Source of the DNA: Marinifilum caeruleilacunae
Lineage (GTDB): Bacteria > Bacteroidota > Bacteroidia > Bacteroidales > Marinifilaceae
Length of the DNA stretch: 64,000 nt
NCBI RefSeq assembly: GCF_013141825.1
Contig: NZ_RZNH01000006.1
Span: 1-64,000, forward strand
Reading direction: 5' to 3'
Position numbers and translations under genes: made by a program. The notes under the pieces were generated by a model. It saw nothing but the letters and a program-made list of their open reading frames with translations. It was not told the origin of the DNA and did not search any database. Of the stretch, positions 1 to 64,000 are shown piece by piece (position 1 is the first letter of the stretch; the number at the start of each line of letters is the position of its first letter).

Positions 1-110
1 GAACTGAAGCCATGACCGTGGCTAATTCTCTATAATCAATAGTTATGCATGGCATTTTAGCTAAGTATCATGCACCTATTGTTAGATAAAAAAGTATCTC
101 TTAATTTTAG

Positions 111-389
111 GTATCGATTTGTCCAATTAGCTTTGACGTTATACAGAATCATGGTGAACCTAACCAGGCAGGAAATGAGGATTATGCTCATATTACTGAT
201 CCTTCCGTAGGCATTAGTGGATCATGGAATGATTTATCTATTTCAGGTGCAAGTAGTGGTTCCTATCAGCCCAAGGGATATGTTGTTGAGTATGGAGGTA
301 GCGAAGGAGATCCAGTTCTTCAAATTTCAGCAAGCACTAAAATTACCGTTTATCTTTTGCCAAGACCTAAGGGGATCTTTCATGATTAG
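111..389 (+). pseudogene. C-type-lectin-like domain remnant of a surface protein
   Basis: Reading the frame that is open from 111 to the TAG at 387-389 gives a fragment with no start codon. It contains GEPNQAGNEDYAHI, then GSWNDL, then KGYVVEYGG. This series (Pro-Asn near Gly-Asn-Glu-Asp, a W-N-D-L motif, and a final G-Y-V-V-E-Y-G-G strand) is what I know from the C-terminal half of C-type-lectin-like domains in large Bacteroidota adhesins. A stop lies directly upstream at 108-110, and the last residues after the lectin part look out of frame, so the piece is truncated at both ends. I infer decay of a larger gene lying left of the window or of a former insertion. No start codon or ribosome site serves it. 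Confidence 0.55.
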
Positions 390-590
390 TTGTGGAGAAA
401 AAAATGATACACTATACTTATAAAAAATTGATTGTAATAGTTCTGTTTTGTAAATTCGAAATTATAATGAGAATGTATAACAATCTTTTTATTTAGAGGG
501 ACAAAATCGAGACCATTAGAATGTTATTTATTTTAATTGGTTGAAAATAAGCTAATAATGCGAGGGTGGAATGTTCCCGCCTTGGGCACG

Positions 591-622
591 AAAAGCTTTG
601 TCAATTGACAAAGCTTTTTCTA
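591..622 (+). terminator. 28-bp perfect palindrome followed by T-rich tract
   Basis: Positions 591-618 form a perfect inverted repeat centred on AATT (AAAAGCTTTGTC / GACAAAGCTTTT) and run into further T residues. It resembles an intrinsic terminator for transcription arriving from the left. It lies about 55 bases before the DUF554 gene. Confidence 0.55.
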
Positions 623-677
623 TTTCTATGTTTTGCTTCCATTAATTTCTTTAATTTAGATATCAAAATTCAAATTT

Positions 678-1354
678 ATGATAGGAACACTTGTAAATGT
701 TGGTGCAATAATAGTTGGAGGCAGCATCGGTTTGCTTTTTCGGGCTAAAATTCCTGAGCGTTTGTTTAAAATTGTTTTCCAGGCAATCGGGGTTTTTACT
801 CTTTACCTGGGATTTAGCATGGCACTAAAAGCAAGTGAGTTGTTAATTATGGTATTTAGCCTGGTAGTGGGCGCACTAATTGGTGAATTTCTGCGTTTGG
901 AAGAAAGGGTAGAGCGCTTGAGTGAAGGACTAAAGAAAAAGTGGGAAGTGGAGATGCAAATTTTTCAACAGGATTGCTCACTGCTTTTATGCTGTTTTGT
1001 ATGGGTGCCATGACTATTGTGGGCAGCTTGGAAGAAGGAATGGGTAAGGAGCCAACCTTGTTGCTCACCAAATCATTAATGGATGGAATTTCATCTGTTG
1101 CATTGGCAGCAGTTATGGGAATCGGAGTAATTTTTTCGGTAATTCCATTGCTGCTTTACCAGGGAGGATTAACTCTTTTGGCTGCACTTTTTGGTGATAT
1201 TATTCCCGAAATCATTATCAACGAAATTACAGGAATTGGAGGAGTGTTAATTATTGCTTTGGGAATAAGTATCTTAGAAATAAAGAAAATTAAAGTGTTA
1301 AATATGTTACCAGCTATTTTAATTGAGATACTCCTTTGTTATATCTTTTTATAA
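678..1354 (+). pseudogene. DUF554 family membrane protein, frameshifted
   Basis: Two overlapping frames together make one DUF554 (YdfK-type) integral membrane protein of about 225 residues, the usual family length. The first part (678 to about 944) starts MIGTLVNVGAIIVGG and runs to LSEGLKKKW. The second part continues in the -1 frame from about 945 with GSGDANFSTGLLTAF, then FCMGAMTIVGSLEEG, KSLMDGISS and LLYQGG, all family hallmarks. The break is in TGGGAA near 942-946, where one extra G would restore one reading frame. Six or so hydrophobic segments are visible. DUF554 proteins are inner-membrane proteins of unknown function. I infer a single-base deletion (real or sequencing error). A -1 shift at the nearby AAAAAG is possible but less likely. 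Confidence 0.8.
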
Positions 1355-1398
1355 ATTTGTAAATCTACAAATCAAGGTAACCGATAAAAAATACTGAA

Positions 1399-2838
1399 TT
1401 GAAACAAGAAACTAAAAATGCTCTAATCCGATTGTTTGAGGAGTGGGCCGATGATAAAATTGTAGAAACTGAATTGCTTCCACAATCAGGATCATATAGA
1501 GAATACATACGATTAATTGGAGAAAAGAGAACCGTTCTTGGTGCATACAACGCCGATATAAAAGAGAACAACGCATTCATTAGCTTTAGTAAACATTTTT
1601 TATCTAAGAACCTTCCGGTTCCTGAAATCTATCATCAGAAAGATGAAGAGGGATTATATCTTCTTCAGGATTTGGGAAAAACCACCTTGTTTGACTACAT
1701 CTTGCATCTTCGCGTTGGAGAGGGGTTTGCTACCGATCTTACTTTAATCTACAAAAAAATTATCACTCAGTTGGTGCGTTTCCAGGTTGAAGGAGGAGAT
1801 GGATTGGATTTCGATGCCTGTTACCCAAGAGATAGTTTCGATAAGCAATCGATGATTTGGGATCTTCATTATTTCAAATATTACTTTTTGAAATTGGCTA
1901 AAATTCCATTCGATGAGCAGTTGTTGGAAAATGATTTCCAGAAATTCTCGGATTATCTTTTGGATGCACCTAGAAATTACTTCCTGTACCGCGATTTCCA
2001 ATCAAGAAATATCATGTTGGTGAATGGTGAGCCATGGTTTATCGATTACCAGGGAGGACGAAAAGGAGCTTTGCAATATGATTTGGCTTCTTTACTTTAC
2101 GATGCAAAGGCTGATTTGCCGCAGGAGGTAAGAGATGAGTTGTTTGAGCATTACCTGCAGGAAGTGCAGAAAGTTCAGAAGGTTGATTCAAAAACTTTCA
2201 AATCTTTCTTCCAGGGATATGTATTGATTCGTATTATGCAGGCAATGGGTGCATATGGTTTTAGAGGTTTCTATGAACGAAAAGAACATTTCTTAAAGTC
2301 GATTCCTTACGCCCTTAAAAACCTGGAAACGATTTTGGAGAGAATGGATATTCCTGTGGAACTGCCAGAACTGACCAAGGCCCTGAAAGAAGTAGTAAAC
2401 TCTGAATTCCTTCAACAAGTTGGAAAAGAAGAGGAAGTGAAACTGCATGTTGAGATCAATAGTTTCTCATATCGCAGAGGAATTCCTTTGGATAAATCAA
2501 CAAATGGGGGAGGTTTTGTGTTCGATTGTCGTGCCATACACAATCCGGGAAGATATCCTGAGTATGTTGAGATGACAGGTAAAGACCAACCGGTAATCGA
2601 CTTTTTTAAAGAAAAAAGCGAAATGGACGATTTCTTGCAATCGGTATTTTGTATTGTAGATATGAGTGTGGATAAGTATATCAAACGCAAGTTTACCAAT
2701 TTGCAAGTGAATTTTGGCTGTACCGGAGGTCGCCATCGTTCGGTATTTTCGGCTGAGAGCCTGGCAAAGCACTTGCGTGAAAAATTCGACATTAACATTT
2801 CGTTGCGACATATAGAAAGAGAAATAGAGGGGAATTAG
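1399..2838 (+). CDS. AmgK-like MurNAc/GlcNAc kinase fused to RapZ C-terminal domain
   Basis: A 479-residue two-domain protein starting at TTG. Residues 1 to about 325 are an aminoglycoside-phosphotransferase (APH) fold: YRDFQSRNIM carries the catalytic Asp and FIDYQGGRKGALQYDLASLL the metal-binding Asp. The DFQ-SRN and YDLASLL patterns match AmgK, the anomeric kinase of MurNAc and GlcNAc in the peptidoglycan-recycling bypass. Residues about 340-475 match the RapZ C-terminal domain: DCRAIHNPGRYPEY, MTGKDQPV and GCTGGRHRSV. In E. coli RapZ this domain binds glucosamine-6-phosphate; its Walker-type N-terminal domain is missing here. It heads an operon with a MurU-like gene at 3015, which supports the amino-sugar role. 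Kinase substrate and ligand of the RapZ part are inference. It is unlikely to be an antibiotic-resistance enzyme. Confidence 0.85.
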   Translation: MKQETKNALIRLFEEWADDKIVETELLPQSGSYREYIRLIGEKRTVLGAYNADIKENNAFISFSKHFLSKNLPVPEIYHQKDEEGLYLLQDLGKTTLFDYILHLRVGEGFATDLTLIYKKIITQLVRFQVEGGDGLDFDACYPRDSFDKQSMIWDLHYFKYYFLKLAKIPFDEQLLENDFQKFSDYLLDAPRNYFLYRDFQSRNIMLVNGEPWFIDYQGGRKGALQYDLASLLYDAKADLPQEVRDELFEHYLQEVQKVQKVDSKTFKSFFQGYVLIRIMQAMGAYGFRGFYERKEHFLKSIPYALKNLETILERMDIPVELPELTKALKEVVNSEFLQQVGKEEEVKLHVEINSFSYRRGIPLDKSTNGGGFVFDCRAIHNPGRYPEYVEMTGKDQPVIDFFKEKSEMDDFLQSVFCIVDMSVDKYIKRKFTNLQVNFGCTGGRHRSVFSAESLAKHLREKFDINISLRHIEREIEGN

Positions 2839-2839
2839 A

Positions 2840-3004
2840 ATGAGTAAGAAACGTTGTAAATTATCGCCCAAAGAATATGCTGAGAAAATTTGCAATAAGG
2901 AACAATTTGTTTGTCCAAAATGTAATCGCGTTGCAAAAAGTGCTAAAAAGCTTTGTAAGGCTATAAAAATTGAGGTAGACAAGGATAAAATATTTTACAG
3001 ATAA
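2840..3004 (+). CDS. 54-residue Cys- and Lys-rich small protein
   Basis: A short frame begins with ATG one base after the kinase stop codon and ends with TAA at 3002-3004, eleven bases before the MurU-like gene. It starts MSKKRCKLSPKEYAEK and contains FVCPKCNRVAKS, a CPxC knuckle of zinc-ribbon type, with further cysteines at residues 6, 18 and 39, and 14 lysines. The upstream GAGGGGAATTAG can serve as ribosome site. Its tight position inside the operon, lysine-rich Cys-motif composition and lack of any better frame support a real gene. I do not recognise the family; metal binding or RNA/protein contact is only suggested by the cysteines. Confidence 0.7.
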   Translation: MSKKRCKLSPKEYAEKICNKEQFVCPKCNRVAKSAKKLCKAIKIEVDKDKIFYR

Positions 3005-3014
3005 ATAGATTGGC

Positions 3015-3746
3015 ATGCTGAATGCGATGATTTTTGCTGCTGGTTTGGGTAGCAGGTTAAAACCATATACCAACAACAAACCAAAAGCTTTGGTGGCACT
3101 TGCGGGAAAAACTCTTTTACAAAGAGCAATTGAAAAATTAAAGAGTTTAGGTGTTGACAGAATAGTGATTAATGTGCATCATTTTGCAGATTTAATTGAA
3201 GATTTTCTGAAGGAGAATCATAATTTTGGTGTGGATATTAGAGTATCTGATGAAAGGGGTGAGCTACTGGAAACAGGTGGAGGATTAAAAAAAGCCAGGG
3301 AGTTATTTATTCCCAATGCACCAGTCTTGATTTACAATGTTGATATTCTTTCTTCGATTGATTTGAATGAACTTATTCAGCAGCATGAATCGAGCAATGC
3401 CTTGGTGAGTATGGTGATGAGAAATCGGGAAAGCAGTCGGTACCTATACTTTAACCAGGATAAGCAATTAACAGGTTGGAAGAATTGTAAAACGGGAGAA
3501 ACGAAAGTGGCCCGTCCAGATATGGAAAAATCGGAGCCCTTGGCATTTAGCGGAATTCATATGGTGAATCCAAAACTGTTTGATTTGATAGTGGAAGAGG
3601 GCAAATTTTCGATTATTGATTTGTATTTGCGCTTGGCAAAAACGGAAAAAATGATTGCTTTCGAGGATCAGTCAGAATTGTGGTTCGATCTGGGTAAGCC
3701 GGCTCAATTGCTAAAAGCAGAGGGAATTGTAAAGAATTTAGAATAA
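3015..3746 (+). CDS. MurU-like sugar-1-phosphate nucleotidyltransferase
   Basis: A 243-residue protein beginning MLNAMIFAAGLGSRLKPYT, with the nucleotidyltransferase signature GxGxRxxPxTxxxPKAL at the N terminus, the Mg-binding YNVDIL near residue 110, and GGGLKKARELF. Length and signature fit the compact NTP_transferase group that includes MurU (MurNAc-alpha-1-phosphate uridylyltransferase) and HddC. In Pseudomonas the AmgK kinase gene sits next to murU, and the product UDP-MurNAc re-enters peptidoglycan synthesis past the fosfomycin-sensitive MurA/MurB steps. The same pairing here is the main argument for MurU. A mannose-1-phosphate or heptose-type guanylyl/uridylyltransferase cannot be excluded from motifs alone. 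It follows the small Cys protein by ten bases. Confidence 0.8.
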   Translation: MLNAMIFAAGLGSRLKPYTNNKPKALVALAGKTLLQRAIEKLKSLGVDRIVINVHHFADLIEDFLKENHNFGVDIRVSDERGELLETGGGLKKARELFIPNAPVLIYNVDILSSIDLNELIQQHESSNALVSMVMRNRESSRYLYFNQDKQLTGWKNCKTGETKVARPDMEKSEPLAFSGIHMVNPKLFDLIVEEGKFSIIDLYLRLAKTEKMIAFEDQSELWFDLGKPAQLLKAEGIVKNLE

Positions 3747-3766
3747 CGAACTGCTATCTATTTCGC

Positions 3767-4417
3767 ATGTTCGCAAAAACACATAAGATGAACTTAAAAC
3801 CAGTAATTTTTGCCGCAGTAAGAGTGGTATTGTACGCCATTCCTGTGGTAGCATCAGCATTAATCATTAAAACCGATGCAGGAATTGTAATTGATGGAGG
3901 TAAATTTGGAGAAGGCTCGCAAACCGAATGGATGCAGCAAATGTACCTGCTGTTAACCAGTATTATCTTTATTTTAGCAGGTATTCGTTCGCAAAGGCAC
4001 CAGGCGATTTCCTATCTGTTTGGTGGTGGTGCCCTGGTGGCTTTAATCCGAGAATTCGATGTATACTTTGATAAAATTTATCATGGTGCATGGTTTCCGG
4101 TAGCCATGTTTGTTTTGTTATTATCGATTTACCTGGTGTATAGAAAACGCCAGCAAATTTGGGAAAACCTTGAGGAGTTTTTTACAACGCCGGCTTTTGG
4201 AACATTTATCGCTGGATTTTTAAGCGTATTTGTATTCTCAAGATTGTTTGGAACCAAAAAGGTGTGGCGTGCGCTATTCGATGTTGAAAAATTAGAGCCG
4301 GTACAACGTTGGGTGAAAAATGCTGTGGAAGAAGGAAGTGAGTTGTTTGGTTACACCTTGCTTTTTATCGCTGCGATTGAATTCTTTGTATATATATCAA
4401 AGAAATTAAAAGAGTAA
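3767..4417 (+). CDS. multi-pass membrane protein, unknown function
   Basis: A 216-residue protein with about five hydrophobic segments: residues 12-32, 57-75, 82-96, 106-124, 143-160 and 194-210, the third being weak. There is a basic cytoplasmic-type stretch (YRKRQQIWENLEEFF) between later segments and a Lys-rich C terminus. I do not recognise the family. It lies 20 bases after the MurU-like gene and before a strong terminator, so it is probably the last gene of the recycling operon. A second ATG seven codons in (MNLKPVIF) could be the true start. A role in membrane transport or sensing is unproven. Confidence 0.7.
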   Translation: MFAKTHKMNLKPVIFAAVRVVLYAIPVVASALIIKTDAGIVIDGGKFGEGSQTEWMQQMYLLLTSIIFILAGIRSQRHQAISYLFGGGALVALIREFDVYFDKIYHGAWFPVAMFVLLLSIYLVYRKRQQIWENLEEFFTTPAFGTFIAGFLSVFVFSRLFGTKKVWRALFDVEKLEPVQRWVKNAVEEGSELFGYTLLFIAAIEFFVYISKKLKE

Positions 4418-4445
4418 GAGAATTTTATTCCTTCAAAAATAAAAG

Positions 4446-4477
4446 AAAAAAGTGCACTGTATGGTGCACTTTTTTTA
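4446..4477 (+). terminator. intrinsic terminator of the amgK-like/murU-like operon
   Basis: AGTGCAC at 4451-4457 pairs with GTGCACT at 4464-4470 around a six-base loop; flanking A and T runs extend the stem, and a run of seven T follows. Confidence 0.85.
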
Positions 4478-4480
4478 TGC

Positions 4481-4511
4481 AAAAAAAGTCACTCATAATT
4501 GAGTGACTTTG
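4481..4511 (-). terminator. intrinsic terminator of mnmA
   Basis: AAAGTCACTCA (4485-4495) pairs with TGAGTGACTTT (4500-4510) around a TAAT loop. On the minus strand the stem ends in a run of seven T, placing it as the terminator for the gene ending at 4532. Confidence 0.85.
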
Positions 4512-4531
4512 ACATATCATATTTACAAGAA

Positions 4532-5707
4532 TTAGTCGATTACACCAGAACCAATCAATTCGCCCTGATCGTACCAGGCAGCAAATTGCCCTGCAACAAT
4601 AGCACGTTGTGCTTCGTCGAAATGAATGTACAAGCCTTCCTCTTTAAAATGAATTGTACCTCCCTGTAAAGGCTGACGATATCGAATTCTGATATCATAC
4701 CTTCTCTCACAATTTTCGATAGGACGTAAATCTTCACGAATAAAGTGAATCTCTTCCTGTGGGATAAATAAAGCCTTGCGCATCAAGAGCGGATGTCCAT
4801 GTCCCATTCCAACATATACAATGTTCTTCTCAACATCGGTGCCTATCACGAATAGAGGTTCGGCCTTTCCACCTACATTTAATCCTTTTCGCTGACCTAC
4901 CGTAAAAAAGTGTGCGCCATTATGAGTTCCTACAACTTCTCCCATATCCGGGCTAAACTGGTATGGTTTCGAAATATCTTCCAATGCCTCAGATTGTGGA
5001 ATGATTTCTTTTGCTTTCTCAGCAGATATTTCTATGATTTGTCCCTTTTTGGCTTGCAGCTTTTGCTGAAGGAAAACGGGCAAATCAACTTTCCCAACGA
5101 AACAAATTCCTTGCGAATCTTTCTTTTCTGCCGAAGCAAGTTTTTCCCTGCGGGCAATTTCTCTTACCTCAGGTTTTTCGATGTGCCCAATTGGGAACAT
5201 TGCCTTTGATAGTTGTTCCTGCGAAAGCTGACATAGGAAATAAGATTGATCTTTATTATTGTCTTCACCTGCAATTAGGCGATGAACTTCTTTACCATCT
5301 TTACTAATTGTTTCCTTTTGGCAATAATGACCTGTTGCCACATAATCAGCACCAAGTTCCAACGCTTTCTTTAAAAAAACATCGAACTTAATTTCACGAT
5401 TACACAATACATCAGGGTTTGGAGTTTTACCCTTTTCATATTCTGCAAACATATAATCAATTACCTGGGCACGATATTCGGTACTTAAATCCACAAAGTG
5501 AAAAGGAATATTTAATTTCTTTGCTACCATTTGTGCAAACAAAACATCCTCTTCAAATGGACACTCTTCTGATTTTAATCCAACTGTATCATTCCAATTT
5601 TGCATGAAAAGTGCTTCTACCTCATAGCCTTGCTCTATTAACAAATGAGCAGCAACGCTGGAGTCAACACCTCCCGACAGTCCGATTACAACTTTTTCCT
5701 TTTTCAA
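4532..5707 (-). CDS. mnmA: tRNA-specific 2-thiouridylase MnmA
   Basis: This enzyme thiolates U34 of tRNA-Glu, -Gln and -Lys, using ATP and a persulfide relay. From the TTG start chosen here it has 391 residues, the usual length. The ATP-binding PP-loop SGGVDSS is at residues 11-17, the two catalytic cysteines at C102 (PDVLCNRE) and C202 (SQGICFVG), and TGHY and the FTVGQRKG barrel segment follow. I chose TTG at 5707-5705 because AAGGAG lies seven bases upstream and the protein then begins [13 protein letters not shown]; an upstream ATG at 5776 would add 23 atypical residues. The gene stands alone, ends at its own terminator and is divergent from the DUF3078 gene. The roughly 300 bases up to 6005 hold only AT-rich promoter DNA. 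Confidence 0.95.
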
Positions 5708-6004
5708 AATAAAATCTCCTTGTTTTTTCAAGGAGCAAAAGTATTCATTTTTTACACATGTGGCAAACCCTTTCATTTAAGCAGTTGTTAAAATCGATTT
5801 GGTCAATAAATTCAACAGATTTTAGTATTCGATTAAAAATCTCTTGTATCTATCATAGATATTATTGAATGATCAATTGTAATTTTCTATAATAAAAATT
5901 CTTATGAATTTTTTTCGAAACATAAAATGAGCTAAATTCGCTTTTGAATTGAAGGCGAAAAAAGCCCATTTCAACTAACTATAATAAAACTAAAATTTAA
6001 CTGA

Positions 6005-6880
6005 ATGAGAAAGTTTGGATTAAGCTTATTGATTGCTGTACTTGGTTTTACAGCAATGGCGCAGGAGAAACAGGATACTTCGTACTGGAAAAAAGGGGGG
6101 ATGATTTCCATTTCATTCTCACAAACATCTTTGACCAATTGGTCTGGTGGTGGAGACAATGCCATATCTACAAACGGACAATTTAATTTGTTTGCAAACT
6201 ACAACAAGGGAAAAAACAGTTGGGAGAATAAAATGAACCTTGAGTATGGTTTGATAAAACAAGGAGATGATGGAGTACGAAAGAGTATCGATAAAATTGA
6301 ATACAACACCAAGTATGGTTATAAGAACGGAGGTAACTGGTTTTATACTGCTCTTTTGGATTTTAAAACACAATTTGCAAAAGGATACAACTACGGAGAC
6401 GTTGAGGATGTGAAGATTTCTAATTTTTTAGCTCCTGCTTACTTGAATTTATCGATTGGTATGGATTATAAGCCTAGCGAAGTTTTTTCGGCATACATTT
6501 CTCCTATTACGAGCAAAATGACTATCGTTAACGATGATGACTTGTCAGATTTAGGTGCATTTGGTGTTGATCCGGGTGATAGTTTTAGAGGTGAATTTGG
6601 TGCATTTTCAAAATTGTCTTTAAACAAGGATATTATGGAGAATGTGAACTTGCAAAGTACACTTGATCTGTTTACCAACTACTCAGAAAACTTCGGTAAT
6701 ATTGATGTTACCTGGGAAGTAATGATTAACATGAAAATTAACAGCTTCCTTACAGCTACTGTTAATACTTCTTTGGTTTACGATGACGATGTTGATTACT
6801 TTAACGAAGATGGAATTAATAAAGGCCCAAGAGTTCAGTTCAAAGAAATTATTGGAGTTGGCTTGGCGTACAAATTTTAA
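6005..6880 (+). CDS. DUF3078 outer-membrane beta-barrel protein
   Basis: A 291-residue protein with a signal peptide (MRKFGLSLLIAVLGFTAMAQ, cleavage after AMA) followed by alternating aromatic/polar strands typical of a beta barrel. FSQTSLTNWSGGGDNA near residues 38-55 is the hallmark opening of DUF3078, and the protein ends in KEIIGVGLAYKF, a final strand with C-terminal Phe as expected for insertion by the BAM machinery. DUF3078 proteins are restricted largely to Bacteroidota and their substrate is unknown. The gene is monocistronic, flanked by mnmA (divergent) and a shared terminator. Confidence 0.9.
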   Translation: MRKFGLSLLIAVLGFTAMAQEKQDTSYWKKGGMISISFSQTSLTNWSGGGDNAISTNGQFNLFANYNKGKNSWENKMNLEYGLIKQGDDGVRKSIDKIEYNTKYGYKNGGNWFYTALLDFKTQFAKGYNYGDVEDVKISNFLAPAYLNLSIGMDYKPSEVFSAYISPITSKMTIVNDDDLSDLGAFGVDPGDSFRGEFGAFSKLSLNKDIMENVNLQSTLDLFTNYSENFGNIDVTWEVMINMKINSFLTATVNTSLVYDDDVDYFNEDGINKGPRVQFKEIIGVGLAYKF

Positions 6881-6897
6881 GCTAGCTTAAATGATAT

Positions 6898-6934
6898 AAA
6901 AAGGCGGAAGGTATTGATCTTCCGCCTTTTTTCA
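6898..6934. terminator. bidirectional terminator between convergent genes
   Basis: AAAAGGCGGAAG (6899-6910) pairs with CTTCCGCCTTTT (6919-6930) around an eight-base loop, with T runs on both strands. It ends the DUF3078 gene and the convergent lipoprotein gene. Confidence 0.9.
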
Positions 6935-6938
6935 TGTT

Positions 6939-7352
6939 TTATCTTCCTCTTTGTACCAGTATTATTCCTGTTTTTTCCTCTACAAACTGGAAGTAATGAT
7001 AGAGTTTATAGTTTACATCAAAACCATAATCTTCGAAAGGATCGTAATGAATGTAGTTTTCAAAATATGGATGGCCCTGTGTATGTTTGCTATTCCATTC
7101 GATTACATACCTGTGATTCCAATTTTTATAATAATTATCAGAATGAGCCGTTGAAGGCATATTTCTGGTGGCAAACCACGAATCAAAGCCAATATCCAAT
7201 ATTAACAACTCATATTCTGTGCTATCTTGAACTTCTGCTAGTTCTGTCTTGTCTTGTTCGTCGGTGATAGATTGTGGCTGATTAAAAGACGAATAAGAAC
7301 TACAGGCAGCCAAAGTCAAAAAAGCGAAAAGAATGATTACCGAATATTTCAT
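6939..7352 (-). CDS. small lipoprotein, DUF6146-like
   Basis: From ATG at 7352 the product has 137 residues and begins MKYSVIILFAFLTLAACSS, a clear lipoprotein signal with the lipobox LAAC (Cys17). A longer frame from 7385 would put eleven charged residues before the signal, so the inner start is preferred. The mature part carries YELLILDIGFDSWF, YYKNWNHRYVIEWN and YIHYDPFEDYGFDVNYKLYHYF, a pattern I associate with the Bacteroidota family DUF6146 of unknown function. It is probably anchored in the outer or inner membrane. The gene has its own terminator shared with the convergent DUF3078 gene. Confidence 0.8.
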   Translation of the reverse strand: MKYSVIILFAFLTLAACSSYSSFNQPQSITDEQDKTELAEVQDSTEYELLILDIGFDSWFATRNMPSTAHSDNYYKNWNHRYVIEWNSKHTQGHPYFENYIHYDPFEDYGFDVNYKLYHYFQFVEEKTGIILVQRGR

Positions 7353-7474
7353 GACTTTATTTTTTGAGCTGAAATGTGATTTCAATATTTATTGATCAAA
7401 TCAATACAAGAAGAGTCTATATTAAGAAAACGATTTGAATACAAAAAGGTTGCGAAATTAGACTGTTAAAAATG

Positions 7475-7501
7475 AAAAAAGGCAGATGTAAAACATCTGC
7501 C
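7475..7501 (-). terminator. terminator of the subtilisin gene
   Basis: GGCAGATGT (7481-7489) and ACATCTGCC (7493-7501) form a nine-pair stem with a three-base loop. On the minus strand it is followed by six T. Confidence 0.9.
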
Positions 7502-7521
7502 TTAATTTCTAACAAAATCAT

Positions 7522-10500
7522 TTATAATTTGAGTAGTTTTTTGGTCACTACTTCTTCGCCATCTTCTATAGAGATAAAGTACATTCCCGATGGTAAATCA
7601 GATACATCAAGAGTGTTGTTTTCTAAATCTAATGTTACGACTTTAATTGTTTTTCCGGTAATAGAACTAATTCTAACTCTAGACTGAATATTACCTTGAA
7701 TAAACAAGTTTACGAAGTCTTTAGCAGGGTTAGGATATAGTTTTAACTCTTCAACAGGAGGAGTATCACTAAGTGGCAGACCGAAAGCAGCTGTTTTAGC
7801 AACATATGCCGGAGCTGAATTCGAAATGTTTACAGTGTAATCTTCCACTTCACCCTGGCTGAAAACTTGACAACCATTGGCTGCCGCTCTACGGTGCTTA
7901 AGAATCACTCTCATTCTTGTGTGACCTAGTGCAGCATCGGATGGTACATTTACGTTAGCCGATGAAATTCCTGAACTTACAGTATAACCTGAAGCTACAA
8001 TTTCATTGTTGGCAAAATTTCCATCTCTGTTAAAGTCGATATAAATTTTCCAGTTGGCAGTATAGGTTCTTCTCTTATAAGCCAATGAGAAATTTAATGT
8101 GTATGAATTGCCAGGAGCTACATTAGCAATTAAACCTGTGTAATCTCCGTAACCGCCATCGTCGCCTGAAGGATTGCTCATGTCAGCTAATTCAACCAAA
8201 TCGATGTACTCATAACGAGTTGATTTACCATACGATTCACAGTAATCAGGAGTTGGAGATTCGCCAAGCGTTGTTACAGACTGGATTGCTGTGTAATCGC
8301 TATCGCCAGTTGAATTTGTGGCTCTAACCTGGAATTCGTAAGTCGTTTCAGCAAGTGCACTTGTGTAATCAAAACTAGTTGATGAAGTTGAATATGCTTC
8401 CCATGCTCCACCATCTTCTCTAATTTGAACATCGTAATTGTCGGCAAACTGAACTGAACTCCAACTTAAAGTAAATGATGATGAAGTCACATTCGATGCA
8501 CTTAAACCTGTTGGTGTTCCAGGTACTGGAATAGGATCGGTACTTAGCGTTCCGATAGGAGAAAATTCGCCAGCGCCCACTTCATTATTACCTCTTACTC
8601 TAAATTCATAATCGGTTGATGCATCTGCCGAACTGTAATCATAGGATGTAGCTGTCGTGTTAAATGATGTCCAACTTCCACCCGAAACTCTAATTTCAAG
8701 ATCGTAATCATCAGCATCGGTTAAAGCATCCCAGCTAATGGTGAATGAATTATAGGTAATATTTGAAGCAACTACATTTTGAGGAATTCCTGGAGCTGTT
8801 GGAGCTTCAAGAGTTGTTGCAGAAGCAATTGCTGAATAAGCACTTGAACCAATTTCATTATTTGCTCTCACCTGGAATTCGTAAGTTGTTTCACCAGTTA
8901 AACCAGTGTAGTTGTACGAAGTGCCAACCTGGTTAATAGTTGTCCATGATCCACCCTGTGGACGAACCTGTAGGTCATAGTCATCGGTTTCAGCCGTAGC
9001 GTCCCAACTAATTGTCATAGAATTATATGTAATAGCCGATGCTGCCAGGTTTGTAGGAGTAGCAGGTGCAGTTGGGGCTTCAAGAGTTGTAGCAGATGCA
9101 ATTGCTGAATAAGCACTTGATCCGATATCATTGTTCGCTCTCACCTGGAATTCGTAAGTTGTTTCACCAGTTAAACCTGAGTAGTTGTAAGAAGTACCAG
9201 TTTGGTTAATTGTAGTCCATGAACCACCTTGTGGACGAACCTGTAGGTCGTAATCATCCGTATCTGCCATTGCATCCCAACTGATAGTCATAGAGCTATA
9301 TGTAATCGCTGAAGCAGCCAGGTTGGTTGGTGTGTCAGGAGCTGTTGGAGCTTCCAAAGTAGTTGCAGAAACGATTGCTGAGTAGTCACTTGATCCCACA
9401 TCGTTGTTTGCTCTTACCTGGAATTCATATGTTGTTTCGGCTGTTAAGCTTGTGTAATCATATGAGGTTCCAACCTGATTAATTGTAGTCCATGTTCCAC
9501 CTTGAGGGCGAACCTGTAGGTCATAATCATCAGCATCTGTTGCTGCATCCCAACTAATGGTCATAGAGTTGTATGTAATTGCCGAAGCAGCAAGGTTTGC
9601 AGGAGTATCAGGTGCTGTTGGAGCAGCTTCTGTGGTAACACTTGCAATTGCTGAATAACCGCTCGATCCGGCATCATTATTCGCTCTTACCTGGAATTCA
9701 TAGGTAGTACCCGCTGTTGCTCCGGTATAATCGTGAGTGGTAGCGGTAGTATTGATACTTTGCCAGCTTCCACCTTGCTCTCTTACCTGAAGATCGTAGC
9801 TTGTTGCACCGCTAACTGCATTCCATTCAATGGTAAATGAAGTTTGTGTAACATTGTTTGCAGTTAGTCCAGAAGGAACTGAAGGCAAGTTGTCATCTGT
9901 TAATGCTTTGTAAGCATTCAAGCGACCGCTACCCAATTTCCCTGCATGAGTTGCACTTTGTAATGCGTCAATATCATCAGTATTATCAACAAGTTTACTC
10001 CAAACTTCGCTTGGCGTAATATTACCAGCATATTTTGATACGATAAGTGCTGCAACACCAGAAACGTGCGGACATGCCATAGAAGTTCCCTGCATTACAC
10101 CGTATTGGTCGTTAGGATAGGTACTGTGAATTGCTGTTGGATCTTCGTTTGTAGTTTCCAATTCTCCACCAGGAGCTGCAATATCAACCCAATCTCCGTA
10201 GTTTGAATAGTATGATCTAACATCATTCTTATTTGTAGCTGCTACCGATAATACCTTATCGTAGTATGCAGGATAATATCTGCTTTGCGAATTGTCGTTA
10301 CCAGCAGAGAAAATCACCAAACCACCATTCATAGGAGCATCTGGTCCACCAGCATTGGCAATAAAGTAATCAATACCATCAAGAACCGCCTGATCGTAAT
10401 AATATGGATACCTGTAACTCCAGCTATTTTGAGAAATTACCGCACCATTATCGGCTGCATAGGTAAATGCTTCAGCGAATCCTCCGGTTGAAGCTGCAAA

Positions 10501-11403
10501 TACGTTACAAGACATGATTCTAACACCATCGCCACTGCCACTACCACCAGCAACACCACTAACACCAACACCATTGTTGTTAACAGCTGCAATCGTACCA
10601 GCTACGTGAGTACCATGGTCACCTACATAAATTTCACCTGTATCGTCACCAAAGTTATATCCATAAATATCATCAACATATCCATTGTTGTCGTCGTCGA
10701 TTCCATTGCCTGCAATTTCACCTGGGTTCACCCACATGTTTGCTGCCAGGTCAACGTGGTCAAAATCTACACCACCATCTTCTACTGCAACAATTACATT
10801 AGAGTTACCGGTTTCGATTTGCCAGGCTTCCAATAGACTAATATCAGAACCGGGAGTACCATCATTTTGACCCGTATTTTCGTAATGCCATTGATCTGAG
10901 AATTTAGGATCGTTTGTGCCAGATGGAAGAGCGGTTGGAACAATTTCTTTTCCATTTCCTTCAGCAACATGCTTAATGGCATGAACTGCTTCAGCAATAG
11001 AAACTTCAGCTACATTTTGGTAGGATGCAACCAGTTGCTTCACTGGGGTGTTTGAGCTGAATTCAAGCTCGTACCATAAATGTAAGCCAAACTTACGATG
11101 GCGTGCCTCATGTTTACCTGCGTAACGATAAACACGCTTCATCTTAAATGCCTTGAATTTTTCATTTTGATCATCAATGTTTTTGATGTTGGTTTTTACA
11201 AATTCAGGCTTTTCCTTAAGTTTAATCTCTTTCGACTCAAGAAGAATTTGGTTCAGAGCATCAACTTTTTTGTCTTCTTGTTGTTTAAACTTAATTCGAA
11301 TCATTCCTTTGTATTTACCCTCGGCATTTATTTCTCGTTCCTGGGCATAACCAGTACCGATGGCAAAAATTAAACAAAGTAAAAGAGTAAAAAATCTTTT
11401 CAT
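7522..11403 (-). CDS. secreted subtilisin-like (S8) protease with six FN3 domains and type IX sorting tail
   Basis: A 1293-residue modular exoprotease. In order: signal peptide (ends GTGYAQ, about residue 20); a propeptide-like region to about 160; a peptidase S8 domain with catalytic Asp209 (AVEDGGVD), His263 (DHGTHVAG) and Ser441 (GTSMACPHVSG); six fibronectin type III domains from about 505 to 1048; a domain of about 120 residues ending in the GEVEDY motif; and a C-terminal sorting domain from about 1225 (LKLYPNPAKDFVNL to a Lys-rich end) typical of the type IX (Por) secretion system. It should be exported to the cell surface or medium for protein breakdown. FN3 units 2-4 are almost identical, a sign of recent tandem duplication. 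The gene stands alone. Confidence 0.95.
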   Translation of the reverse strand: MKRFFTLLLCLIFAIGTGYAQEREINAEGKYKGMIRIKFKQQEDKKVDALNQILLESKEIKLKEKPEFVKTNIKNIDDQNEKFKAFKMKRVYRYAGKHEARHRKFGLHLWYELEFSSNTPVKQLVASYQNVAEVSIAEAVHAIKHVAEGNGKEIVPTALPSGTNDPKFSDQWHYENTGQNDGTPGSDISLLEAWQIETGNSNVIVAVEDGGVDFDHVDLAANMWVNPGEIAGNGIDDDNNGYVDDIYGYNFGDDTGEIYVGDHGTHVAGTIAAVNNNGVGVSGVAGGSGSGDGVRIMSCNVFAASTGGFAEAFTYAADNGAVISQNSWSYRYPYYYDQAVLDGIDYFIANAGGPDAPMNGGLVIFSAGNDNSQSRYYPAYYDKVLSVAATNKNDVRSYYSNYGDWVDIAAPGGELETTNEDPTAIHSTYPNDQYGVMQGTSMACPHVSGVAALIVSKYAGNITPSEVWSKLVDNTDDIDALQSATHAGKLGSGRLNAYKALTDDNLPSVPSGLTANNVTQTSFTIEWNAVSGATSYDLQVREQGGSWQSINTTATTHDYTGATAGTTYEFQVRANNDAGSSGYSAIASVTTEAAPTAPDTPANLAASAITYNSMTISWDAATDADDYDLQVRPQGGTWTTINQVGTSYDYTSLTAETTYEFQVRANNDVGSSDYSAIVSATTLEAPTAPDTPTNLAASAITYSSMTISWDAMADTDDYDLQVRPQGGSWTTINQTGTSYNYSGLTGETTYEFQVRANNDIGSSAYSAIASATTLEAPTAPATPTNLAASAITYNSMTISWDATAETDDYDLQVRPQGGSWTTINQVGTSYNYTGLTGETTYEFQVRANNEIGSSAYSAIASATTLEAPTAPGIPQNVVASNITYNSFTISWDALTDADDYDLEIRVSGGSWTSFNTTATSYDYSSADASTDYEFRVRGNNEVGAGEFSPIGTLSTDPIPVPGTPTGLSASNVTSSSFTLSWSSVQFADNYDVQIREDGGAWEAYSTSSTSFDYTSALAETTYEFQVRATNSTGDSDYTAIQSVTTLGESPTPDYCESYGKSTRYEYIDLVELADMSNPSGDDGGYGDYTGLIANVAPGNSYTLNFSLAYKRRTYTANWKIYIDFNRDGNFANNEIVASGYTVSSGISSANVNVPSDAALGHTRMRVILKHRRAAANGCQVFSQGEVEDYTVNISNSAPAYVAKTAAFGLPLSDTPPVEELKLYPNPAKDFVNLFIQGNIQSRVRISSITGKTIKVVTLDLENNTLDVSDLPSGMYFISIEDGEEVVTKKLLKL
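8795..9614 (-). repeat. tandem 273-bp repeats encoding FN3 domains 2-4
   Basis: The linker-coding motif GCTGTTGGAGCTTC (with small changes) recurs at 8795, 9068, 9341 and 9614, exactly 273 bases or 91 codons apart. The intervening units encode near-identical FN3 domains (AITYNSMTISWDA, DDYDLQVRPQGG, TTYEFQVRANN). The outer three FN3 domains of the protein are more divergent. Confidence 0.9.
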
Positions 11404-11760
11404 AATTGGTTTGGTTTAAAGTGAATGTTTAAAAACTTTGAATAAGGTAAATAAAAATGTTTAGTCTATCAATACCAGTTTGTTACAAACTTATGTGAGA
11501 TAAGGAAAAGATGTTTTTATTGTTAATAAGATGATTTTTTGGATGAATTGGCTGTAATTCTTGATGAATTATTGCTTAGAAAGAAATGTGGTATAATCGA
11601 TTATTTTAGTTAAAATTAAACTAATTAAATTATTATGTTATAATAATCTGTTTATCAAAAAAATGATATTTTTATTATGCTACTTAAAAAATGAAATTCT
11701 AAAGTAGAATAATGCATTCTGATTAGATAATTTGTATTTTCGGGTAAAATCAAAACAATC
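11404..11760. other. AT-rich divergent intergenic region
   Basis: This gap separates the divergent subtilisin and helicase genes. On the minus strand TAAGTTTG (complement of 11486-11493) fits the Bacteroidota -7 consensus TAnnTTTG, but no convincing -33 box stands upstream of it. I see no open frame of substance, no RNA gene and no repeat. Confidence 0.5.
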
Positions 11761-14700
11761 ATGTCTCAACTTCATATATACAGAGCTTCAGCGGGTTCGG
11801 GAAAAACTTATACGCTAACAGGAGAGTTTTTACACCTGGTTTTTAAGGATCCCTTAAGTTATAAAAACATATTGGCCGTTACTTTTACCAATAAAGCTAC
11901 CGATGAAATGAAATCAAGAATTTTGAAAGAGATTCATGTAATTTCATCGGGTGAGGATTCTCCATACGAAAAGCTTTTGTGTGAAAACAACAATTTAAAT
12001 GCTGAGCAACTTCAAAAAAGAGCAAATGAAATTTTAAATCGACTTTTGCATGATTACTCCAGATTTTCGGTGACAACCATTGATAGTTTTTTTCAGAAAG
12101 TGGTTCGTTCATTTACCCGGGAGATTGGTTTACAAATGGGCTATAATATCGAGCTGGACCAGGGAAGAGTCTTGAGCGATGTTGTGGATCTTTTGTTGCA
12201 GGACGTGGATTCGGATCAGCAGTTAAGAAATTGGTTGTCGTCATTTGCAGAGTCAAAAATCCGCGACGGGAAAACATGGAACTTTAAGCAAGATATATTA
12301 AACCTGGGAGGTGAGGTTTTTAAAGAAGATTTCCAAAATTTCTCGAATAGCCTAATTGAAAAGCTATCCGATAAGAAGTTTTTGGGCTCCTACCGTAAAA
12401 TACTGAATGAAATAAAAGAAGAGTTCGAACAATTTTTTCTGACTCAATCCGAAGAGGTTGAGAGGCTCTTGCAGAATAACTCGTTGGATGTAAGCGATTT
12501 TTCATATGGTAAAACTGGTGTTGCCGGATACCTGTCAGGACTGGGAAAAGGTGGAAAATATGAACCGGGAGCAAGGGCGAGAGCTGCCGTCGACAATCCC
12601 AAGAAATGGGTTGCTTCGAAGGCTTCGAAAGAAACAAAAATGGCGGTTGAAGGCGCAGTTTCGTCAGGTTTAAATGATATTCTAAAAAAAGTTGTAAACT
12701 ACTACGATGAGCAATCGATGTTGTACAACTCCACGGAGAAAACGCTGAGTTATATTTATACCCTGGGGATATTAACCGATCTTTCGAAGAAAGTGAGAGA
12801 ATACTCCGAGAGTGAAAATATTTTTCTTCTATCGGATGCCAGTCGCTTGTTACGAAATATTATTGGAAGCAACGATTCTCCTTTTATCTATGAAAAAATT
12901 GGAAATGTGTACAAACATTTCATGATCGATGAGTTTCAGGACACATCATCCATGCAATGGGATAACTTCAGGCCACTGGTTGGAAATTCTTTGGCAGAAG
13001 ATCAGCACTCGCTTGTGGTTGGAGATGTAAAACAATCGATTTACCGATGGAGAAATGGAGACTGGAAACTATTGGCAAATCAATTAGATACAGATTTTCA
13101 GGATTTTGGAGTGAATGGTTTAAGTTTGAACTACAATTGGAGAAGTACCAAAAATGTAATTGATTTTAACAATTCAATTTTTGCTTTGGGTGCACAAATC
13201 TTACAGAACAATTATAATGAATCAATTCCAAACGAGATCAGCGAACGGATGGAAGATGAAAAACAAAAAATTGTTAATGCCTATAAAGATGTGTACCAAC
13301 ATTATCCTTCAAATAATGAGAAGAGGAGTGGGTATGTAAAAGCGCTCTTCCTGGAAAAAGAGAGTGAATCGGATTGGATGGAGCAGGTTTTGGAAGATCT
13401 GCCTATAAAAATTGAAGAATTGCAATTGGCAGGATACAATGCCCGCGATATTGCAATATTGGTGCGAAATGGGAAAGAAGGAGGAATGATTGCCGACACA
13501 TTAATGTCATACAGGGCAAGTGAAAATGCGAAAGAGACCATTAACTATGATGTAATTTCCAATGACTCTCTCTATCTGAAAAATTCCTCGGTGGTTAATT
13601 TTTTAATGCATTTGCTTCATTACCTGGTATATCCGGAGGATAAAATAAATATCGGATTCTTAAAACAAGAATATCAATTGTATGTGAATGAATCCGTAAG
13701 CAAAGCCAGTGATGGCTTATATCTTAATGATGAGGAAAATTTGTTTGGATCAATTTTTCCACAGGAATTTCAGGAACAATTGAATGAACTGAAACGTCAA
13801 CCTCTCTACGATTTGACTGAGAAATTGATCAAATTATTTGAACTGAATAAAAACTCGGAAGATTACCCATTTTTAGAGGCTTTTCAGGATTTAGTGCTTG
13901 GATTCACAAAGAGTGATTCTCCGGATTTAAACTCATTTGTTCATTATTGGGAGGAGAGAAAAGACAAAGAGGTAATTTCAGTTTCGGATGAGCAAGATGC
14001 AATTCGTATCATGACCATCCACAAATCGAAAGGACTCGAGTTTAAAACGGTAATTTTGCCTTTTGCCAACTGGGATTTGGACAATACAAGACATACAAAT
14101 ATTCTTTGGTGTCAGCCTAAGGTTGAAGGCTTTGATGTTTTAGATGTATTGCCGGTGCGCTATAGCAGTACCTTGCGGGATACAATTTATTACCAGGAGT
14201 ATTTCGAAGAGAAACTACAGTCCTTTATCGACAATCTAAATTTGTTGTATGTTGCTCAAACCAGGGCCGAAGAAGTGTTTATCAGCTATTCTCCAATTAC
14301 GAAAAATAAGGATTTAAAAACTGTGGCAGATTTGTTGCTTTTTGCTTTTAGGAACTCAGCTGAATTTTCAAGCGATTTTTACGGCGATTCAATTATTTCG
14401 CTGAATGAGCATTGGAATGAAGAAGGGAATTGTTTTGAACTGGGAGAATTGCCTTCCATTGATCAGAAAACAGAAACCGAGCTTAAAGAAAAGGCGATGG
14501 ATTATCCAGCCTCCTTATTGGATGAGAGACTAAAGTTAAGATCGCATTCTGCCGACTATTTTGATTTTTCGGAAGCTGAATCGGTAGAATCTTTCACGCC
14601 TGTGAGCCGCGGTAATATTTTGCACCAGCTGTTTCAATTGATAGAATATGCAGAAGATGTAGAAAAGGCGGTGGAGCAATTACAATTTGAAGGAAAACTG

Positions 14701-15021
14701 GATAAAGCTCAGGCAAGTGAAGTTTCTGAATTTGCCAGGGAATTATTGTCTGATCCAAAAGTTGCCCAATGGTTTTCGAAAGAATGGCAGGTGATTAATG
14801 AAAGAGATATTTTAAAAGGAAATGGCGAAGTATATCGCCCCGATAGGGTGATAAAAAGTGCTGATAAAGCCATTGTAATCGATTATAAATTCGGTAAGAA
14901 AAAGGAAAAATCGCACCAAAAACAGGTGGCTCAATATAAAAAACTGGTTGAATCCTTAGGTGTAGATCATGTTGAAGGCTATGTACTCTATGGTAAATTA
15001 TCAGAAATTGTTGCCGTATAG
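11761..15021 (+). CDS. AddA/RecB-like UvrD-family helicase-nuclease
   Basis: A 1086-residue double-strand-break repair enzyme of superfamily 1A. Walker A is ASAGSGKT at residues 9-16, the Q-type opening is at the N terminus, Walker B is DEFQDTSS at about 390, motif III/IV region VGDVKQSIYRWRNGD follows, and helicase motif V/VI are seen as MTIHKSKGLEF and LNLLYVAQTRA. The C terminus carries a PD-(D/E)XK nuclease: HQLFQLIE, RPDRVI and IDYKFG (Asp1041, Lys1043). This layout matches AddA, which works with AddB. No AddB is in the neighbourhood; the next gene encodes an unrelated lipoprotein 53 bases on. The partner is presumably elsewhere. ATG at 11761 places Walker A right at the N terminus, as usual. 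Confidence 0.93.
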   Translation: MSQLHIYRASAGSGKTYTLTGEFLHLVFKDPLSYKNILAVTFTNKATDEMKSRILKEIHVISSGEDSPYEKLLCENNNLNAEQLQKRANEILNRLLHDYSRFSVTTIDSFFQKVVRSFTREIGLQMGYNIELDQGRVLSDVVDLLLQDVDSDQQLRNWLSSFAESKIRDGKTWNFKQDILNLGGEVFKEDFQNFSNSLIEKLSDKKFLGSYRKILNEIKEEFEQFFLTQSEEVERLLQNNSLDVSDFSYGKTGVAGYLSGLGKGGKYEPGARARAAVDNPKKWVASKASKETKMAVEGAVSSGLNDILKKVVNYYDEQSMLYNSTEKTLSYIYTLGILTDLSKKVREYSESENIFLLSDASRLLRNIIGSNDSPFIYEKIGNVYKHFMIDEFQDTSSMQWDNFRPLVGNSLAEDQHSLVVGDVKQSIYRWRNGDWKLLANQLDTDFQDFGVNGLSLNYNWRSTKNVIDFNNSIFALGAQILQNNYNESIPNEISERMEDEKQKIVNAYKDVYQHYPSNNEKRSGYVKALFLEKESESDWMEQVLEDLPIKIEELQLAGYNARDIAILVRNGKEGGMIADTLMSYRASENAKETINYDVISNDSLYLKNSSVVNFLMHLLHYLVYPEDKINIGFLKQEYQLYVNESVSKASDGLYLNDEENLFGSIFPQEFQEQLNELKRQPLYDLTEKLIKLFELNKNSEDYPFLEAFQDLVLGFTKSDSPDLNSFVHYWEERKDKEVISVSDEQDAIRIMTIHKSKGLEFKTVILPFANWDLDNTRHTNILWCQPKVEGFDVLDVLPVRYSSTLRDTIYYQEYFEEKLQSFIDNLNLLYVAQTRAEEVFISYSPITKNKDLKTVADLLLFAFRNSAEFSSDFYGDSIISLNEHWNEEGNCFELGELPSIDQKTETELKEKAMDYPASLLDERLKLRSHSADYFDFSEAESVESFTPVSRGNILHQLFQLIEYAEDVEKAVEQLQFEGKLDKAQASEVSEFARELLSDPKVAQWFSKEWQVINERDILKGNGEVYRPDRVIKSADKAIVIDYKFGKKKEKSHQKQVAQYKKLVESLGVDHVEGYVLYGKLSEIVAV

Positions 15022-15074
15022 TTCATTCCATAAGTTTTGATTATCTTGACTGCCCAAATAACGAATAAATCTTT

Positions 15075-15881
15075 ATGAGGAAAATAATCTTATTATCCCT
15101 GATTGCTTTGCTATTTAGCTCTTGCGATCTAATTGTAGCGGGTATTGAATCTGTTAAAACAATAAGCAGGGAATCGAAAAAACAAAAAGAAGCAAAAAAA
15201 GAGGAAGTCATCCTCAAGCCGACTGCCAAAAATGGAGTAAAAAAATACTACTACAAGAATGGCAAAATTAAATCGGTAGTTACTTATAAAGACAATAAAA
15301 AAGTTGGAGTTAGCAACACATATTATAAGACTGGCGAAAAACAATACGATATTCCGTATCAGGATGGGAAAAAGCATGGTAAGGTAATTTGGTATTACCG
15401 AAGTGGAAAGGTTTACAGAGAAACAGACTACGAATTTGGGAAGAAAAACGGATATCAACGAAAGTATTGGGAATCTGGAAAATTAAAATCAGAAACCTTA
15501 TATAAAGATAACATGTTGGCAACCGGATTAAAAGAGATATCAAATACGAATAAGGTGAAATCGGTACCCAAAATTGTGGTTCAAAAAATTGATAGAACAG
15601 CTGCCAATAATGAGTATATTTTAAGATTTAGCTTGAGCAATAAGAAAACAAAGGTTAGCTATTACCTGAGCAAATTAATTGAAGGAAAGTATTTTCCTGC
15701 CGATGGACGAGGTTTTATGGAGATTGTAGGCCAAAAGGGTGTTGCCGAACACAAAATTAAAATTGATAAAGGCACTCAGTTAATTCACGATTTTCATATC
15801 GTAGCCATTGAATCTACAGCTTACAAAAACAAAAGAGTTTTGTCTACAGTAGTTCCGGTTTCTATTCGAAATCCATTTTAA
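15075..15881 (+). CDS. MORN-repeat (YwqK-like) lipoprotein
   Basis: A 268-residue protein with a lipoprotein signal (MRKIILLSLIALLFSSC, Cys17). Residues about 55-150 hold four to five copies of a 22-25 residue beta-hairpin repeat of the type YYKNGKIKSVVTYKDNKKVG, YYRSGKVYRETDYEFGKKNG, YWESGKLKSETLYKDN. This is the MORN_2 variant found in proteins annotated as YwqK-family antitoxins, although a toxin-antitoxin role is doubtful for a lipoprotein. The C-terminal 110 residues form a separate region I do not recognise. It lies 53 bases after the AddA-like gene and ends at a terminator. Confidence 0.8.
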   Translation: MRKIILLSLIALLFSSCDLIVAGIESVKTISRESKKQKEAKKEEVILKPTAKNGVKKYYYKNGKIKSVVTYKDNKKVGVSNTYYKTGEKQYDIPYQDGKKHGKVIWYYRSGKVYRETDYEFGKKNGYQRKYWESGKLKSETLYKDNMLATGLKEISNTNKVKSVPKIVVQKIDRTAANNEYILRFSLSNKKTKVSYYLSKLIEGKYFPADGRGFMEIVGQKGVAEHKIKIDKGTQLIHDFHIVAIESTAYKNKRVLSTVVPVSIRNPF

Positions 15882-15906
15882 ACAGATTTTGTTTTCTAAA
15901 GATATG

Positions 15907-15931
15907 AAGCTCCTGAATGGGAGCTTTTTTT
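15907..15931 (+). terminator. terminator after the MORN lipoprotein gene
   Basis: AAGCTCC (15907-15913) pairs with GGAGCTT (15920-15926) around a six-base loop, followed by a run of T. Confidence 0.85.
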
Positions 15932-16023
15932 ATGCCGCCTGTCGAAAAGTTTTATTCCAAATTAGGGTGTAATTTCTTAAATTTAAGAGAGATAAACCCA
16001 AACGCTTACTAAAACTTTAAACA

Positions 16024-17217
16024 ATGACCAAGAGAACGATTGTTAGCTTGCCAGGTGATGGTATTGGGCGTGTTGTGCTCGATGAAACAAAAAGAATACT
16101 CTTTGCAGCAGGATTTGATGCTGAATATGTTGAAGCAGACATTGGTTGGGAATTTTGGTGCAAAGAAGGTAAACCTCTTCCTCAAAGAACTCTGGATCTA
16201 ATTGAGAAATACAAAATCGGATTATTTGGTGCAATTACATCCAAACCTAAAGATGATGCCGAGAATGAACTCAAACCTGATTTGAAAGGGAAAGGTTTGG
16301 TTTATTCGAGTCCGATAGTTGGCTTGCGACAATATTTTAATTTGGATATTTGTATCAGACCTTGTCGAACTTATAAAGGAAACCCTCTAAATTTTATACG
16401 ACGTGGTCCAGGTGGAACCATCGAAGAACCAATGGTTGATGTTGCCATTTTCAGGCAAAATACAGAAGGATTATATGGTGGGGTAGAGTGGTCGAACCCT
16501 GATAATACAGTGTATGCGGCCTTAACTTCACATCCGAAATTTATTAAGAATTTTGGAGCAGTACCTCGTAAGGAACTCTCTGTCTCGACCCGAATATTTA
16601 CTCACACCGGAACAAGTAGAATTCTTATGGCAGCCTTTAACTATGCCAGACAGAATGGATATAAGTCGGTTACGGTATGCGAAAAACCTAATGTGATTCG
16701 AGAAACATCGGGAATGATGTTCAAATTGGCCAAAGAGATTCAGAAAAGTGATTATCCCGACATTGAATTATGGAATACCAATATTGACGCACAGATGATG
16801 TGGCTCACAAAAAATCCGGAAAACTATGGAGTAATTGTAGCTGGCAATATGTTTGGAGATATTGTTTCTGATGCGTTCGCAGGCTTAATAGGAGGCCTGG
16901 GCTTTGCCTGCAGTGCACAAATGTCGGATGATGGTATTGCAGTTTTTGAACCTACTCATGGTTCAGCGCCTAAATATGCCAATTTCAAAAAGTCTATCGT
17001 AAATCCGATTGCAATGGTCGAATCGGCCTGTATGATGTTGGATTATATTGGTGAAGATAAGATTTCCTCCAAAATTCGAAAAGCAATTGCCGAAGTGGTG
17101 ATGGAAGCTAAAGTTCAAACATATGATATGATGAAATTGCCGGGATCTGAAAATGTGCTGGATCAAGGAGCTGCCTCTACCAAAGAAATGGCCGATGCGA
17201 TAATTGCAAAATTGTAA
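16024..17217 (+). CDS. isocitrate/isopropylmalate dehydrogenase family oxidoreductase
   Basis: A 397-residue metal-dependent beta-hydroxyacid oxidative decarboxylase. It opens with LPGDGIGR, has the substrate-binding arginines in VGLRQYFNLDICIRPCR, FRQNTEGLYGGVE, the catalytic Lys/Asn region CEKPNVIRETSGMMF, and the metal and family signature NMFGDIVSDAFAGLIGG. The adenosine-loop sequence HGSAPKYA contains the Lys-Tyr pair that in E. coli isocitrate dehydrogenase contacts the NADP 2'-phosphate, so NADP is likely. At the substrate loop the Ser of E. coli Ser113 is kept but the Asn115 position appears to be Ile, so isocitrate cannot be taken for granted. It forms an operon with the HD-like gene ten bases downstream. 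Confidence 0.85.
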   Translation: MTKRTIVSLPGDGIGRVVLDETKRILFAAGFDAEYVEADIGWEFWCKEGKPLPQRTLDLIEKYKIGLFGAITSKPKDDAENELKPDLKGKGLVYSSPIVGLRQYFNLDICIRPCRTYKGNPLNFIRRGPGGTIEEPMVDVAIFRQNTEGLYGGVEWSNPDNTVYAALTSHPKFIKNFGAVPRKELSVSTRIFTHTGTSRILMAAFNYARQNGYKSVTVCEKPNVIRETSGMMFKLAKEIQKSDYPDIELWNTNIDAQMMWLTKNPENYGVIVAGNMFGDIVSDAFAGLIGGLGFACSAQMSDDGIAVFEPTHGSAPKYANFKKSIVNPIAMVESACMMLDYIGEDKISSKIRKAIAEVVMEAKVQTYDMMKLPGSENVLDQGAASTKEMADAIIAKL

Positions 17218-17227
17218 ATGAAGAGCT

Positions 17228-17785
17228 ATGAAAGATATTGTAAAAGAATTATGGCCCGAATTGAAATGGATAGCAGATGCGCAATTAAGAGAGAAAACAT
17301 CCAGAGTTTGGGAATTGGCCTTAGAGCAAAGCGTGCTAAGCGCTGATGATTTAAAATCGATCCCTTTTACCCTGCTTTGTGGACCAGATTTAAAGGTCAG
17401 TTTTATGGATCACAAACAATGCGTAGTGCATTTGGCCAAAGAAAGTGGCGAAAAAATGAACTCCTTTTTTAAATCGGAACTTCCCGTTGATATGGATATT
17501 CTTATTTCGGGTGCCATATTGTGCGATGTGGGTAAACTTCTGGAATATGAATTGGATGAAAATGGAAAAGCAATTCAGGGCAAGTATGGAAAGTATATCA
17601 GGCATCCGTTTTCAGGAGTTTCGATGGCAGAACAATGCGGTTTACCACCCGAAGTATGCCACATTATAGCCACTCATGCAGGCGAAGGCAATATGGTAAA
17701 AAGAAGTACCGAAGCCTATATTGTGCATCATGCCGACTTTATGACTTTCTTGCCTTTTAAAGATAGATTACAAGTTGAACACTAA
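17228..17785 (+). CDS. HD-domain-like phosphohydrolase with altered HD dyad
   Basis: A 185-residue protein with the layout of a small HD-domain hydrolase: MDHKQCVVHLA, then SGAILCDVGKL, then RHPFSGVSMAEQCG, HIIATHAGEG and VHHADFM. In the family these supply the metal-binding His, His-Asp, His, His and Asp residues. Here the normally invariant His of the HD dyad is Cys99 next to Asp100. Metal binding or activity may therefore be changed. It sits ten bases after the dehydrogenase gene and shares its transcript, suggesting a linked metabolic role, perhaps nucleotide or phosphate-ester turnover. The substrate is unknown. Confidence 0.8.
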   Translation: MKDIVKELWPELKWIADAQLREKTSRVWELALEQSVLSADDLKSIPFTLLCGPDLKVSFMDHKQCVVHLAKESGEKMNSFFKSELPVDMDILISGAILCDVGKLLEYELDENGKAIQGKYGKYIRHPFSGVSMAEQCGLPPEVCHIIATHAGEGNMVKRSTEAYIVHHADFMTFLPFKDRLQVEH

Positions 17786-17791
17786 TTGAGA

Positions 17792-17820
17792 TAGGCAGTT
17801 ACAAAAGTGACTGCCTACTT
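17792..17820. terminator. bidirectional terminator between HD-like and DUF2284 genes
   Basis: TAGGCAGTTAC (17792-17802) pairs with GTGACTGCCTA (17807-17817), one G-T pair, AAAA loop. The right arm overlaps the minus-strand stop codon at 17815-17817. The flanking T runs are short. Confidence 0.7.
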
Positions 17821-18387
17821 TAAAATTGCGCCCACACTGCTTACATATTCAGGAATTTTATTCTCTTTTGCCCACTTTAGTTCATGTTGAAAAAGATCTG
17901 TCATTATTTTACCAACATTAAAGCCAAAGGCAACAAGATTATATCGGATTTTTCCCGGGAAGTAACATTTTTTTCCTTTGTTTAAAGCACAGGGACTGCA
18001 AATTTCGCAACTGTTAGCAGCAATCATTTTGCCTTCTGTTCCCTCTTGTTCGCGCAAAAAATATTGCAATTCTTCCTTGATGAAATTATAGGATTCCAGT
18101 GAACGATTTTCTTCTGAAAGAAAGTGAAACTGTTTGGTTGCGCTAAAAAATAAAAACAGTTTGATTTTTGAAAATGGTTGAGCGTAAATTTCAAAATCCG
18201 GACAATTTGGAGGACAAGTCCATTTTTCGTTATGGTTAGGACAGCCCTTTATGCAATAGGAGTTAAATTCTGCTTTGTTCAGAAAAGGCAAAATATCCGC
18301 TTTCGCGATTTCCAATTCCTTAAATTGTATCTCAATTTTACGATTTCTAAATTCTTTAACAATTGTGTCTGTGCAAAGCTCTATCAT
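17815..18387 (-). CDS. DUF2284 metal-binding protein
   Basis: A roughly 190-residue cysteine-rich protein. Two clusters are visible: YCIKGCPNHNEKWTCPPNCP near the N terminus and SCEICSPCALNKGKKC near residue 130, matching the DUF2284 family, whose members are predicted to bind a metal or Fe-S cluster and whose role is unknown. I place the start at ATG 18387 (MIELCTDTIVKEF); an in-frame ATG at 18450 would add 21 residues that do not look like the family. No strong ribosome site favours either. It is divergent from the SLC13 permease gene and convergent with the HD-like gene. Confidence 0.82.
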   Translation of the reverse strand: MIELCTDTIVKEFRNRKIEIQFKELEIAKADILPFLNKAEFNSYCIKGCPNHNEKWTCPPNCPDFEIYAQPFSKIKLFLFFSATKQFHFLSEENRSLESYNFIKEELQYFLREQEGTEGKMIAANSCEICSPCALNKGKKCYFPGKIRYNLVAFGFNVGKIMTDLFQHELKWAKENKIPEYVSSVGAILK

Positions 18388-18532
18388 TGTAGTATTCAAT
18401 TTGTCACAAAAGTATAATAATTGTTGCTTTTCGAACAGCATGTAACACATTTATGCAAAGGTGGAATAAATGCATTCATTCATGCAGGTATTTTTGTATA
18501 TTCGTATCTTAATTGTACCCAAAAATTTATCT

Positions 18533-20314
18533 ATGCTCTCTCTTGATGCGATCATTGTATTAATCGTATTGGTTTTTATTCTCATTTCCTTCTATAAAGA
18601 ATGGATCGGTCCGGCCTTTACATTCTTAATAGGTGTAGTGGTTCTGGGAATTAGTGGGATCTTAACACCTTCAGAAATTCTTAGTGGTTTTGCGAACGAT
18701 CAGGTAGTCGTTATTTTAATGCTTCTGCTGATTGGAGATATCATTCGAGACCTGGGAATTGTTGAAACACTCTTCGATAAAGTTTTTCAGCGTGCCAAGG
18801 GATATCGGGCATTTATGGCAAGAATGATGTTCCTGGTGGGTGGTTTTTCAGCCTTTCTGAACAATACGCCCCTTGTTGCGGTAATGATGCCTTACGTGCA
18901 CAGCTGGAGCAAGCGAAATAATATATCTCCATCGAAATTGTTAATTCCTTTATCGTATGCGGCAATTCTGGGTGGTTGTATCACACTTATTGGTACATCA
19001 ACCAACCTGATTGTAAATGGTATGGTAAAAGATCAAACCATTATACCCGGTTTGGAATCCCTGGGAATGTTTAGTTTTGCTTATGTTGGTGTGCCAATGA
19101 TGTTTATTGGTTCGGCTTATCTTCTTTTTGTAAGTAAAAGATTACTTCCTGATAAAGAAGATATTTTGGGTGACTTTTCGGAAAATACCAGGAAATATAT
19201 TGTTGAAGCGCACGTGAAGCCAAACTCCGATTTAATTGGCAAATCGATAGAAGAAGCCGATTTGAGGAATTTAAAAGGCTTGTACTTGTTCCAAATCAAC
19301 AGAGGAGGAGTAAGGGTTGCGGCTGTTTCACACGAATTTAGGCTAGAAGAAGGAGATCGTTTATTGTTTGCCGGTGATACGGAAACCATTGCGGATTTGG
19401 TATTGCCCAATTCAGGTTTAACGCTTCCTACTGTTGGTATGCTAACTCACAAGAAGCACATTGAAGTGGTTGAGATAGTAATCTCGCACAATTCGACCCT
19501 AATATCTAAAACCGTTAAAGAAGCCAACTTTAGAGGGCAGTTCGATGCCGCTGTAATTGGGATTCATAGAAATGGTGGAAGAGTTAGTGGTAAAATTGGG
19601 GAGGTGAAACTTCGTGCAGGTGATGTTTTACTATTGCTTGGTGGCGACGATTTTGTTGAGAGAACACATCGAATTCAGGATTTTTACTTCATTTCTAAAG
19701 TAAAAGAATTCAGAAAACAGGAAGCCTATAAAATTGGTTTATTGTTGGGAGGAACTGTTTTGGCGGTGATCCTTTCGGCTTTAAATATTGTGCCACTATT
19801 CATGACCTTAATTGTCATGATTATCGTGATTCTGGGATTAAAAATATCCAATCCAAAGGATATTGCCCGAATGGTGGATTTTAACCTGGCCCTGATCATA
19901 TCGCTCTCCCTCGCCTTTGGAACGGCCATGATTAAATCAGGTTTGGCCGAGATTATAGCGAGTTTGCTGATATCGGTATTCCTGCCTTTGGGGAAAGTGG
20001 GTGTTTTATTTGGAATTTACCTGATTACTTCGGTTTTAGCAGCATACATTACCAATAAGGCTGCCGTTGCCATTGTTTTTCCTATCTCGTTAACCATGGC
20101 TTTAAACTTGCATTTAAGCCCTGAACCATTTGTTTTGATAGTTGCCTTTGCAGCCGCTGCCAACTTTATGACACCAATTGGCTACCAAACCAATATCATG
20201 GTGTATGGTCCTGGAGGGTATTCGTTTAAGGATTTTTTCAAAATTGGTTTTCCTCTAACAATCATTTACATGATTTTTACCGTATTGATTCTCTCATACA
20301 TTTATTTTTATTAG
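18533..20314 (+). CDS. SLC13-family permease with two RCK_C (TrkA-C) domains
   Basis: About 593 residues from ATG 18533; a longer frame from 18470 adds 21 residues before the first membrane segment and is less likely. Transmembrane segments fill residues 1-200 and 395-590. Signature regions are FLNNTPLVAVMMPY and GGCITLIGTSTNLIVNG, and in the second half YITNKAAVAIVFPIS and NFMTPIGYQTNIMVYGPGGY, the paired hairpin/NT motifs of the DASS/SLC13 carriers. Between the halves, residues about 205-370 form two RCK_C regulatory domains (EADLRNLKGLYLFQINR, LEEGDRLLFAGD; KEANFRGQFDAAVIGIHR, LRAGDVLLLLGG). Such carriers import sulfate or dicarboxylates with Na+. Its neighbour is cysQ, 37 bases downstream, which favours sulfate. 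Confidence 0.9.
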   Translation: MLSLDAIIVLIVLVFILISFYKEWIGPAFTFLIGVVVLGISGILTPSEILSGFANDQVVVILMLLLIGDIIRDLGIVETLFDKVFQRAKGYRAFMARMMFLVGGFSAFLNNTPLVAVMMPYVHSWSKRNNISPSKLLIPLSYAAILGGCITLIGTSTNLIVNGMVKDQTIIPGLESLGMFSFAYVGVPMMFIGSAYLLFVSKRLLPDKEDILGDFSENTRKYIVEAHVKPNSDLIGKSIEEADLRNLKGLYLFQINRGGVRVAAVSHEFRLEEGDRLLFAGDTETIADLVLPNSGLTLPTVGMLTHKKHIEVVEIVISHNSTLISKTVKEANFRGQFDAAVIGIHRNGGRVSGKIGEVKLRAGDVLLLLGGDDFVERTHRIQDFYFISKVKEFRKQEAYKIGLLLGGTVLAVILSALNIVPLFMTLIVMIIVILGLKISNPKDIARMVDFNLALIISLSLAFGTAMIKSGLAEIIASLLISVFLPLGKVGVLFGIYLITSVLAAYITNKAAVAIVFPISLTMALNLHLSPEPFVLIVAFAAAANFMTPIGYQTNIMVYGPGGYSFKDFFKIGFPLTIIYMIFTVLILSYIYFY

Positions 20315-20351
20315 ACGGTTTTTCCATTTTAAAAAGGCATTATATTTATTC

Positions 20352-21161
20352 ATGAATTTTAGCAGAAGAAAAGAATTGCTTTTAGAAGCCATATCAGCTT
20401 CATTACAAGCTGGTCAGGAGATTTTGAAAGTATATCAGTCGGAGGATTTTGAGGTACAGCTAAAGTCAGACAATACTCCTTTAACCATTGCCGACCAACG
20501 GGCACACAACAAAATCGTCTCAATACTGGAGCGCCTGGAGATTCCGATTTTAAGTGAAGAAGGGGAACATTTGCCATATGCAGAGAGACAAAAATGGGAG
20601 CATTGCTGGATCGTTGATCCGCTCGACGGCACTAAGGAGTTTATAAAAAGAAACGATGAATTTACTGTAAATATCGCCTTAATTGATAAGGCAAGGCCGG
20701 TGGCAGGTGTAATTTATGTGCCCGTTTTAAAGCAGCTTTATTTCGCAGATCTCGAATTGGGTGCTTATCGTATTGATAATGTAGAGAATTGGAATCATGA
20801 TCTGGACAGCCTTGTGGAGAGATCCTTAAAATTGCCATTAATGCATAGGCGAGAAGAGATTATTGTTGTTGGATCGCGCTCTCATATGAACGATCAAACC
20901 AAGCAATTTATTGATGGTTTAAAGCAGGATAATGATCAAGTAAAGTTACTTTCCAGGGGAAGTTCGTTGAAGCTTTGTATGATTGCCGAAGGTGAAGCAG
21001 ATGTTTACCCACGATTTGGTCCAATTATGGAATGGGATGTTGCAGCTGGCCATGCAATTGTTTCAGCATCGGGCGGAAAAATGCTGGAATTTGAAACAAA
21101 AGAAGAAGTAAGATATAATAAGAATGATTTGATGAGTCCACACTTTGTTTGTACAAGGTAA
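20352..21161 (+). CDS. cysQ: 3'(2'),5'-bisphosphate nucleotidase CysQ
   Basis: This enzyme hydrolyses PAP (and PAPS), clearing an inhibitor produced in sulfate assimilation. The 269-residue length is typical. The Li-sensitive phosphatase motifs are present: SEEGEH (first metal-binding Glu), WIVDPLDGTKEF, and the C-terminal GEADVYPRFGPIMEWDVAAGHAIV. The product is cytoplasmic or membrane associated. The gene follows the SLC13 carrier by 37 bases on the same strand, so a sulfate uptake and assimilation pair is likely. An inositol monophosphatase activity is the alternative, but the DPLDGTKEF motif fits CysQ best. Confidence 0.92.
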   Translation: MNFSRRKELLLEAISASLQAGQEILKVYQSEDFEVQLKSDNTPLTIADQRAHNKIVSILERLEIPILSEEGEHLPYAERQKWEHCWIVDPLDGTKEFIKRNDEFTVNIALIDKARPVAGVIYVPVLKQLYFADLELGAYRIDNVENWNHDLDSLVERSLKLPLMHRREEIIVVGSRSHMNDQTKQFIDGLKQDNDQVKLLSRGSSLKLCMIAEGEADVYPRFGPIMEWDVAAGHAIVSASGGKMLEFETKEEVRYNKNDLMSPHFVCTR

Positions 21162-21207
21162 ATTCATCAGATAATTAACCTATAATGCAACCTACAACTA
21201 AACACAA

Positions 21208-24012
21208 ATGAAAAATTTATTGAAAGTCGTACTGTTTTGCTTGTTATCGATTCAGGTATCGGCTTATGCTCAAAAAGTTCCATTGCAACATAGCGATTAT
21301 GATGGATGGAAAAATTTAAAAAGTCAGCAAATGTCTGCTGATGGTGAATGGATTAGCTTTGAGGTAAATCCGCAAAAAGGAGATGGGTTTTTATACCTGT
21401 ACCAGGTGAAAACCAAAAAGCTTGATTCCATTGCAAGGGGATATGAGGCGGAGTTTTCTCCGAAATCGGAGGTTCTAACGTTTAAGATTAAGGCACAGTT
21501 CGATACAGTTCGCCAGGCAAAACTAGACAAAGTTGATAAGAAGGATTTGCCAAAAGATTCTATTGGAATTTGGAATTTAAAGACGAAAAAACTGTTTAAA
21601 GCTGCAGAATTAAAATCTTACCAAATGCCTGAAGAAAAAGGTGAATGGATGGCTTATATGCTGGAGATGCCAAAGGAAGAAAAAGACAGTTTGGCAACGG
21701 ATTCATTAAAGCAGAAGAAGTCCAAGAAAAATGGCAAGGGAAAGGATAAGATCAAAAAAGGCAAGTTGGTAATTAAAAACTTTGCGAATGATAAGGAGTT
21801 TGAATTCGAAAATGTGAGCGATTATGCACTGGCCAGAAATGGAAATGCTTTAGGTTTTATCCAGATTGTAGGCGATAGCATACAGATGGCCCAGGTAAAA
21901 ACTTTCGAAGGAAAAACAGAAAAGGTAAGCCAGGTATTCGAAAAAGAAGGAAAGGCTGATAAGGCTTCGATTTCGGCAAATGGAGACCAGGTTTCGTTTA
22001 TTTTCTCGGCAGATACAACAAAAAACAAATGCTTCGAATTGTATTATGGCGATTTGCAAGCAAACAGCAAGAGAATTGTTGATACACTTTCGCAAGAAAT
22101 TCAGGATGATTGGGCCGTTAGCGAAAATGGAAAAATTTATTTCTCAAGAGATGGAGAAAAGCTGTTTTTTGGTGTTGCGCCTAAGCCTGAAAAGGAAGTA
22201 AAAGACTCTTTATTGGATGAGGAAAAATATCATGTAGATGTTTGGAACTGGAAAGATGCTTTGCTACAACCACAGCAAAAAGTACAGGCAGAGAAAGAGA
22301 AGAAGCGTACGTGGCTGGCTGTTTATCATACCAAAGCAGGTAAATTGGTTCAGTTGGCCAATCAGGAAATGAGAAGTATAGATTTGTACAATCATGGTAA
22401 CATGGAATTGGCCTTGGGAAGTTCTCCGCTACCATATCAGCAACTAACTTCATGGGATGATTGGTACTCTGATTACTACCTGGTAAATACAAGCACAGGT
22501 AAAAATGAGCTGGTTTTAGAGAAGAAAAATGCACATGTAAGCATTTCTCCTGCACAGAAATACATGATTTGGTACGAAACGCAGGATAGTATTTGGTATT
22601 CATATCAGATCGATACTAAGAAAGTGAATGCTTTAAGCAAGAAAATTAAGGCCAATTTTTATAACGAAAACCACGATACTCCAAACGATCCAAATCCATA
22701 CGGATTGGTAGGTTGGACAAAGGGTGACAAGAACGTAATTATTAAGGATCGTTACGATTTTTGGATGATTGATCCAGCAGGAGTAAAGCCGGCGGTAAAC
22801 CTGACCAATGGTTACGGTCGAAGAAATAACATCCGATTCGATTACGTACAATTAGACGAAGAAGAGCGATTTATTGACTTGAAAAAGCCGATGCTATTAG
22901 AGGCCTTCCATGAGTTCAACAAGAAATCGGGCTATTTTAGATTGCAAAAAGAAGATGATCCTTCACAAATTATTTTCGAAGACACCAAACTTTATGCAGC
23001 AGAGAAAGCCAAAGCTGCAGACCAGTTGATGTTTAAACGTTCTACTTTCGTTGATTATCCAAACTTGTGGACAAGCAAGTTCGATTTCTCTGGTCAAACC
23101 CAGGTTTCAGATGCAAATCCTCAGCAAAAGAACTACAATTGGGGATCGGTTGAACTGGTAGACTGGACCTCGGGTGATGGTGAAAAACTACAAGGCTTAC
23201 TATACAAACCGGAAGATTTTGATCCGAACAAGAAGTACCCAATGTTGGTTTACTTCTACGAAAGAACTTCGGACCGATTGCACAATCACCACGTTCCTCA
23301 ACCGAATTGGTCGATTATTAATCCGAGTTATTGTGTGAGTAATGGTTACCTTATTTTTATGCCTGATATTACTTACCACAAGGTTGGATATCCAGGAGAA
23401 TCGGCTTATAGCTCAATTGTAACAGGAACTTTAACAATGATGGATCGTTACGATTTTATCGATAAAGAAAATGTTGCTTTGCAGGGACAAAGTTGGGGTG
23501 GATATCAGATTGCTTACCTAATAACGAGAACCGATTTGTACAAATGTGCTATGGCAGGAGCTCCTGTTACCAATATGACTTCGGCTTATGGTGGAATTCG
23601 TTGGGGAAGCGGTATGAGTCGCATGTTCCAATACGAGAGAACTCAAAGTAGAATTGGTGGAACCCTTTGGAACAGTACACTACAGTATATCGAAAACTCG
23701 CCTGTTTTCTTTGCGCCAAAAATTAAAACGCCACTATTAATAATGCATAACGACGATGATGGTGCTGTACCTTGGTACCAGGGAATTGAGCTTTTTGTGG
23801 CCATGCGCCGACTTCAGAAACCATGTTGGATGCTAACCTACAATAAGGAAGCTCACAACCTAAGGAAACGTCCAAATCGAATGGATCTGTCTATAAGAAC
23901 CATGCAATTTTTCGACTATTACCTGAAAGGAGCACCGGCTCCGGTATGGATGATTGATGGAATTCCTGCTGTAAAGAAAGGGAAAATGGACGGTTACGAG
24001 TTAAAGAAATAA
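21208..24012 (+). CDS. secreted S9 family prolyl-oligopeptidase-type serine peptidase
   Basis: A 934-residue exported peptidase. Signal peptide residues 1-22 (ends VSAYAQ). Residues about 25-640 form the beta-propeller part, with a Lys-rich insertion at about 170-190 (KQKKSKKNGKGKDKIKKGK). The alpha/beta-hydrolase domain follows: GQSWGGYQIAY with nucleophile Ser762, HNDDDGAVPW with Asp851, and NKEAHNLRK with His883. Order and spacing fit the DPP-IV/acyl-aminoacyl-peptidase-like S9 group, which trims peptides in the periplasm. Length is larger than most S9 members because of the long N-terminal propeller. It is monocistronic, with a strong terminator downstream. Confidence 0.92.
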   Translation: MKNLLKVVLFCLLSIQVSAYAQKVPLQHSDYDGWKNLKSQQMSADGEWISFEVNPQKGDGFLYLYQVKTKKLDSIARGYEAEFSPKSEVLTFKIKAQFDTVRQAKLDKVDKKDLPKDSIGIWNLKTKKLFKAAELKSYQMPEEKGEWMAYMLEMPKEEKDSLATDSLKQKKSKKNGKGKDKIKKGKLVIKNFANDKEFEFENVSDYALARNGNALGFIQIVGDSIQMAQVKTFEGKTEKVSQVFEKEGKADKASISANGDQVSFIFSADTTKNKCFELYYGDLQANSKRIVDTLSQEIQDDWAVSENGKIYFSRDGEKLFFGVAPKPEKEVKDSLLDEEKYHVDVWNWKDALLQPQQKVQAEKEKKRTWLAVYHTKAGKLVQLANQEMRSIDLYNHGNMELALGSSPLPYQQLTSWDDWYSDYYLVNTSTGKNELVLEKKNAHVSISPAQKYMIWYETQDSIWYSYQIDTKKVNALSKKIKANFYNENHDTPNDPNPYGLVGWTKGDKNVIIKDRYDFWMIDPAGVKPAVNLTNGYGRRNNIRFDYVQLDEEERFIDLKKPMLLEAFHEFNKKSGYFRLQKEDDPSQIIFEDTKLYAAEKAKAADQLMFKRSTFVDYPNLWTSKFDFSGQTQVSDANPQQKNYNWGSVELVDWTSGDGEKLQGLLYKPEDFDPNKKYPMLVYFYERTSDRLHNHHVPQPNWSIINPSYCVSNGYLIFMPDITYHKVGYPGESAYSSIVTGTLTMMDRYDFIDKENVALQGQSWGGYQIAYLITRTDLYKCAMAGAPVTNMTSAYGGIRWGSGMSRMFQYERTQSRIGGTLWNSTLQYIENSPVFFAPKIKTPLLIMHNDDDGAVPWYQGIELFVAMRRLQKPCWMLTYNKEAHNLRKRPNRMDLSIRTMQFFDYYLKGAPAPVWMIDGIPAVKKGKMDGYELKK

Positions 24013-24033
24013 ACCATAAACCGAATTTTGAAG

Positions 24034-24067
24034 AATGCGTCTCTCTTTTCTGAGACGCATTTTTTTA
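24034..24067 (+). terminator. terminator of the S9 peptidase gene
   Basis: AATGCGTCTC (24034-24043) pairs with GAGACGCATT (24052-24061) around an eight-base loop, followed by T7. Confidence 0.92.
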
Positions 24068-24073
24068 TGCCAT

Positions 24074-24110
24074 AAAAAAACACCTTTATCCTGGGTGAAT
24101 AAAGGTGTTT
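24074..24110 (-). terminator. minus-strand terminator without an obvious gene
   Basis: AAACACCTTTA (24078-24088) pairs with TAAAGGTGTTT (24100-24110). On the minus strand the stem is followed by a run of T (complement of 24074-24080). No minus-strand gene of normal length lies upstream of it (24111-24348), so it may end a small transcript or serve as extra terminator for the peptidase gene. Confidence 0.6.
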
Positions 24111-24114
24111 ATTG

Positions 24115-24175
24115 TAATCTTAATTGTTAGTTAAGTGTGTTGTGTTTGTTTAGCTATTAAATAGCTGATTTTATA
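24115..24175. repeat. hairpin element, copy 1
   Basis: The core AGTGTGTTGTG at 24134-24144, then TTTGT, is followed seven bases on by a hairpin AGCTAT-TAA-ATAGCT (24152-24166) and GAT. A second copy with the same order and spacing lies at 28282-28342. The rest of 24111-24348, between this element and the Lrp gene, is AT-rich DNA that must hold the Lrp promoter; I see no gene in it. Confidence 0.5.
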
Positions 24176-24348
24176 TGAGTATTTGTTGTTGTTTCCAGTG
24201 TTATATACTGACAAAGTAAAGAGGTTTCCGATAAAAATCATAGTGTTTTGATTTAAATAAGTAAAAATTACCGATATTGCAGCTGATATTAGTTAAAACT
24301 ACTTTTACTTTTCCGCAAACGTTATAAATCGAAGTAAAAATTTCTTTT

Positions 24349-24810
24349 ATGGACAAGCTTGATCAAACTGATAAGACGATACTTAGGATATTACAAACCG
24401 ACTCGAAAAAAACAGCAAAAGAGATTGCCAGTATGTTGAATCTAACACCATCGCCTGTGTATGAGAGAATCAGGAGGTTAGAAAATCAAGGCTTTATTAA
24501 AAAATATGTGGCCATACTCGATAAAAAACGTATCGAAAGAAGTGTAACAGCCATTTGCCAGGTTTCAATGCGATATCACGATGAAACTTTCATTGATGAG
24601 TTTGAGGAGCAAATTCAAGACCTGAAGGAAGTGCAGGAATGTTACCATATGGCCGGTCAGGTCGATTTTATTTTAAAGATCCATGTAAAGAGTTTGGAGG
24701 AGTATCACGAATTTGTCCGATACAAATTGTCAAAAATCAGAAACATTGGAGTGCTTAACAGTACTTTCGTGATAAAAGAAATTAAACACAGTTCGGAGTA
24801 CTATATTTAA
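24349..24810 (+). CDS. Lrp/AsnC family transcriptional regulator
   Basis: A 153-residue regulator of normal length. Residues 4-50 are a winged HTH (DKTILRILQTDSKKTAKEIA, then NLTPSPVYERIRRLENQGFI), and residues about 68-150 are the RAM/AsnC ligand domain with the VQECYHMAGQVDFILKIHV core and a C-terminal IKEIKHSSEYYI strand. Lrp-type proteins form octamers that sense amino acids and control amino-acid metabolism. It stands alone between terminators and the sensor kinase, 91 bases ahead of it. Targets are unknown; autoregulation through the upstream AT-rich region is usual for the family. Confidence 0.93.
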   Translation: MDKLDQTDKTILRILQTDSKKTAKEIASMLNLTPSPVYERIRRLENQGFIKKYVAILDKKRIERSVTAICQVSMRYHDETFIDEFEEQIQDLKEVQECYHMAGQVDFILKIHVKSLEEYHEFVRYKLSKIRNIGVLNSTFVIKEIKHSSEYYI

Positions 24811-24901
24811 TCGGAGCTTTTCACGATTTAGATGAAATACTTGACGCGATTTTTAGTAACTTAGTAAGAGTTGCAAATGGGTATTTAATTTAAAATCAAG
24901 T

Positions 24902-27900
24902 ATGTCGGATAGTTTTGAGAATATATCACCTGATGAATTTGAGAAACGACTGTTTGAATATCAGGAAGAAATAAATCAACTTCAGAAGCAAGTTGCCGCT
25001 TTAGATGCTGAAAATACTTTACTGGCCAAAGAGCTGAAAAATACCCGAACTCACGACGAATACGATTTACTTTTTAATACCACTGCTCAAGGTATTCTTA
25101 TTCGCAATGCACAAGGGAAAATTACCTATGCAAACCCTGCGGCCTCAAATATTTTGGGGAAATCGAGCGAAGAGTTATTGGGTGTAACAAGCTTTGAGCC
25201 CCGAATTAATAATATTTTACCCGATGGCTCGATGATGGATGCCAATGCACATCCTGCAAAGTTGGCCCTGGAAACTGGTAAAGAAATCACGAACTCCGTG
25301 CTTGGAGTATTCAACCCCATTCAGCAAGATTACATTTGGATTAGCGTAACGGCAACTCCTATGTTCGATCGGGCTTCGAATCGACCCAAGCAAGTATTTA
25401 CTGTTTTTGAAGATATTAGCCAAAGAATTGAAGCTGATAAAAAGATTAAAAGCAGTGAAGCAAAAGCCAGGGCTTTACTCGAAACAATCCCCGATGTAAT
25501 CATTCGGATTACCCGCGATGGTAAAGTTGTTGACCTACATGGTAAACCCAATGGCTTATTTCACCATCCCCAAAATGCTGAATCGGTATCCATTCGAACT
25601 CTTTTCGAAAAAGAATTAAGAGAAAAGTTCTCGATTGCCATGGAAGAGGCTTTCGATACCAGGCAGGTGCAAATATTCGATTATCGTAAAAATGTTGAAA
25701 ATAAAGGAGTCTGCTATTATGAATTCCGCATTAACTCGATAGGTGAGCGAGAAGTTACTGCCATTATTCGTGATATTACACAACAAAAGCGCTCGCAGCG
25801 CAAAGTAGTTGAGGCAACCAGGAGGTTAACCACATTAATTGGTAATTTAAAAGGAATGGCTTACCGGTGTTTGGTAGATGAATATTGGACCATGCTGTTT
25901 GTGAGCGAAGGAGTAAAAGAACTTACTGGATATACGGCTGAAGAATTAAATTACAATGCACAATTGGCATTTAACGATGTAATTCATCCTGATGATAGGG
26001 AATATGTTTCGAGAGAGGTAGATGATGCGGGGGAGAAGAATCGACGGTTTTCTTTAGAGTATAGGATACAGACAAAGGATGGCAAGTTAAAATGGGTGTT
26101 TGAACAAGGCTTAACCATTAAAGACAGGTTGGGAAGACCATTGTTTATTGAAGGCTATATCACCGATATCACCGAAAGGAAAATGGGAGAGCAGAAACTG
26201 GCTTTGAGCGAAAGTAAGTTTCGATTGCTGTTTAATTCGCTAAACGAAGCGGTATTTGTACATCCCTGGAAAGGTGAAGGTTTGCAAAATTTTATAGAGG
26301 TAAATGAAACTGCTGTTGATAGATATGGATACACGAAAGAGGAGTTCAGAAAAATTAATGCCCAGGCAATTGCCAAAAAAGGTGTGCTCACCAAGAGTAA
26401 AATAGAAGAGATTCGTGAAATTATTTCAGAATTGGGTAGCTTTTTTATGCGTACCTGGCACATTACCAAAGATGGACAAGAGTTTCCTGTCGAACTCACG
26501 GCAAACTTAATCGACCTGAATGGCGAGCAGTTTATCCAGACCGTTGTTAGAGATATCAGCAAACAGAAGAAAGCCGAAACCGAATTGGCCAGGAAAACCA
26601 GGATAGAAAAACTTTTAAGTAAGATATCGGCCGAACTGGTAAGTGCTCCTGTTGAGGCTATTGATGAGGCCATTCATTCCTCAATTGGCAAATTGGGAAG
26701 TCATACAAAAGCCGATAGGGCTTACCTGTTTTTGGTGAGTAGCAACAAATATGTCGAACGAAAATATGAATGGTTTGCAGGTGAAGAAATCATGGGCTTC
26801 GATAATCCCAAATTGATGCCTAGCGAGAGTTTTAGTTGGTGGATTGAGCGATTTAAAAAGTATAAAAATTTTGTGGTTGAGGATATCAAGAAATTGCCTA
26901 CAGTTGCTTTTGCAAATTTTGATAAAGACCCACGAGAATATGTAAAATCGATGCTTGTATTTCCACTACTAACTCAAGATAAGTTGTTGGGCTGCGTGGT
27001 GTTCGATACGGTTAATGATAACAGAAAGTGGAATAAGACAGATAAAATTCATATCAAAACTTTTGCGGATATGCTTGCTGGTGTATTGAGCAGAAAACGA
27101 TACGAGCAAGAGTTGATTTTTGCAAAGGATAAGGCCGAGGAAAGTGATCAGTTAAAATCAACCTTCCTGGCTTCCATGTCGCATGAATTGCGAACACCTT
27201 TGAATGCTATTATTGGATTTAGTACACTTTTAAAGCCCGATTCACCTGCCGAAAAAATTGAGAAATGGAATGAGATTGTAAAGTCAAGTGGGAAACATTT
27301 GCTTAAAATCATCGAATCGATTTTTGATGTGTCTTTATTGCAGGCCAAAGAGGTGAAATTAAATGTTGATCAGTTTTCTTTAAACGAGATGTTTGGCACA
27401 ATTCAACAGTATGTAAAGGCTGAGGTGAAGAAGTTTAACAAGACCGATATTGGAACCAATTATATGCCATGTGGCGATTGTGATGTTTTCATCACTTCCG
27501 ATCGTACAAAAGTGATGCAGCTTATTACCAACTTGCTGAACAATGCCATAAAGTATACAGATTCAGGACAAATCGATTATGGCTGTAAGATTCATGATAA
27601 AAGCATTGTATTTTTTGTGTCGGATACTGGAATTGGTATTTCAGATCGGTACAAGGAAGTGATATTTGATATTTTTAGACAGGTTGAAGAACCTTATTGG
27701 GGATTGCAATCGGGTGTTGGACTGGGTTTGGCCATTTGTAAGGAGATTTCGAATTTATTGGGAGGTGAACTATGGTTAGAATCAGAAAAAGGAAAGGGGT
27801 CCTGTTTCTATTTTAAATTGAATGATGTTGTTAGTATTCCTGATAAAAAAGAGTGTGATATACTAAAATCGATTGAGGTGCCAGACTTGAGTGGCAAGGA

Positions 27901-28252
27901 TATTTTAATTGTTGAGGATGTAGAGATTAACTACGATTTGCTGGAGGAGATATTGGCTCCTACAAAGGCCAAATTGCTGTGGGCTAAAAATGGAGTCGTT
28001 GCAATTGGTATGGTAAAATCGAATCCCGATTTGGATTTGGTATTGATGGATGTTAAAATTCCTCATTTGGATGGATATCATGCCACCAAAAGAATTTTAG
28101 AGCTAAAACCTGGCTTGCCTATTATTGCGCAAACCGCCTATGCTTTAAAAGGAGATAAGCAAAAAGCATTAGATTCGGGTTGTGTAGCTTATATCACCAA
28201 GCCAATAGACCGGATTAAGCTGTTTGAACTGCTTCAAGAGTATGTGAAATAA
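24902..28252 (+). CDS. hybrid sensor histidine kinase with multiple PAS domains, GAF and receiver
   Basis: A 1116-residue soluble-looking kinase without signal peptide or membrane segments. Order: coiled coil (residues 10-45), PAS (55-170), PAS (185-295), PAS/PAC (305-425, with LEYRIQTKDGKLKWVFEQG), PAS/PAC (435-550), GAF (about 570-735), HisKA with SMSHELRTPLNAI and phospho-acceptor His761, HATPase_c with LITNLLNNAIKYTDSG, DTGIGI and GVGLGLAICKEI, then a receiver with VEDVEINY, phospho-acceptor Asp1050 in LMDVKIPHLDGY and Lys in ITKPID. It probably phosphorylates its own receiver and passes the signal to an HPt or regulator elsewhere, since no partner is adjacent. Ligands of the PAS and GAF domains are unknown. 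Confidence 0.92.
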   Translation: MSDSFENISPDEFEKRLFEYQEEINQLQKQVAALDAENTLLAKELKNTRTHDEYDLLFNTTAQGILIRNAQGKITYANPAASNILGKSSEELLGVTSFEPRINNILPDGSMMDANAHPAKLALETGKEITNSVLGVFNPIQQDYIWISVTATPMFDRASNRPKQVFTVFEDISQRIEADKKIKSSEAKARALLETIPDVIIRITRDGKVVDLHGKPNGLFHHPQNAESVSIRTLFEKELREKFSIAMEEAFDTRQVQIFDYRKNVENKGVCYYEFRINSIGEREVTAIIRDITQQKRSQRKVVEATRRLTTLIGNLKGMAYRCLVDEYWTMLFVSEGVKELTGYTAEELNYNAQLAFNDVIHPDDREYVSREVDDAGEKNRRFSLEYRIQTKDGKLKWVFEQGLTIKDRLGRPLFIEGYITDITERKMGEQKLALSESKFRLLFNSLNEAVFVHPWKGEGLQNFIEVNETAVDRYGYTKEEFRKINAQAIAKKGVLTKSKIEEIREIISELGSFFMRTWHITKDGQEFPVELTANLIDLNGEQFIQTVVRDISKQKKAETELARKTRIEKLLSKISAELVSAPVEAIDEAIHSSIGKLGSHTKADRAYLFLVSSNKYVERKYEWFAGEEIMGFDNPKLMPSESFSWWIERFKKYKNFVVEDIKKLPTVAFANFDKDPREYVKSMLVFPLLTQDKLLGCVVFDTVNDNRKWNKTDKIHIKTFADMLAGVLSRKRYEQELIFAKDKAEESDQLKSTFLASMSHELRTPLNAIIGFSTLLKPDSPAEKIEKWNEIVKSSGKHLLKIIESIFDVSLLQAKEVKLNVDQFSLNEMFGTIQQYVKAEVKKFNKTDIGTNYMPCGDCDVFITSDRTKVMQLITNLLNNAIKYTDSGQIDYGCKIHDKSIVFFVSDTGIGISDRYKEVIFDIFRQVEEPYWGLQSGVGLGLAICKEISNLLGGELWLESEKGKGSCFYFKLNDVVSIPDKKECDILKSIEVPDLSGKDILIVEDVEINYDLLEEILAPTKAKLLWAKNGVVAIGMVKSNPDLDLVLMDVKIPHLDGYHATKRILELKPGLPIIAQTAYALKGDKQKALDSGCVAYITKPIDRIKLFELLQEYVK

Positions 28253-28281
28253 AAAAGTCGACTCCTGCACTCAATTTTTGT

Positions 28282-28342
28282 TGTAAAATCAAGTTATTGT
28301 TTAGTGTGTTGTGGGTTTGTGGCGAGTTTAACTTGCAGATAT
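28282..28342. repeat. hairpin element, copy 2
   Basis: AGTGTGTTGTG at 28303-28313, then GGTTTGT, followed eight bases on by GCGAGT-TTA-ACTTGC (28322-28336) and GAT. The layout is that of the element at 24115-24175, with different stem sequence but kept pairing (one G-T). Confidence 0.5.
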
Positions 28343-28455
28343 AAAGGTGGTAAGAGGGTGTTGGGTGAGTGTTTGTGAAAGGACTGTCCCGGTGTAAGAT
28401 TTTTATTATTCAATTATTTTTGTCAGCTTTGCTCCACACATTAAAAAGACTTGCC

Positions 28456-29379
28456 GTGAATATATCTACTTTACTATTTGGTATTCTTATCCTATTTGTG
28501 ACTTCATGTAGTACTGGATCGGATAAAAAGCAAACAGAACAGGAGCAAAGCGAAATCAATGAAAAAATGCTTGTTTATGAACCAATTTTGGTGTCAGATA
28601 GTTTGCCGGTAGTTGTAGATGAACAATCGGGAATGATTTGGCATGATAGTTTAATCTGGGTAAATAACGATAGTGGTGGAGCAGCGGCATTGTATGCATA
28701 CAATTTACAAGGAAGTTTGAAGAAAACTTTGCAAGTAAAAAATGTGTCGAATTTGGACTGGGAAGCTTTGGCCGAGGATGATCAGTATTTCTATATTGGC
28801 GATTTTGGAAATAATTATGGAACGAGACGTAATCTTAAATTATATCGTGTCGATAAATCCAAAATTGATAAGAATGATAAAATTGAAACAGAAGCTGAAG
28901 AAATTGGTTTCGAATGGGCCGATCAGAAGGTTTTTATATCGCTAAAGCATCACCATAATTACGATTGCGAAGCATTTTTCTCATCGGGAGATTCGCTCTA
29001 CTTTTTCACAAAAAACTGGGCAAATTTAAAGACCAGGATGTATTCAATGCCAAAGACTTTGGAGCAGCATAAATTACAACCAAAAGCAGAATTCGATGCC
29101 GATTTATTGGTAACAGGTGCCGATATTAACACCACCGGTGATGTTGTTGCTTTGGTGGGCTATAAAGATTTCAGAACCTATTTGATTTTATTATATGATT
29201 TTGAAGCTACTGATTTTTTAGGAGGTAAAAGTGTGAAGCTCGATTTGGAAGTTTTAGGCAGTGCGCAAACCGAAGGGGTGCTTTTTACCGATAATGATGA
29301 ATTGTATATCAACACAGAAGCAACAAAACAAAAGCAGGCCATTTATAAAATTGACTGGAAACAATTCATTAGCAATTAG
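28456..29379 (+). CDS. lipoprotein, probable beta-propeller, unknown function
   Basis: About 307 residues from GTG 28456, which gives a clean lipoprotein signal (MNISTLLFGILILFVTSCSTGS, Cys18). A frame open from GTG 28369 would add 29 residues and bury the signal. The mature protein has repeated strand-turn patterns (SGMIWHDSLIWVNNDSGG, YFYIGDFGNNYG, DSLYFFTKNWAN, TTGDVVALVGYKD, TEGVLFTDNDELYI) that suggest a propeller fold of the kind seen in esterase-like phytase and SdiA-regulated proteins. I do not recognise the exact family. It is convergent with the 5'-nucleotidase gene 28 bases away, with no clear terminator between. Confidence 0.7.
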   Translation: MNISTLLFGILILFVTSCSTGSDKKQTEQEQSEINEKMLVYEPILVSDSLPVVVDEQSGMIWHDSLIWVNNDSGGAAALYAYNLQGSLKKTLQVKNVSNLDWEALAEDDQYFYIGDFGNNYGTRRNLKLYRVDKSKIDKNDKIETEAEEIGFEWADQKVFISLKHHHNYDCEAFFSSGDSLYFFTKNWANLKTRMYSMPKTLEQHKLQPKAEFDADLLVTGADINTTGDVVALVGYKDFRTYLILLYDFEATDFLGGKSVKLDLEVLGSAQTEGVLFTDNDELYINTEATKQKQAIYKIDWKQFISN

Positions 29380-29407
29380 TCTTGTTTCCAATCAAATATT
29401 CTATTCC

Positions 29408-30853
29408 TTATTTCATGCGGAAATACCTTTCAGCATTAGGGTAGTCAACAGGCGAGTTGTTATTTCTTAGGTATTCGATTATCGTTTCAGCATCGGTTAG
29501 TTCCTGAACTGTTCCTGTTTCAGGGAAATATGTATCATGAACTGCCGGAATATAATCGTTTAAGCCTACGCGTAATATTTGCTCATCTTCCAGGTGTTTG
29601 CCATCAACATCTTTAATAATTACATCCTGGCCGTTCTGACTAAGCTCTACACCCGAATAATAAAATCCGGCACCAGATTCTTTTAGAAACTTTTTGATAT
29701 CAAGAACCGACATTTCATAAATAACTGTTCCATTGTTGAAAGGCGAAATTTCATAGATTTCTCGTGTGGTAATGTCTCCCTGGTTTAGCGAAGATCTTAC
29801 TCCTCCTGTGTTCTGAAAGCTCAAATCTACCTGTAAACTATTGCGTAAGGCATCGGTGTAAAAACATCCAACCTGGCTTCTTCCATGGTTTCTGTTCGAA
29901 TAGCCAATAACTTCTGTTAGATAGTCCTGGTTATTGTAATCTGCAATTAGGTTTTTTATCTCAGTATCTTCTATGGCGTAATTATTCAGGTCAATCAATT
30001 CAAAGCTAAATTCTTCAATCTTTTTGTTTGTAACCACCAGGTTTATTTTGCCAAGGTAATTTAAGTAACCACCCGATTGTACAATATGAACTCCATTTTC
30101 TACTGTATTTACTTTTTGATGAGAATGACCACCAATAATCAGATCAAAAAAGGGAAACTGATTGGCCAACTGAATGTCTCCAAGAACCTGATCGTTGCCA
30201 TTCATTCCTAAATGACTTAGGCAAATGTATAGGTCGGCATCCTCCTCAGATTTGAGATCTGAGTACAGCGCAACAACATCCTGTGGTTTTTGAAATGTGA
30301 TTTCTTTCACCCTCCATGGATGTGTAGAAGGAATGATAGCATCATCCTTTCCATTGGTTTCCACAAGCCCTAAAAATGTAAGTTTGATATCGTCCTTTGT
30401 GATTGTCTTGTATTCCAAAGGTTGTGGCAGTGGGCTGTTTTCCGTATTTACATTGGCGCAGATCCAATCAAATTCAGATTGAGTGAATCGGTTTTTTAAA
30501 TTTTCCAGGCCATAGTCGAATTCATGATTCCCCAGAACAGCAATATCGAATCCGCTTTTGTTCATTAAATCCACCATAGGATATCCCTTTTCGGGATGAT
30601 TATCAACAACAGGATTGCCCGAAAACAGGTCGCCTGCGCTTACAACAACTACCTGATGTTCTTCTCTTTCCTTATCAACAATGTATTTTAGCTTGGCAAA
30701 ATTATCGATCTGTCCGTGTACATCATTCACACAAAAGATACTAATCTCTTTTGGAGTGTTATCAATCGGTTGCTTTTCTTCAGGTGTATTGCTGTCGGAG
30801 CAGGATGTAAAAATAAATGCAAAAAGTAGTAGGTAGTATAAGAATTGCTTCAT
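29408..30853 (-). CDS. UshA-like 5'-nucleotidase / UDP-sugar hydrolase lipoprotein
   Basis: A 481-residue surface or periplasmic metallophosphoesterase. The N terminus has a lipobox (FAFIFTSC, Cys18). Metal-binding motifs run in order: VNDVHGQIDN, SAGDLFSG, GNHEFDYG, and GGHSH. The C-terminal 5_nucleotid_C domain has NTGGVRSSLNQGDIT and the stacking region SPFNNGTV. These enzymes release phosphate from nucleotides or sugar nucleotides, feeding nucleoside uptake. Length is slightly below E. coli UshA. The gene is transcribed away from queE, with 219 bases between. Confidence 0.9.
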   Translation of the reverse strand: MKQFLYYLLLFAFIFTSCSDSNTPEEKQPIDNTPKEISIFCVNDVHGQIDNFAKLKYIVDKEREEHQVVVVSAGDLFSGNPVVDNHPEKGYPMVDLMNKSGFDIAVLGNHEFDYGLENLKNRFTQSEFDWICANVNTENSPLPQPLEYKTITKDDIKLTFLGLVETNGKDDAIIPSTHPWRVKEITFQKPQDVVALYSDLKSEEDADLYICLSHLGMNGNDQVLGDIQLANQFPFFDLIIGGHSHQKVNTVENGVHIVQSGGYLNYLGKINLVVTNKKIEEFSFELIDLNNYAIEDTEIKNLIADYNNQDYLTEVIGYSNRNHGRSQVGCFYTDALRNSLQVDLSFQNTGGVRSSLNQGDITTREIYEISPFNNGTVIYEMSVLDIKKFLKESGAGFYYSGVELSQNGQDVIIKDVDGKHLEDEQILRVGLNDYIPAVHDTYFPETGTVQELTDAETIIEYLRNNNSPVDYPNAERYFRMK

Positions 30854-30984
30854 GATGTGATTTAGTTAATTTGTGTGTGAAATTATAAAAAATATTTTCT
30901 GTACATAACAATTATTGGACCTAAAGTTGTGAGCTAAAATGCTGCCATAAGGCGATGATGTAATAAAGAATCTCATGCTTTGAT

Positions 30985-31014
30985 TTTGAAATCCTTAAAA
31001 AGCTTGTAATTTTG
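30985..31014 (+). promoter_or_regulatory. Bacteroidota-type promoter of queE
   Basis: TTTG at 30985-30988 and, 18 bases on, TAATTTTG at 31007-31014, an exact TAnnTTTG match. The spacing fits the Bacteroidota -33/-7 consensus and predicts a leader of about 50 bases before the TTG start at 31073. Confidence 0.7.
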
Positions 31015-31072
31015 CAAACCGTTTACTGAACAACCTAGATATTCGGATTGTATCATTGTAAATAAGAAAGAT

Positions 31073-31708
31073 TTGAAAGACAAGTACAAAGAAATATTTG
31101 ATAAAGGAACCGATTTGCCATTGGTTGAGGATTTCTATACCATTCAGGGTGAAGGGTATCATACGGGAAAACCTGCCTATTTTATCCGTATTGGCGGATG
31201 TGATATTGGTTGCCGCTGGTGCGATAGTAAAATTTCATGGAATCCGGCTGAACACCGTTTGATTTCGGTTGAAGAAGTGGTTCGAAAAGCGGTTGAATCG
31301 CCAGCCAAATCGGTTGTAGTTACAGGTGGTGAGCCATCTTTATATAATCTGGAGCCTTTGTGTACAGAGCTTAAAAAGCACAATATCGAGAACTTCCTGG
31401 AAACTTCGGGAGCATACAAAATTAGTGGTGAGTGGGATTGGATTTGTTTATCGCCAAAGCGAAATAAACTGCCGGTGCCATCTTCCTATCAGAAAGCCAA
31501 TGAGCTTAAGGTGATTATTTACGATTTGGAAAAGGATTTTGAGTGGGCTGAAGAATTATCAAAGAATGTAGGTGAAGATTGCTTGTTGTACTTGCAATCG
31601 GAGTGGAGTCAGTATGTACACAATGTAAAACCAATTGTTGAGTATGTAAAGAATAATCCGAAATGGAATATTTCATTGCAATCGCATAAGTTTATGAGGA
31701 TACCATAG
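31073..31708 (+). CDS. queE: 7-carboxy-7-deazaguanine synthase QueE
   Basis: A radical-SAM enzyme that contracts 6-carboxy-tetrahydropterin to 7-carboxy-7-deazaguanine on the way to queuosine. The 211-residue protein starts at TTG. Hallmarks: FYTIQGEGYHTGKPAYFIR, the 4Fe-4S motif GGCDIGCRWCDS (CX3CX2C), TGGEPSLYNL and LSPKRNKLPVP. No other queuosine gene is near, so QueD and QueC are elsewhere. The reading frame is preceded by a good promoter; no preQ1 riboswitch motif was recognised in the leader. Confidence 0.93.
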   Translation: MKDKYKEIFDKGTDLPLVEDFYTIQGEGYHTGKPAYFIRIGGCDIGCRWCDSKISWNPAEHRLISVEEVVRKAVESPAKSVVVTGGEPSLYNLEPLCTELKKHNIENFLETSGAYKISGEWDWICLSPKRNKLPVPSSYQKANELKVIIYDLEKDFEWAEELSKNVGEDCLLYLQSEWSQYVHNVKPIVEYVKNNPKWNISLQSHKFMRIP

Positions 31709-31727
31709 TGTTTGGTTTATAATATAA

Positions 31728-31758
31728 AAGAAGGGCATTCAAATTGAATGCCCTTCTT
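31728..31758. terminator. strong hairpin between queE and the porin gene
   Basis: AAGAAGGGCATTC (31728-31740) pairs with GAATGCCCTTCTT (31746-31758) around AAATT. The T tract is better on the minus strand, so it probably ends the porin gene and also queE. Confidence 0.8.
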
Positions 31759-31795
31759 GCCTAAACTAATAAACCAATTGTAGAAACTATTGCGA

Positions 31796-32545
31796 TTAAA
31801 ATGAAACTCCAAAAACAAGGAATAGGTTTTCTGCCATTGGGTTAGCGATAAGAGATGCAGAAAGAGGAAGTGAAAACTTTTCGGTAATGGCCACTTCTTT
31901 AGATGCAGTGAAACCCAGGTTCACAAAGCCGGCCGTATCGCCGTAAAAGCCCGATTCACCTTTTTCTTCATCAGCATCAACAGGAGTAAAACCTGCAAAT
32001 ACATCAATATCAATTTCCTTATAAGAGAAACTGTGTCCCAACTCTATGTATAAAGAGTATTGCTGATCTCCCTTATTATCCTGATCGGCTCCCCAAAAGT
32101 TCATTGCAGCCATAATGCTTATGGGAAATCCTTCCGAACCATTAAATGCAAGAGTTCCTTCCAGTATATGACCGGTTGATTTTTTCTTGTAGTCAAAATA
32201 GCTGTTCTTTGCAGCAATGTCATCAGTCGGGAAAAAGTAATCGGTAAGCGTAGCTGTAAAAAGATCATCGGCAAAAGTGTAAGAGAGGTAAATGTCGGCT
32301 TCAGCCCCATCATTATCACCATTATAAGCGTAAGAACCCCATGCACCAATGGCGAATCCTCCTTTGCTGTATTCAATACCCGGTTGAATTACTGGCCCGG
32401 TAGAGAATTGTGTTCCTCTCCAAACATATCGACTCATCAAATCTGCTCCAAATGAAAGCTCACCTTTTGTTTCCTGAGCCGATACTTGTCCGAAGAATAA
32501 AATCATTCCAATAAAAAATGTGTAAAACTTTTTAGTCTTTAGCAT
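31796..32545 (-). CDS. TorF-family putative porin
   Basis: A 249-residue outer-membrane protein with a signal peptide ending in VSAQ (about residue 24). The mature start ELSFGADLMSRYVWRGTQFS is the hallmark of the TorF/Gcw_chp porin family, followed by amphipathic strands (GFAIGAWGSYAYNG, ADIYLSYTFAD, NLGFTASKEV) and a C-terminal VFGVSF ending in Phe. It probably forms a small beta barrel; the substrate is unknown. The leader region on its 5' side contains a strong inverted repeat and phased GGGGTA repeats, which could control this gene or the divergent rubrerythrin gene. Confidence 0.85.
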   Translation of the reverse strand: MLKTKKFYTFFIGMILFFGQVSAQETKGELSFGADLMSRYVWRGTQFSTGPVIQPGIEYSKGGFAIGAWGSYAYNGDNDGAEADIYLSYTFADDLFTATLTDYFFPTDDIAAKNSYFDYKKKSTGHILEGTLAFNGSEGFPISIMAAMNFWGADQDNKGDQQYSLYIELGHSFSYKEIDIDVFAGFTPVDADEEKGESGFYGDTAGFVNLGFTASKEVAITEKFSLPLSASLIANPMAENLFLVFGVSF

Positions 32546-32624
32546 ACTAATAGATTTTAGGATTAATAATTAAGGTTAATAGTTATATCTATACTGTTTT
32601 AATTGTGGTTTTTTCTTAATAGAA

Positions 32625-32656
32625 ACACCTACCCCATTTTGAAGGGGGGTAGGTGT
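32625..32656. repeat. 11-bp inverted repeat
   Basis: ACACCTACCCC (32625-32635) and GGGGTAGGTGT (32646-32656) form a perfect stem with a ten-base loop, about 80 bases upstream of the porin start codon. No T tract follows on either strand, so it looks like an operator or leader structure rather than a terminator. Confidence 0.7.
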
Positions 32657-32855
32657 GGTAATTAATCAACTAATTTCTATTCTAACCCATTTATGAGAGG
32701 GGTATGTTTTCAAAAGTATGAAAAAATAAAAACAAGAACCAAAAAATAAGGGGGTAATTGCTTCGAAAAGTGATATTTTTTAACGCAAAGGTTTTAAAAA
32801 TAGGGGGTATGCTTTTAAAAAGTGATTTTCTATAAAATGAGGTGTTGTTTTTCTG
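32646..32855 (+). repeat. four GGGGTA repeats phased at 52-53 bp
   Basis: GGGGTA begins at 32646, 32699, 32751 and 32804, intervals of 53, 52 and 53 bases, close to five helical turns. Copies 2-4 share more: GGGGTA, then a TTT-containing stretch, AAAAGT, and a following T/A-rich part. The region lies in the 547-base gap between the divergent porin and rubrerythrin genes, which holds no open frame that looks real. Confidence 0.65.
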
Positions 32856-33092
32856 TAGAATTGGCTTAAATCAAGTTATCATTAGAAATGATTTAGATGA
32901 GAAGATATCGTAATTTATTTTTTTGCCTGATTATATCATGGTATTTTGAGATGCTGTTTGCACATAATAAAATACTGAAATGTATACTATTTATTGAATA
33001 TAAATAATGAAATGCTTTGTAGATTTTGTTTTATGGGAATTGAAAAATCTTGATATTTGAATATCAAAATTACAAATCAATAAATTATAACT

Positions 33093-33665
33093 ATGAGCAT
33101 AAAAGGCACACAAACAGAAAAGAATTTGCTTAAGGCATTTGCCGGTGAATCGCAAGCAAGAGCCAGATATACATATTTTGCAAAACAGGCTAAAAAAGAA
33201 GGTTACGAGCAAATTGCTGCTTTATTTGTAGAAACTGCCGAACAGGAAATGCAACATGCCAAACGTTTCTTTAGTTTTTTAGAAGGTGGTGATGTTGAAA
33301 TTACCGCAGCATATCCTGCAGGTAAGGTAGGTACTACGGCAGAGAACTTGAAAGCAGCTGCATGTGGTGAAAACGAAGAGTATACTGAATTGTATCCTGA
33401 ATTTGCAAGAATTGCAGAAGAGGAAGGCTTTAAAAAAGTTGCTACAGCCTTTAAGTTAATTGCTAAAGTAGAGCAAATGCACGAGGAGAGATACCTTAAA
33501 TTGTTAGAAAACATCGAAAAAGAAAAGGTATTTGAATCGGAGGAAGAAGAAGAGTGGTATTGCCGCAAATGTGGATACGTTCACAAAGGGGGTAAAGCAC
33601 CGAAAAATTGTCCTGCCTGCGAGCACCCTCAAGCATACTTTGAGAAGAAAGCTAAAAACTATTAA
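33093..33665 (+). CDS. rubrerythrin
   Basis: A 190-residue peroxide-scavenging protein of anaerobes. Residues 1-140 are a ferritin-like four-helix bundle with the di-iron ligands in FAGESQARARYTYF, EQEMQHAKRF, and KVEQMHEERY. Residues about 150-185 form a rubredoxin-like Fe(SCys)4 site: WYCRKCGYVHKG and KNCPACEHPQAYF. It reduces H2O2 with electrons from NADH via a redox partner. The gene is alone with a strong bidirectional terminator, and is preceded by a long intergenic region with phased repeats that may be its control region. Confidence 0.95.
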   Translation: MSIKGTQTEKNLLKAFAGESQARARYTYFAKQAKKEGYEQIAALFVETAEQEMQHAKRFFSFLEGGDVEITAAYPAGKVGTTAENLKAAACGENEEYTELYPEFARIAEEEGFKKVATAFKLIAKVEQMHEERYLKLLENIEKEKVFESEEEEEWYCRKCGYVHKGGKAPKNCPACEHPQAYFEKKAKNY

Positions 33666-33670
33666 TATTA

Positions 33671-33700
33671 AAAAAAGGCTCCATTTGGAGCCTTTTTTTT
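33671..33700. terminator. bidirectional terminator, rubrerythrin/trmD
   Basis: AAAAAAGGCTCC (33671-33682) pairs with GGAGCCTTTTTT (33687-33698) around ATTT, with T/A runs on both sides. It serves the convergent rubrerythrin and trmD genes. Confidence 0.93.
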
Positions 33701-34377
33701 TATTCATCCAATAAATCAGGACGTAATTTTTTAGTTCTCAAATAAGCTTGCTCTTCCTGCCATTTTTCAATCTTCTTATGATCTCCCGAAAGAAGAATTT
33801 CAGGTACCTTCCAGCCTCGGAATTCTGCGGGTCTGGTATAAATTGGTGGAGACAATAAATTGTCCTGGAATGAATCTGTAAGTGCCGAAGTTTCATCGTT
33901 CATTGCGCCAGGTATCAAACGAACTACACTATCTGTAATTACAGCGGCTGCCAATTCTCCTCCTGTAAGAACAAAATCGCCTATCGAGATCTCCTTAGTG
34001 ATAAAATGATCTCTGATTCTTTGATCAATTCCTTTGTAGTGACCACATAGAATAATAATGTTTTCCTTAAGAGAAAGCATATTGGCAGTTTTTTGATCGT
34101 ACTGATCACCATCTGGCGAAGTGAAAATGATTTCATCGTACTCGCGTTGATCGGTTAAATGTTCAATGGCCTTAACAACAGGTTCCAACCTCATTACCAT
34201 TCCTGCTCCTCCGCTAAATGCGTAATCGTCAACCTTATTGTGCTTATCCTCCGAAAAGTCGCGAATGTTGTGGATGTGTATTTCAACTACACCTTTGTCT
34301 TTTGCTCGTTGAATGATGGAGTGGTTCAGTGGACTTTCCATCAATTCAGGAACAACAGTTAATATATCGATTCTCAT
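33700..34377 (-). CDS. trmD: tRNA (guanine-37-N1)-methyltransferase TrmD
   Basis: A SPOUT-fold methyltransferase that makes m1G37 and prevents frameshifting. The 225-residue length is normal. Motifs: [11 protein letters not shown] at the N terminus, [14 protein letters not shown], and the knotted SAM site [25 protein letters not shown], followed by RLIPGAMND. In many bacteria trmD lies with rpsP, rimM and rplS; here it is alone. The stop codon overlaps the terminator arm. Confidence 0.95.
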
Positions 34378-34447
34378 GAATTCTAAATTTTGTGTAAAAG
34401 TATATATCCCGAATTAGTGATGCAAGTAAAACAAATATCAAGTCATT

Positions 34448-34566
34448 AAAATGAGCTACAAAGACAAAATGACACACGAAAAATCATAAAACAAGCCAAA
34501 ATGACATGTTCGAAGCGGGCTTTTCTGACTTTTTGGATCAAAAAATGCAATGGTACATGCTTTGAT
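34448..34566 (+). promoter_or_regulatory. possible sigma-54-type promoter with upstream direct repeats
   Basis: TGGTACATGCTTTGAT at 34551-34566 resembles the -24/-12 consensus TGGCACN5TTGCW, with the -12 C replaced by A. Upstream AAAATGACA occurs at 34466 and 34498, 32 bases or three helical turns apart, and AAAATGA at 34448, like an activator site. The predicted leader to the hsp20 start would be about 70 bases. This is a pattern match only. Confidence 0.35.
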
Positions 34567-34646
34567 TAATGTTGGTCGAAATTAAAAATGAAAATAATCG
34601 GAATCCGGAACCGAAGAATTAATAAAAAGTATAGGAGATTAGAGTT

Positions 34647-35084
34647 ATGACATTATTGAGATATTCAAAAAGACCAAATGATTTTTTTACAAGTCAATTA
34701 ATGAATCAATTGTTTAAAGAAACTCAGGATAGTTTTAAATCGGCTGTTGAAAGAGAGCAAGCTTTCAGACCTGCAACAAATGTTATTGAAGAGAAGGATT
34801 ATTACCTAATCGAAGTTTCGATTCCAGGCTTTGCCAAAGAGGATGTAAGTATCAGAGTTGAAGATGGTTTTATTAAAATTTCAGCGAACAAGAAAGTTGA
34901 GAAAGAGGATAAAAAATTCCTAAGAAGAGAGTTTGGGGTACAAAAGTTCGAAAGAAGCTTTAAGTTGGCTGATACCATTAATCAGCAGAACATTTCGGCA
35001 GAAGTAAAAGATGGAATTTTAAACATTATCCTGCCAAAACTTGAAGAAAAGCAAGCTGAAGTTCACAATATAGAAATCAAGTAA
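34647..35084 (+). CDS. Hsp20 family small heat-shock protein
   Basis: A 145-residue ATP-independent holdase. The alpha-crystallin domain spans about residues 40-140: PATNVIEEKDYYLIEVSIPGF, FGVQKFERSFKL and the IXI-type C-terminal anchor in LNIILPKL. A good ribosome site (AGGAG near 34632) precedes ATG. It holds unfolded proteins for DnaK or ClpB. The gene is alone, with its own terminator at about 35200. Confidence 0.93.
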   Translation: MTLLRYSKRPNDFFTSQLMNQLFKETQDSFKSAVEREQAFRPATNVIEEKDYYLIEVSIPGFAKEDVSIRVEDGFIKISANKKVEKEDKKFLRREFGVQKFERSFKLADTINQQNISAEVKDGILNIILPKLEEKQAEVHNIEIK

Positions 35085-35199
35085 CTGAATAGTGGATTTA
35101 TGTTTCTTGAAATATTCATAATAAAGAGCATGGTTTAGGGTAGTTAAATTTTTCTTAATAATTGAAAAAATTAGCTTAGTTAATTAGTTTGTTTTGGTG

Positions 35200-35236
35200 A
35201 AGAGGTTCGTGTAATTGCATGAACCTCTTGTTTTTT
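35200..35236 (+). terminator. terminator downstream of hsp20
   Basis: AAGAGGTTC (35200-35208) pairs with GAACCTCTT (35221-35229), followed by GTTTTTTG. It lies 115 bases after the gene. The rest of the gap to 35379 shows no gene. Confidence 0.8.
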
Positions 35237-35378
35237 GAGGAAAAGAAAAATATTGAAAATCTTTGAGGATTAGCACATAATTAGTTAAATTCGTAAGAGT
35301 AGGCTTAAAAGTTTTCTTTTAGGTGGTATTGTTAACACGAGTTTCTTCCTGTTTTGAAACTTATCTAACTCAATTTAC

Positions 35379-37322
35379 ATGAAAGCACCAGATCTGTCAA
35401 ATCCCTCACATGAGAATGAATTGAATGAAAATTTAGAAGAGAAGAATAAGGTTACCGATTCTCATGAAACCGAAAATTCAAATGAAGAGAAAGCAACAAC
35501 TTCTGAAACTGAAAATGAAGATGTAATTGCTGAAGAAAAAAAGGAGAATGTATCTGAGACCGAAGAAGAGAAGACAAATGAAAAGGAGTCGGAACTTCAG
35601 AAGGAACCAGATTATACCTTAATGGAAAAAAGTGAGCTTAAAAACCGATTGAGTTTACTTCTGGAGAATGAGTCCTTATCTGCAGTTAAGGAGAAGGTAG
35701 AAGCAATTCAGTTTAACTTTTATAAAAAGCACAAGGAAGAAATTGAGGCTGCAAAGAAAAAGTTTATTGCTGAAGGTGGACCTGAAGAAGAGTTTGACTT
35801 TGGAACCGATGAGTTGGAAGTACAGGTGCGTGAGATGCTTCAAAAATTCAAGGATAAAAAGACAGAACAAAGCCGAAATATCGAACAGGAAAAGGAAGAA
35901 AATCTGAAGAAGAAATATCAGATTATTGAAGATATTAAGGAGCTGGTTAACAGGAAGGAAGCATTCGATAAAACTTTCCATGAATTCAGAGAGCTTCAAA
36001 AGAAATGGCATGAAATTGGGATGGTACCTCAGCAGGCATTGAAAAACCTGTGGGACAATTATCATCATCATGTCGAGAACTTCTACGATTATATTAAAAT
36101 TAACAAAGAGCTTCGAGATCTGGACCTGAAAAAGAACATGGCCTCGAAAATTAAGCTGTGCGAAGAAGCCGAGAAATTGTTAGATGAAACTTCTGTGGTA
36201 AAAGCCTTTAATACCTTGCAAAAATATCATGAACAGTGGAGGGAAATTGGGCCTGTGCCTCGCGATGAGAAAGAAAATTTGTGGACTAGGTTTAAAGCTG
36301 CTACAACCATTATCAATCGCAAACATCAGGAGTATTACGAAGGCTTAAAGTCGGAACAGAAAAATAACCTGGAAAAAAAGACTGTTTTGTGTGAAAAGGC
36401 AGAGGAAATTGCCAATCGCGAAATCGGATCACATAAAGAGTGGAATACAAGTTCGAAAGAAATTATCGATCTTCAGAAGGAGTGGAGAACCATTGGTTTT
36501 GCTCCCAAGAAGGACAACAATAGAATCTACCAAAGATTTCGTGCAGCTTGTGATCTTTACTTCGATAAGAAGAGAGATTTTTACATGGCTCTAAAAGAAA
36601 AACTGAATGTTAATTTAGAGAAAAAGAAGGAACTGTGTGCCATTGCTGAAAGTCTTCAGGACAGCCAGGATTGGAAAGAAACAACCGATAAACTGATTGC
36701 CATTCAGAAAGAGTGGAAAACAGTTGGACCTGTGCCTAGAAAGGTTTCGGAAGAACTTTGGGTTCGTTTCCGTGCTGCCTGCGACAAGTTTTTTAACAAC
36801 AAATCGGAACATTTCGATAATGCAGATGCAGGGCAGGTTGAAAACTTGAAACTAAAGGAAGCTCTAATTCAGAAAGTGCAAACCTACGAGCTTGTTGAGG
36901 ATAATGAGAAAAACCTGAATGCACTTCGTCAGTTTCAAAAAGAGTGGTCCCAAATTGGTCATGTTCCTTACAAGAAGAAGGATAAAGTTCAGGAGGCATT
37001 TAGAAAATCCATAAATAGTCTGTACGATAGGATGAATATGGATAGCGATAATAAGGAGGTTCAGAAGTTTAAGTCGAAAATCGATAACTTCCTGACAATG
37101 AACAATTCCGAAGATAAAATTATTATTGAGCGAAATAAAATTGTGAACAAAATCAGGCAACTGGAAAGTGATATTGCTTTGTGGGAAAACAATGTTGGAT
37201 TTTTCTCTTCATCAAAGAATTCAAGTGTTGTAAGTGAGATTGAGGAAAAAATTGAACGAGGAAAGCAAAATCTCGCCATCCTGAACGAAAAGCTCAAAAT
37301 TATTGATGGTTTAGTTTCATAA
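35379..37322 (+). CDS. DUF349 repeat protein with acidic N-terminal tail
   Basis: A 647-residue cytoplasmic protein. Residues 1-85 are a Glu/Asn/Thr-rich disordered tail. From about residue 185 on there are five DUF349 units, each with the core LQKKWHEIGMVP, HEQWREIGPVPRD, LQKEWRTIGFAPKK, IQKEWKTVGPVPRK or FQKEWSQIGHVPYK followed by a long helix with Phe-Arg-Ala-Ala. DUF349 proteins are long helical rods of unknown function, widely conserved in Bacteroidota and distantly related to E. coli repeats of unknown role. The C-terminal 80 residues form another coiled coil. No operon partner is evident. Confidence 0.88.
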   Translation: MKAPDLSNPSHENELNENLEEKNKVTDSHETENSNEEKATTSETENEDVIAEEKKENVSETEEEKTNEKESELQKEPDYTLMEKSELKNRLSLLLENESLSAVKEKVEAIQFNFYKKHKEEIEAAKKKFIAEGGPEEEFDFGTDELEVQVREMLQKFKDKKTEQSRNIEQEKEENLKKKYQIIEDIKELVNRKEAFDKTFHEFRELQKKWHEIGMVPQQALKNLWDNYHHHVENFYDYIKINKELRDLDLKKNMASKIKLCEEAEKLLDETSVVKAFNTLQKYHEQWREIGPVPRDEKENLWTRFKAATTIINRKHQEYYEGLKSEQKNNLEKKTVLCEKAEEIANREIGSHKEWNTSSKEIIDLQKEWRTIGFAPKKDNNRIYQRFRAACDLYFDKKRDFYMALKEKLNVNLEKKKELCAIAESLQDSQDWKETTDKLIAIQKEWKTVGPVPRKVSEELWVRFRAACDKFFNNKSEHFDNADAGQVENLKLKEALIQKVQTYELVEDNEKNLNALRQFQKEWSQIGHVPYKKKDKVQEAFRKSINSLYDRMNMDSDNKEVQKFKSKIDNFLTMNNSEDKIIIERNKIVNKIRQLESDIALWENNVGFFSSSKNSSVVSEIEEKIERGKQNLAILNEKLKIIDGLVS

Positions 37323-37437
37323 ATTTGTAATGTTTTATATTTCAAAAGCATTTCTTGTAATGAGGAATGCTTTTTTTTGCTTCCGATTTTTTTAGTGCGG
37401 TAAAATAAATCGATAAATGATCGCCTGAAACATGGAT

Positions 37438-39109
<1,672 letters not shown>

Positions 39110-39154
39110 TTTCCCTGTAAGAGACATTACTTAGAAAAGATTAAAAAATAGAAA

Positions 39155-41017
39155 ATGGATAGAAATTCGATTTGGGGCTTGGTGATCATCGGTGCGATTT
39201 TGATCGGGTATACTTACCTGACAAAACCATCGGAGGAAGAAATCAAAGCCATTAAGACCAGAGATTCTATTGCGCAGGTAGAAAGATTGCGCAGTGAGCA
39301 ATTAGAAGCAGAAAGAATCGAGGCCTTAAAAAAGCAATACGCAGAGAAAAAGCAGGATACTGCAGCACTTCAGAGTGAATATGGAGCATTTGCCGGAGCG
39401 GTTCAGCAAAAAGAAGAGATAATTACCCTTGAGAATAAGTTGGTGAAATTGAGCATCAATACCTTAGGAGGTAAAATTGCCAATGTTGAGCTGAAAGATT
39501 ACAAAACTTATGAGGCTGAAAAATTAATGCTTTGGGGTGAGAAAAATTCCAGGTTCGGATTAACATTCTATGCTGAAAACAAGGCAATGAATACCCAGGA
39601 CTTGTTTTTTACTCCAGTAAGCACAGTTAAAACGGTTGATGCTTCTACAGCAACACAGGTTGTAAGCATGCGTTTACATGCTGGAGAAGGCAAGTACATT
39701 GAGTACAAGTATACATTAGAGCCAGATTCTTACATGCTTGGTTTTGATATCAATGTGGTAGGAATGCAGGATGTAATTTCTTTGAACCAAAGAGATTTAA
39801 CCTTTAACTGGGCTGCCGATATTCCAAGCCAGGAAAAAGGCCGCAAATTCGAAAATCAGTATACCAATATCTTCTACAAGTTTTTCGAAGATGATGTTGA
39901 TAGCATGTCTGCTTCAGGTGAAGATGAGGAAAGCCTATCAACCAAAGTAAAATGGATTGGGTTTAAGCAACAATTTTTCTCGTCGGTTTTGATTGCTGAT
40001 GAATCTTTCAAAGGCATCGAATTGAAATCTGTGGACATGGCAGAAGATGATCCAATTCTGAAGAACTTCTCTGCTGCAATTTCATTACCATACCAGGGAT
40101 CTCAACTGGAGAACTACCCAATGGAGTTCTATTTTGGTCCGAACAAGTACAAGACCATGAGAAAATATGGTAAGGATATTGAATTGCATTCATTGGTTGA
40201 TTTAGGATGGAAAATGTTTGCCTGGGTAAACAAGTGGTTTGTAATTCCAATTTTCAACTTCCTTGAAAACCACATTGCAAATTATGGTATCATCATCCTG
40301 ATTTTAACCATTATCATCAAGTTGATTTTGGCTCCTTTAACTTACAAGTCTTACATGTCGACTGCTAAGATGAAGGTATTGAAACCACAAATCGATGAAA
40401 TTAACGAGAGAATTCCTAAGGATAAAGCAATGGAGCGCCAGCAGGCAACCATGGCATTGTACAAAAAAGCAGGTGTGAATCCAATGGGTGGATGTTTACC
40501 TATGCTGGTACAGTTCCCAATTCTGATTGCACTGTTCCGATTCTTCCCTTCGTCTATCGAGCTTCGTCAGAAGAGTTTCTTATGGGCAGAAGATTTATCA
40601 TCATTCGATGCCATTGTAAGTTGGGATGCACATATTCCATTGCTGAGTTCATTCTATGGTAATCACATCAGTTTATTCTGTTTGTTGATGGCAATTACCA
40701 ACCTGGTTTATACCAGAATGAACAGCCAGATGCAGTCTACCAATCAGATGCCTGGTATGCAAACCATGATGTATTTAATGCCGGTAATGTTCTTGTTCTG
40801 GTTCAATAGCTATGCATCAGGTTTATCATACTACTACTTTATTGCAACATTGTTTACTGTAGCTCAAACCTGGGCAATCCGTAAGTATATGGTTGATGAA
40901 GACAAAGTGTTGGCAACCATCGAGGCAAACAAGAAAAAGCCTGTGAAGAAATCGAAATTCCAACAACGTTTGGAAGAAGCTGCAAAGCAAAGAGGTTATA
41001 AACCTCCTAAGAAATAA
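39155..41017 (+). CDS. yidC: membrane protein insertase YidC
   Basis: The 620-residue long form of YidC found in Gram-negative bacteria. Residues 6-22 are the N-terminal membrane anchor, residues about 60-350 the periplasmic domain, and the conserved five-helix core starts near 365. Core motifs: LTYKSYMSTAKMKVLKPQIDEIN, QQATMALYKKAGVNPMGGCLPMLVQFPI and QMPGMQTMMYLMPVMFLFWFN. It inserts membrane proteins with or without SecYEG. The C terminus is Lys-rich (KKKPVKKSKFQQRLEEAAKQRGYKPPKK split by turns), as usual for ribosome contact. Confidence 0.96.
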   Translation: MDRNSIWGLVIIGAILIGYTYLTKPSEEEIKAIKTRDSIAQVERLRSEQLEAERIEALKKQYAEKKQDTAALQSEYGAFAGAVQQKEEIITLENKLVKLSINTLGGKIANVELKDYKTYEAEKLMLWGEKNSRFGLTFYAENKAMNTQDLFFTPVSTVKTVDASTATQVVSMRLHAGEGKYIEYKYTLEPDSYMLGFDINVVGMQDVISLNQRDLTFNWAADIPSQEKGRKFENQYTNIFYKFFEDDVDSMSASGEDEESLSTKVKWIGFKQQFFSSVLIADESFKGIELKSVDMAEDDPILKNFSAAISLPYQGSQLENYPMEFYFGPNKYKTMRKYGKDIELHSLVDLGWKMFAWVNKWFVIPIFNFLENHIANYGIIILILTIIIKLILAPLTYKSYMSTAKMKVLKPQIDEINERIPKDKAMERQQATMALYKKAGVNPMGGCLPMLVQFPILIALFRFFPSSIELRQKSFLWAEDLSSFDAIVSWDAHIPLLSSFYGNHISLFCLLMAITNLVYTRMNSQMQSTNQMPGMQTMMYLMPVMFLFWFNSYASGLSYYYFIATLFTVAQTWAIRKYMVDEDKVLATIEANKKKPVKKSKFQQRLEEAAKQRGYKPPKK

Positions 41018-41040
41018 AATCAATCCAATTGATATCATTC

Positions 41041-41071
41041 AGCCCCGCATTTTTATGTGGGGCTTTTTTGT
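41041..41071 (+). terminator. terminator after yidC
   Basis: AGCCCCGCAT (41041-41050) pairs with ATGTGGGGCT (41055-41064, one G-T pair) around TTTT, followed by T6. Confidence 0.92.
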
Positions 41072-41324
41072 GCTTTGTTATTTCCCTGAAAAATCTGTAT
41101 TGATAAGAGTTTCTAAACCAAAGCATGCTGCATAACATTCTTTTCACTCTTTCCTTTCATTAATTATTGTCGGAATTTTAATAGAGTAAAACATTACCTG
41201 TCAGGACCGTGAAGTTGAGCTGTTTTACACTTTCCTCAACATAGCTTCGACTATCAGTCCTCTGCAACTTGCTTTTGCAAGCCTACAAAATCAAACAACA
41301 ATTGCTCCCAAACTAACACTTATC
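41072..41324 (+). promoter_or_regulatory. leader/promoter region of the malic enzyme gene with nested inverted repeats
   Basis: GTAAAAC (41186-41192) pairs with GTTTTAC (41222-41228), and GTTGAG (41214-41219) with CTCAAC (41235-41240), so two stems overlap and could be alternative. CTTGC-TTTT-GCAAG occurs near 41269-41282, just before the start codon region. No promoter is a clean consensus match. Confidence 0.4.
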
Positions 41325-43583
41325 ATGGCAAAATTTACCAAAGAGGATGCGCTTCGCTATCACGAAGGCAAACGACCCGGAAAAATTGAGGTAATTCCGA
41401 CCAAACCCCATTCAACCCAATTGGATTTATCGCTGGCCTATTCTCCTGGAGTGGCAGAGCCTTGCCTGGAGATTGAGGCAGATCCGAACAACGTGTACAA
41501 ATACACAGCCAAGGGGAACCTGGTGGCTGTAATTTCGAATGGTACGGCCATTTTAGGCTTGGGCGATTTGGGTGCCGAAGCAGGTAAGCCTGTTATGGAA
41601 GGAAAAGGTTTACTCTTTAAGATTTTTGCCGATATCGATGTATTCGATATCGAGGTTGATAGTAAAAATGTAGATGAGTTTGTTAAGATTGTAAAAGGAA
41701 TTGCTCCCACTTTTGGAGGAATTAACCTGGAAGATATCAAGGCTCCGGAATGTTTTGAAATTGAGGACCGTTTGAAGAAAGAGCTTGATATTCCAATTAT
41801 GCATGATGACCAGCATGGTACGGCAATCATCTCAGCTGCAGGTTTGCTGAATGCGGTTGACTTGCAGAAAAAGAAGCTGAGCGATATTAAAATTGTGGTA
41901 AATGGAGCCGGAGCATCGGCTGTGGCATGCACGCGATTGTATATTGCTTTGGGTGTTAAAAAGAAGAACATCATCATGCTCGATAGCAAGGGTGTGATTC
42001 ATAAATCAAGAACCGACTTAAGTACCATTAAAAAGGAATTTGCAACATCGGTAAATGTAAAAACATTAGAAGATGCCGTTGAAGGTGCTGATATGTTCCT
42101 GGGATTATCGGTTGCAAATGTGTTAAAGCCGAGTATGGTGAATAGCATGGCAGATAAACCTATTGTGTTTGCCCTGGCGAATCCAAATCCTGAGATTGCT
42201 TACGAGTTGGCGATGAAAACCCGTAAAGATCTGGTGATGGCAACGGGGCGATCCGATCATCCAAACCAAGTGAATAATGTGCTGGGTTTCCCATTTATTT
42301 TTAGAGGTGCTTTGGATGTAAAAGCTACCGGAATTAACGAAGAAATGAAAATTGCAGCTGTGAAAGCCCTGGCAGCTCTGGCAAAAGAAGATGTGCCTGA
42401 TATTGTGAATACCGCTTATCATGAAATGAACCTAACTTATGGTAAGGATTATATCATTCCAAAACCATTAGATCCACGCTTACTTACTGTTGTTGCTCCT
42501 GCTGTTGCTAAGGCTGCCATGGACTCGGGAGTTGCTAAAGCTCCAATTCATGATTGGGAAGCTTACAAAAATCAGTTGGAAAAACGCCTGGGAAGAGATA
42601 ACAAATTATTGCGTGCCTTAACCGATAAGGCCAAACGCAACCCCAAACGAGTGGTATTTGCCGAAGGAGCCAACTTTAAAGTATTGAAAGCGGCGCAAAC
42701 CGTACTTCATGAGGGAATTGCAATTCCAATTCTTTTGGGAAATCCTGATTATATCAAGAAGCTAATCGACGAGAATGACCTGGATTTGGATGGTGTTTCA
42801 ATTATCAATTGGAGAGCCGCCGAAGAACGAGTGAGAAGAGAAGAATACGCCAAAATTTTATTCCGTAAGCGCAATCGTAAAGGACTAACTTATAGCGAGG
42901 CTGTGGATAAAATGACCAACCGAAATTATTTTGGGGCTATGATGGTTGAAACTGGTGAAGCTGATGCTTTTATCAGTGGATCAACATCAAAATATGCCGA
43001 TACGATTCGTCCGGCAATTCAAACTGTTGGTATCAAGTCGGATATCAACCATATTGCAGGCATGTATCTTCTGATGACTAAGCAAGGGCCAATTTTCTTT
43101 TCGGATACCACGGTAAACCCTCGTCCCGACGCACAAACATTGGTTGATACAACATTACTAACGGCCGAAGCGGTTCGGAAATTCAATATCGAGCCTGTGA
43201 TTGCTATGGTTTCTTACTCCAACTTTGGATCCATAAGAGAAGGAAGTCCTGTGAGAGTTCAACAGGCAGTGGAACAATTGCATCATGAGCATCCGGAATT
43301 GATTGTAGATGGTGATATTCAGATGAACTTTGCATTAAACCCAGAGTTGAGAACCAAAATGTTTCCATTTTCGAAACTGGGTTGGCGAAAGGTAAATACC
43401 ATTATCTTTCCGAACCTGAGTAGCGGAAATATTGCCTATAAAATGATGCAGGAAATAGGGGGTGCTGAAGCCATTGGACCAATACTGCTGGGAATGAACA
43501 AATCGATACACATTGTGCCTTTGGAAAGTTCGGTTCGTGAAATTGTAAATATGGTTACCATAGCTGTTGTGGATGCGCAATAA
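41325..43583 (+). CDS. maeB: NADP-type malic enzyme with phosphotransacetylase-like domain (MaeB)
   Basis: A 752-residue fusion. Residues 1-420 are the malic enzyme part: LAYSPGVAEPC, GNGTAI-like ISNGTAILGLGDLGA, the metal site IMHDDQHGTA and the dinucleotide fold VNGAGASAVAC. Residues about 430-752 are a phosphate acetyl/butyryltransferase-like domain (FAEGANFKVLKAAQ, GAMMVETGEADAFISG, IGPILLGMN), which in MaeB is a regulatory, usually catalytically inactive domain sensitive to acetyl-CoA. It converts malate to pyruvate plus CO2, supplying NADPH. The gene is alone, with a terminator downstream. Confidence 0.95.
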   Translation: MAKFTKEDALRYHEGKRPGKIEVIPTKPHSTQLDLSLAYSPGVAEPCLEIEADPNNVYKYTAKGNLVAVISNGTAILGLGDLGAEAGKPVMEGKGLLFKIFADIDVFDIEVDSKNVDEFVKIVKGIAPTFGGINLEDIKAPECFEIEDRLKKELDIPIMHDDQHGTAIISAAGLLNAVDLQKKKLSDIKIVVNGAGASAVACTRLYIALGVKKKNIIMLDSKGVIHKSRTDLSTIKKEFATSVNVKTLEDAVEGADMFLGLSVANVLKPSMVNSMADKPIVFALANPNPEIAYELAMKTRKDLVMATGRSDHPNQVNNVLGFPFIFRGALDVKATGINEEMKIAAVKALAALAKEDVPDIVNTAYHEMNLTYGKDYIIPKPLDPRLLTVVAPAVAKAAMDSGVAKAPIHDWEAYKNQLEKRLGRDNKLLRALTDKAKRNPKRVVFAEGANFKVLKAAQTVLHEGIAIPILLGNPDYIKKLIDENDLDLDGVSIINWRAAEERVRREEYAKILFRKRNRKGLTYSEAVDKMTNRNYFGAMMVETGEADAFISGSTSKYADTIRPAIQTVGIKSDINHIAGMYLLMTKQGPIFFSDTTVNPRPDAQTLVDTTLLTAEAVRKFNIEPVIAMVSYSNFGSIREGSPVRVQQAVEQLHHEHPELIVDGDIQMNFALNPELRTKMFPFSKLGWRKVNTIIFPNLSSGNIAYKMMQEIGGAEAIGPILLGMNKSIHIVPLESSVREIVNMVTIAVVDAQ

Positions 43584-43607
43584 TGCATCTGGATTCTCAT
43601 ATTATTT

Positions 43608-43645
43608 AAACCAGTTAGGATGAAAAAAAACTAACTGGTTTTTCA
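43608..43645 (+). terminator. terminator after maeB
   Basis: AAACCAGTTAG (43608-43618) pairs with CTAACTGGTTT (43631-43641) with a twelve-base loop and further T. It separates housekeeping genes from the polysaccharide locus. Confidence 0.88.
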
Positions 43646-43845
43646 TTTTCGAAAACAATGCTTCCTCTGAAACAATTTTATGGATAAACACGCTAAAGTG
43701 TTGATAGAATGAAGGTTTAATTGAGGGATTCTGTTTTCATGTTTAAGAAAAAATAACCAGATGTTAAGTGTTTAATTTTTCTTATCTACTGATAGTCAGG
43801 CGAAAGTGTAGGTTGATCATGCGAGATTGCGCTCTCACCAAAATA

Positions 43846-43882
43846 ACTTAGACTGAATCTAAGTAATGAGTCGTTAAATTTG
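43846..43882 (+). promoter_or_regulatory. probable promoter of the polysaccharide operon with operator-like inverted repeat
   Basis: TAAATTTG at 43875-43882 is an exact TAnnTTTG -7 box. In place of a -33 box stands a perfect inverted repeat ACTTAGA-CTGAA-TCTAAGT (43846-43864), suggesting a regulator-bound site. Transcription from here would give a leader of about 350 bases before the upxY-like gene. Confidence 0.5.
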
Positions 43883-44245
43883 TACATATCAGAAAATCTC
43901 ACGAAATTTTATTTACCGTTTTTAAAAATACAGGCTGATGATTGCTTGTTTTAGTCGGTGTGCATAAAGATTAAACCCAACTTTATGTAATTCATATTAC
44001 TACCCAAACAAACGATTATTCGCCCAGAAAAAGTTGCGTGCTTTTTCAAAATTTCTATTTGCATAAAATTAATCGGCAGAATTGTTTTCTGTGACCGAGG
44101 AAGCGAAGCTGTGCCGATAACATATATGATAAAACATCGATCTACCATGAGAATTTGATTCAGGGATTCAACCACCCGTCAACCAAATCAACTTCTCATG
44201 AGGAACTATTTACATTCACTAGTATAAACCTTAACTCAATCAACC
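43883..44245 (+). other. long untranslated leader before the upxY-like gene
   Basis: No convincing gene lies here on either strand. Long leaders ahead of UpxY genes are known in Bacteroides capsule loci and are the target region of UpxY antitermination, so this stretch may be functional RNA. I cannot define a specific fold from the sequence. Confidence 0.45.
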
Positions 44246-44770
44246 ATGCAAGCTTTGAGAAGGCCGTATCTTTGGCACGCGATTTATACCAAATCGCGTG
44301 CAGAAAAGAGGCTGTACAAAGAATTGTGCTCAAGAAACATTGAGTGCTACCTTCCTTTAAAAAAAGAGCTTCGCCAGTGGAGCGATCGAACCAAGTGGGT
44401 CGAAGAGCCACTTATTCGTTCTTATTTGTTTGTGAAAGTCAGCGAGAGGGAGTATTACAACGTAATTAATTCTAGTTACGCTGTTCGATATGTAACTTTT
44501 GGTGGCAAAGCTGTGCCTATACCTGAAGAACAAATTCAAGCCCTTAGAGTTTTTCTCGACGATGAAAACCGTAAGGTAGATTTAAGTCATGAAAATCTGG
44601 AAAAGGGTGAATTGGTAGAGGTAATGGGAGGTCCTTTAAAAGGGATCAAAGGCGAGATCATGCAAATAAAAGGAAAGGATCGTATTGTAATTCGATTCGA
44701 TTCTTTGGGAACTTGTGTTTATACTGATATTTCGTTAGACAAGATTAAACAAGTTCAACCCATCGTTTGA
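44246..44770 (+). CDS. UpxY-family transcription antiterminator (NusG-like)
   Basis: A 174-residue protein with an NGN domain (YLWHAIYTKSRAEKRLYKEL, IECYLPLKKE, IRSYLFVKVSE, VRYVTFGGKAVPIPEEQI) and a C-terminal KOW segment (LEKGELVEVMGGPLKGIKGEI). UpxY proteins of Bacteroides stop premature transcription termination in the leader of their own capsule operon. As first gene of the large glycan locus, it fits this job. The start ATG follows a long leader. The gene ends 36 bases before the dehydrogenase gene. Confidence 0.9.
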   Translation: MQALRRPYLWHAIYTKSRAEKRLYKELCSRNIECYLPLKKELRQWSDRTKWVEEPLIRSYLFVKVSEREYYNVINSSYAVRYVTFGGKAVPIPEEQIQALRVFLDDENRKVDLSHENLEKGELVEVMGGPLKGIKGEIMQIKGKDRIVIRFDSLGTCVYTDISLDKIKQVQPIV

Positions 44771-44806
44771 TACCATTCAGAGTATCACAAAAATCAGGAA
44801 ATATTT

Positions 44807-46093
44807 ATGAGTAAGTTTGAAGTAGTTACCACAATTGGATTGGGGTATATCGGACTTCCTACGGCCTCGCTTATCGCTAGAAGTGGGATTCGTGTGCAAG
44901 GGGTAGATGTAAATCCAAGGGTAGTAGAGGCAGTTAATTTGGGTGAAATCATCATTGTTGAACCTGAGTTAGATGAATTAGTTCATCAGGTAGTAGAAGA
45001 TAACTTATTATCGGCTCACCTTGAGGTGCAGGAAGCAGATGTGTATACAGTTGCAGTTCCAACTCCTTTCAAGGGCAACCACGAGCCCGATATCTCTTAT
45101 GTGTTAGATGCCACTAAAGCGGCAATTCCTTTGCTTAAAGAGGGCGATCTATTTATTATTGAATCAACTTCGCCGGTTGGTACAACCGAAACGGTTCGCG
45201 ATTTAATATATGCACAACGTCCCGAATTGGAAGATCGTTTGTTTATTGCATATTGTCCTGAAAGAGTTCTTCCAGGCAATATCATTTACGAGTTGGAACA
45301 TAACGATCGCGTAATTGGTGGTATCGACGAGGAATCGACAGAAATGGCCTGCGAATTTTTCAGGCAATTTGTGATTGGTGAACTTCACAAAACCAATTCC
45401 AGAACTGCCGAAATGTGTAAACTGGTTGAAAATTCTTCGCGCGATGTACAAATTGCATTTGCCAACGAATTATCGATTATCTGCCAGAAAGCCAATATCA
45501 ACGTGTGGGAACTGATCGAACTTGCAAACAAACATCCAAGGGTGAATATTCTTACTCCTGGTTGTGGAGTGGGCGGACATTGCATTGCTGTTGACCCTTA
45601 TTTTATTGTTTCGGAATACCCGCTCGAAAGCCAGATTATTGGAAAGGCTCGCGAAATTAATAACTACAAAGCATTCTGGTGTGTCGAGAAAATTAAGAAC
45701 GCTCAGCTTCAATTCAAATTGGAACGGGGATACGATCCTAAAATCGCAATCATGGGTTTGGCTTTCAAACCAAATATCGATGATTTAAGAGAATCACCAG
45801 CTATGTACATCGCCAATAAGGTAACTCAATCTGGACAGGAAGATTTTTTAATTGTTGAACCGAATATCGAGAGTCATGACGATTTTCAAATTAGTGATTA
45901 TGAAATTGCCTTTGATATGGCAGACTTAGTGGTTTACTTGGTTGCGCACAACGAATTTAAAACACTCCCATTTAGCGATGAAAAGATGATTCTTGATTTT
46001 TGTGGGATCACCAACCAACAGCTTAAAATTGAGAATGAAATTCCTGTAGAAGTTCTGAAACCGAAACAGAACAAAAGAAACAAGTTAAGATAG
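44807..46093 (+). CDS. wecC: UDP-N-acetyl-D-mannosamine dehydrogenase (WecC-like)
   Basis: A 428-residue NAD-dependent nucleotide-sugar dehydrogenase oxidising UDP-ManNAc to UDP-ManNAcA. The NAD fold opens with [31 protein letters not shown] and [14 protein letters not shown] follow; the catalytic Cys is in [15 protein letters not shown], and the C-terminal UDP-binding domain has [16 protein letters not shown]. The YCPERVLPG and [11 protein letters not shown] details match WecC rather than UDP-glucose dehydrogenase. AGGA precedes ATG. The wecB gene follows 34 bases later, completing the ManNAcA route. Confidence 0.9.
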
Positions 46094-46127
46094 CACTACT
46101 ACTTTTTTACATTTTAATTCTAAAATT

Positions 46128-47351
46128 ATGAGTAATAACAATAAATACAGGGTATTGCTGGTTTTTGGTACACGACCCGAAGCCATAAAAATGGCACCTT
46201 TGGTAAAAGAGTTTCAGAAATATCCGGAACAATTTGAAACCATAGTGTGCGTAACAGGCCAGCATCGAGAAATGCTTGATCAGGTATTAAATCTATTCGA
46301 AATTGTTCCTGAATACGATTTGCAAATCATGAAATCGGGACAGGATTTATACGATGTTACAAGCAGGGTATTAATGGGTATGAGAGATGTATTAAAAGTC
46401 TCAAATCCCGATTTGGTTTTGGTACATGGCGATACTACCACATCATCTACCACAGCATTGGCAGCTTATTATCAGCAAATTCCAATTGCGCATATCGAAG
46501 CCGGATTGCGTACCAACAATTTATATTCACCCTGGCCCGAAGAAGCGAACCGACAAATTACCGGACGATTGGCGCAGTGGCATTTTGCTCCTACCATCAT
46601 GGCACAGAAAAACCTAATGGATGAAGGAATTTCTAAAAATAGGATTGTGGTAACCGGCAACACTGTGATTGATGCATTGCAACTTACCTTGACAAAAATT
46701 CATCGCTCTTCGAAAGTAGTGATGGACATTGTGAATGTTTTGCAATCGAAAGGAATTCCAACTCGCCTGGTAGCAGAATGGGTGTATCGAACAAGAAAAA
46801 TGGTTTTGATTACAGGCCACAGAAGGGAAAACTTTGGAAAAGGATTCCTCAACATTTGTGAATCGATTAAATTCCTGGCAGAAAAATATCCTGATGTTGA
46901 TTTTGTTTACCCGGTTCATTTAAATCCGAATGTTCAAAAGCCAGTTTATGATATTCTTGGTCAAGATCCGGCACTTGAAGGAGGAACAAACAATAATATT
47001 TTCCTGATTGATCCGATTGATTACCTGCCTTTCGTTTACCTTATGGATTTATCCTACCTGATTCTTACCGATTCGGGAGGAATACAGGAAGAGGCACCTT
47101 TCCTTGGTAAACCTGTATTGGTAATGAGAGATACCACAGAAAGACCTGAAGCGCTTACTGCGGGTACCGTGAAATTGGTAGGAACAGATTCACATAAAAT
47201 TATTGAATCGGTTGATTTGTTATTTAGGGAAGAGGTCAGTTATCGAAAAATGGCACAGGCAATCAATCCTTACGGAGATGGAAAAGCCTGTATTCGAATT
47301 GTTCAGGAACTTAAAAAAGCTTCTTCCATCAGGGAACGCATTGTTGCCTAA
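46128..47351 (+). CDS. wecB: UDP-N-acetylglucosamine 2-epimerase, non-hydrolysing (WecB-like)
   Basis: A 407-residue GT-B-fold epimerase converting UDP-GlcNAc to UDP-ManNAc, substrate of the preceding WecC-like enzyme. Motifs: [64 protein letters not shown] and [19 protein letters not shown]. Length is about 30 residues above the E. coli protein because of an insertion near residue 210-220 ([20 protein letters not shown]). Together the pair indicates that the encoded glycan contains N-acetylmannosaminuronic acid. Confidence 0.92.
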
Positions 47352-47363
47352 GTTGTCGCTCAC

Positions 47364-48824
47364 ATGTCAGAACTAAAGAGTCAAACCATAAAAGGGGTTT
47401 TTTGGAGTTTTGTCGAAAAATTTGGGTCTCAGTTTATCTTACTGATATCACAAATTATTCTCGCTCGATTACTGGAACCTCGCGATTTTGGACTACTTGG
47501 GATGCTTGCCTTGTTTATCGCAGTTTCCCAGGCATTTATCGATAGTGGTTTTGATAATGCACTCATACAGAAAAAAGATGCCGATCAAACTGATTTTTCA
47601 ACTGTTTTCTTCTTCAATATCAGTATTGGAGTCGTATTGTATCTCATTCTGTTTTTTGGAGCACCATTAATTGCCGATTTTTTCAGAACACCCGAGTTAA
47701 TCGATCTGACTCGTGTGGTTTGTTTAATTTTGGTAATCAATTCCTTTGGTTTGATTCAGTTTGTAAAGTTCAAAATTGAGATGAACTTTAAGGCCATAGC
47801 ACAAGTAGTAGTTACAGCAAACCTGCTTTCGGCGGTTTTGGGCATTAGTTTGGCTTTACTAAATTTTGGTGTTTGGGCCTTGGCGGCTCAAGTAATGGGA
47901 ATTTATATATTCCGTACCATTTTGTTTTGGCTAAAAAGTACCTGGCGACCAAGTTTTATTTTCTCCATTCAATCCTTTAAAAGTTTATTCAACTTTGGAT
48001 CTAAACTTTTGTTGTCAGGCCTAATTAGTCAAACCTTCGAAAATATTTACCTACTGGTAATCGGAAGAATGTTCTCCGCTACGGCTTTGGGATTTTACGA
48101 TCAGGCCAGAAAGTTTCAACAAGTACCGGTTGCCACCCTGGCACAAGTGGTTGGCAATGTTACCTTCCCGGCATTTTCGAAAATTCAGGATGAAAATGAA
48201 CGATTACGAATGGGATTCAGAAAACTGATAAAACTGCTTGTGTTCATCAATTTTCCATTGATGATAGGCCTTGCAGTAATGGCTGAACCCCTATTTCAAA
48301 TTGTGTTGGGAGAAAAATGGTTGCCATCTGTTCCCTATTTTCAGTTGTTGTGTATCGCCGGAATGATCTACACACTGCATTCATCCAACCTGAATATACT
48401 AAAAGTAAAAGGTCGGTCAGACCTGTTTCTATACCTTGAAATTATAAAGAAAGTATTTGTTGTGTTGGCAATAATTATTGGTTTGCAATGGGGAATCATG
48501 GGCCTTATAGTAGGGCAGATTTTTACCTCGTTCATCAGCTTTTTTATCAATGCATTTTATACCGGAAAACTAATTTCCTATTCAACTTTCAGCCAGATTA
48601 AAGATGTGAGTTCAACATTCTTTATCACCTTACTTACTGCAGCTGTAATGAGTATTGGTTGGTTGATCGAAAATCAAATTCTATCTCTCTCTTTTCAGAT
48701 ACTTGCTGGTATCGGAACATACCTACTATTGGCTTGTGCGACAAAACAAGAAGCAGTTGGCGATGGTATCTTAATTCTTAAAGAACTTATACCTACACGA
48801 AGATGGAAAAACGTAAAATACTAG
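47364..48824 (+). CDS. polysaccharide flippase (Wzx-like, MOP superfamily)
   Basis: A 486-residue inner-membrane protein with about twelve to fourteen hydrophobic segments. The opening GVFWSFVEKFGSQFILLISQIILARLLEPRDFGLLGM and the mid-protein IYLLVIGRMFSATALGFYDQARKFQQVP are typical of the lipopolysaccharide-biosynthesis/WzxC-like group that flips lipid-linked repeat units to the periplasm. The last 22 bases overlap the next gene. It has the polymerase partner at 53927. Confidence 0.9.
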   Translation: MSELKSQTIKGVFWSFVEKFGSQFILLISQIILARLLEPRDFGLLGMLALFIAVSQAFIDSGFDNALIQKKDADQTDFSTVFFFNISIGVVLYLILFFGAPLIADFFRTPELIDLTRVVCLILVINSFGLIQFVKFKIEMNFKAIAQVVVTANLLSAVLGISLALLNFGVWALAAQVMGIYIFRTILFWLKSTWRPSFIFSIQSFKSLFNFGSKLLLSGLISQTFENIYLLVIGRMFSATALGFYDQARKFQQVPVATLAQVVGNVTFPAFSKIQDENERLRMGFRKLIKLLVFINFPLMIGLAVMAEPLFQIVLGEKWLPSVPYFQLLCIAGMIYTLHSSNLNILKVKGRSDLFLYLEIIKKVFVVLAIIIGLQWGIMGLIVGQIFTSFISFFINAFYTGKLISYSTFSQIKDVSSTFFITLLTAAVMSIGWLIENQILSLSFQILAGIGTYLLLACATKQEAVGDGILILKELIPTRRWKNVKY

Positions 48825-49987
48825 TAACAAGACCACAATTGCCACCATTAAACGAATTTATTCCTTTGTTGGCAGATATTTGGGATAGCAGGTGGTTAAC
48901 AAATAATGGAAAATACCATCAGGAATTTGAGAAGGCATTGGCCAAATACCTTGGAGTACCTTATGTGGTGCTATTTGCCAACGGAACCTTGGCACTAATG
49001 GCAGCCATTCAATGTTTGCGAATTAAGGGAGAGGTGATCACCACACCATACAGTTTTGTAGCAACTACCCATTCTTTATGGTGGAACGATATTAAACCTG
49101 TGTTTGTTGATATTGAGCCAGATTACTGCAACTTGGACCCTGAAAGAATTGAAGCGGCAATTACGCCAGCAACAACCGCAATACTGCCGGTTCATGTGTA
49201 CGGAAATCCATGTAATGTTGATAAAATACAAGACATGGCCGACTATTATGGACTAAAGGTAATTTACGATGCTGCTCATGCTTTTGGAGTACGACTGAAT
49301 GGTTCAAGTGTACTGAACTATGGCGACTTATCCATTGTAAGTTTCCATGCCACAAAAGTGTTTAATACCATCGAAGGAGGAGCAATTATTTGCCATGATA
49401 TCAAAACCAAAAAACGATTGGATTATCTGAAAAATTTTGGAATCGCAAATGAAACCACCGTAGTTGCCCCTGGAATTAATGCCAAAATGAATGAGCTGCA
49501 GGCTGCCTACGGATTATTGCAGTTAAAATACTTTGATACAGTAATTGATGGCCGCAAACACATTACAGACCGATACAAGGAAGGATTAAAAGAGATAGCT
49601 GGTATTAGATACCTTGATGAACCTGCGGGAGTGGATTACAACTATTCCTACTTTCCGATATTTATTGACGAGAATGAATTTGGTAGAAGCAGAGATGATT
49701 TATTTGAAGAGTTAAAAAAGCATGGTATTTACGGAAGAAGATATTTTTATCCGCTAATTAGTGAGTTCCCAACCTACAGGGGATTGCCTTCGGCCAAAGG
49801 ATTGGATATCGCACATGAAATATCAAGACAAATAATTTGTTTGCCTTTGTATCCCGATTTGGCCGATGATATTGTTGATTTAATCATCTCTATTGCGAAG
49901 GGCATGGCACAACCTAATATTGATAAAGTTCCGGTAAAAGTGCTTAAAACCTACAAGGAAAAACGAAAATTCCCTAAAGAAAAATAA
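48803..49987 (+). CDS. DegT/DnrJ/EryC1 sugar aminotransferase
   Basis: A 394-residue PLP enzyme that makes amino sugars from keto-sugar nucleotides. It has VVLFANGTLALMAAIQ, HVYGNPCNVDKI, VIYDAAHAFG, and the PLP-Lys185 in SFHATKVFNTIEGGAII, then FGIANE and GINAKMNELQAAYGLLQL. It starts inside the flippase gene (22-base overlap), so translation is coupled. The product sugar is not deducible; dTDP- or UDP-linked 4-keto sugars are usual substrates. Confidence 0.92.
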   Translation: MEKRKILVTRPQLPPLNEFIPLLADIWDSRWLTNNGKYHQEFEKALAKYLGVPYVVLFANGTLALMAAIQCLRIKGEVITTPYSFVATTHSLWWNDIKPVFVDIEPDYCNLDPERIEAAITPATTAILPVHVYGNPCNVDKIQDMADYYGLKVIYDAAHAFGVRLNGSSVLNYGDLSIVSFHATKVFNTIEGGAIICHDIKTKKRLDYLKNFGIANETTVVAPGINAKMNELQAAYGLLQLKYFDTVIDGRKHITDRYKEGLKEIAGIRYLDEPAGVDYNYSYFPIFIDENEFGRSRDDLFEELKKHGIYGRRYFYPLISEFPTYRGLPSAKGLDIAHEISRQIICLPLYPDLADDIVDLIISIAKGMAQPNIDKVPVKVLKTYKEKRKFPKEK

Positions 49988-49996
49988 ACCAGCCTT

Positions 49997-50959
49997 ATGA
50001 ATAAGCCTTTGGTAAGTGTTAAAACCATTACCTACAATCACGAAAAATACATTGCTCAGTGTATTGAAGGAATCCTGAATCAGAAAACCAATTTCGATTT
50101 TGAATACATTATTGGAGAGGATTGCAGTACCGATAATACCATGCAAATTGTGCAAGAGTACGCAAACAAATATCCCAATATTATTAGGATAATTAGCAGT
50201 GAAGAAAATGTAGGAGCTACAAAAAACGACCAAAGAACAGACGAAGCTTGCATTGGAAAATATGTTGCTTTTTGCGAGGGAGATGATTTTTGGACCGATC
50301 CCTACAAATTACAAAAGCAGGTGGATTTTATGGAGGCAAATCCTGAGTATGGTTTGGTGCATACAAATTTCTCGTGCATAAAGGGTGAGAAAGTACTAAA
50401 GGGTTTCAGAGATGGACAAAACTTACCAACAGGAAATATTTTAAGTGAATTAATCAGGGGAAATCATATTGCTACAGCTTCTGTTTGCATGAGGAATGAT
50501 TTATTACAGTCCATTCGAATTGGAGATCCAATCAGGAAAAACAATTGGAGAATGGGCGATTACCCATTGTGGATTGAAGCGGCAGCCAGAACCAAAATTC
50601 ACTATATGGCCGATGATACAATTACCTATCGAATTCATAATACTTCGGCTACTCACGGACTTGATGTGAAAGGTGATTTCAACTTTTTTAACGATCGCTA
50701 TGCCATTAAAAGACACTATATTAAAAAGTTTGCTTGTAAGGATTTGGAGCCATTTATAAATAAAATGTATCACAGAGAATTGTTGAAATTTGCCATTTTT
50801 CTGAAAGATGAAAAGTTGAGAGAAACCTGTCTGAAGTATTTCAAAGCATCCACAATGGGGGAGAGTTTTCCTTATTTAATGTTGTCGCAATACACAATTT
50901 TCGATCCCTTATACTGCTTTGTTTATACCACACGAAAGAAACTAAAAATGGTAGTGTAA
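49997..50959 (+). CDS. family 2 glycosyltransferase
   Basis: A 320-residue GT-A enzyme. The N terminus has VKTITYNHEKYIAQCIEGIL and IIGEDCSTDNTMQIV; the metal-binding EGDDFWTDPYKLQKQVDFM follows at about residue 92. It transfers a sugar from a nucleotide donor to the growing lipid-linked unit at the inner face of the membrane. Linkage and donor are unknown. It follows the aminotransferase by nine bases and precedes the WbqC-like gene by eight. Confidence 0.9.
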   Translation: MNKPLVSVKTITYNHEKYIAQCIEGILNQKTNFDFEYIIGEDCSTDNTMQIVQEYANKYPNIIRIISSEENVGATKNDQRTDEACIGKYVAFCEGDDFWTDPYKLQKQVDFMEANPEYGLVHTNFSCIKGEKVLKGFRDGQNLPTGNILSELIRGNHIATASVCMRNDLLQSIRIGDPIRKNNWRMGDYPLWIEAAARTKIHYMADDTITYRIHNTSATHGLDVKGDFNFFNDRYAIKRHYIKKFACKDLEPFINKMYHRELLKFAIFLKDEKLRETCLKYFKASTMGESFPYLMLSQYTIFDPLYCFVYTTRKKLKMVV

Positions 50960-50967
50960 TTGCTAAA

Positions 50968-51732
50968 ATGAAAAGCCATTCGAAATCATATTTCAGAAAC
51001 CAGCTAAAAGTGGAAACCTTTCCACTTCCGGCTAGTGCTGCAATTATTCAGCCCTATTTTTTTCCATATATTGGATATTTTCAGCTGTTGTATTCGGTGG
51101 AGAAAGTGGTTTTCTATGATGATGTGAATTTTATCAAGCGTGGGTGGATCAATCGCAACCGAATTCTAATGAATCAATCGGATTTCATTTTTACGCTACC
51201 CTTAAAAAAGGCAAGTCAAAACAAACAAATTCAGGAATTAGAAATTGCAGATCTAAAATCATTTCAAAAGAAATTCAGGCAACAGCTAAAATTTGCTTAT
51301 TCGAAAGCACCTTTTTATCACGAGGTAAGCAAAATGATTGAATCTGTCCTCGATACAACTTACAACAATATTGCTGATATAGCCATTGAGAGCGTTCTAT
51401 CGGTTTTTGCTTATCTGAATATAGAGATTGACTGGATGAAATCATCCACCGAATTTGATCAAACGCATGGTCAGGAAAAAGCTGATAGATTGATTAACAT
51501 CAGCAAACAATTGGATTGTGATACTTATATCAACCCGATAGGAGGCAAAGAATTATACAGTAAGGAATATTTTAAATTATCAGGAATTGAGTTGGGATTT
51601 GTGCAGACTGGGAACATTGAATACAAACAGTTTGATCATGCTTTTGTTCCATGCTTATCGATCATCGATTTGCTGATGTTTAATGATAAGGACGCAGCCA
51701 GTTCGCTTCTGATTCAATTTCAAATTGTATAG
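50968..51732 (+). CDS. WbqC-family protein
   Basis: A 254-residue cytoplasmic protein with the family opening AAIIQPYFFPYIGYFQLLYSVEKVVFYDDVNFIKRGWINRNRIL, here in the pieces IIQPYFFPYIGYFQL and YDDVNFIKRGWINRNRI. The C-terminal part has DTYINPIGGKELYSKEYF and PCLSIIDLLMFND. WbqC proteins occur in O-antigen and capsule loci beside DegT enzymes; their reaction is not established, with an amino-sugar acyl or transferase step suggested by context. It directly precedes an ATP-grasp gene. Confidence 0.88.
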   Translation: MKSHSKSYFRNQLKVETFPLPASAAIIQPYFFPYIGYFQLLYSVEKVVFYDDVNFIKRGWINRNRILMNQSDFIFTLPLKKASQNKQIQELEIADLKSFQKKFRQQLKFAYSKAPFYHEVSKMIESVLDTTYNNIADIAIESVLSVFAYLNIEIDWMKSSTEFDQTHGQEKADRLINISKQLDCDTYINPIGGKELYSKEYFKLSGIELGFVQTGNIEYKQFDHAFVPCLSIIDLLMFNDKDAASSLLIQFQIV

Positions 51733-51758
51733 TGCTATTTTTTAAGCAGGAAATCATC

Positions 51759-52964
51759 ATGAAAAATCAAAAAAAGAAAATACTGATTCTTGGAGGAACC
51801 TCATTTCAGGTGCCATGCATAAAATATGCAAAGGCAATGAACTATCATGTAATTACCTGTGACTATTTGCCAGATAATCCTGGGCATAAATATTCCGATG
51901 AATTTTACAATGTAAGCACAACCGATTTGAAGGCGGTGCTGAAATTGGCCAGAAAACTTGAAGTTGATGGAGTGTTGGCCTATGCATCAGATCCGGCTGC
52001 TCCAACTGCCGCTTATGTAGCCGAAAAAATGGGTTTGCCCGGAAATCCTTACAAATCGGTTAAAACCTTGTCAGAAAAAGACTTGTATCGCAGTTTTCTT
52101 CGCTTAAAAAAATTCAATACTCCATTTTATGGAGCTTATTCCAGTTTAAAGGATTTTGCCGATTCCCAAGAGGAGTTTCAGTATCCAATTCTTGTAAAAC
52201 CGGTTGATTCGAGTGGAAGTAAGGGAATTAGCGCAGTAAATGACTTTTGGGAGATGGACAAGGCCATCACTCATGCCATGAAATTTTCGCGTTGTAAAAG
52301 ATTCATTGTTGAGGAGTTTATCGAAAAGAAATACCCGCAGTTAGATGGAGATATTTTTGTGTACAATGGTAAAATTATTGCCTACTACCTGGGCGACCAG
52401 GGCAATGATGTTGAGGTGAATCCTTTCGTTCCTTCAAGTATCAATTATCCATCTTTATTGCCTAAAAATATCCACGTAAAAATCCAATCGGAATTGCAAC
52501 GAGCAATCGATTTGTTAAAAATAAAATTTGGCGGATTTAATATCGAAGTGATTGTTGATGAGAAGGATGAAATATACCTGATTGAAATCGGAGCTCGAAA
52601 TGGGGGCAACTGCATTCCCGATATTATAAAATGCGCAAGCAATGTGGATATGATTAAAATGAGTGTAGATGCCTGCATGGGAGTAGAACCAAAAATTCAA
52701 AACCGAAAGGATATCAATAATTTTTATACCACTTACGTGATTCATTCCAATGAAGATGGAAAATTTAAATCATTAAAAGTACATGAAAGCATTACCGATT
52801 ATGTACTCGATATTCGCCTGATGGTGGAAAAAGGAGGCAATGTATACAGGTTTAGTGGATCGAATTGTACTGTTGGAATAGGTTTGTTAGAATTTCCAAA
52901 TTTGCAGATTCGCGATAAAATGATGGATAAAATTGAAGAGTTTATTGCCGTTGAACTGGAATAA
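51759..52964 (+). CDS. ATP-grasp ligase of the polysaccharide locus
   Basis: About 401 residues from ATG 51759, which has AGGA upstream; an in-frame GTG at 51732 overlaps the WbqC-like stop and is less likely. The N-terminal preATP-grasp fold (KILILGGTSFQVPCIKYAKAM) is followed by LSEKDLYRSFL, YPILVKPVDSSGSKGI (ATP loop), IVEEFIEK and the metal-binding IYLIEIGARNGGN. Relatives are the PurK/CarB-like ATP-grasp enzymes, which join a carboxylate to an amine via an acyl phosphate. Here the carboxylate could be the uronic acid or an amino acid; that is inference. Confidence 0.85.
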   Translation: MKNQKKKILILGGTSFQVPCIKYAKAMNYHVITCDYLPDNPGHKYSDEFYNVSTTDLKAVLKLARKLEVDGVLAYASDPAAPTAAYVAEKMGLPGNPYKSVKTLSEKDLYRSFLRLKKFNTPFYGAYSSLKDFADSQEEFQYPILVKPVDSSGSKGISAVNDFWEMDKAITHAMKFSRCKRFIVEEFIEKKYPQLDGDIFVYNGKIIAYYLGDQGNDVEVNPFVPSSINYPSLLPKNIHVKIQSELQRAIDLLKIKFGGFNIEVIVDEKDEIYLIEIGARNGGNCIPDIIKCASNVDMIKMSVDACMGVEPKIQNRKDINNFYTTYVIHSNEDGKFKSLKVHESITDYVLDIRLMVEKGGNVYRFSGSNCTVGIGLLEFPNLQIRDKMMDKIEEFIAVELE

Positions 52965-52970
52965 TAGCAA

Positions 52971-53930
52971 ATGGTTAGAGCAATTGGTGGATATTTCGAA
53001 TTGGAGAACCGATTCGAATCGGAATATTATCCGAATTTAATTCGACTGAATACAGGTCGAAACTGCCTGGAATATATCCTTCGTGCCCGCGCATACAAAA
53101 AAGTTTATTTGCCCGAGTACTCTTGCGATGCAGTATTGGAACCCATTTTAAAATTGGGGCTCGAATACGAAAAATATCCAATTAACAAGCAATTAGAGCC
53201 AGTCAATTTAGTACATCCAAAAGAGGATGAAGCTTTCCTGGTAATTAATTATTTCGGTTTAAAAGGAAGATACATTACCTTTTTAACCCGGCGTTTGCAC
53301 AATTTAATCATCGATAATTCACAGGCTTTTTTCGAAGCACCAATCAATGGATTTGACACCTTTTATTCGGCCCGTAAATTTTTTGGAGTGGCCGATGGAG
53401 CATACTTGCATACCGATAATGCTCCTTACATGGATTTTAAACAGGAAATATCCTGGAAAAGAAGCGAACACCTTTTACGACGCCTCGAAAACGGACCTAA
53501 TGATGGATATGAGGCCTTCAAACGCAATGAAGAATATTTGTGTGGTAAGGAAATAAAACTCATGTCAGATTTAACCTATCGTATTTTATCAGGCATCGAT
53601 TATGCTGCAGTAAAGAGTCGCAGAAACAGGAATTTTCAATACCTGCACCTAAAATTAAAAGGCTTAAATGGCATTACATTTAGCGATACTGATATCGATG
53701 GACCAATGGTTTATCCGTTTTATGTAGAGAATAAGAATTTAAGAGAAGAATTGATTCGAGAGCATATCTATGTAGCCACATATTGGCCAAATGTTTTGCA
53801 GGATACCAATGAGGATCAGCTGGAAAACAAGCTCACCAAATACCTGATCCCGCTCCCTGTCGATCAACGATATGGATTGTTAGATATGGACAGGATTTGC
53901 AAGTTGATCATATCATATTTGAACTCATGA
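52971..53930 (+). CDS. DegT-like PLP-fold protein, small and divergent
   Basis: A 319-residue protein related to DegT aminotransferases but shorter. NTGRNCLEYILRARAY near the start resembles the PLP-phosphate loop, LIIDNSQAFFEAP the Asp that contacts the PLP ring, and SARKFFGVADGAYL holds the likely PLP-Lys136. The C-terminal region has PFYVENKNLREELI and YWPNVL. It may be an aminotransferase, or a related enzyme acting on an odd keto sugar. Its stop overlaps the start of the next gene (ATGA). Confidence 0.75.
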   Translation: MVRAIGGYFELENRFESEYYPNLIRLNTGRNCLEYILRARAYKKVYLPEYSCDAVLEPILKLGLEYEKYPINKQLEPVNLVHPKEDEAFLVINYFGLKGRYITFLTRRLHNLIIDNSQAFFEAPINGFDTFYSARKFFGVADGAYLHTDNAPYMDFKQEISWKRSEHLLRRLENGPNDGYEAFKRNEEYLCGKEIKLMSDLTYRILSGIDYAAVKSRRNRNFQYLHLKLKGLNGITFSDTDIDGPMVYPFYVENKNLREELIREHIYVATYWPNVLQDTNEDQLENKLTKYLIPLPVDQRYGLLDMDRICKLIISYLNS

Positions 53931-55192
53931 AATACATTGAAATCGGTTTTTGGTTTCTGATATTTTTTGTAGCCTTTTATTTGAAAGCTTATACCGTAGG
54001 CGGACAGGAAATGGTTTACTTGTGGAAACTCCCTCTCTTGTTGTTTCTGATTTCGAGAGTAGTAGGTCAGGAAACCAGGTATGCCTTTTTGATATTGGCT
54101 TATTTGTTTGCCGCAAAAAACCTTGTGAACGTTTCATTCTTTAAATTCCCGGTTGATTCGATTATAAATTTTATCAAATACCTCACCATTCCTTTGTTTG
54201 TACATTGGTTGTATTTGAATATTAACAGTGTTGGAGCATTAAAAAGATTAAGGTTGATACCGGTATATATGGCAGCCTTCTTTATTATTTGTAATGTACC
54301 CTATTATTTTGGCGTTTTTTCGGCACCCGTTACCACCATGCTGTGGATGGAAGATACCAAACTCGATGGACTGATTGGTTTCCTGGGAGCACCACATTAC
54401 ACATCGGCAGTGCTTGCAGTTGCTTGTGTTGTTCTGGTCGATTTTCTGGTCAAAAGGCGAGGAGATTTACGAATCAATTTAATTGTAATTCCAATACTTC
54501 TGGTAGGTGTATTTTTCTTGTTTAAAACCTACACCCGAACAGGATGGTTAATGTTTGTAGTTGGGATTTTGGTACTGTTTCTAAGAAGAATTTCCTTTAA
54601 GGATTTAGGTAAGATTGCTGCAGTTGGAGTTGTGTTAGTTATTGGTTTATCGGTTCTGTTCCAAACCAATGAGGGATTCAGACGCAGAATTATGGACGAC
54701 AGGGCTGGTCAAGAGGACAAATCGGCCTATGAAACCGTAGGCTCAGGACGTTTACAGATTGCAGAAATTTACCTGGAGAACCTATACCAGAGCAATTTTG
54801 TGACCTACCTTGTTGGAATGGGAATGGAAGAATCGCAAAGGAGGTATGAAAAGAAAGATGGAATGCCACTTTTTGCACACAATGGATTTATACAAACCCT
54901 GGTTGATAATGGATTAATTGGTTTTGCACTTTATCTGTTATTTCTAATTACATTATACAGGGCCATATCGGGCTCGCAAAGTAGTCATAACCAGCTGACT
55001 GTTTCGGTGTTTTTCATGTTTTTATCATGCCTGGCCACGCAGCAAGCCAATTACTTTTTGGTTGATGTTTTTCTGTCCATATACATCGGCATAGCATTAA
55101 TCGAGAACCGAATTAACCAATATGTTGATTACAAGCGCAAGTCGGAAGCTTATGAAGATCTTGAACATACTGCTCCCGCTTATCGCAGATGA
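53927..55192 (+). CDS. O-antigen polymerase/ligase-like membrane protein (Wzy type)
   Basis: About 421 residues from ATG 53927, which overlaps the upstream stop as ATGA; a TTG at 53897 would start earlier but within the previous gene. At least ten hydrophobic segments are present, with the Wzy_C-like loop GFLGAPHYTSAVLAVACVV, FKTYTRTGWLMFVVGIL and, late, GMEESQRRYEKKD followed by FAHNGFIQTLVDNGLIG, the pattern of O-antigen ligases/polymerases (RTG and HN-x-F residues). It would polymerise the repeat units in the periplasm. It overlaps the next gene by ATGA as well. Confidence 0.85.
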   Translation: MKYIEIGFWFLIFFVAFYLKAYTVGGQEMVYLWKLPLLLFLISRVVGQETRYAFLILAYLFAAKNLVNVSFFKFPVDSIINFIKYLTIPLFVHWLYLNINSVGALKRLRLIPVYMAAFFIICNVPYYFGVFSAPVTTMLWMEDTKLDGLIGFLGAPHYTSAVLAVACVVLVDFLVKRRGDLRINLIVIPILLVGVFFLFKTYTRTGWLMFVVGILVLFLRRISFKDLGKIAAVGVVLVIGLSVLFQTNEGFRRRIMDDRAGQEDKSAYETVGSGRLQIAEIYLENLYQSNFVTYLVGMGMEESQRRYEKKDGMPLFAHNGFIQTLVDNGLIGFALYLLFLITLYRAISGSQSSHNQLTVSVFFMFLSCLATQQANYFLVDVFLSIYIGIALIENRINQYVDYKRKSEAYEDLEHTAPAYRR

Positions 55193-56346
55193 AAAAAACT
55201 CAAATGTATAGTTTTAGTTTAATTACCTTAGAAGATCTGAAAGAGATCAAATATTTCTCGGCTTTCCCAGGGAATCAGGCCAGTTGGTTAAGCGATTGGT
55301 ATCATACTTTTAAAAGTAAAAACGACAATGACTTTGGAAGCCAAAAAAAGCCATATATCATTACCGCATATCATGGCAGTAAGTTGGTTGCCATTGTTCC
55401 CTTGCTGAAATTAAGCCGAACATATTTTAAGTTTTTTAAGTTGCATTTTGTCGAATTTTTAGGGCAGCAATGGTCGGGAATGGGCTACGATATTTTAAAG
55501 ATACGAGAGCTGGAAGATTGTTTTGCTCAGGATCTTGTAAAATGGATCAGGAGAAATATTTCATATCACTTCTTGATTTTCAAATACCTGCCAAAAACCA
55601 GTCAGCTAAAACACCGATTTAAATTCTACAAATATGCAGGAGCTCCATTTATAAATCCGTTGACCTATAAGAACTACAAGCACTTTACACAAAATGTATA
55701 CACCAGAAAATTCCGCGAAGATTTACGCAGAACGCTCAGGCGAATAAAAAAAGATGGTTTCGAAATGAGCGTGGAACAAAAACTGGTAAATGAAGAAAGC
55801 TTAAAGTTGATTAAGGAAATATCGGCAAGTAAAACAAGCGATGGAAAAGGCAATTTGTACGAAAGCAAAGTGAAAGCAGATTTTCACAAGAAAATGTACA
55901 AGAACATGCAATCGCAGGTAATCTTTATCAAGTTTAATGGAAAGGCAGTTGCCTATGGAACATGCATCGATTTTAATGACCAGAGAATTGGTGTTGATGC
56001 AGCTTTTGACAGGAGTTTTAGAAAATATGGAGTAGGGATTCATTGTATCGACCAGGTGATTCGATCTTGCTTTCGCGATAAGCTCACAAAACTTTCTTTT
56101 GGAGTAGGAATGGATGCTTACAAATTTCAGTTTACCAATTCTATAGAAGAATTTTACATGTGTTTCGATTTCAAGTATAGGCTAAAGTCATTGTTGGTAC
56201 TGCCTTATTTTCATTATAGGATCAAAAAAATGAATCAGTCTGTTTCTTCGATCTTACAGAAAAACAAAGAGCAAGTAAAAGCTAAAACAGAAAATATTAC
56301 AACCTCTAAAAACAAAATGAACTTTGTTCAAAGTATTGAAATGTAG
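55189..56346 (+). CDS. GNAT/FemAB-like transferase, paralogue 1
   Basis: A 385-residue protein of the GNAT-fold, BioF2-like/FemAB-related type. The N-terminal half holds FLGQQWSGMGYDIL and WIRRNISYHFLIFKYLP; the C-terminal half has RKFREDLRRTLRRIKKDG, KAVAYGTCIDFNDQRIGVDAAFDRSFRKYGVGIHCID and FGVGMDAYKFQF, the family core motif. Relatives transfer acyl or aminoacyl groups onto sugars or peptides. It shares its layout all along with the next gene, so the two arose by tandem duplication. ATG overlaps the polymerase stop codon. The acyl donor and acceptor are unknown. Confidence 0.8.
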   Translation: MKKTQMYSFSLITLEDLKEIKYFSAFPGNQASWLSDWYHTFKSKNDNDFGSQKKPYIITAYHGSKLVAIVPLLKLSRTYFKFFKLHFVEFLGQQWSGMGYDILKIRELEDCFAQDLVKWIRRNISYHFLIFKYLPKTSQLKHRFKFYKYAGAPFINPLTYKNYKHFTQNVYTRKFREDLRRTLRRIKKDGFEMSVEQKLVNEESLKLIKEISASKTSDGKGNLYESKVKADFHKKMYKNMQSQVIFIKFNGKAVAYGTCIDFNDQRIGVDAAFDRSFRKYGVGIHCIDQVIRSCFRDKLTKLSFGVGMDAYKFQFTNSIEEFYMCFDFKYRLKSLLVLPYFHYRIKKMNQSVSSILQKNKEQVKAKTENITTSKNKMNFVQSIEM

Positions 56347-56380
56347 AATGATATCGTAAAAAAAAGAAGCCTTTGATTAT

Positions 56381-57529
56381 ATGTATCGATTCGAAACAAT
56401 TACAATTGAAGCACTTGAAAACCTGGATTACAAAGCAAATTTCCCCACCAATCGATTTGAATGGATTAGTTGCTGGTACGAGGTTTTTAAGAAGGTAGAA
56501 AATAATATTGTTGGGTTCAACAAGAAACCCTATATCATCACTGTTTATAAAGGGGAGGAACTAGTAGCTATTGTTCCTTTGGTAAAACTGGTGAGGAAAT
56601 ATTTGAAATTTATCCGTATATCCTTCCTTGAGTTTTTAGGGCAACAATGGTCTAGCTTAGGAAATGATATCATGATATTCGGGAAAGTTGATAAGCTTTT
56701 TTATCAAGAGCTGAAAAAATGGATCAGCAAAAACATTTCCTACGATTTTATCTTTCTAAAGTACATCCCCAAACAGTCTGAATTGGAAACTTGTTACCAC
56801 CTGTTTCATTATTCGGTGGCTCCTAGTCTTCAATTGAATAATTATGAAGGCTATCAGGATTTTACAAAAAAAATATACTCTAAGAAATTTAGAGAAGAAC
56901 TGAAACGGACTTCGAGGAAATTGAGGAGAGAAAATTTGGAATATACCATTGAGGTAAGGGAAATCAATCAAGAAAATTTAGAATCGATCAAGCACATTTC
57001 AAGATCCAAAAAGATAGATGGCAAAAGCTTTTTATATGCCAACTCGCAAAAAGAAGCATTTCACTTACAAGTTTACAAGAGTTTTCCATCTCAAATACTA
57101 TTGGTCAAACTCAACGATGAAATTGTAGCTTATTCAACCTCAATTGATTGGCAGGGAAAGCGACTGTGTATCGATTCATCTTTCAACAGAAAATTCCGAA
57201 AATATGGCATAGGAATTCATTGTATCGATTCTTGTATCAGCAATGCTTTTGATGATGCCAAAGAAAAGCTTTCGCTGGGAATGGGGCACGACTCTTATAA
57301 ATTTAGATTTTGTGATGATATCATTTATTATTTCATGTGTTTTGATTTCAAATTCACTCCTAAAGCTTTATTGGTGTTGCCTTTCTTGAAGTATCGAATC
57401 GTAAAAACTCATGAACAAGTACAAGCTCAAGTTCAAAAACTATCTGCTCATCTGAAAATAAAGAAGAAGACATTGCATAAGAATGGAAAGGAAGTGCCAT
57501 TGCTTGCCATTGAAAAACAAATACTCTAA
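56381..57529 (+). CDS. GNAT/FemAB-like transferase, paralogue 2
   Basis: A 382-residue paralogue of the preceding gene. Matching pieces include KKPYIITVYKGEELVAIVPLVKL, FLGQQWSSLGNDI, KKFREELKRTSRKLRRENL, RKFRKYGIGIHCID and LGMGHDSYKFRF. The two copies have diverged throughout, so they probably act on different groups or positions rather than being a fresh duplication. The C-terminal 40 residues are Lys/Gln-rich. It follows its twin by 34 bases and precedes the deacetylase by five. Confidence 0.8.
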   Translation: MYRFETITIEALENLDYKANFPTNRFEWISCWYEVFKKVENNIVGFNKKPYIITVYKGEELVAIVPLVKLVRKYLKFIRISFLEFLGQQWSSLGNDIMIFGKVDKLFYQELKKWISKNISYDFIFLKYIPKQSELETCYHLFHYSVAPSLQLNNYEGYQDFTKKIYSKKFREELKRTSRKLRRENLEYTIEVREINQENLESIKHISRSKKIDGKSFLYANSQKEAFHLQVYKSFPSQILLVKLNDEIVAYSTSIDWQGKRLCIDSSFNRKFRKYGIGIHCIDSCISNAFDDAKEKLSLGMGHDSYKFRFCDDIIYYFMCFDFKFTPKALLVLPFLKYRIVKTHEQVQAQVQKLSAHLKIKKKTLHKNGKEVPLLAIEKQIL

Positions 57530-57534
57530 AAAGA

Positions 57535-58455
57535 ATGAATACACTAAAGAAATACATAGCCGATATTTTAGGATTTGTTCTTTTACTGATTTTTGAAAAA
57601 AGCGCATTAAAAAGGTTCGACAAACAGGTTTTATCCATCTATTTTCACAATCCATCGCTTTTGCTTTTTAAAGGAATCATTCGCTATCTGCTTTCTAAAG
57701 GTTTTAGCTTTATCTCGGAAAATGATTATTACAAGATTATTAATGGAGAGAAGCAGGCAGAAGAAAGAAGCGCATTTGTCTCTTTCGACGATGGTTGGAA
57801 AGGCAATCTGAAATTGATTCCTTTTCTGGAGAAATATCAGATTCCGGCAACATTTTTTATTCCCGTAAGGCCAGTTATGACAGGTAATTTCTGGTGGGAA
57901 TATGCACCGATTGTGATCAGTGAAAATCCAGATTTTACGAGTTTGGATGAACTTAAACAATTGCCAAACCATAAAAGATTGAGCCTGATTCGTGATGCAG
58001 CTGCGAACTACGACTTAAAAAGATCCTGTATCGATCTGTCGGAACTAAAGCGACTGAGCGAAAATCCATTAATTAGCATTGGTTCGCATACCTACCATCA
58101 TCCAATCACCATACAATGTTCGGATGCTGAGCTGGAATTTGAATATCGGGAATCTAAAAAAGCCTTGGAAGAATGGCTATCTGTTGAAATTCAGTCCTTT
58201 TCGTTTCCCAATGGAGATTACAACCAGAGAGATCTGGCCTTGCTCAAACAATACAATTACAGAATGGCTTTTACGGTAAATCCGGATTTAGAAACAAATG
58301 CAATTTCTGAATACCAAATACCAAGAGTTTCTATCAATTCAAAGGGCGGGAAATATGAGAATATTGCGCGCATGTTAAGGGTATGGCACAGGTTCGTTCA
58401 ACCATTACAGCACAAGCCCTTATTTGGATTTAAGCCTAAATTATCAGGAAGTTAA
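57535..58455 (+). CDS. polysaccharide deacetylase (NodB-type)
   Basis: A 306-residue carbohydrate esterase family 4 protein. The N terminus has a hydrophobic segment (residues 8-22) that could be a signal or anchor. Metal and catalytic motifs: FVSFDDGWKGN (Asp-Asp), IPATFFIPV, GSHTYHHP (His-x-x-x-His) and SFSFPNGDY. It removes acetyl from N-acetylated sugars, exposing an amine that could receive another acyl group. The acceptor in this locus could be an N-acetyl sugar of the glycan. The next gene starts just after it or slightly within its end. Confidence 0.85.
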   Translation: MNTLKKYIADILGFVLLLIFEKSALKRFDKQVLSIYFHNPSLLLFKGIIRYLLSKGFSFISENDYYKIINGEKQAEERSAFVSFDDGWKGNLKLIPFLEKYQIPATFFIPVRPVMTGNFWWEYAPIVISENPDFTSLDELKQLPNHKRLSLIRDAAANYDLKRSCIDLSELKRLSENPLISIGSHTYHHPITIQCSDAELEFEYRESKKALEEWLSVEIQSFSFPNGDYNQRDLALLKQYNYRMAFTVNPDLETNAISEYQIPRVSINSKGGKYENIARMLRVWHRFVQPLQHKPLFGFKPKLSGS

Positions 58456-58468
58456 AACAATTAAAGCA

Positions 58469-59551
58469 GTGAAAGAGGTTCTATACATAGCACCGGGAAA
58501 TCAGAACTCGAAGGGCGGCATTGGTTTGTGTGTAAACAATTACTCCAAATACATGTCCGATTTTAAAGTTTTGGTTACCCACCGATTTACATCCAGGCTG
58601 TTAAACACCATTTGGTTTCCGCTTTGTATTATCGAGATGTTATTTATCCTGATAAAGGACCGAGACATAAAAATATTGCACATTCATGGAGCTTCGAAGG
58701 GGAGTTTTTATCGCAAGTATATCTTGTTTGTGATTGCCAGGTTTTTTACGGGCAAGAAAATCATTTATCACATTCATGGAGGTGGATTTCGCGATTTTTA
58801 CCTGAATGCTTCGAAGTTTATCCAGAAAAGGATTCGCTATGTAATTAACTCGGCCGACCTTGTGATTTGCCTATCGGAAAAGTGGAAACATTTTTACACC
58901 AGTGCATTTAAACCAAAACAAATCAAGATTTTAAATAATATGATTATTCCGCCTGTAAATACAGAGCGAATGATTACCAATGATAAATGTAAGTTGTTAT
59001 TTCTGGGCCTGATTGGCGACAATAAAGGCATTTTCGATTTAATTAAAACCATCGCTAAAAATCGAAATCAATTCGAAGAAACACTCGAATTAAAGATTGC
59101 AGGAAATGGCGAAGTAGATCGTCTAACAGATGCAATTTCGAAGTGGAACATTCAGAATATTGTAAGCTTCGAAGGTTGGGCCGATCAAAATAAAAAGGAG
59201 GAACTTTTCCGATCTTCAGACATTTTTATTTTGCCATCCTACAAAGAAGGTTTGCCTTTGTCCATTCTCGAAGCTATGAGCTATGGATTGCCAATTATTT
59301 CAAGTAAAGTTGGAGGAATTCCCGACCTGATTCACAAAAGCAGGAATGGAATTCTGGTTGTTCCGGGAAATCAGCGAGCCATAAAAAATGCAATTATCAA
59401 GTTAATGAACAATCGAGATCTTTGCGAAAACTACTCACACAATTCAACAAAAGCAGTTGTTGATTATTATCCAGACCGCGTATTAAAATCATTATTCTCA
59501 ATCTACCATGAACTACAGGGGAATAAGGGATTACTTTTTGAGCAAAATTAA
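58469..59551 (+). CDS. family 4 glycosyltransferase
   Basis: About 361 residues from GTG 58469, just after the deacetylase stop; a TTG at 58424 would lie inside that gene. The protein has the GT-B layout: APGNQNSKGGIGLCVNNYSK at the N terminus, IHGGGFRDFY, LLFLGLIGDNKGIFDLIKT, and the donor-site EGLPLSILEAMSYGLPIISSKVGG with the E-x7-E pair. It adds a sugar to the lipid-linked unit. The end overlaps the next gene by 44 bases. Donor and linkage are unknown. Confidence 0.87.
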   Translation: MKEVLYIAPGNQNSKGGIGLCVNNYSKYMSDFKVLVTHRFTSRLLNTIWFPLCIIEMLFILIKDRDIKILHIHGASKGSFYRKYILFVIARFFTGKKIIYHIHGGGFRDFYLNASKFIQKRIRYVINSADLVICLSEKWKHFYTSAFKPKQIKILNNMIIPPVNTERMITNDKCKLLFLGLIGDNKGIFDLIKTIAKNRNQFEETLELKIAGNGEVDRLTDAISKWNIQNIVSFEGWADQNKKEELFRSSDIFILPSYKEGLPLSILEAMSYGLPIISSKVGGIPDLIHKSRNGILVVPGNQRAIKNAIIKLMNNRDLCENYSHNSTKAVVDYYPDRVLKSLFSIYHELQGNKGLLFEQN

Positions 59552-60836
59552 ATTCGGAAAAGGATTTGAAAAGGAATTAAAAAGAATCAAGGAGCTATAC
59601 TCAATCAGCGAGTCCCAACTATCAGAATTAAAACACCAAGAATTTGTAAAGCAATATCGCAACGCCTTTTTACACTCGAAGTTTTATAACAAACTTTATC
59701 GGGAACATGGCCTAAGTATCAATTCGGTAAAATCTATTGATGACGCCGAAAAGATTCCCATCATCACAAAAGATGACATCAGGCATTGCGTTGACGATCT
59801 GTTAACAAGCAATCGGTTGTTTGTATACAAGGCTTTTACCAGCGGAACAACAGGTTCTCCATTAAAGCTGTATCGCGATTATCAATCGGTTTGTAAAGAA
59901 TATTCTTACGGATATCATTTTCAGAACATTCATGGTTACACTTTAGGTGATAAAGTTATTTCCATTAAAGGGGATCTCGATAAAGATGAAATCTCCAGGT
60001 TCGATAAATCCTTGAATACCCTGCATCTGTCAAGTTATAACCTGAACGAGAAAAACATTCTAAAGTACTATGATTTAATCAGTAAGTTTCAGCCTAAAGT
60101 GGTGAAGGGATATCCGAGTTCATTACAGATTTTATCGACCGAATTGTATAAAAAAGGACTGGAACTTCATATTCCAATTGCTTTTACCTCTTCTGAAGTG
60201 TTGCACGATTGGCAACGCAGAATTATCGAAAAAGTATTGCATTCCAAACTTATCGATTGGTATGGAAATTCGGAGCAAACCATCGCATTGGGGCAGGTAA
60301 AAGAGGATTTGTACCAGGATGTTCCGCTTTACGGGCATATCGAAGTAAAAGAGAACCATATCATTACCACTGGTTTTATCAACAAATCTTTTCCATTGAT
60401 TCGATACCAGGTGGATGATATCATTAAGTTAAAGTGTGATTCGAGCTGTATAAGGTGTTGTACATCGAGAATATTGGGGCGCGATAACCAGTATGTAATG
60501 CTTAAGAATGGACAGCAAATTGGTTTACTCGATCATGCCTTCAATTTTAACAATATTAAAAATATTCTGGCGGCACAGATTGTACAAAAGGTTCCCGGCG
60601 AAATCGATTTGAACATCATACCCGACTATAGCTTTACCGAAAAAAATAAAGCCGAACTCTTAAAGAATTTAACCCAACTGGTAACAGAGGATTGCACAAT
60701 ACATTACAATGAAATTAGCGAGGATCAAATTATAAAAACGAAGGCAGGAAAGTTTAACCTGATGGTTTCTTACCTGGATACAAAGGAGAAAGATGCCGCT
60801 ACAAAGCAAATTTTAAAAGAGATTGAGTCGCCTTAA
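59508..60836 (+). CDS. CapK-like (phenylacetate-CoA-ligase family) adenylating enzyme, paralogue 1
   Basis: A 442-residue ANL-superfamily protein. The AMP loop is TSGTTGSPLKLYRD (residues about 115-128), followed by KGYPSSLQIL, TSSEVL and DWYGNSEQTIALGQV (adenine and Mg-ATP contact), with the hinge region ILGRDNQYVML. The C-terminal lobe ends near residue 430 and has KAGKFNLMV, including the likely catalytic Lys. Family members (CapK, PaaK) activate carboxylic acids as acyl-adenylates. I keep ATG at 59508, overlapping the glycosyltransferase by 44 bases, because the paralogue has the same N-terminal length. Substrate unknown. Confidence 0.83.
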   Translation: MNYRGIRDYFLSKIKFGKGFEKELKRIKELYSISESQLSELKHQEFVKQYRNAFLHSKFYNKLYREHGLSINSVKSIDDAEKIPIITKDDIRHCVDDLLTSNRLFVYKAFTSGTTGSPLKLYRDYQSVCKEYSYGYHFQNIHGYTLGDKVISIKGDLDKDEISRFDKSLNTLHLSSYNLNEKNILKYYDLISKFQPKVVKGYPSSLQILSTELYKKGLELHIPIAFTSSEVLHDWQRRIIEKVLHSKLIDWYGNSEQTIALGQVKEDLYQDVPLYGHIEVKENHIITTGFINKSFPLIRYQVDDIIKLKCDSSCIRCCTSRILGRDNQYVMLKNGQQIGLLDHAFNFNNIKNILAAQIVQKVPGEIDLNIIPDYSFTEKNKAELLKNLTQLVTEDCTIHYNEISEDQIIKTKAGKFNLMVSYLDTKEKDAATKQILKEIESP

Positions 60837-60853
60837 TGGCAAAATAAGAAGAC

Positions 60854-62119
60854 ATGGCAGTACAGTTAATCAAAGATTTGATTGCCTATAAAATAAAATT
60901 TGGCAGAGCATTCGAGCGCGAATTGAGACGGATCATTGAGCTTGATCAGATGTCTAAAAATGAAATTTTAGAGCTCAAAAGCCAGGAGTTTGTGAAGCAA
61001 TATCGAAATGCCTATTCAAATTCACCTTTTTACAAAGAACTGTACCAAAAGCATGCTTGTAATCTAAACTCAATTCAAGATCTTTCAGACATTAGAAAGC
61101 TACCTGTAATTTCAAAGGTAGATGTAAGAACCAATGCAAAGCAGATTCTTGCCAAATCGAGACTTTGCGTATTTAAAGCCTACTCGAGTGGAACCACAGG
61201 AACACCCTTACAGGTTTATCGTGATTTTTCATCTACGATAAAAGAATATGCTTACGGTCATTTTTTTCAGCAGATGCATGGCTATCACCTTGGCGATCGG
61301 GTTGTGTCGCTTCGAGGAACTCTAAACCGAAATACCTTTTCATATTTCGACAAAAGTAACAATGTTTTGTACCTGTCTTCCTATCATTTAAAATCCGACA
61401 GAATAGAGGAATACTACAAACTGATTAAAGATTTTAAACCAAAAGTAATTAAAGCTTACCCCAGTTCCATGCATATTTTGGCAACCGAGCTGCACCAGAA
61501 AGGATTGAGCCTCGATATTCCAATTGGCTTTACATCGTCGGAGGTTTTGCACGGATTTCAGAAGGAAATTGTTGAAAAAACTTTGCACACAAAAGTTTAC
61601 GATTGGTATGGAAACGCTGAACAAACTGTGGCATTAGGACAGTTCGAAGATGAATTGTACCGCGAGTTTCCGCTCTACTCACATACCGAATTCGAAGATG
61701 ATCATTTAATTACGACAAGCTTTATCAATTCAGCATTTCCTTTGATTCGCTATCGGGTTGATGATGTTGTGAAATTGGCTTCGTGCAGCAATGGTTTGTG
61801 TGTGATAAAAAAAATTGAAGGTCGGGATGATGATTATATCATTCTGAAGAATGGGCAGAAAATTGGTCGACTTGATCTTGCTTTTAAGCAGGCCAGGGAA
61901 ATTTTAGCTGCCCAGATCATACAAGAGCAGCCTGGCGAAATTCAGGTGAATCTAATTCCTGATAAAAAGTTTGCATTAAAAAATCAGAACGAAATAGAAA
62001 ACAACTTGCGTGATTTGCTTGGAGCCGAGTGCCAAATTCGCTTCAAAAAAATTGAAACCGGAGGGCTCATCAGAACCGAAAAAGGAAAGTTTAACCTGGT
62101 GGTATCGAAATTGAAATAG
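60854..62119 (+). CDS. CapK-like adenylating enzyme, paralogue 2
   Basis: A 421-residue paralogue of the previous gene: SSGTTGTPLQVYRD, KAYPSSMHILATEL, TSSEVLHGF, DWYGNAEQTVALGQF, IEGRDDDYIILKNGQKIG and RTEKGKFNLVV. It keeps the P-loop, the YGxxEQ motif and the terminal Lys region, so it should be active. Sequence differences lie mainly in the substrate-binding part of the large domain, which suggests a second carboxylic substrate. It follows the first copy by 17 bases and precedes the ATP-grasp gene by nine. Confidence 0.83.
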   Translation: MAVQLIKDLIAYKIKFGRAFERELRRIIELDQMSKNEILELKSQEFVKQYRNAYSNSPFYKELYQKHACNLNSIQDLSDIRKLPVISKVDVRTNAKQILAKSRLCVFKAYSSGTTGTPLQVYRDFSSTIKEYAYGHFFQQMHGYHLGDRVVSLRGTLNRNTFSYFDKSNNVLYLSSYHLKSDRIEEYYKLIKDFKPKVIKAYPSSMHILATELHQKGLSLDIPIGFTSSEVLHGFQKEIVEKTLHTKVYDWYGNAEQTVALGQFEDELYREFPLYSHTEFEDDHLITTSFINSAFPLIRYRVDDVVKLASCSNGLCVIKKIEGRDDDYIILKNGQKIGRLDLAFKQAREILAAQIIQEQPGEIQVNLIPDKKFALKNQNEIENNLRDLLGAECQIRFKKIETGGLIRTEKGKFNLVVSKLK

Positions 62120-62128
62120 CTGTATTGC

Positions 62129-63229
62129 ATGAGAAGTTCAAAAGAAAAAATATTGGTAGTTGGAGCTGGGCCACAAGCACTGTTTCTGGTTCGCGAGTTG
62201 AGTCGTTTGCAATATCATGTAATTTTAATTGGGAGAAAAAACGAAATTGCCATGCACTCTAAATACGCCGAGAAAAAGGCAATTCGAAGCGAGGAACATT
62301 TGGTATTGGAGCTTAATTCCCTGGCAAACACTTACCCCAAATTAAAAGCTCATGTTGCGAGTGGTTTCTATTTGGCTTTTCTGATGAACCATTTTCCAAG
62401 GTTTTTTCAATTGTACCAGGTAATGCCAGGACATAAGGCCTCGATTGAGCAATTGATGTGCAAGGCAAAAACCTACCAACTGGCTAAGAATACCGATGTT
62501 TTGTATCCGAAAAGTAGTTTACTGGCTGATGTGGAGAAGCTTAAAATGGTAAACCAGCTTTCTTACCCACAAATTGTAAAATGGGACAGGGACATATTTC
62601 TGTACGAGAAACCAAAATTTAAAACCCGCCTGGTAGGCAATACGGCAGAAATGATTGATCTGCTTAAAGCATTGAACGATGAGGAGAAGAATTCACTCCT
62701 AAGCCAGGATTTTTTAGGTGCCGATTTAAGAAACAATTTTTCTTACGGAGCCTATGTGGTCGATGGAAAGGTATGTTTGGATATCAGTGTAAACGAAGTA
62801 AGACATTTCAGATCGGGAGTTTCATCGGTTGTAGAAGAGTACACCGGAAAGTACACCAAGGAGATACAAGAGCAGTCGCAAGCCATTTTGGCTCAAACTC
62901 AATTTACCGGATTTCTTGATGTCGAATTCAAAATAAAAGATGGTAAACTGTACTTGTTGGAGGTCAATCCGCGACCATTTGGTTTCATAAAAATCATGAA
63001 AAAGAAATATCCCGAACTCATTCCATATGTAATGGGTCGAAAAGAAGTTGCTTACCGAAATCCAAAGCCTGTCAAGTGGATCAATGTATTACGCGATTTG
63101 GTTCTGATTATGAGAAAACCAAGCGAGGTTTTTCACATGCTTAAAGTCTTATTCGATTTTAATAAGCGAACATTCGATGTTTGGGACATTAGCGATCCGC
63201 TTCCATTTTTCTATCAAATGAAAAGATAA
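62129..63229 (+). CDS. ATP-grasp family protein, second in locus
   Basis: A 366-residue protein. It starts with a preATP-grasp nucleotide fold (ILVVGAGPQALFLVRELSRL), has YPQIVKWDRD in the ATP loop position, LSQDFLGADLRN and the metal-binding pair in TGFLDVEFKIKDGKLYLLEVNPRPFGF. This resembles carbamoyl-phosphate-synthase-like ATP-grasp proteins found beside CapK-type genes in glycan loci. It could ligate an amine to a carboxylate of the glycan precursor. The substrate is unknown. Confidence 0.8.
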   Translation: MRSSKEKILVVGAGPQALFLVRELSRLQYHVILIGRKNEIAMHSKYAEKKAIRSEEHLVLELNSLANTYPKLKAHVASGFYLAFLMNHFPRFFQLYQVMPGHKASIEQLMCKAKTYQLAKNTDVLYPKSSLLADVEKLKMVNQLSYPQIVKWDRDIFLYEKPKFKTRLVGNTAEMIDLLKALNDEEKNSLLSQDFLGADLRNNFSYGAYVVDGKVCLDISVNEVRHFRSGVSSVVEEYTGKYTKEIQEQSQAILAQTQFTGFLDVEFKIKDGKLYLLEVNPRPFGFIKIMKKKYPELIPYVMGRKEVAYRNPKPVKWINVLRDLVLIMRKPSEVFHMLKVLFDFNKRTFDVWDISDPLPFFYQMKR

Positions 63230-63251
63230 ATCCCTATAGAGTTTTTATATC

Positions 63252-64000
63252 ATGAAGCCATTGAATTTGTGTTTGAGTATTGACTATGAGCTGTTTGGTT
63301 CGGGAAGGGGAGATGTGTTTACCCATATCATTGAACCGACCAACAGAATGCTTGCCATCTGTTGTAAGAATGGAATTAAACTGAGCATTTTCTTCGAAAT
63401 TGTTGAGTATTGGAAACTAAAGGAAAACTATGAGTCCGGCGAGCGAATGGGTTACGATAAAAATCCGGCAGAGGCAATGGCTAAACAGATTCGCAAAGCA
63501 CATCAGATGGGGCATGATGTACAATTGCACCTGCATCCTCAATGGATAGATGCAAAGTATGAAAATGGAGAGTGGAAACTAAACATGAAATACTGGAGAT
63601 TACCAGAGGTTCCTGATCGGGCCAATGATGAAATTAGCATGGGATTGGGAGAGTTGATCAGAAAGGCGAAAGAAGATTTGGAAGCGATTCTTAAACCGGT
63701 TAACCCTGATTATACCTGTAATGTTTTGCGTGCTGGAGCTTACAATATCGATCCATCGGAACGACTTTTAAAGGTGTTAAAAGAGAATGGTTTTATTGCC
63801 GATACTTCGGTGTATTATGGAGGGAAAGCCGACAATAACTTATCGCGTTACGATTATACAAATATTAAAAATGATGTTCCTTACTGGTTTACAAATGGCT
63901 CTTTGCTTTCGGCCAGTAACAATCATATGGAGTTTTTAGAATTGCCGGTATTTGCAAAACAAATCCGAAGAATAAGAAAATACGATTTGATAAGAGTGCG
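63252..64000 (+). CDS. polysaccharide-deacetylase-like protein, cut by right edge
   Basis: The frame starts at ATG 63252 and runs open to the end of the window, giving 249 residues without a stop. It begins MKPLNLCLSIDYELFGSGRG and has FFEIVEYWKL, MGHDVQLHLHPQWI and VLRAGAYNIDPSERLL, a NodB-like TIM-barrel layout with Asp-Tyr-Glu in place of Asp-Asp and a His-x-His-Pro motif. It is transcribed with the ATP-grasp gene 22 bases upstream. The C-terminal part lies outside the window. It could be a deacetylase or a related enzyme that has lost part of the metal site. Confidence 0.78.
   Translation, partial: MKPLNLCLSIDYELFGSGRGDVFTHIIEPTNRMLAICCKNGIKLSIFFEIVEYWKLKENYESGERMGYDKNPAEAMAKQIRKAHQMGHDVQLHLHPQWIDAKYENGEWKLNMKYWRLPEVPDRANDEISMGLGELIRKAKEDLEAILKPVNPDYTCNVLRAGAYNIDPSERLLKVLKENGFIADTSVYYGGKADNNLSRYDYTNIKNDVPYWFTNGSLLSASNNHMEFLELPVFAKQIRRIRKYDLIRV

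Follow-up and report, generated by a model that had tools for sequence, protein, structure and literature searches.

A surface polysaccharide operon of Marinifilum caeruleilacunae with tandem GNAT-type transferases and CapK-like enzymes as a candidate locus for glycan N-acylation

Introduction

The closest described parallels to the locus analysed here combine a deacetylase with a transferase of the Fem/GNAT kind. In the holdfast of Caulobacter, the deacetylase HfsH and the GNAT-superfamily N-acyltransferase HfsK act on one surface polysaccharide, and the closest solved relative of HfsK is FemX (PMC5362036). Our locus has the same pairing of a polysaccharide deacetylase with GNAT-superfamily transferases; however, its transferases match no solved Fem structure, and it also encodes CapK-like and ATP-grasp enzymes, which the available part of the HfsK report does not mention (PMC5362036). 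In Bacteroidota, the putative deacetylase VimE of the Wbp/Vim pathway is followed by VimA, which attaches an aminoacyl group to an amino uronic acid at the amine so freed (PMC7468200). The phylum and the order of putative deacetylation and acyl transfer to the freed amine would be shared with our locus. However, VimA matches TIGR03019 according to the accessible portion of that source, our locus has CapK and ATP-grasp enzymes in addition, and WbpB- and WbpD-type genes were not recognised in its operon. Finally, the C-terminal amidoligase of Cj1438 from the Campylobacter jejuni capsule is an ATP-grasp enzyme that forms an amide on a uronic acid (PMC11800379). An ATP-grasp enzyme for a surface polysaccharide is the common element, the amide on the uronic acid being a known feature of Cj1438. 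As far as the available text of that report goes, Cj1438 has a TupA-like domain fused to a glycosyltransferase, whereas our ATP-grasp and ATP-grasp-like proteins are separate and show more resemblance to L-amino acid ligase or to ATP-grasps of the carbamoyl-phosphate-synthase kind.

A preliminary description of this DNA was aware of no described pathway that has its gene set. The exact set was indeed not found in our literature search, a weak absence since subscription papers were mostly outside the reach of the search, but the underlying deacetylase and Fem/GNAT logic is already published for HfsH/HfsK and VimE/VimA, as far as the accessible parts of those sources show. The search likewise found no assigned step for CapK in polysaccharide clusters.

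Results

The genes of interest lie in positions 1–64,000 of contig NZ_RZNH01000006.1 (assembly GCF_013141825.1) of the marine Bacteroidota member M. caeruleilacunae, a stretch of 64,000 nucleotides which we call the window. All features described here are on the forward (+) strand, and intact open reading frames were present at all positions given in the preliminary description. The genes belong to a single operon of 23 genes and 26.9 kb (44246 to ~71160), which starts with a NusG-family antiterminator gene (44246..44770; PF02357, 56.9 bits), ends with Wzc and is close-packed, its 22 gene junctions measuring -44 to +185 bases. The first gene is followed by genes for WecC, a UDP-ManNAc dehydrogenase making UDP-ManNAcA (44807..46093; NCBIfam NF008286, 505.8 bits, above the cut-off of 459), the UDP-GlcNAc 2-epimerase WecB (46128..47351; TIGR00236, 489.5 bits, above cut-off), a Wzx-type flippase (47364..48824; PF13440, 313.7 bits), a DegT-family sugar aminotransferase (48803..49987; PF01041, 334.6 bits; best NCBIfam model DesI-like, 294 bits, below the cut-off of 650), a GT2 glycosyltransferase (49997..50959; PF00535, 83.9 bits) and a WbqC-family protein (50968..51732; PF08889, 233.4 bits). 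Further along are a Wzy-type polymerase (53927..55192; PF04932, 56 bits), a GT4 glycosyltransferase (58424..59551; PF00534, 125 bits) and, downstream, a WecG-family transferase. Flippase, polymerase, sugar-phosphate transferase, Wza and Wzc, the set by which we recognise a Wzx/Wzy locus, are all encoded in the operon. The product is probably a Wzx/Wzy-dependent surface polysaccharide, and the genes for WecB, WecC and the WecG-family transferase suggest that it contains ManNAcA. Gene order is identical across the Marinifilum and Labilibaculum loci. Two other possibilities were set aside: five of the proteins gave no PADLOC match that would point to anti-phage defence, and none of 72,556 plasmid records matched the transferase, which argues against spread on plasmids.

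Two tandem transferase genes follow the polymerase, GNAT transferase a (55189..56346; PF13480, 50.4 bits, cut-off 22) and b (56381..57529; PF13480, 39.5 bits, cut-off 22). In a pairwise comparison their products are 46% identical over 365 aa (E 3e-124). They had been called FemAB-like; the tandem paralogy is real, but the family is a different one, and we reject the FemAB label: PF13480 was matched by 22/22 transferase members tested and PF02388 (FemAB) by 0/22, both at E 0.01, while the phosphatidylglycerol lysyltransferase domain was weakly matched by 4/22. The window transferases also had no NCBIfam Fem match and no TIGR03019 match. Sequence and profile searches of solved structures detected no relative, FemX included, and the profile search with the transferase alignment gave 0 matches. 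As a positive control, contig 1 of the same genome carries a true FemAB pair, both genes of which match PF02388; the one searched against structures matches FemX (E 1.7e-10). Across the genome TIGR03019 is matched by contig 1 genes only, with sub-threshold scores of 95 and 84.6 bits (cut-off 260). Compared as profiles, the window GNATs and the contig 1 pair gave a short and weak match (E 0.015, probability 3%).

The second pair had been described as tandem CapK paralogues, which we confirm, as CapK-like enzymes a (59508..60836) and b (60854..62119) are 52% identical over 423 aa (E 3e-168). The NCBIfam DVU1553- and PaaK-type matches of CapK a are below cut-off, and CapK b matches the PaaK structure 4r1l in phmmer (E 9.2e-17). 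Against TIGR02155, the model for PaaK itself, b scores 81.5 and a 43.4 bits, both far from the cut-off of 646.3. SGT[TS]G, YGN[AS]E and a C-terminal lysine, which we take to be the adenylation motifs that matter in enzymes of this type, are conserved across 12 aligned CapK proteins. By homology and conserved motifs, both proteins are classed as CapK/PaaK-type adenylate-forming enzymes and not as PaaK itself.

The reported deacetylase is borne out by the gene at 57535..58455 (deacetylase 1, CE4 type), which matches PF01522 at 73 bits against a cut-off of 23.1; its comparison with a deacetylase on contig 1 gave a BLASTP E of 0.08. A probable second deacetylase-like protein is encoded at 63252..64346, past the window end at 64000 (L002:53-1147). 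It has no Pfam match at cut-off, but NodB-like motifs can be read by eye, and its frame is intact and kept in relatives. This protein, the DegT-like protein described below and the remainder of the operon up to Wzc were absent from the preliminary description.

The claim of two ATP-grasp ligases holds in part. ATP-grasp 1 (51759..52964; start codon ATG at 51759, searches run with 51762-52961) exceeds the cut-offs of PF07478 (39.2 bits, cut-off 24) and PF13535 (37.2 bits, cut-off 27), and its nearest solved structures are 4dim and the L-amino acid ligase 3vot. ATP-grasp-like protein 2 (62129..63229) matches ATP-grasp models below their cut-offs (PF15632, 23.7 bits, cut-off 29.1; NCBIfam PRK12767-type, 39.5 bits) and aligns over a short stretch with carbamoyl phosphate synthetase (E 3.7e-4). 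The two are not mutual duplicates: they have no recognisable BLASTP relation (best E 0.017 over 31 aa), and the label "doubled" is therefore inapt for them. Adjoining ATP-grasp 1 is a remote DegT-family (PLP-type) protein (52971..53930), which has no Pfam match of its own and is assigned through relatives: L110 matches PF01041 with E 0.0011, just below cut-off, and the more distant L112-L114 at 3e-15 to 1e-22. Direct profile comparison with the DegT protein of the window gave E 0.24 and probability 0.3%, and a profile search of solved structures with its alignment returned two chance-level matches.

The identities and E values of the transferase and CapK pairs are far beyond chance, which makes these two, out of the three pairs proposed, true tandem duplicates. 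In the relatives' loci the number of transferase copies varies between one (as in Labilibaculum euxinus A4), two (Marinifilum sp. D714) and three (M. flexuosum DSM 21950), whereas CapK stays at two; this count excludes L025 and L029, which are partial, L040 with its single CapK, and L031 and L041. Presence in 17/57 home-family genomes marks the CapK pair as old, and trees indicate that the transferase and CapK duplications differ in age. The CapK tree left out frames of ≤380 aa and 14 loci (L023-L029, L033-L039), of which all except L033 and L037 (12 loci) are, judged by length, on the same contigs as other loci; the transferase tree comprised L030, L033, L037, L040 and L042-L055 with frames >300 aa. 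Copy numbers and duplication ages thus leave one coordinated doubled module, proposed earlier as two acids, two transferases and two ligases, unsupported, and we rejected it. Judged from these comparisons, the apparent doubled set is the outcome of several separate, unequal gene duplications.

Of the 57 genomes of the home family, 18 have the transferase, 19 have CapK and 18 have ATP-grasp 2; the three are found together in 17. The GNAT is confined to genomes with CapK (18/18), while one genome (G045) has CapK without the GNAT. Beyond the family we compared 42 distant CapK loci, of which 8 carry a deacetylase 1 homologue, 7 FemAB-type genes and 6 both; the overlap has a Fisher p of 3.6e-5, although the loci are related and hence not independent. 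The FemAB-type genes are one to three short genes of a single family, 0.15-2.1 kb upstream of CapK, and a profile of 12 of these short proteins matches the contig 1 FemAB pair of M. caeruleilacunae (hhalign probability 96%, E 1.1e-9). The six loci with both, five from Chitinophagaceae (L068, L072, L075, L076, L089) and one from Bacteroidetes (L086), resemble our locus in a deacetylase 1 homologue, in GT4 and alpha/alpha-barrel genes and in having transferase genes, one alone or several in tandem, ahead of CapK on its upstream side. They differ in their shorter FemAB-type transferase and single CapK, and these stretches had no phmmer match to the ATP-grasp 1, ATP-grasp 2, DegT-like or WbqC genes. 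The Chitinophagaceae-type transferases are unrelated by profile to the window GNATs (probability 0.8%); the one tested had no Pfam match. Among solved structures they come closest to an aminoacyl-tRNA-dependent peptide synthase (E 0.005), so a tRNA rather than a CapK product may serve as donor. The search of other genomes for the gene set, suggested in the preliminary description, was positive for transferase, CapK and ATP-grasp 2 within the family and, in the six distant loci, for CapK with a deacetylase 1 homologue and FemAB-type genes.

Discussion

We tentatively propose, as a reading that is possible rather than probable, that the repeat unit of the polysaccharide is N-acylated with non-acetyl groups, in place of or besides acetyl. 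The acceptor amine would be exposed on an amino sugar by deacetylase 1 or introduced by a DegT-type enzyme. The CapK-like enzymes would adenylate carboxylic acids and, by analogy with their relative PaaK, probably carry them onward to acyl-CoA, from which the tandem PF13480 transferases would acylate the amine. Amide-linked groups would be attached by ATP-grasp 1, whose gene adjoins that of the DegT-like protein, and by ATP-grasp 2, which is tied to CapK. The basis for this pathway is the observed gene content, motif columns, paralogy, co-occurrence and recurrence; its individual reactions and their substrates we infer. The close-packed operon, the co-occurrence in the family, the shared gene order, the distant recurrence, the matches to PaaK and L-amino acid ligase and the published precedents argue for it. 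Against it, transferase copy number does not track CapK copy number, the Chitinophagaceae-type transferases are unrelated by profile to the window GNATs, the latter match no solved structure, and none of the transferase relatives searched for was found in 35/42 distant CapK loci (several of these stretches are truncated by the end of the contig); CapK is thus able to function in their absence. The chain of acid activation, amine release and group transfer envisaged earlier is nonetheless the best reading, helped by the 17/57 co-occurrence and the 6/42 distant loci, but without a coordinated doubling.

A reading which we consider unlikely, though the least so of the alternatives, is that CapK acts apart from the GNATs: it would supply an acid for O-acylation or for a step linked to the GT4, alpha/alpha-barrel or WecG-family proteins, and the GNATs would re-acylate amines with acetyl-CoA or another cell-wide acyl-CoA. 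Among the 42 distant CapK loci, 31 have GT4, 21 the alpha/alpha-barrel gene and 12 a WecG-family gene, two have MBOAT and three have GDSL genes, and none has a window-type GNAT; moreover, one relative (L031) has a single CapK at a distance from any recognised polysaccharide gene. The restriction of the family GNAT to CapK genomes and the FemAB-type genes near CapK in seven distant loci speak against such a separation. It is less probable again that the GNAT pair uses aminoacyl-tRNA like FemX, with CapK and ATP-grasp serving other steps, and we give this the least weight. Membership of the same broad superfamily, the weak lysyltransferase-domain matches and the FemAB-type genes that occupy the transferase place in Chitinophagaceae CapK loci would agree with a tRNA donor, but the absence of PF02388 from all 22 members, the lack of a match to FemX structures and a profile similarity to the contig 1 pair that is short and weak do not.

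Only slightly less remote is a role in making the glycan that anchors cargo of the type IX secretion system (T9SS), in which the GNATs and deacetylase would play the parts of VimA and VimE and place an amino acid on a deacetylated uronic acid. The genome encodes 21 T9SS C-terminal sorting domains, the locus has ManNAcA genes, and the Tannerella linking sugar is, as described in the accessible part of the source, an N-glycyl mannuronic acid derivative whose synthesis involves VimE and VimA (PMC7468200). However, the window GNATs lack the TIGR03019 match that the same source gives for VimA, contig 1 holds a better FemAB/TIGR03019-type pair, and Pfam scans of the 23 operon genes recognised none of WbpB or WbpD type. 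Furthermore, counted irrespective of T9SS, relatives of the transferase were not found in 39/57 family genomes, of CapK in 38/57 and of ATP-grasp 2 in 39/57. The TIGR03019 mismatch and the contig 1 pair led us to discard the linking sugar as first choice, and N-acylation of the repeat unit is the reading that we retain.

The enzymes are of known kinds and reveal no new class of system. A broader and highly speculative idea, which we regard as improbable, is that the CapK loci of Bacteroidota form a glycan (amino)acylation system, in which a soluble adenylator feeds a fast-duplicating bank of GNAT/Fem-type transferases whose duplications change which sugar amines carry a non-acetyl group, with the ATP-grasps of Marinifilaceae extending the substituent to a peptide-like chain. 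If the N-acylation reading retained above is right, it would tie CapK to the acyl supply of GNAT/Fem-type transferases, and the natural series of one, two or three transferases on a constant background might be used to map each transferase to a substituent.

Gene content and conservation of the decoration locus

The decoration genes belong to a plus-strand operon of 23 genes that begins in the window and extends past its end; the window comprises bases 1-64000 of contig 168 of a 5.27-Mb draft genome whose closest named relatives are Marinifilum species. The gene order is NusG-like, WecC, WecB, Wzx, DegT, GT2, WbqC, ATP-grasp 1, DegT-like, Wzy, GNAT a, GNAT b, deacetylase 1, GT4, CapK a, CapK b, ATP-grasp 2, deacetylase-like 2, alpha/alpha-barrel protein, WecG-family transferase, WcaJ-type sugar-phosphate transferase, Wza and Wzc, with 22 junctions of -44 to +185 bases. 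The full complement of gene classes for a Wzx/Wzy polysaccharide is found in this operon. Since WecC and WecB score over the curated cut-offs as UDP-ManNAc dehydrogenase and epimerase, respectively, UDP-ManNAcA is a likely building block. The alpha/alpha-barrel-type protein (L002:1144-2343, window coordinates 64343-65542) gave weak pectate-lyase, GH88 and GH127 matches.

Among 57 genomes of the family, relatives of CapK b (59508-60836 is CapK a, 60854-62119 CapK b; E 1e-30) were found in 19, and relatives of GNAT a (55189-56346) and ATP-grasp 2 (62129-63229; both E 1e-10) in 18 each. All three were present in 17, so that separate occurrence in relatives, which the preliminary description had named as counting against its reading, was largely not seen at family level. 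One exception, G026, has CapK and GNAT without ATP-grasp 2. The other, G045, has no GNAT a relative, but at L041, 807-3557, its distant CapK (37%) lies immediately before an equally adjacent, distant relative of ATP-grasp 2 (24%); these two genes may point to an older two-gene pair. At least two CapK genes occur in 17 of the 57 genomes; none was seen in G032, a member of the Labilibaculum genus group whose genome is 63% complete. In the window genome itself, no CapK relative at E 1e-30 was detected outside the locus. A third CapK in G051 (L031, 2238-3506) stands alone beside genes that by eye resemble metal-efflux genes, with no recognised polysaccharide gene in the 20-kb stretch.

Independent histories of the paired genes

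The proposal that the locus was doubled as one module did not hold. Counting that of the window, 15 loci have a CapK pair and are complete between Wzy and deacetylase 1 (57535-58455). Their transferase arrays consist of one copy in two loci, two in nine and three in four, against a constant CapK pair. In the CapK tree (76 rows), a single old duplication separates CapK a and CapK b, each a clade spanning Marinifilum and Labilibaculum, and G026 retains only the b-side copy (support 94/86). In the transferase tree (36 rows), GNAT a and GNAT b (56381-57529) share one Marinifilum branch (94/92), and a third transferase type, seen at 13 of the tree's 16 other loci, is absent from the window genome. 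ATP-grasp 1 (51759-52964) has no significant BLASTP match to ATP-grasp 2 and occurs once or twice per locus, with or without a DegT-like neighbour. Because the transferase copies vary, the CapK duplication is old and ATP-grasp 1 occurs once or twice, the two-two-two pattern is partly coincidence.

ATP-grasp 1 is similar to L-amino acid ligases, and ATP-grasp 2 scores under every listed curated cut-off. The DegT-like protein between ATP-grasp 1 and Wzy (52971-53930) has no Pfam match of its own. Pfam scans of its relatives covered L110 and L112-L115: the closer relative at L110 matches DegT at E 0.0011, just below the cut-off, the more distant ones at L112, L113 and L114 match clearly, and that at L115 does not match. 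A Fem/GNAT-type gene adjoins the relative in five of nine other places (L112-L116, three genera; the L115 neighbour is below the Pfam cut-off), and none was seen at L109, L110, L111 and L117, where neighbours were judged without a Pfam scan. At L038 the DegT-like frame is shortened and a remnant of ATP-grasp 1 persists. At L117 (G143, 1-1188) a relative of ATP-grasp 1 precedes a DegT-like relative that has decayed, with seven internal stops; the pair therefore also occurs outside the family.

Transferase identity

GNAT a and GNAT b (46% identity) belong to PF13480. This family was matched by 22 of 22 relatives tested and the FemAB family PF02388 by none; the reading of the window pair as FemAB does not hold. 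The positive control was a pair of tandem true FemAB genes on contig 1 of the same genome (255291-257246, minus strand; L107:9205-11286), which match PF02388, with TIGR03019 below cut-off; the one searched matched FemX structures at E 1.7e-10. Apart from GNAT a and GNAT b, the PF13480 genes of the window genome are these two on contig 1. Beside them lie a PF01522 deacetylase, a gene deacetylase-like by eye with no Pfam match, and ATP-grasp, HAD and epimerase genes, a second decoration locus of this genome. Of the two pairs, the contig 1 FemAB genes are the better VimA candidates for a T9SS linking sugar. T9SS C-terminal sorting domains number 21 in the genome, the best being that of a subtilase-like protein with repeats (by eye) at window 7522-11403, minus strand.

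Recurrence beyond the family and proposed chemistry

A scan of one genome per species (84,980 species) yielded 56 CapK-relative loci, 42 of them outside the Marinifilum/Labilibaculum group. None of the 42 has a window-type GNAT, ATP-grasp 1, ATP-grasp 2, DegT-like or WbqC gene (phmmer E 1e-4; several stretches end at contig ends). In a phylum sample of 395 genomes, GNAT a was found in its own genome alone and CapK b in 14 including its own, the others at no more than 33% identity. Short FemAB-type genes of one family lie upstream of CapK in seven of the 42 loci, as tandem arrays of one to three at a distance of 0.15 to 2.1 kb. These loci are L068:8182-8922, L072, L075, L076, L086, L088 and L089; six bear a Chitinophagaceae or Chitinophaga/Ferruginibacter label and one is from an unassigned Bacteroidetes. 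A profile of 12 such proteins matched the contig 1 FemAB pair (probability 96%, E 1.1e-9); the one scanned had no Pfam match. A deacetylase 1 homologue occurs in eight of the 42 loci and together with short transferase genes in six (Fisher p 3.6e-5, overstated, as the loci are related and not independent). Thus a second transferase family, unrelated by profile to the window GNATs, accompanies CapK and the same deacetylase, likewise in tandem copies.

This recurrence cuts both ways for the reading in which CapK supplies the transferases. Among solved structures, the short transferases best match an aminoacyl-tRNA-dependent peptide synthase (E 0.005), and their donor may therefore not come from CapK. 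The 42 loci include genes for GT4 (31), alpha/alpha-barrel (21), WecG-family (12), MBOAT (2) and GDSL (3) proteins; several steps of acyl transfer may thus depend on CapK. One CapK locus, L078, lies on a contig whose label names a Streptomyces griseus MAG, yet the CapK tree places it with a Chitinophagaceae row (100/100); the assembly is probably mislabelled or contaminated.

The previously suggested chain of activation, deacetylation and transfer remains plausible, with some support from the distant CapK loci, and we infer its every reaction. An amine would be freed by deacetylase 1 or made by a DegT-type enzyme, and the CapK enzymes would activate acids through adenylation, as do their PaaK relatives. 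The GNATs would then acylate the amine. Amide bonds would be formed by the ATP-grasp proteins, and the DegT-like protein may supply ATP-grasp 1 with an amine. Published reports on HfsH/HfsK (PMC5362036), VimE/VimA (PMC7468200) and Cj1438C (PMC11800379) provide precedents for the logic of such a chain. Overall, with its reactions proposed as above, the locus is a real, conserved, lineage-specific variant of already known polysaccharide-decoration chemistry.
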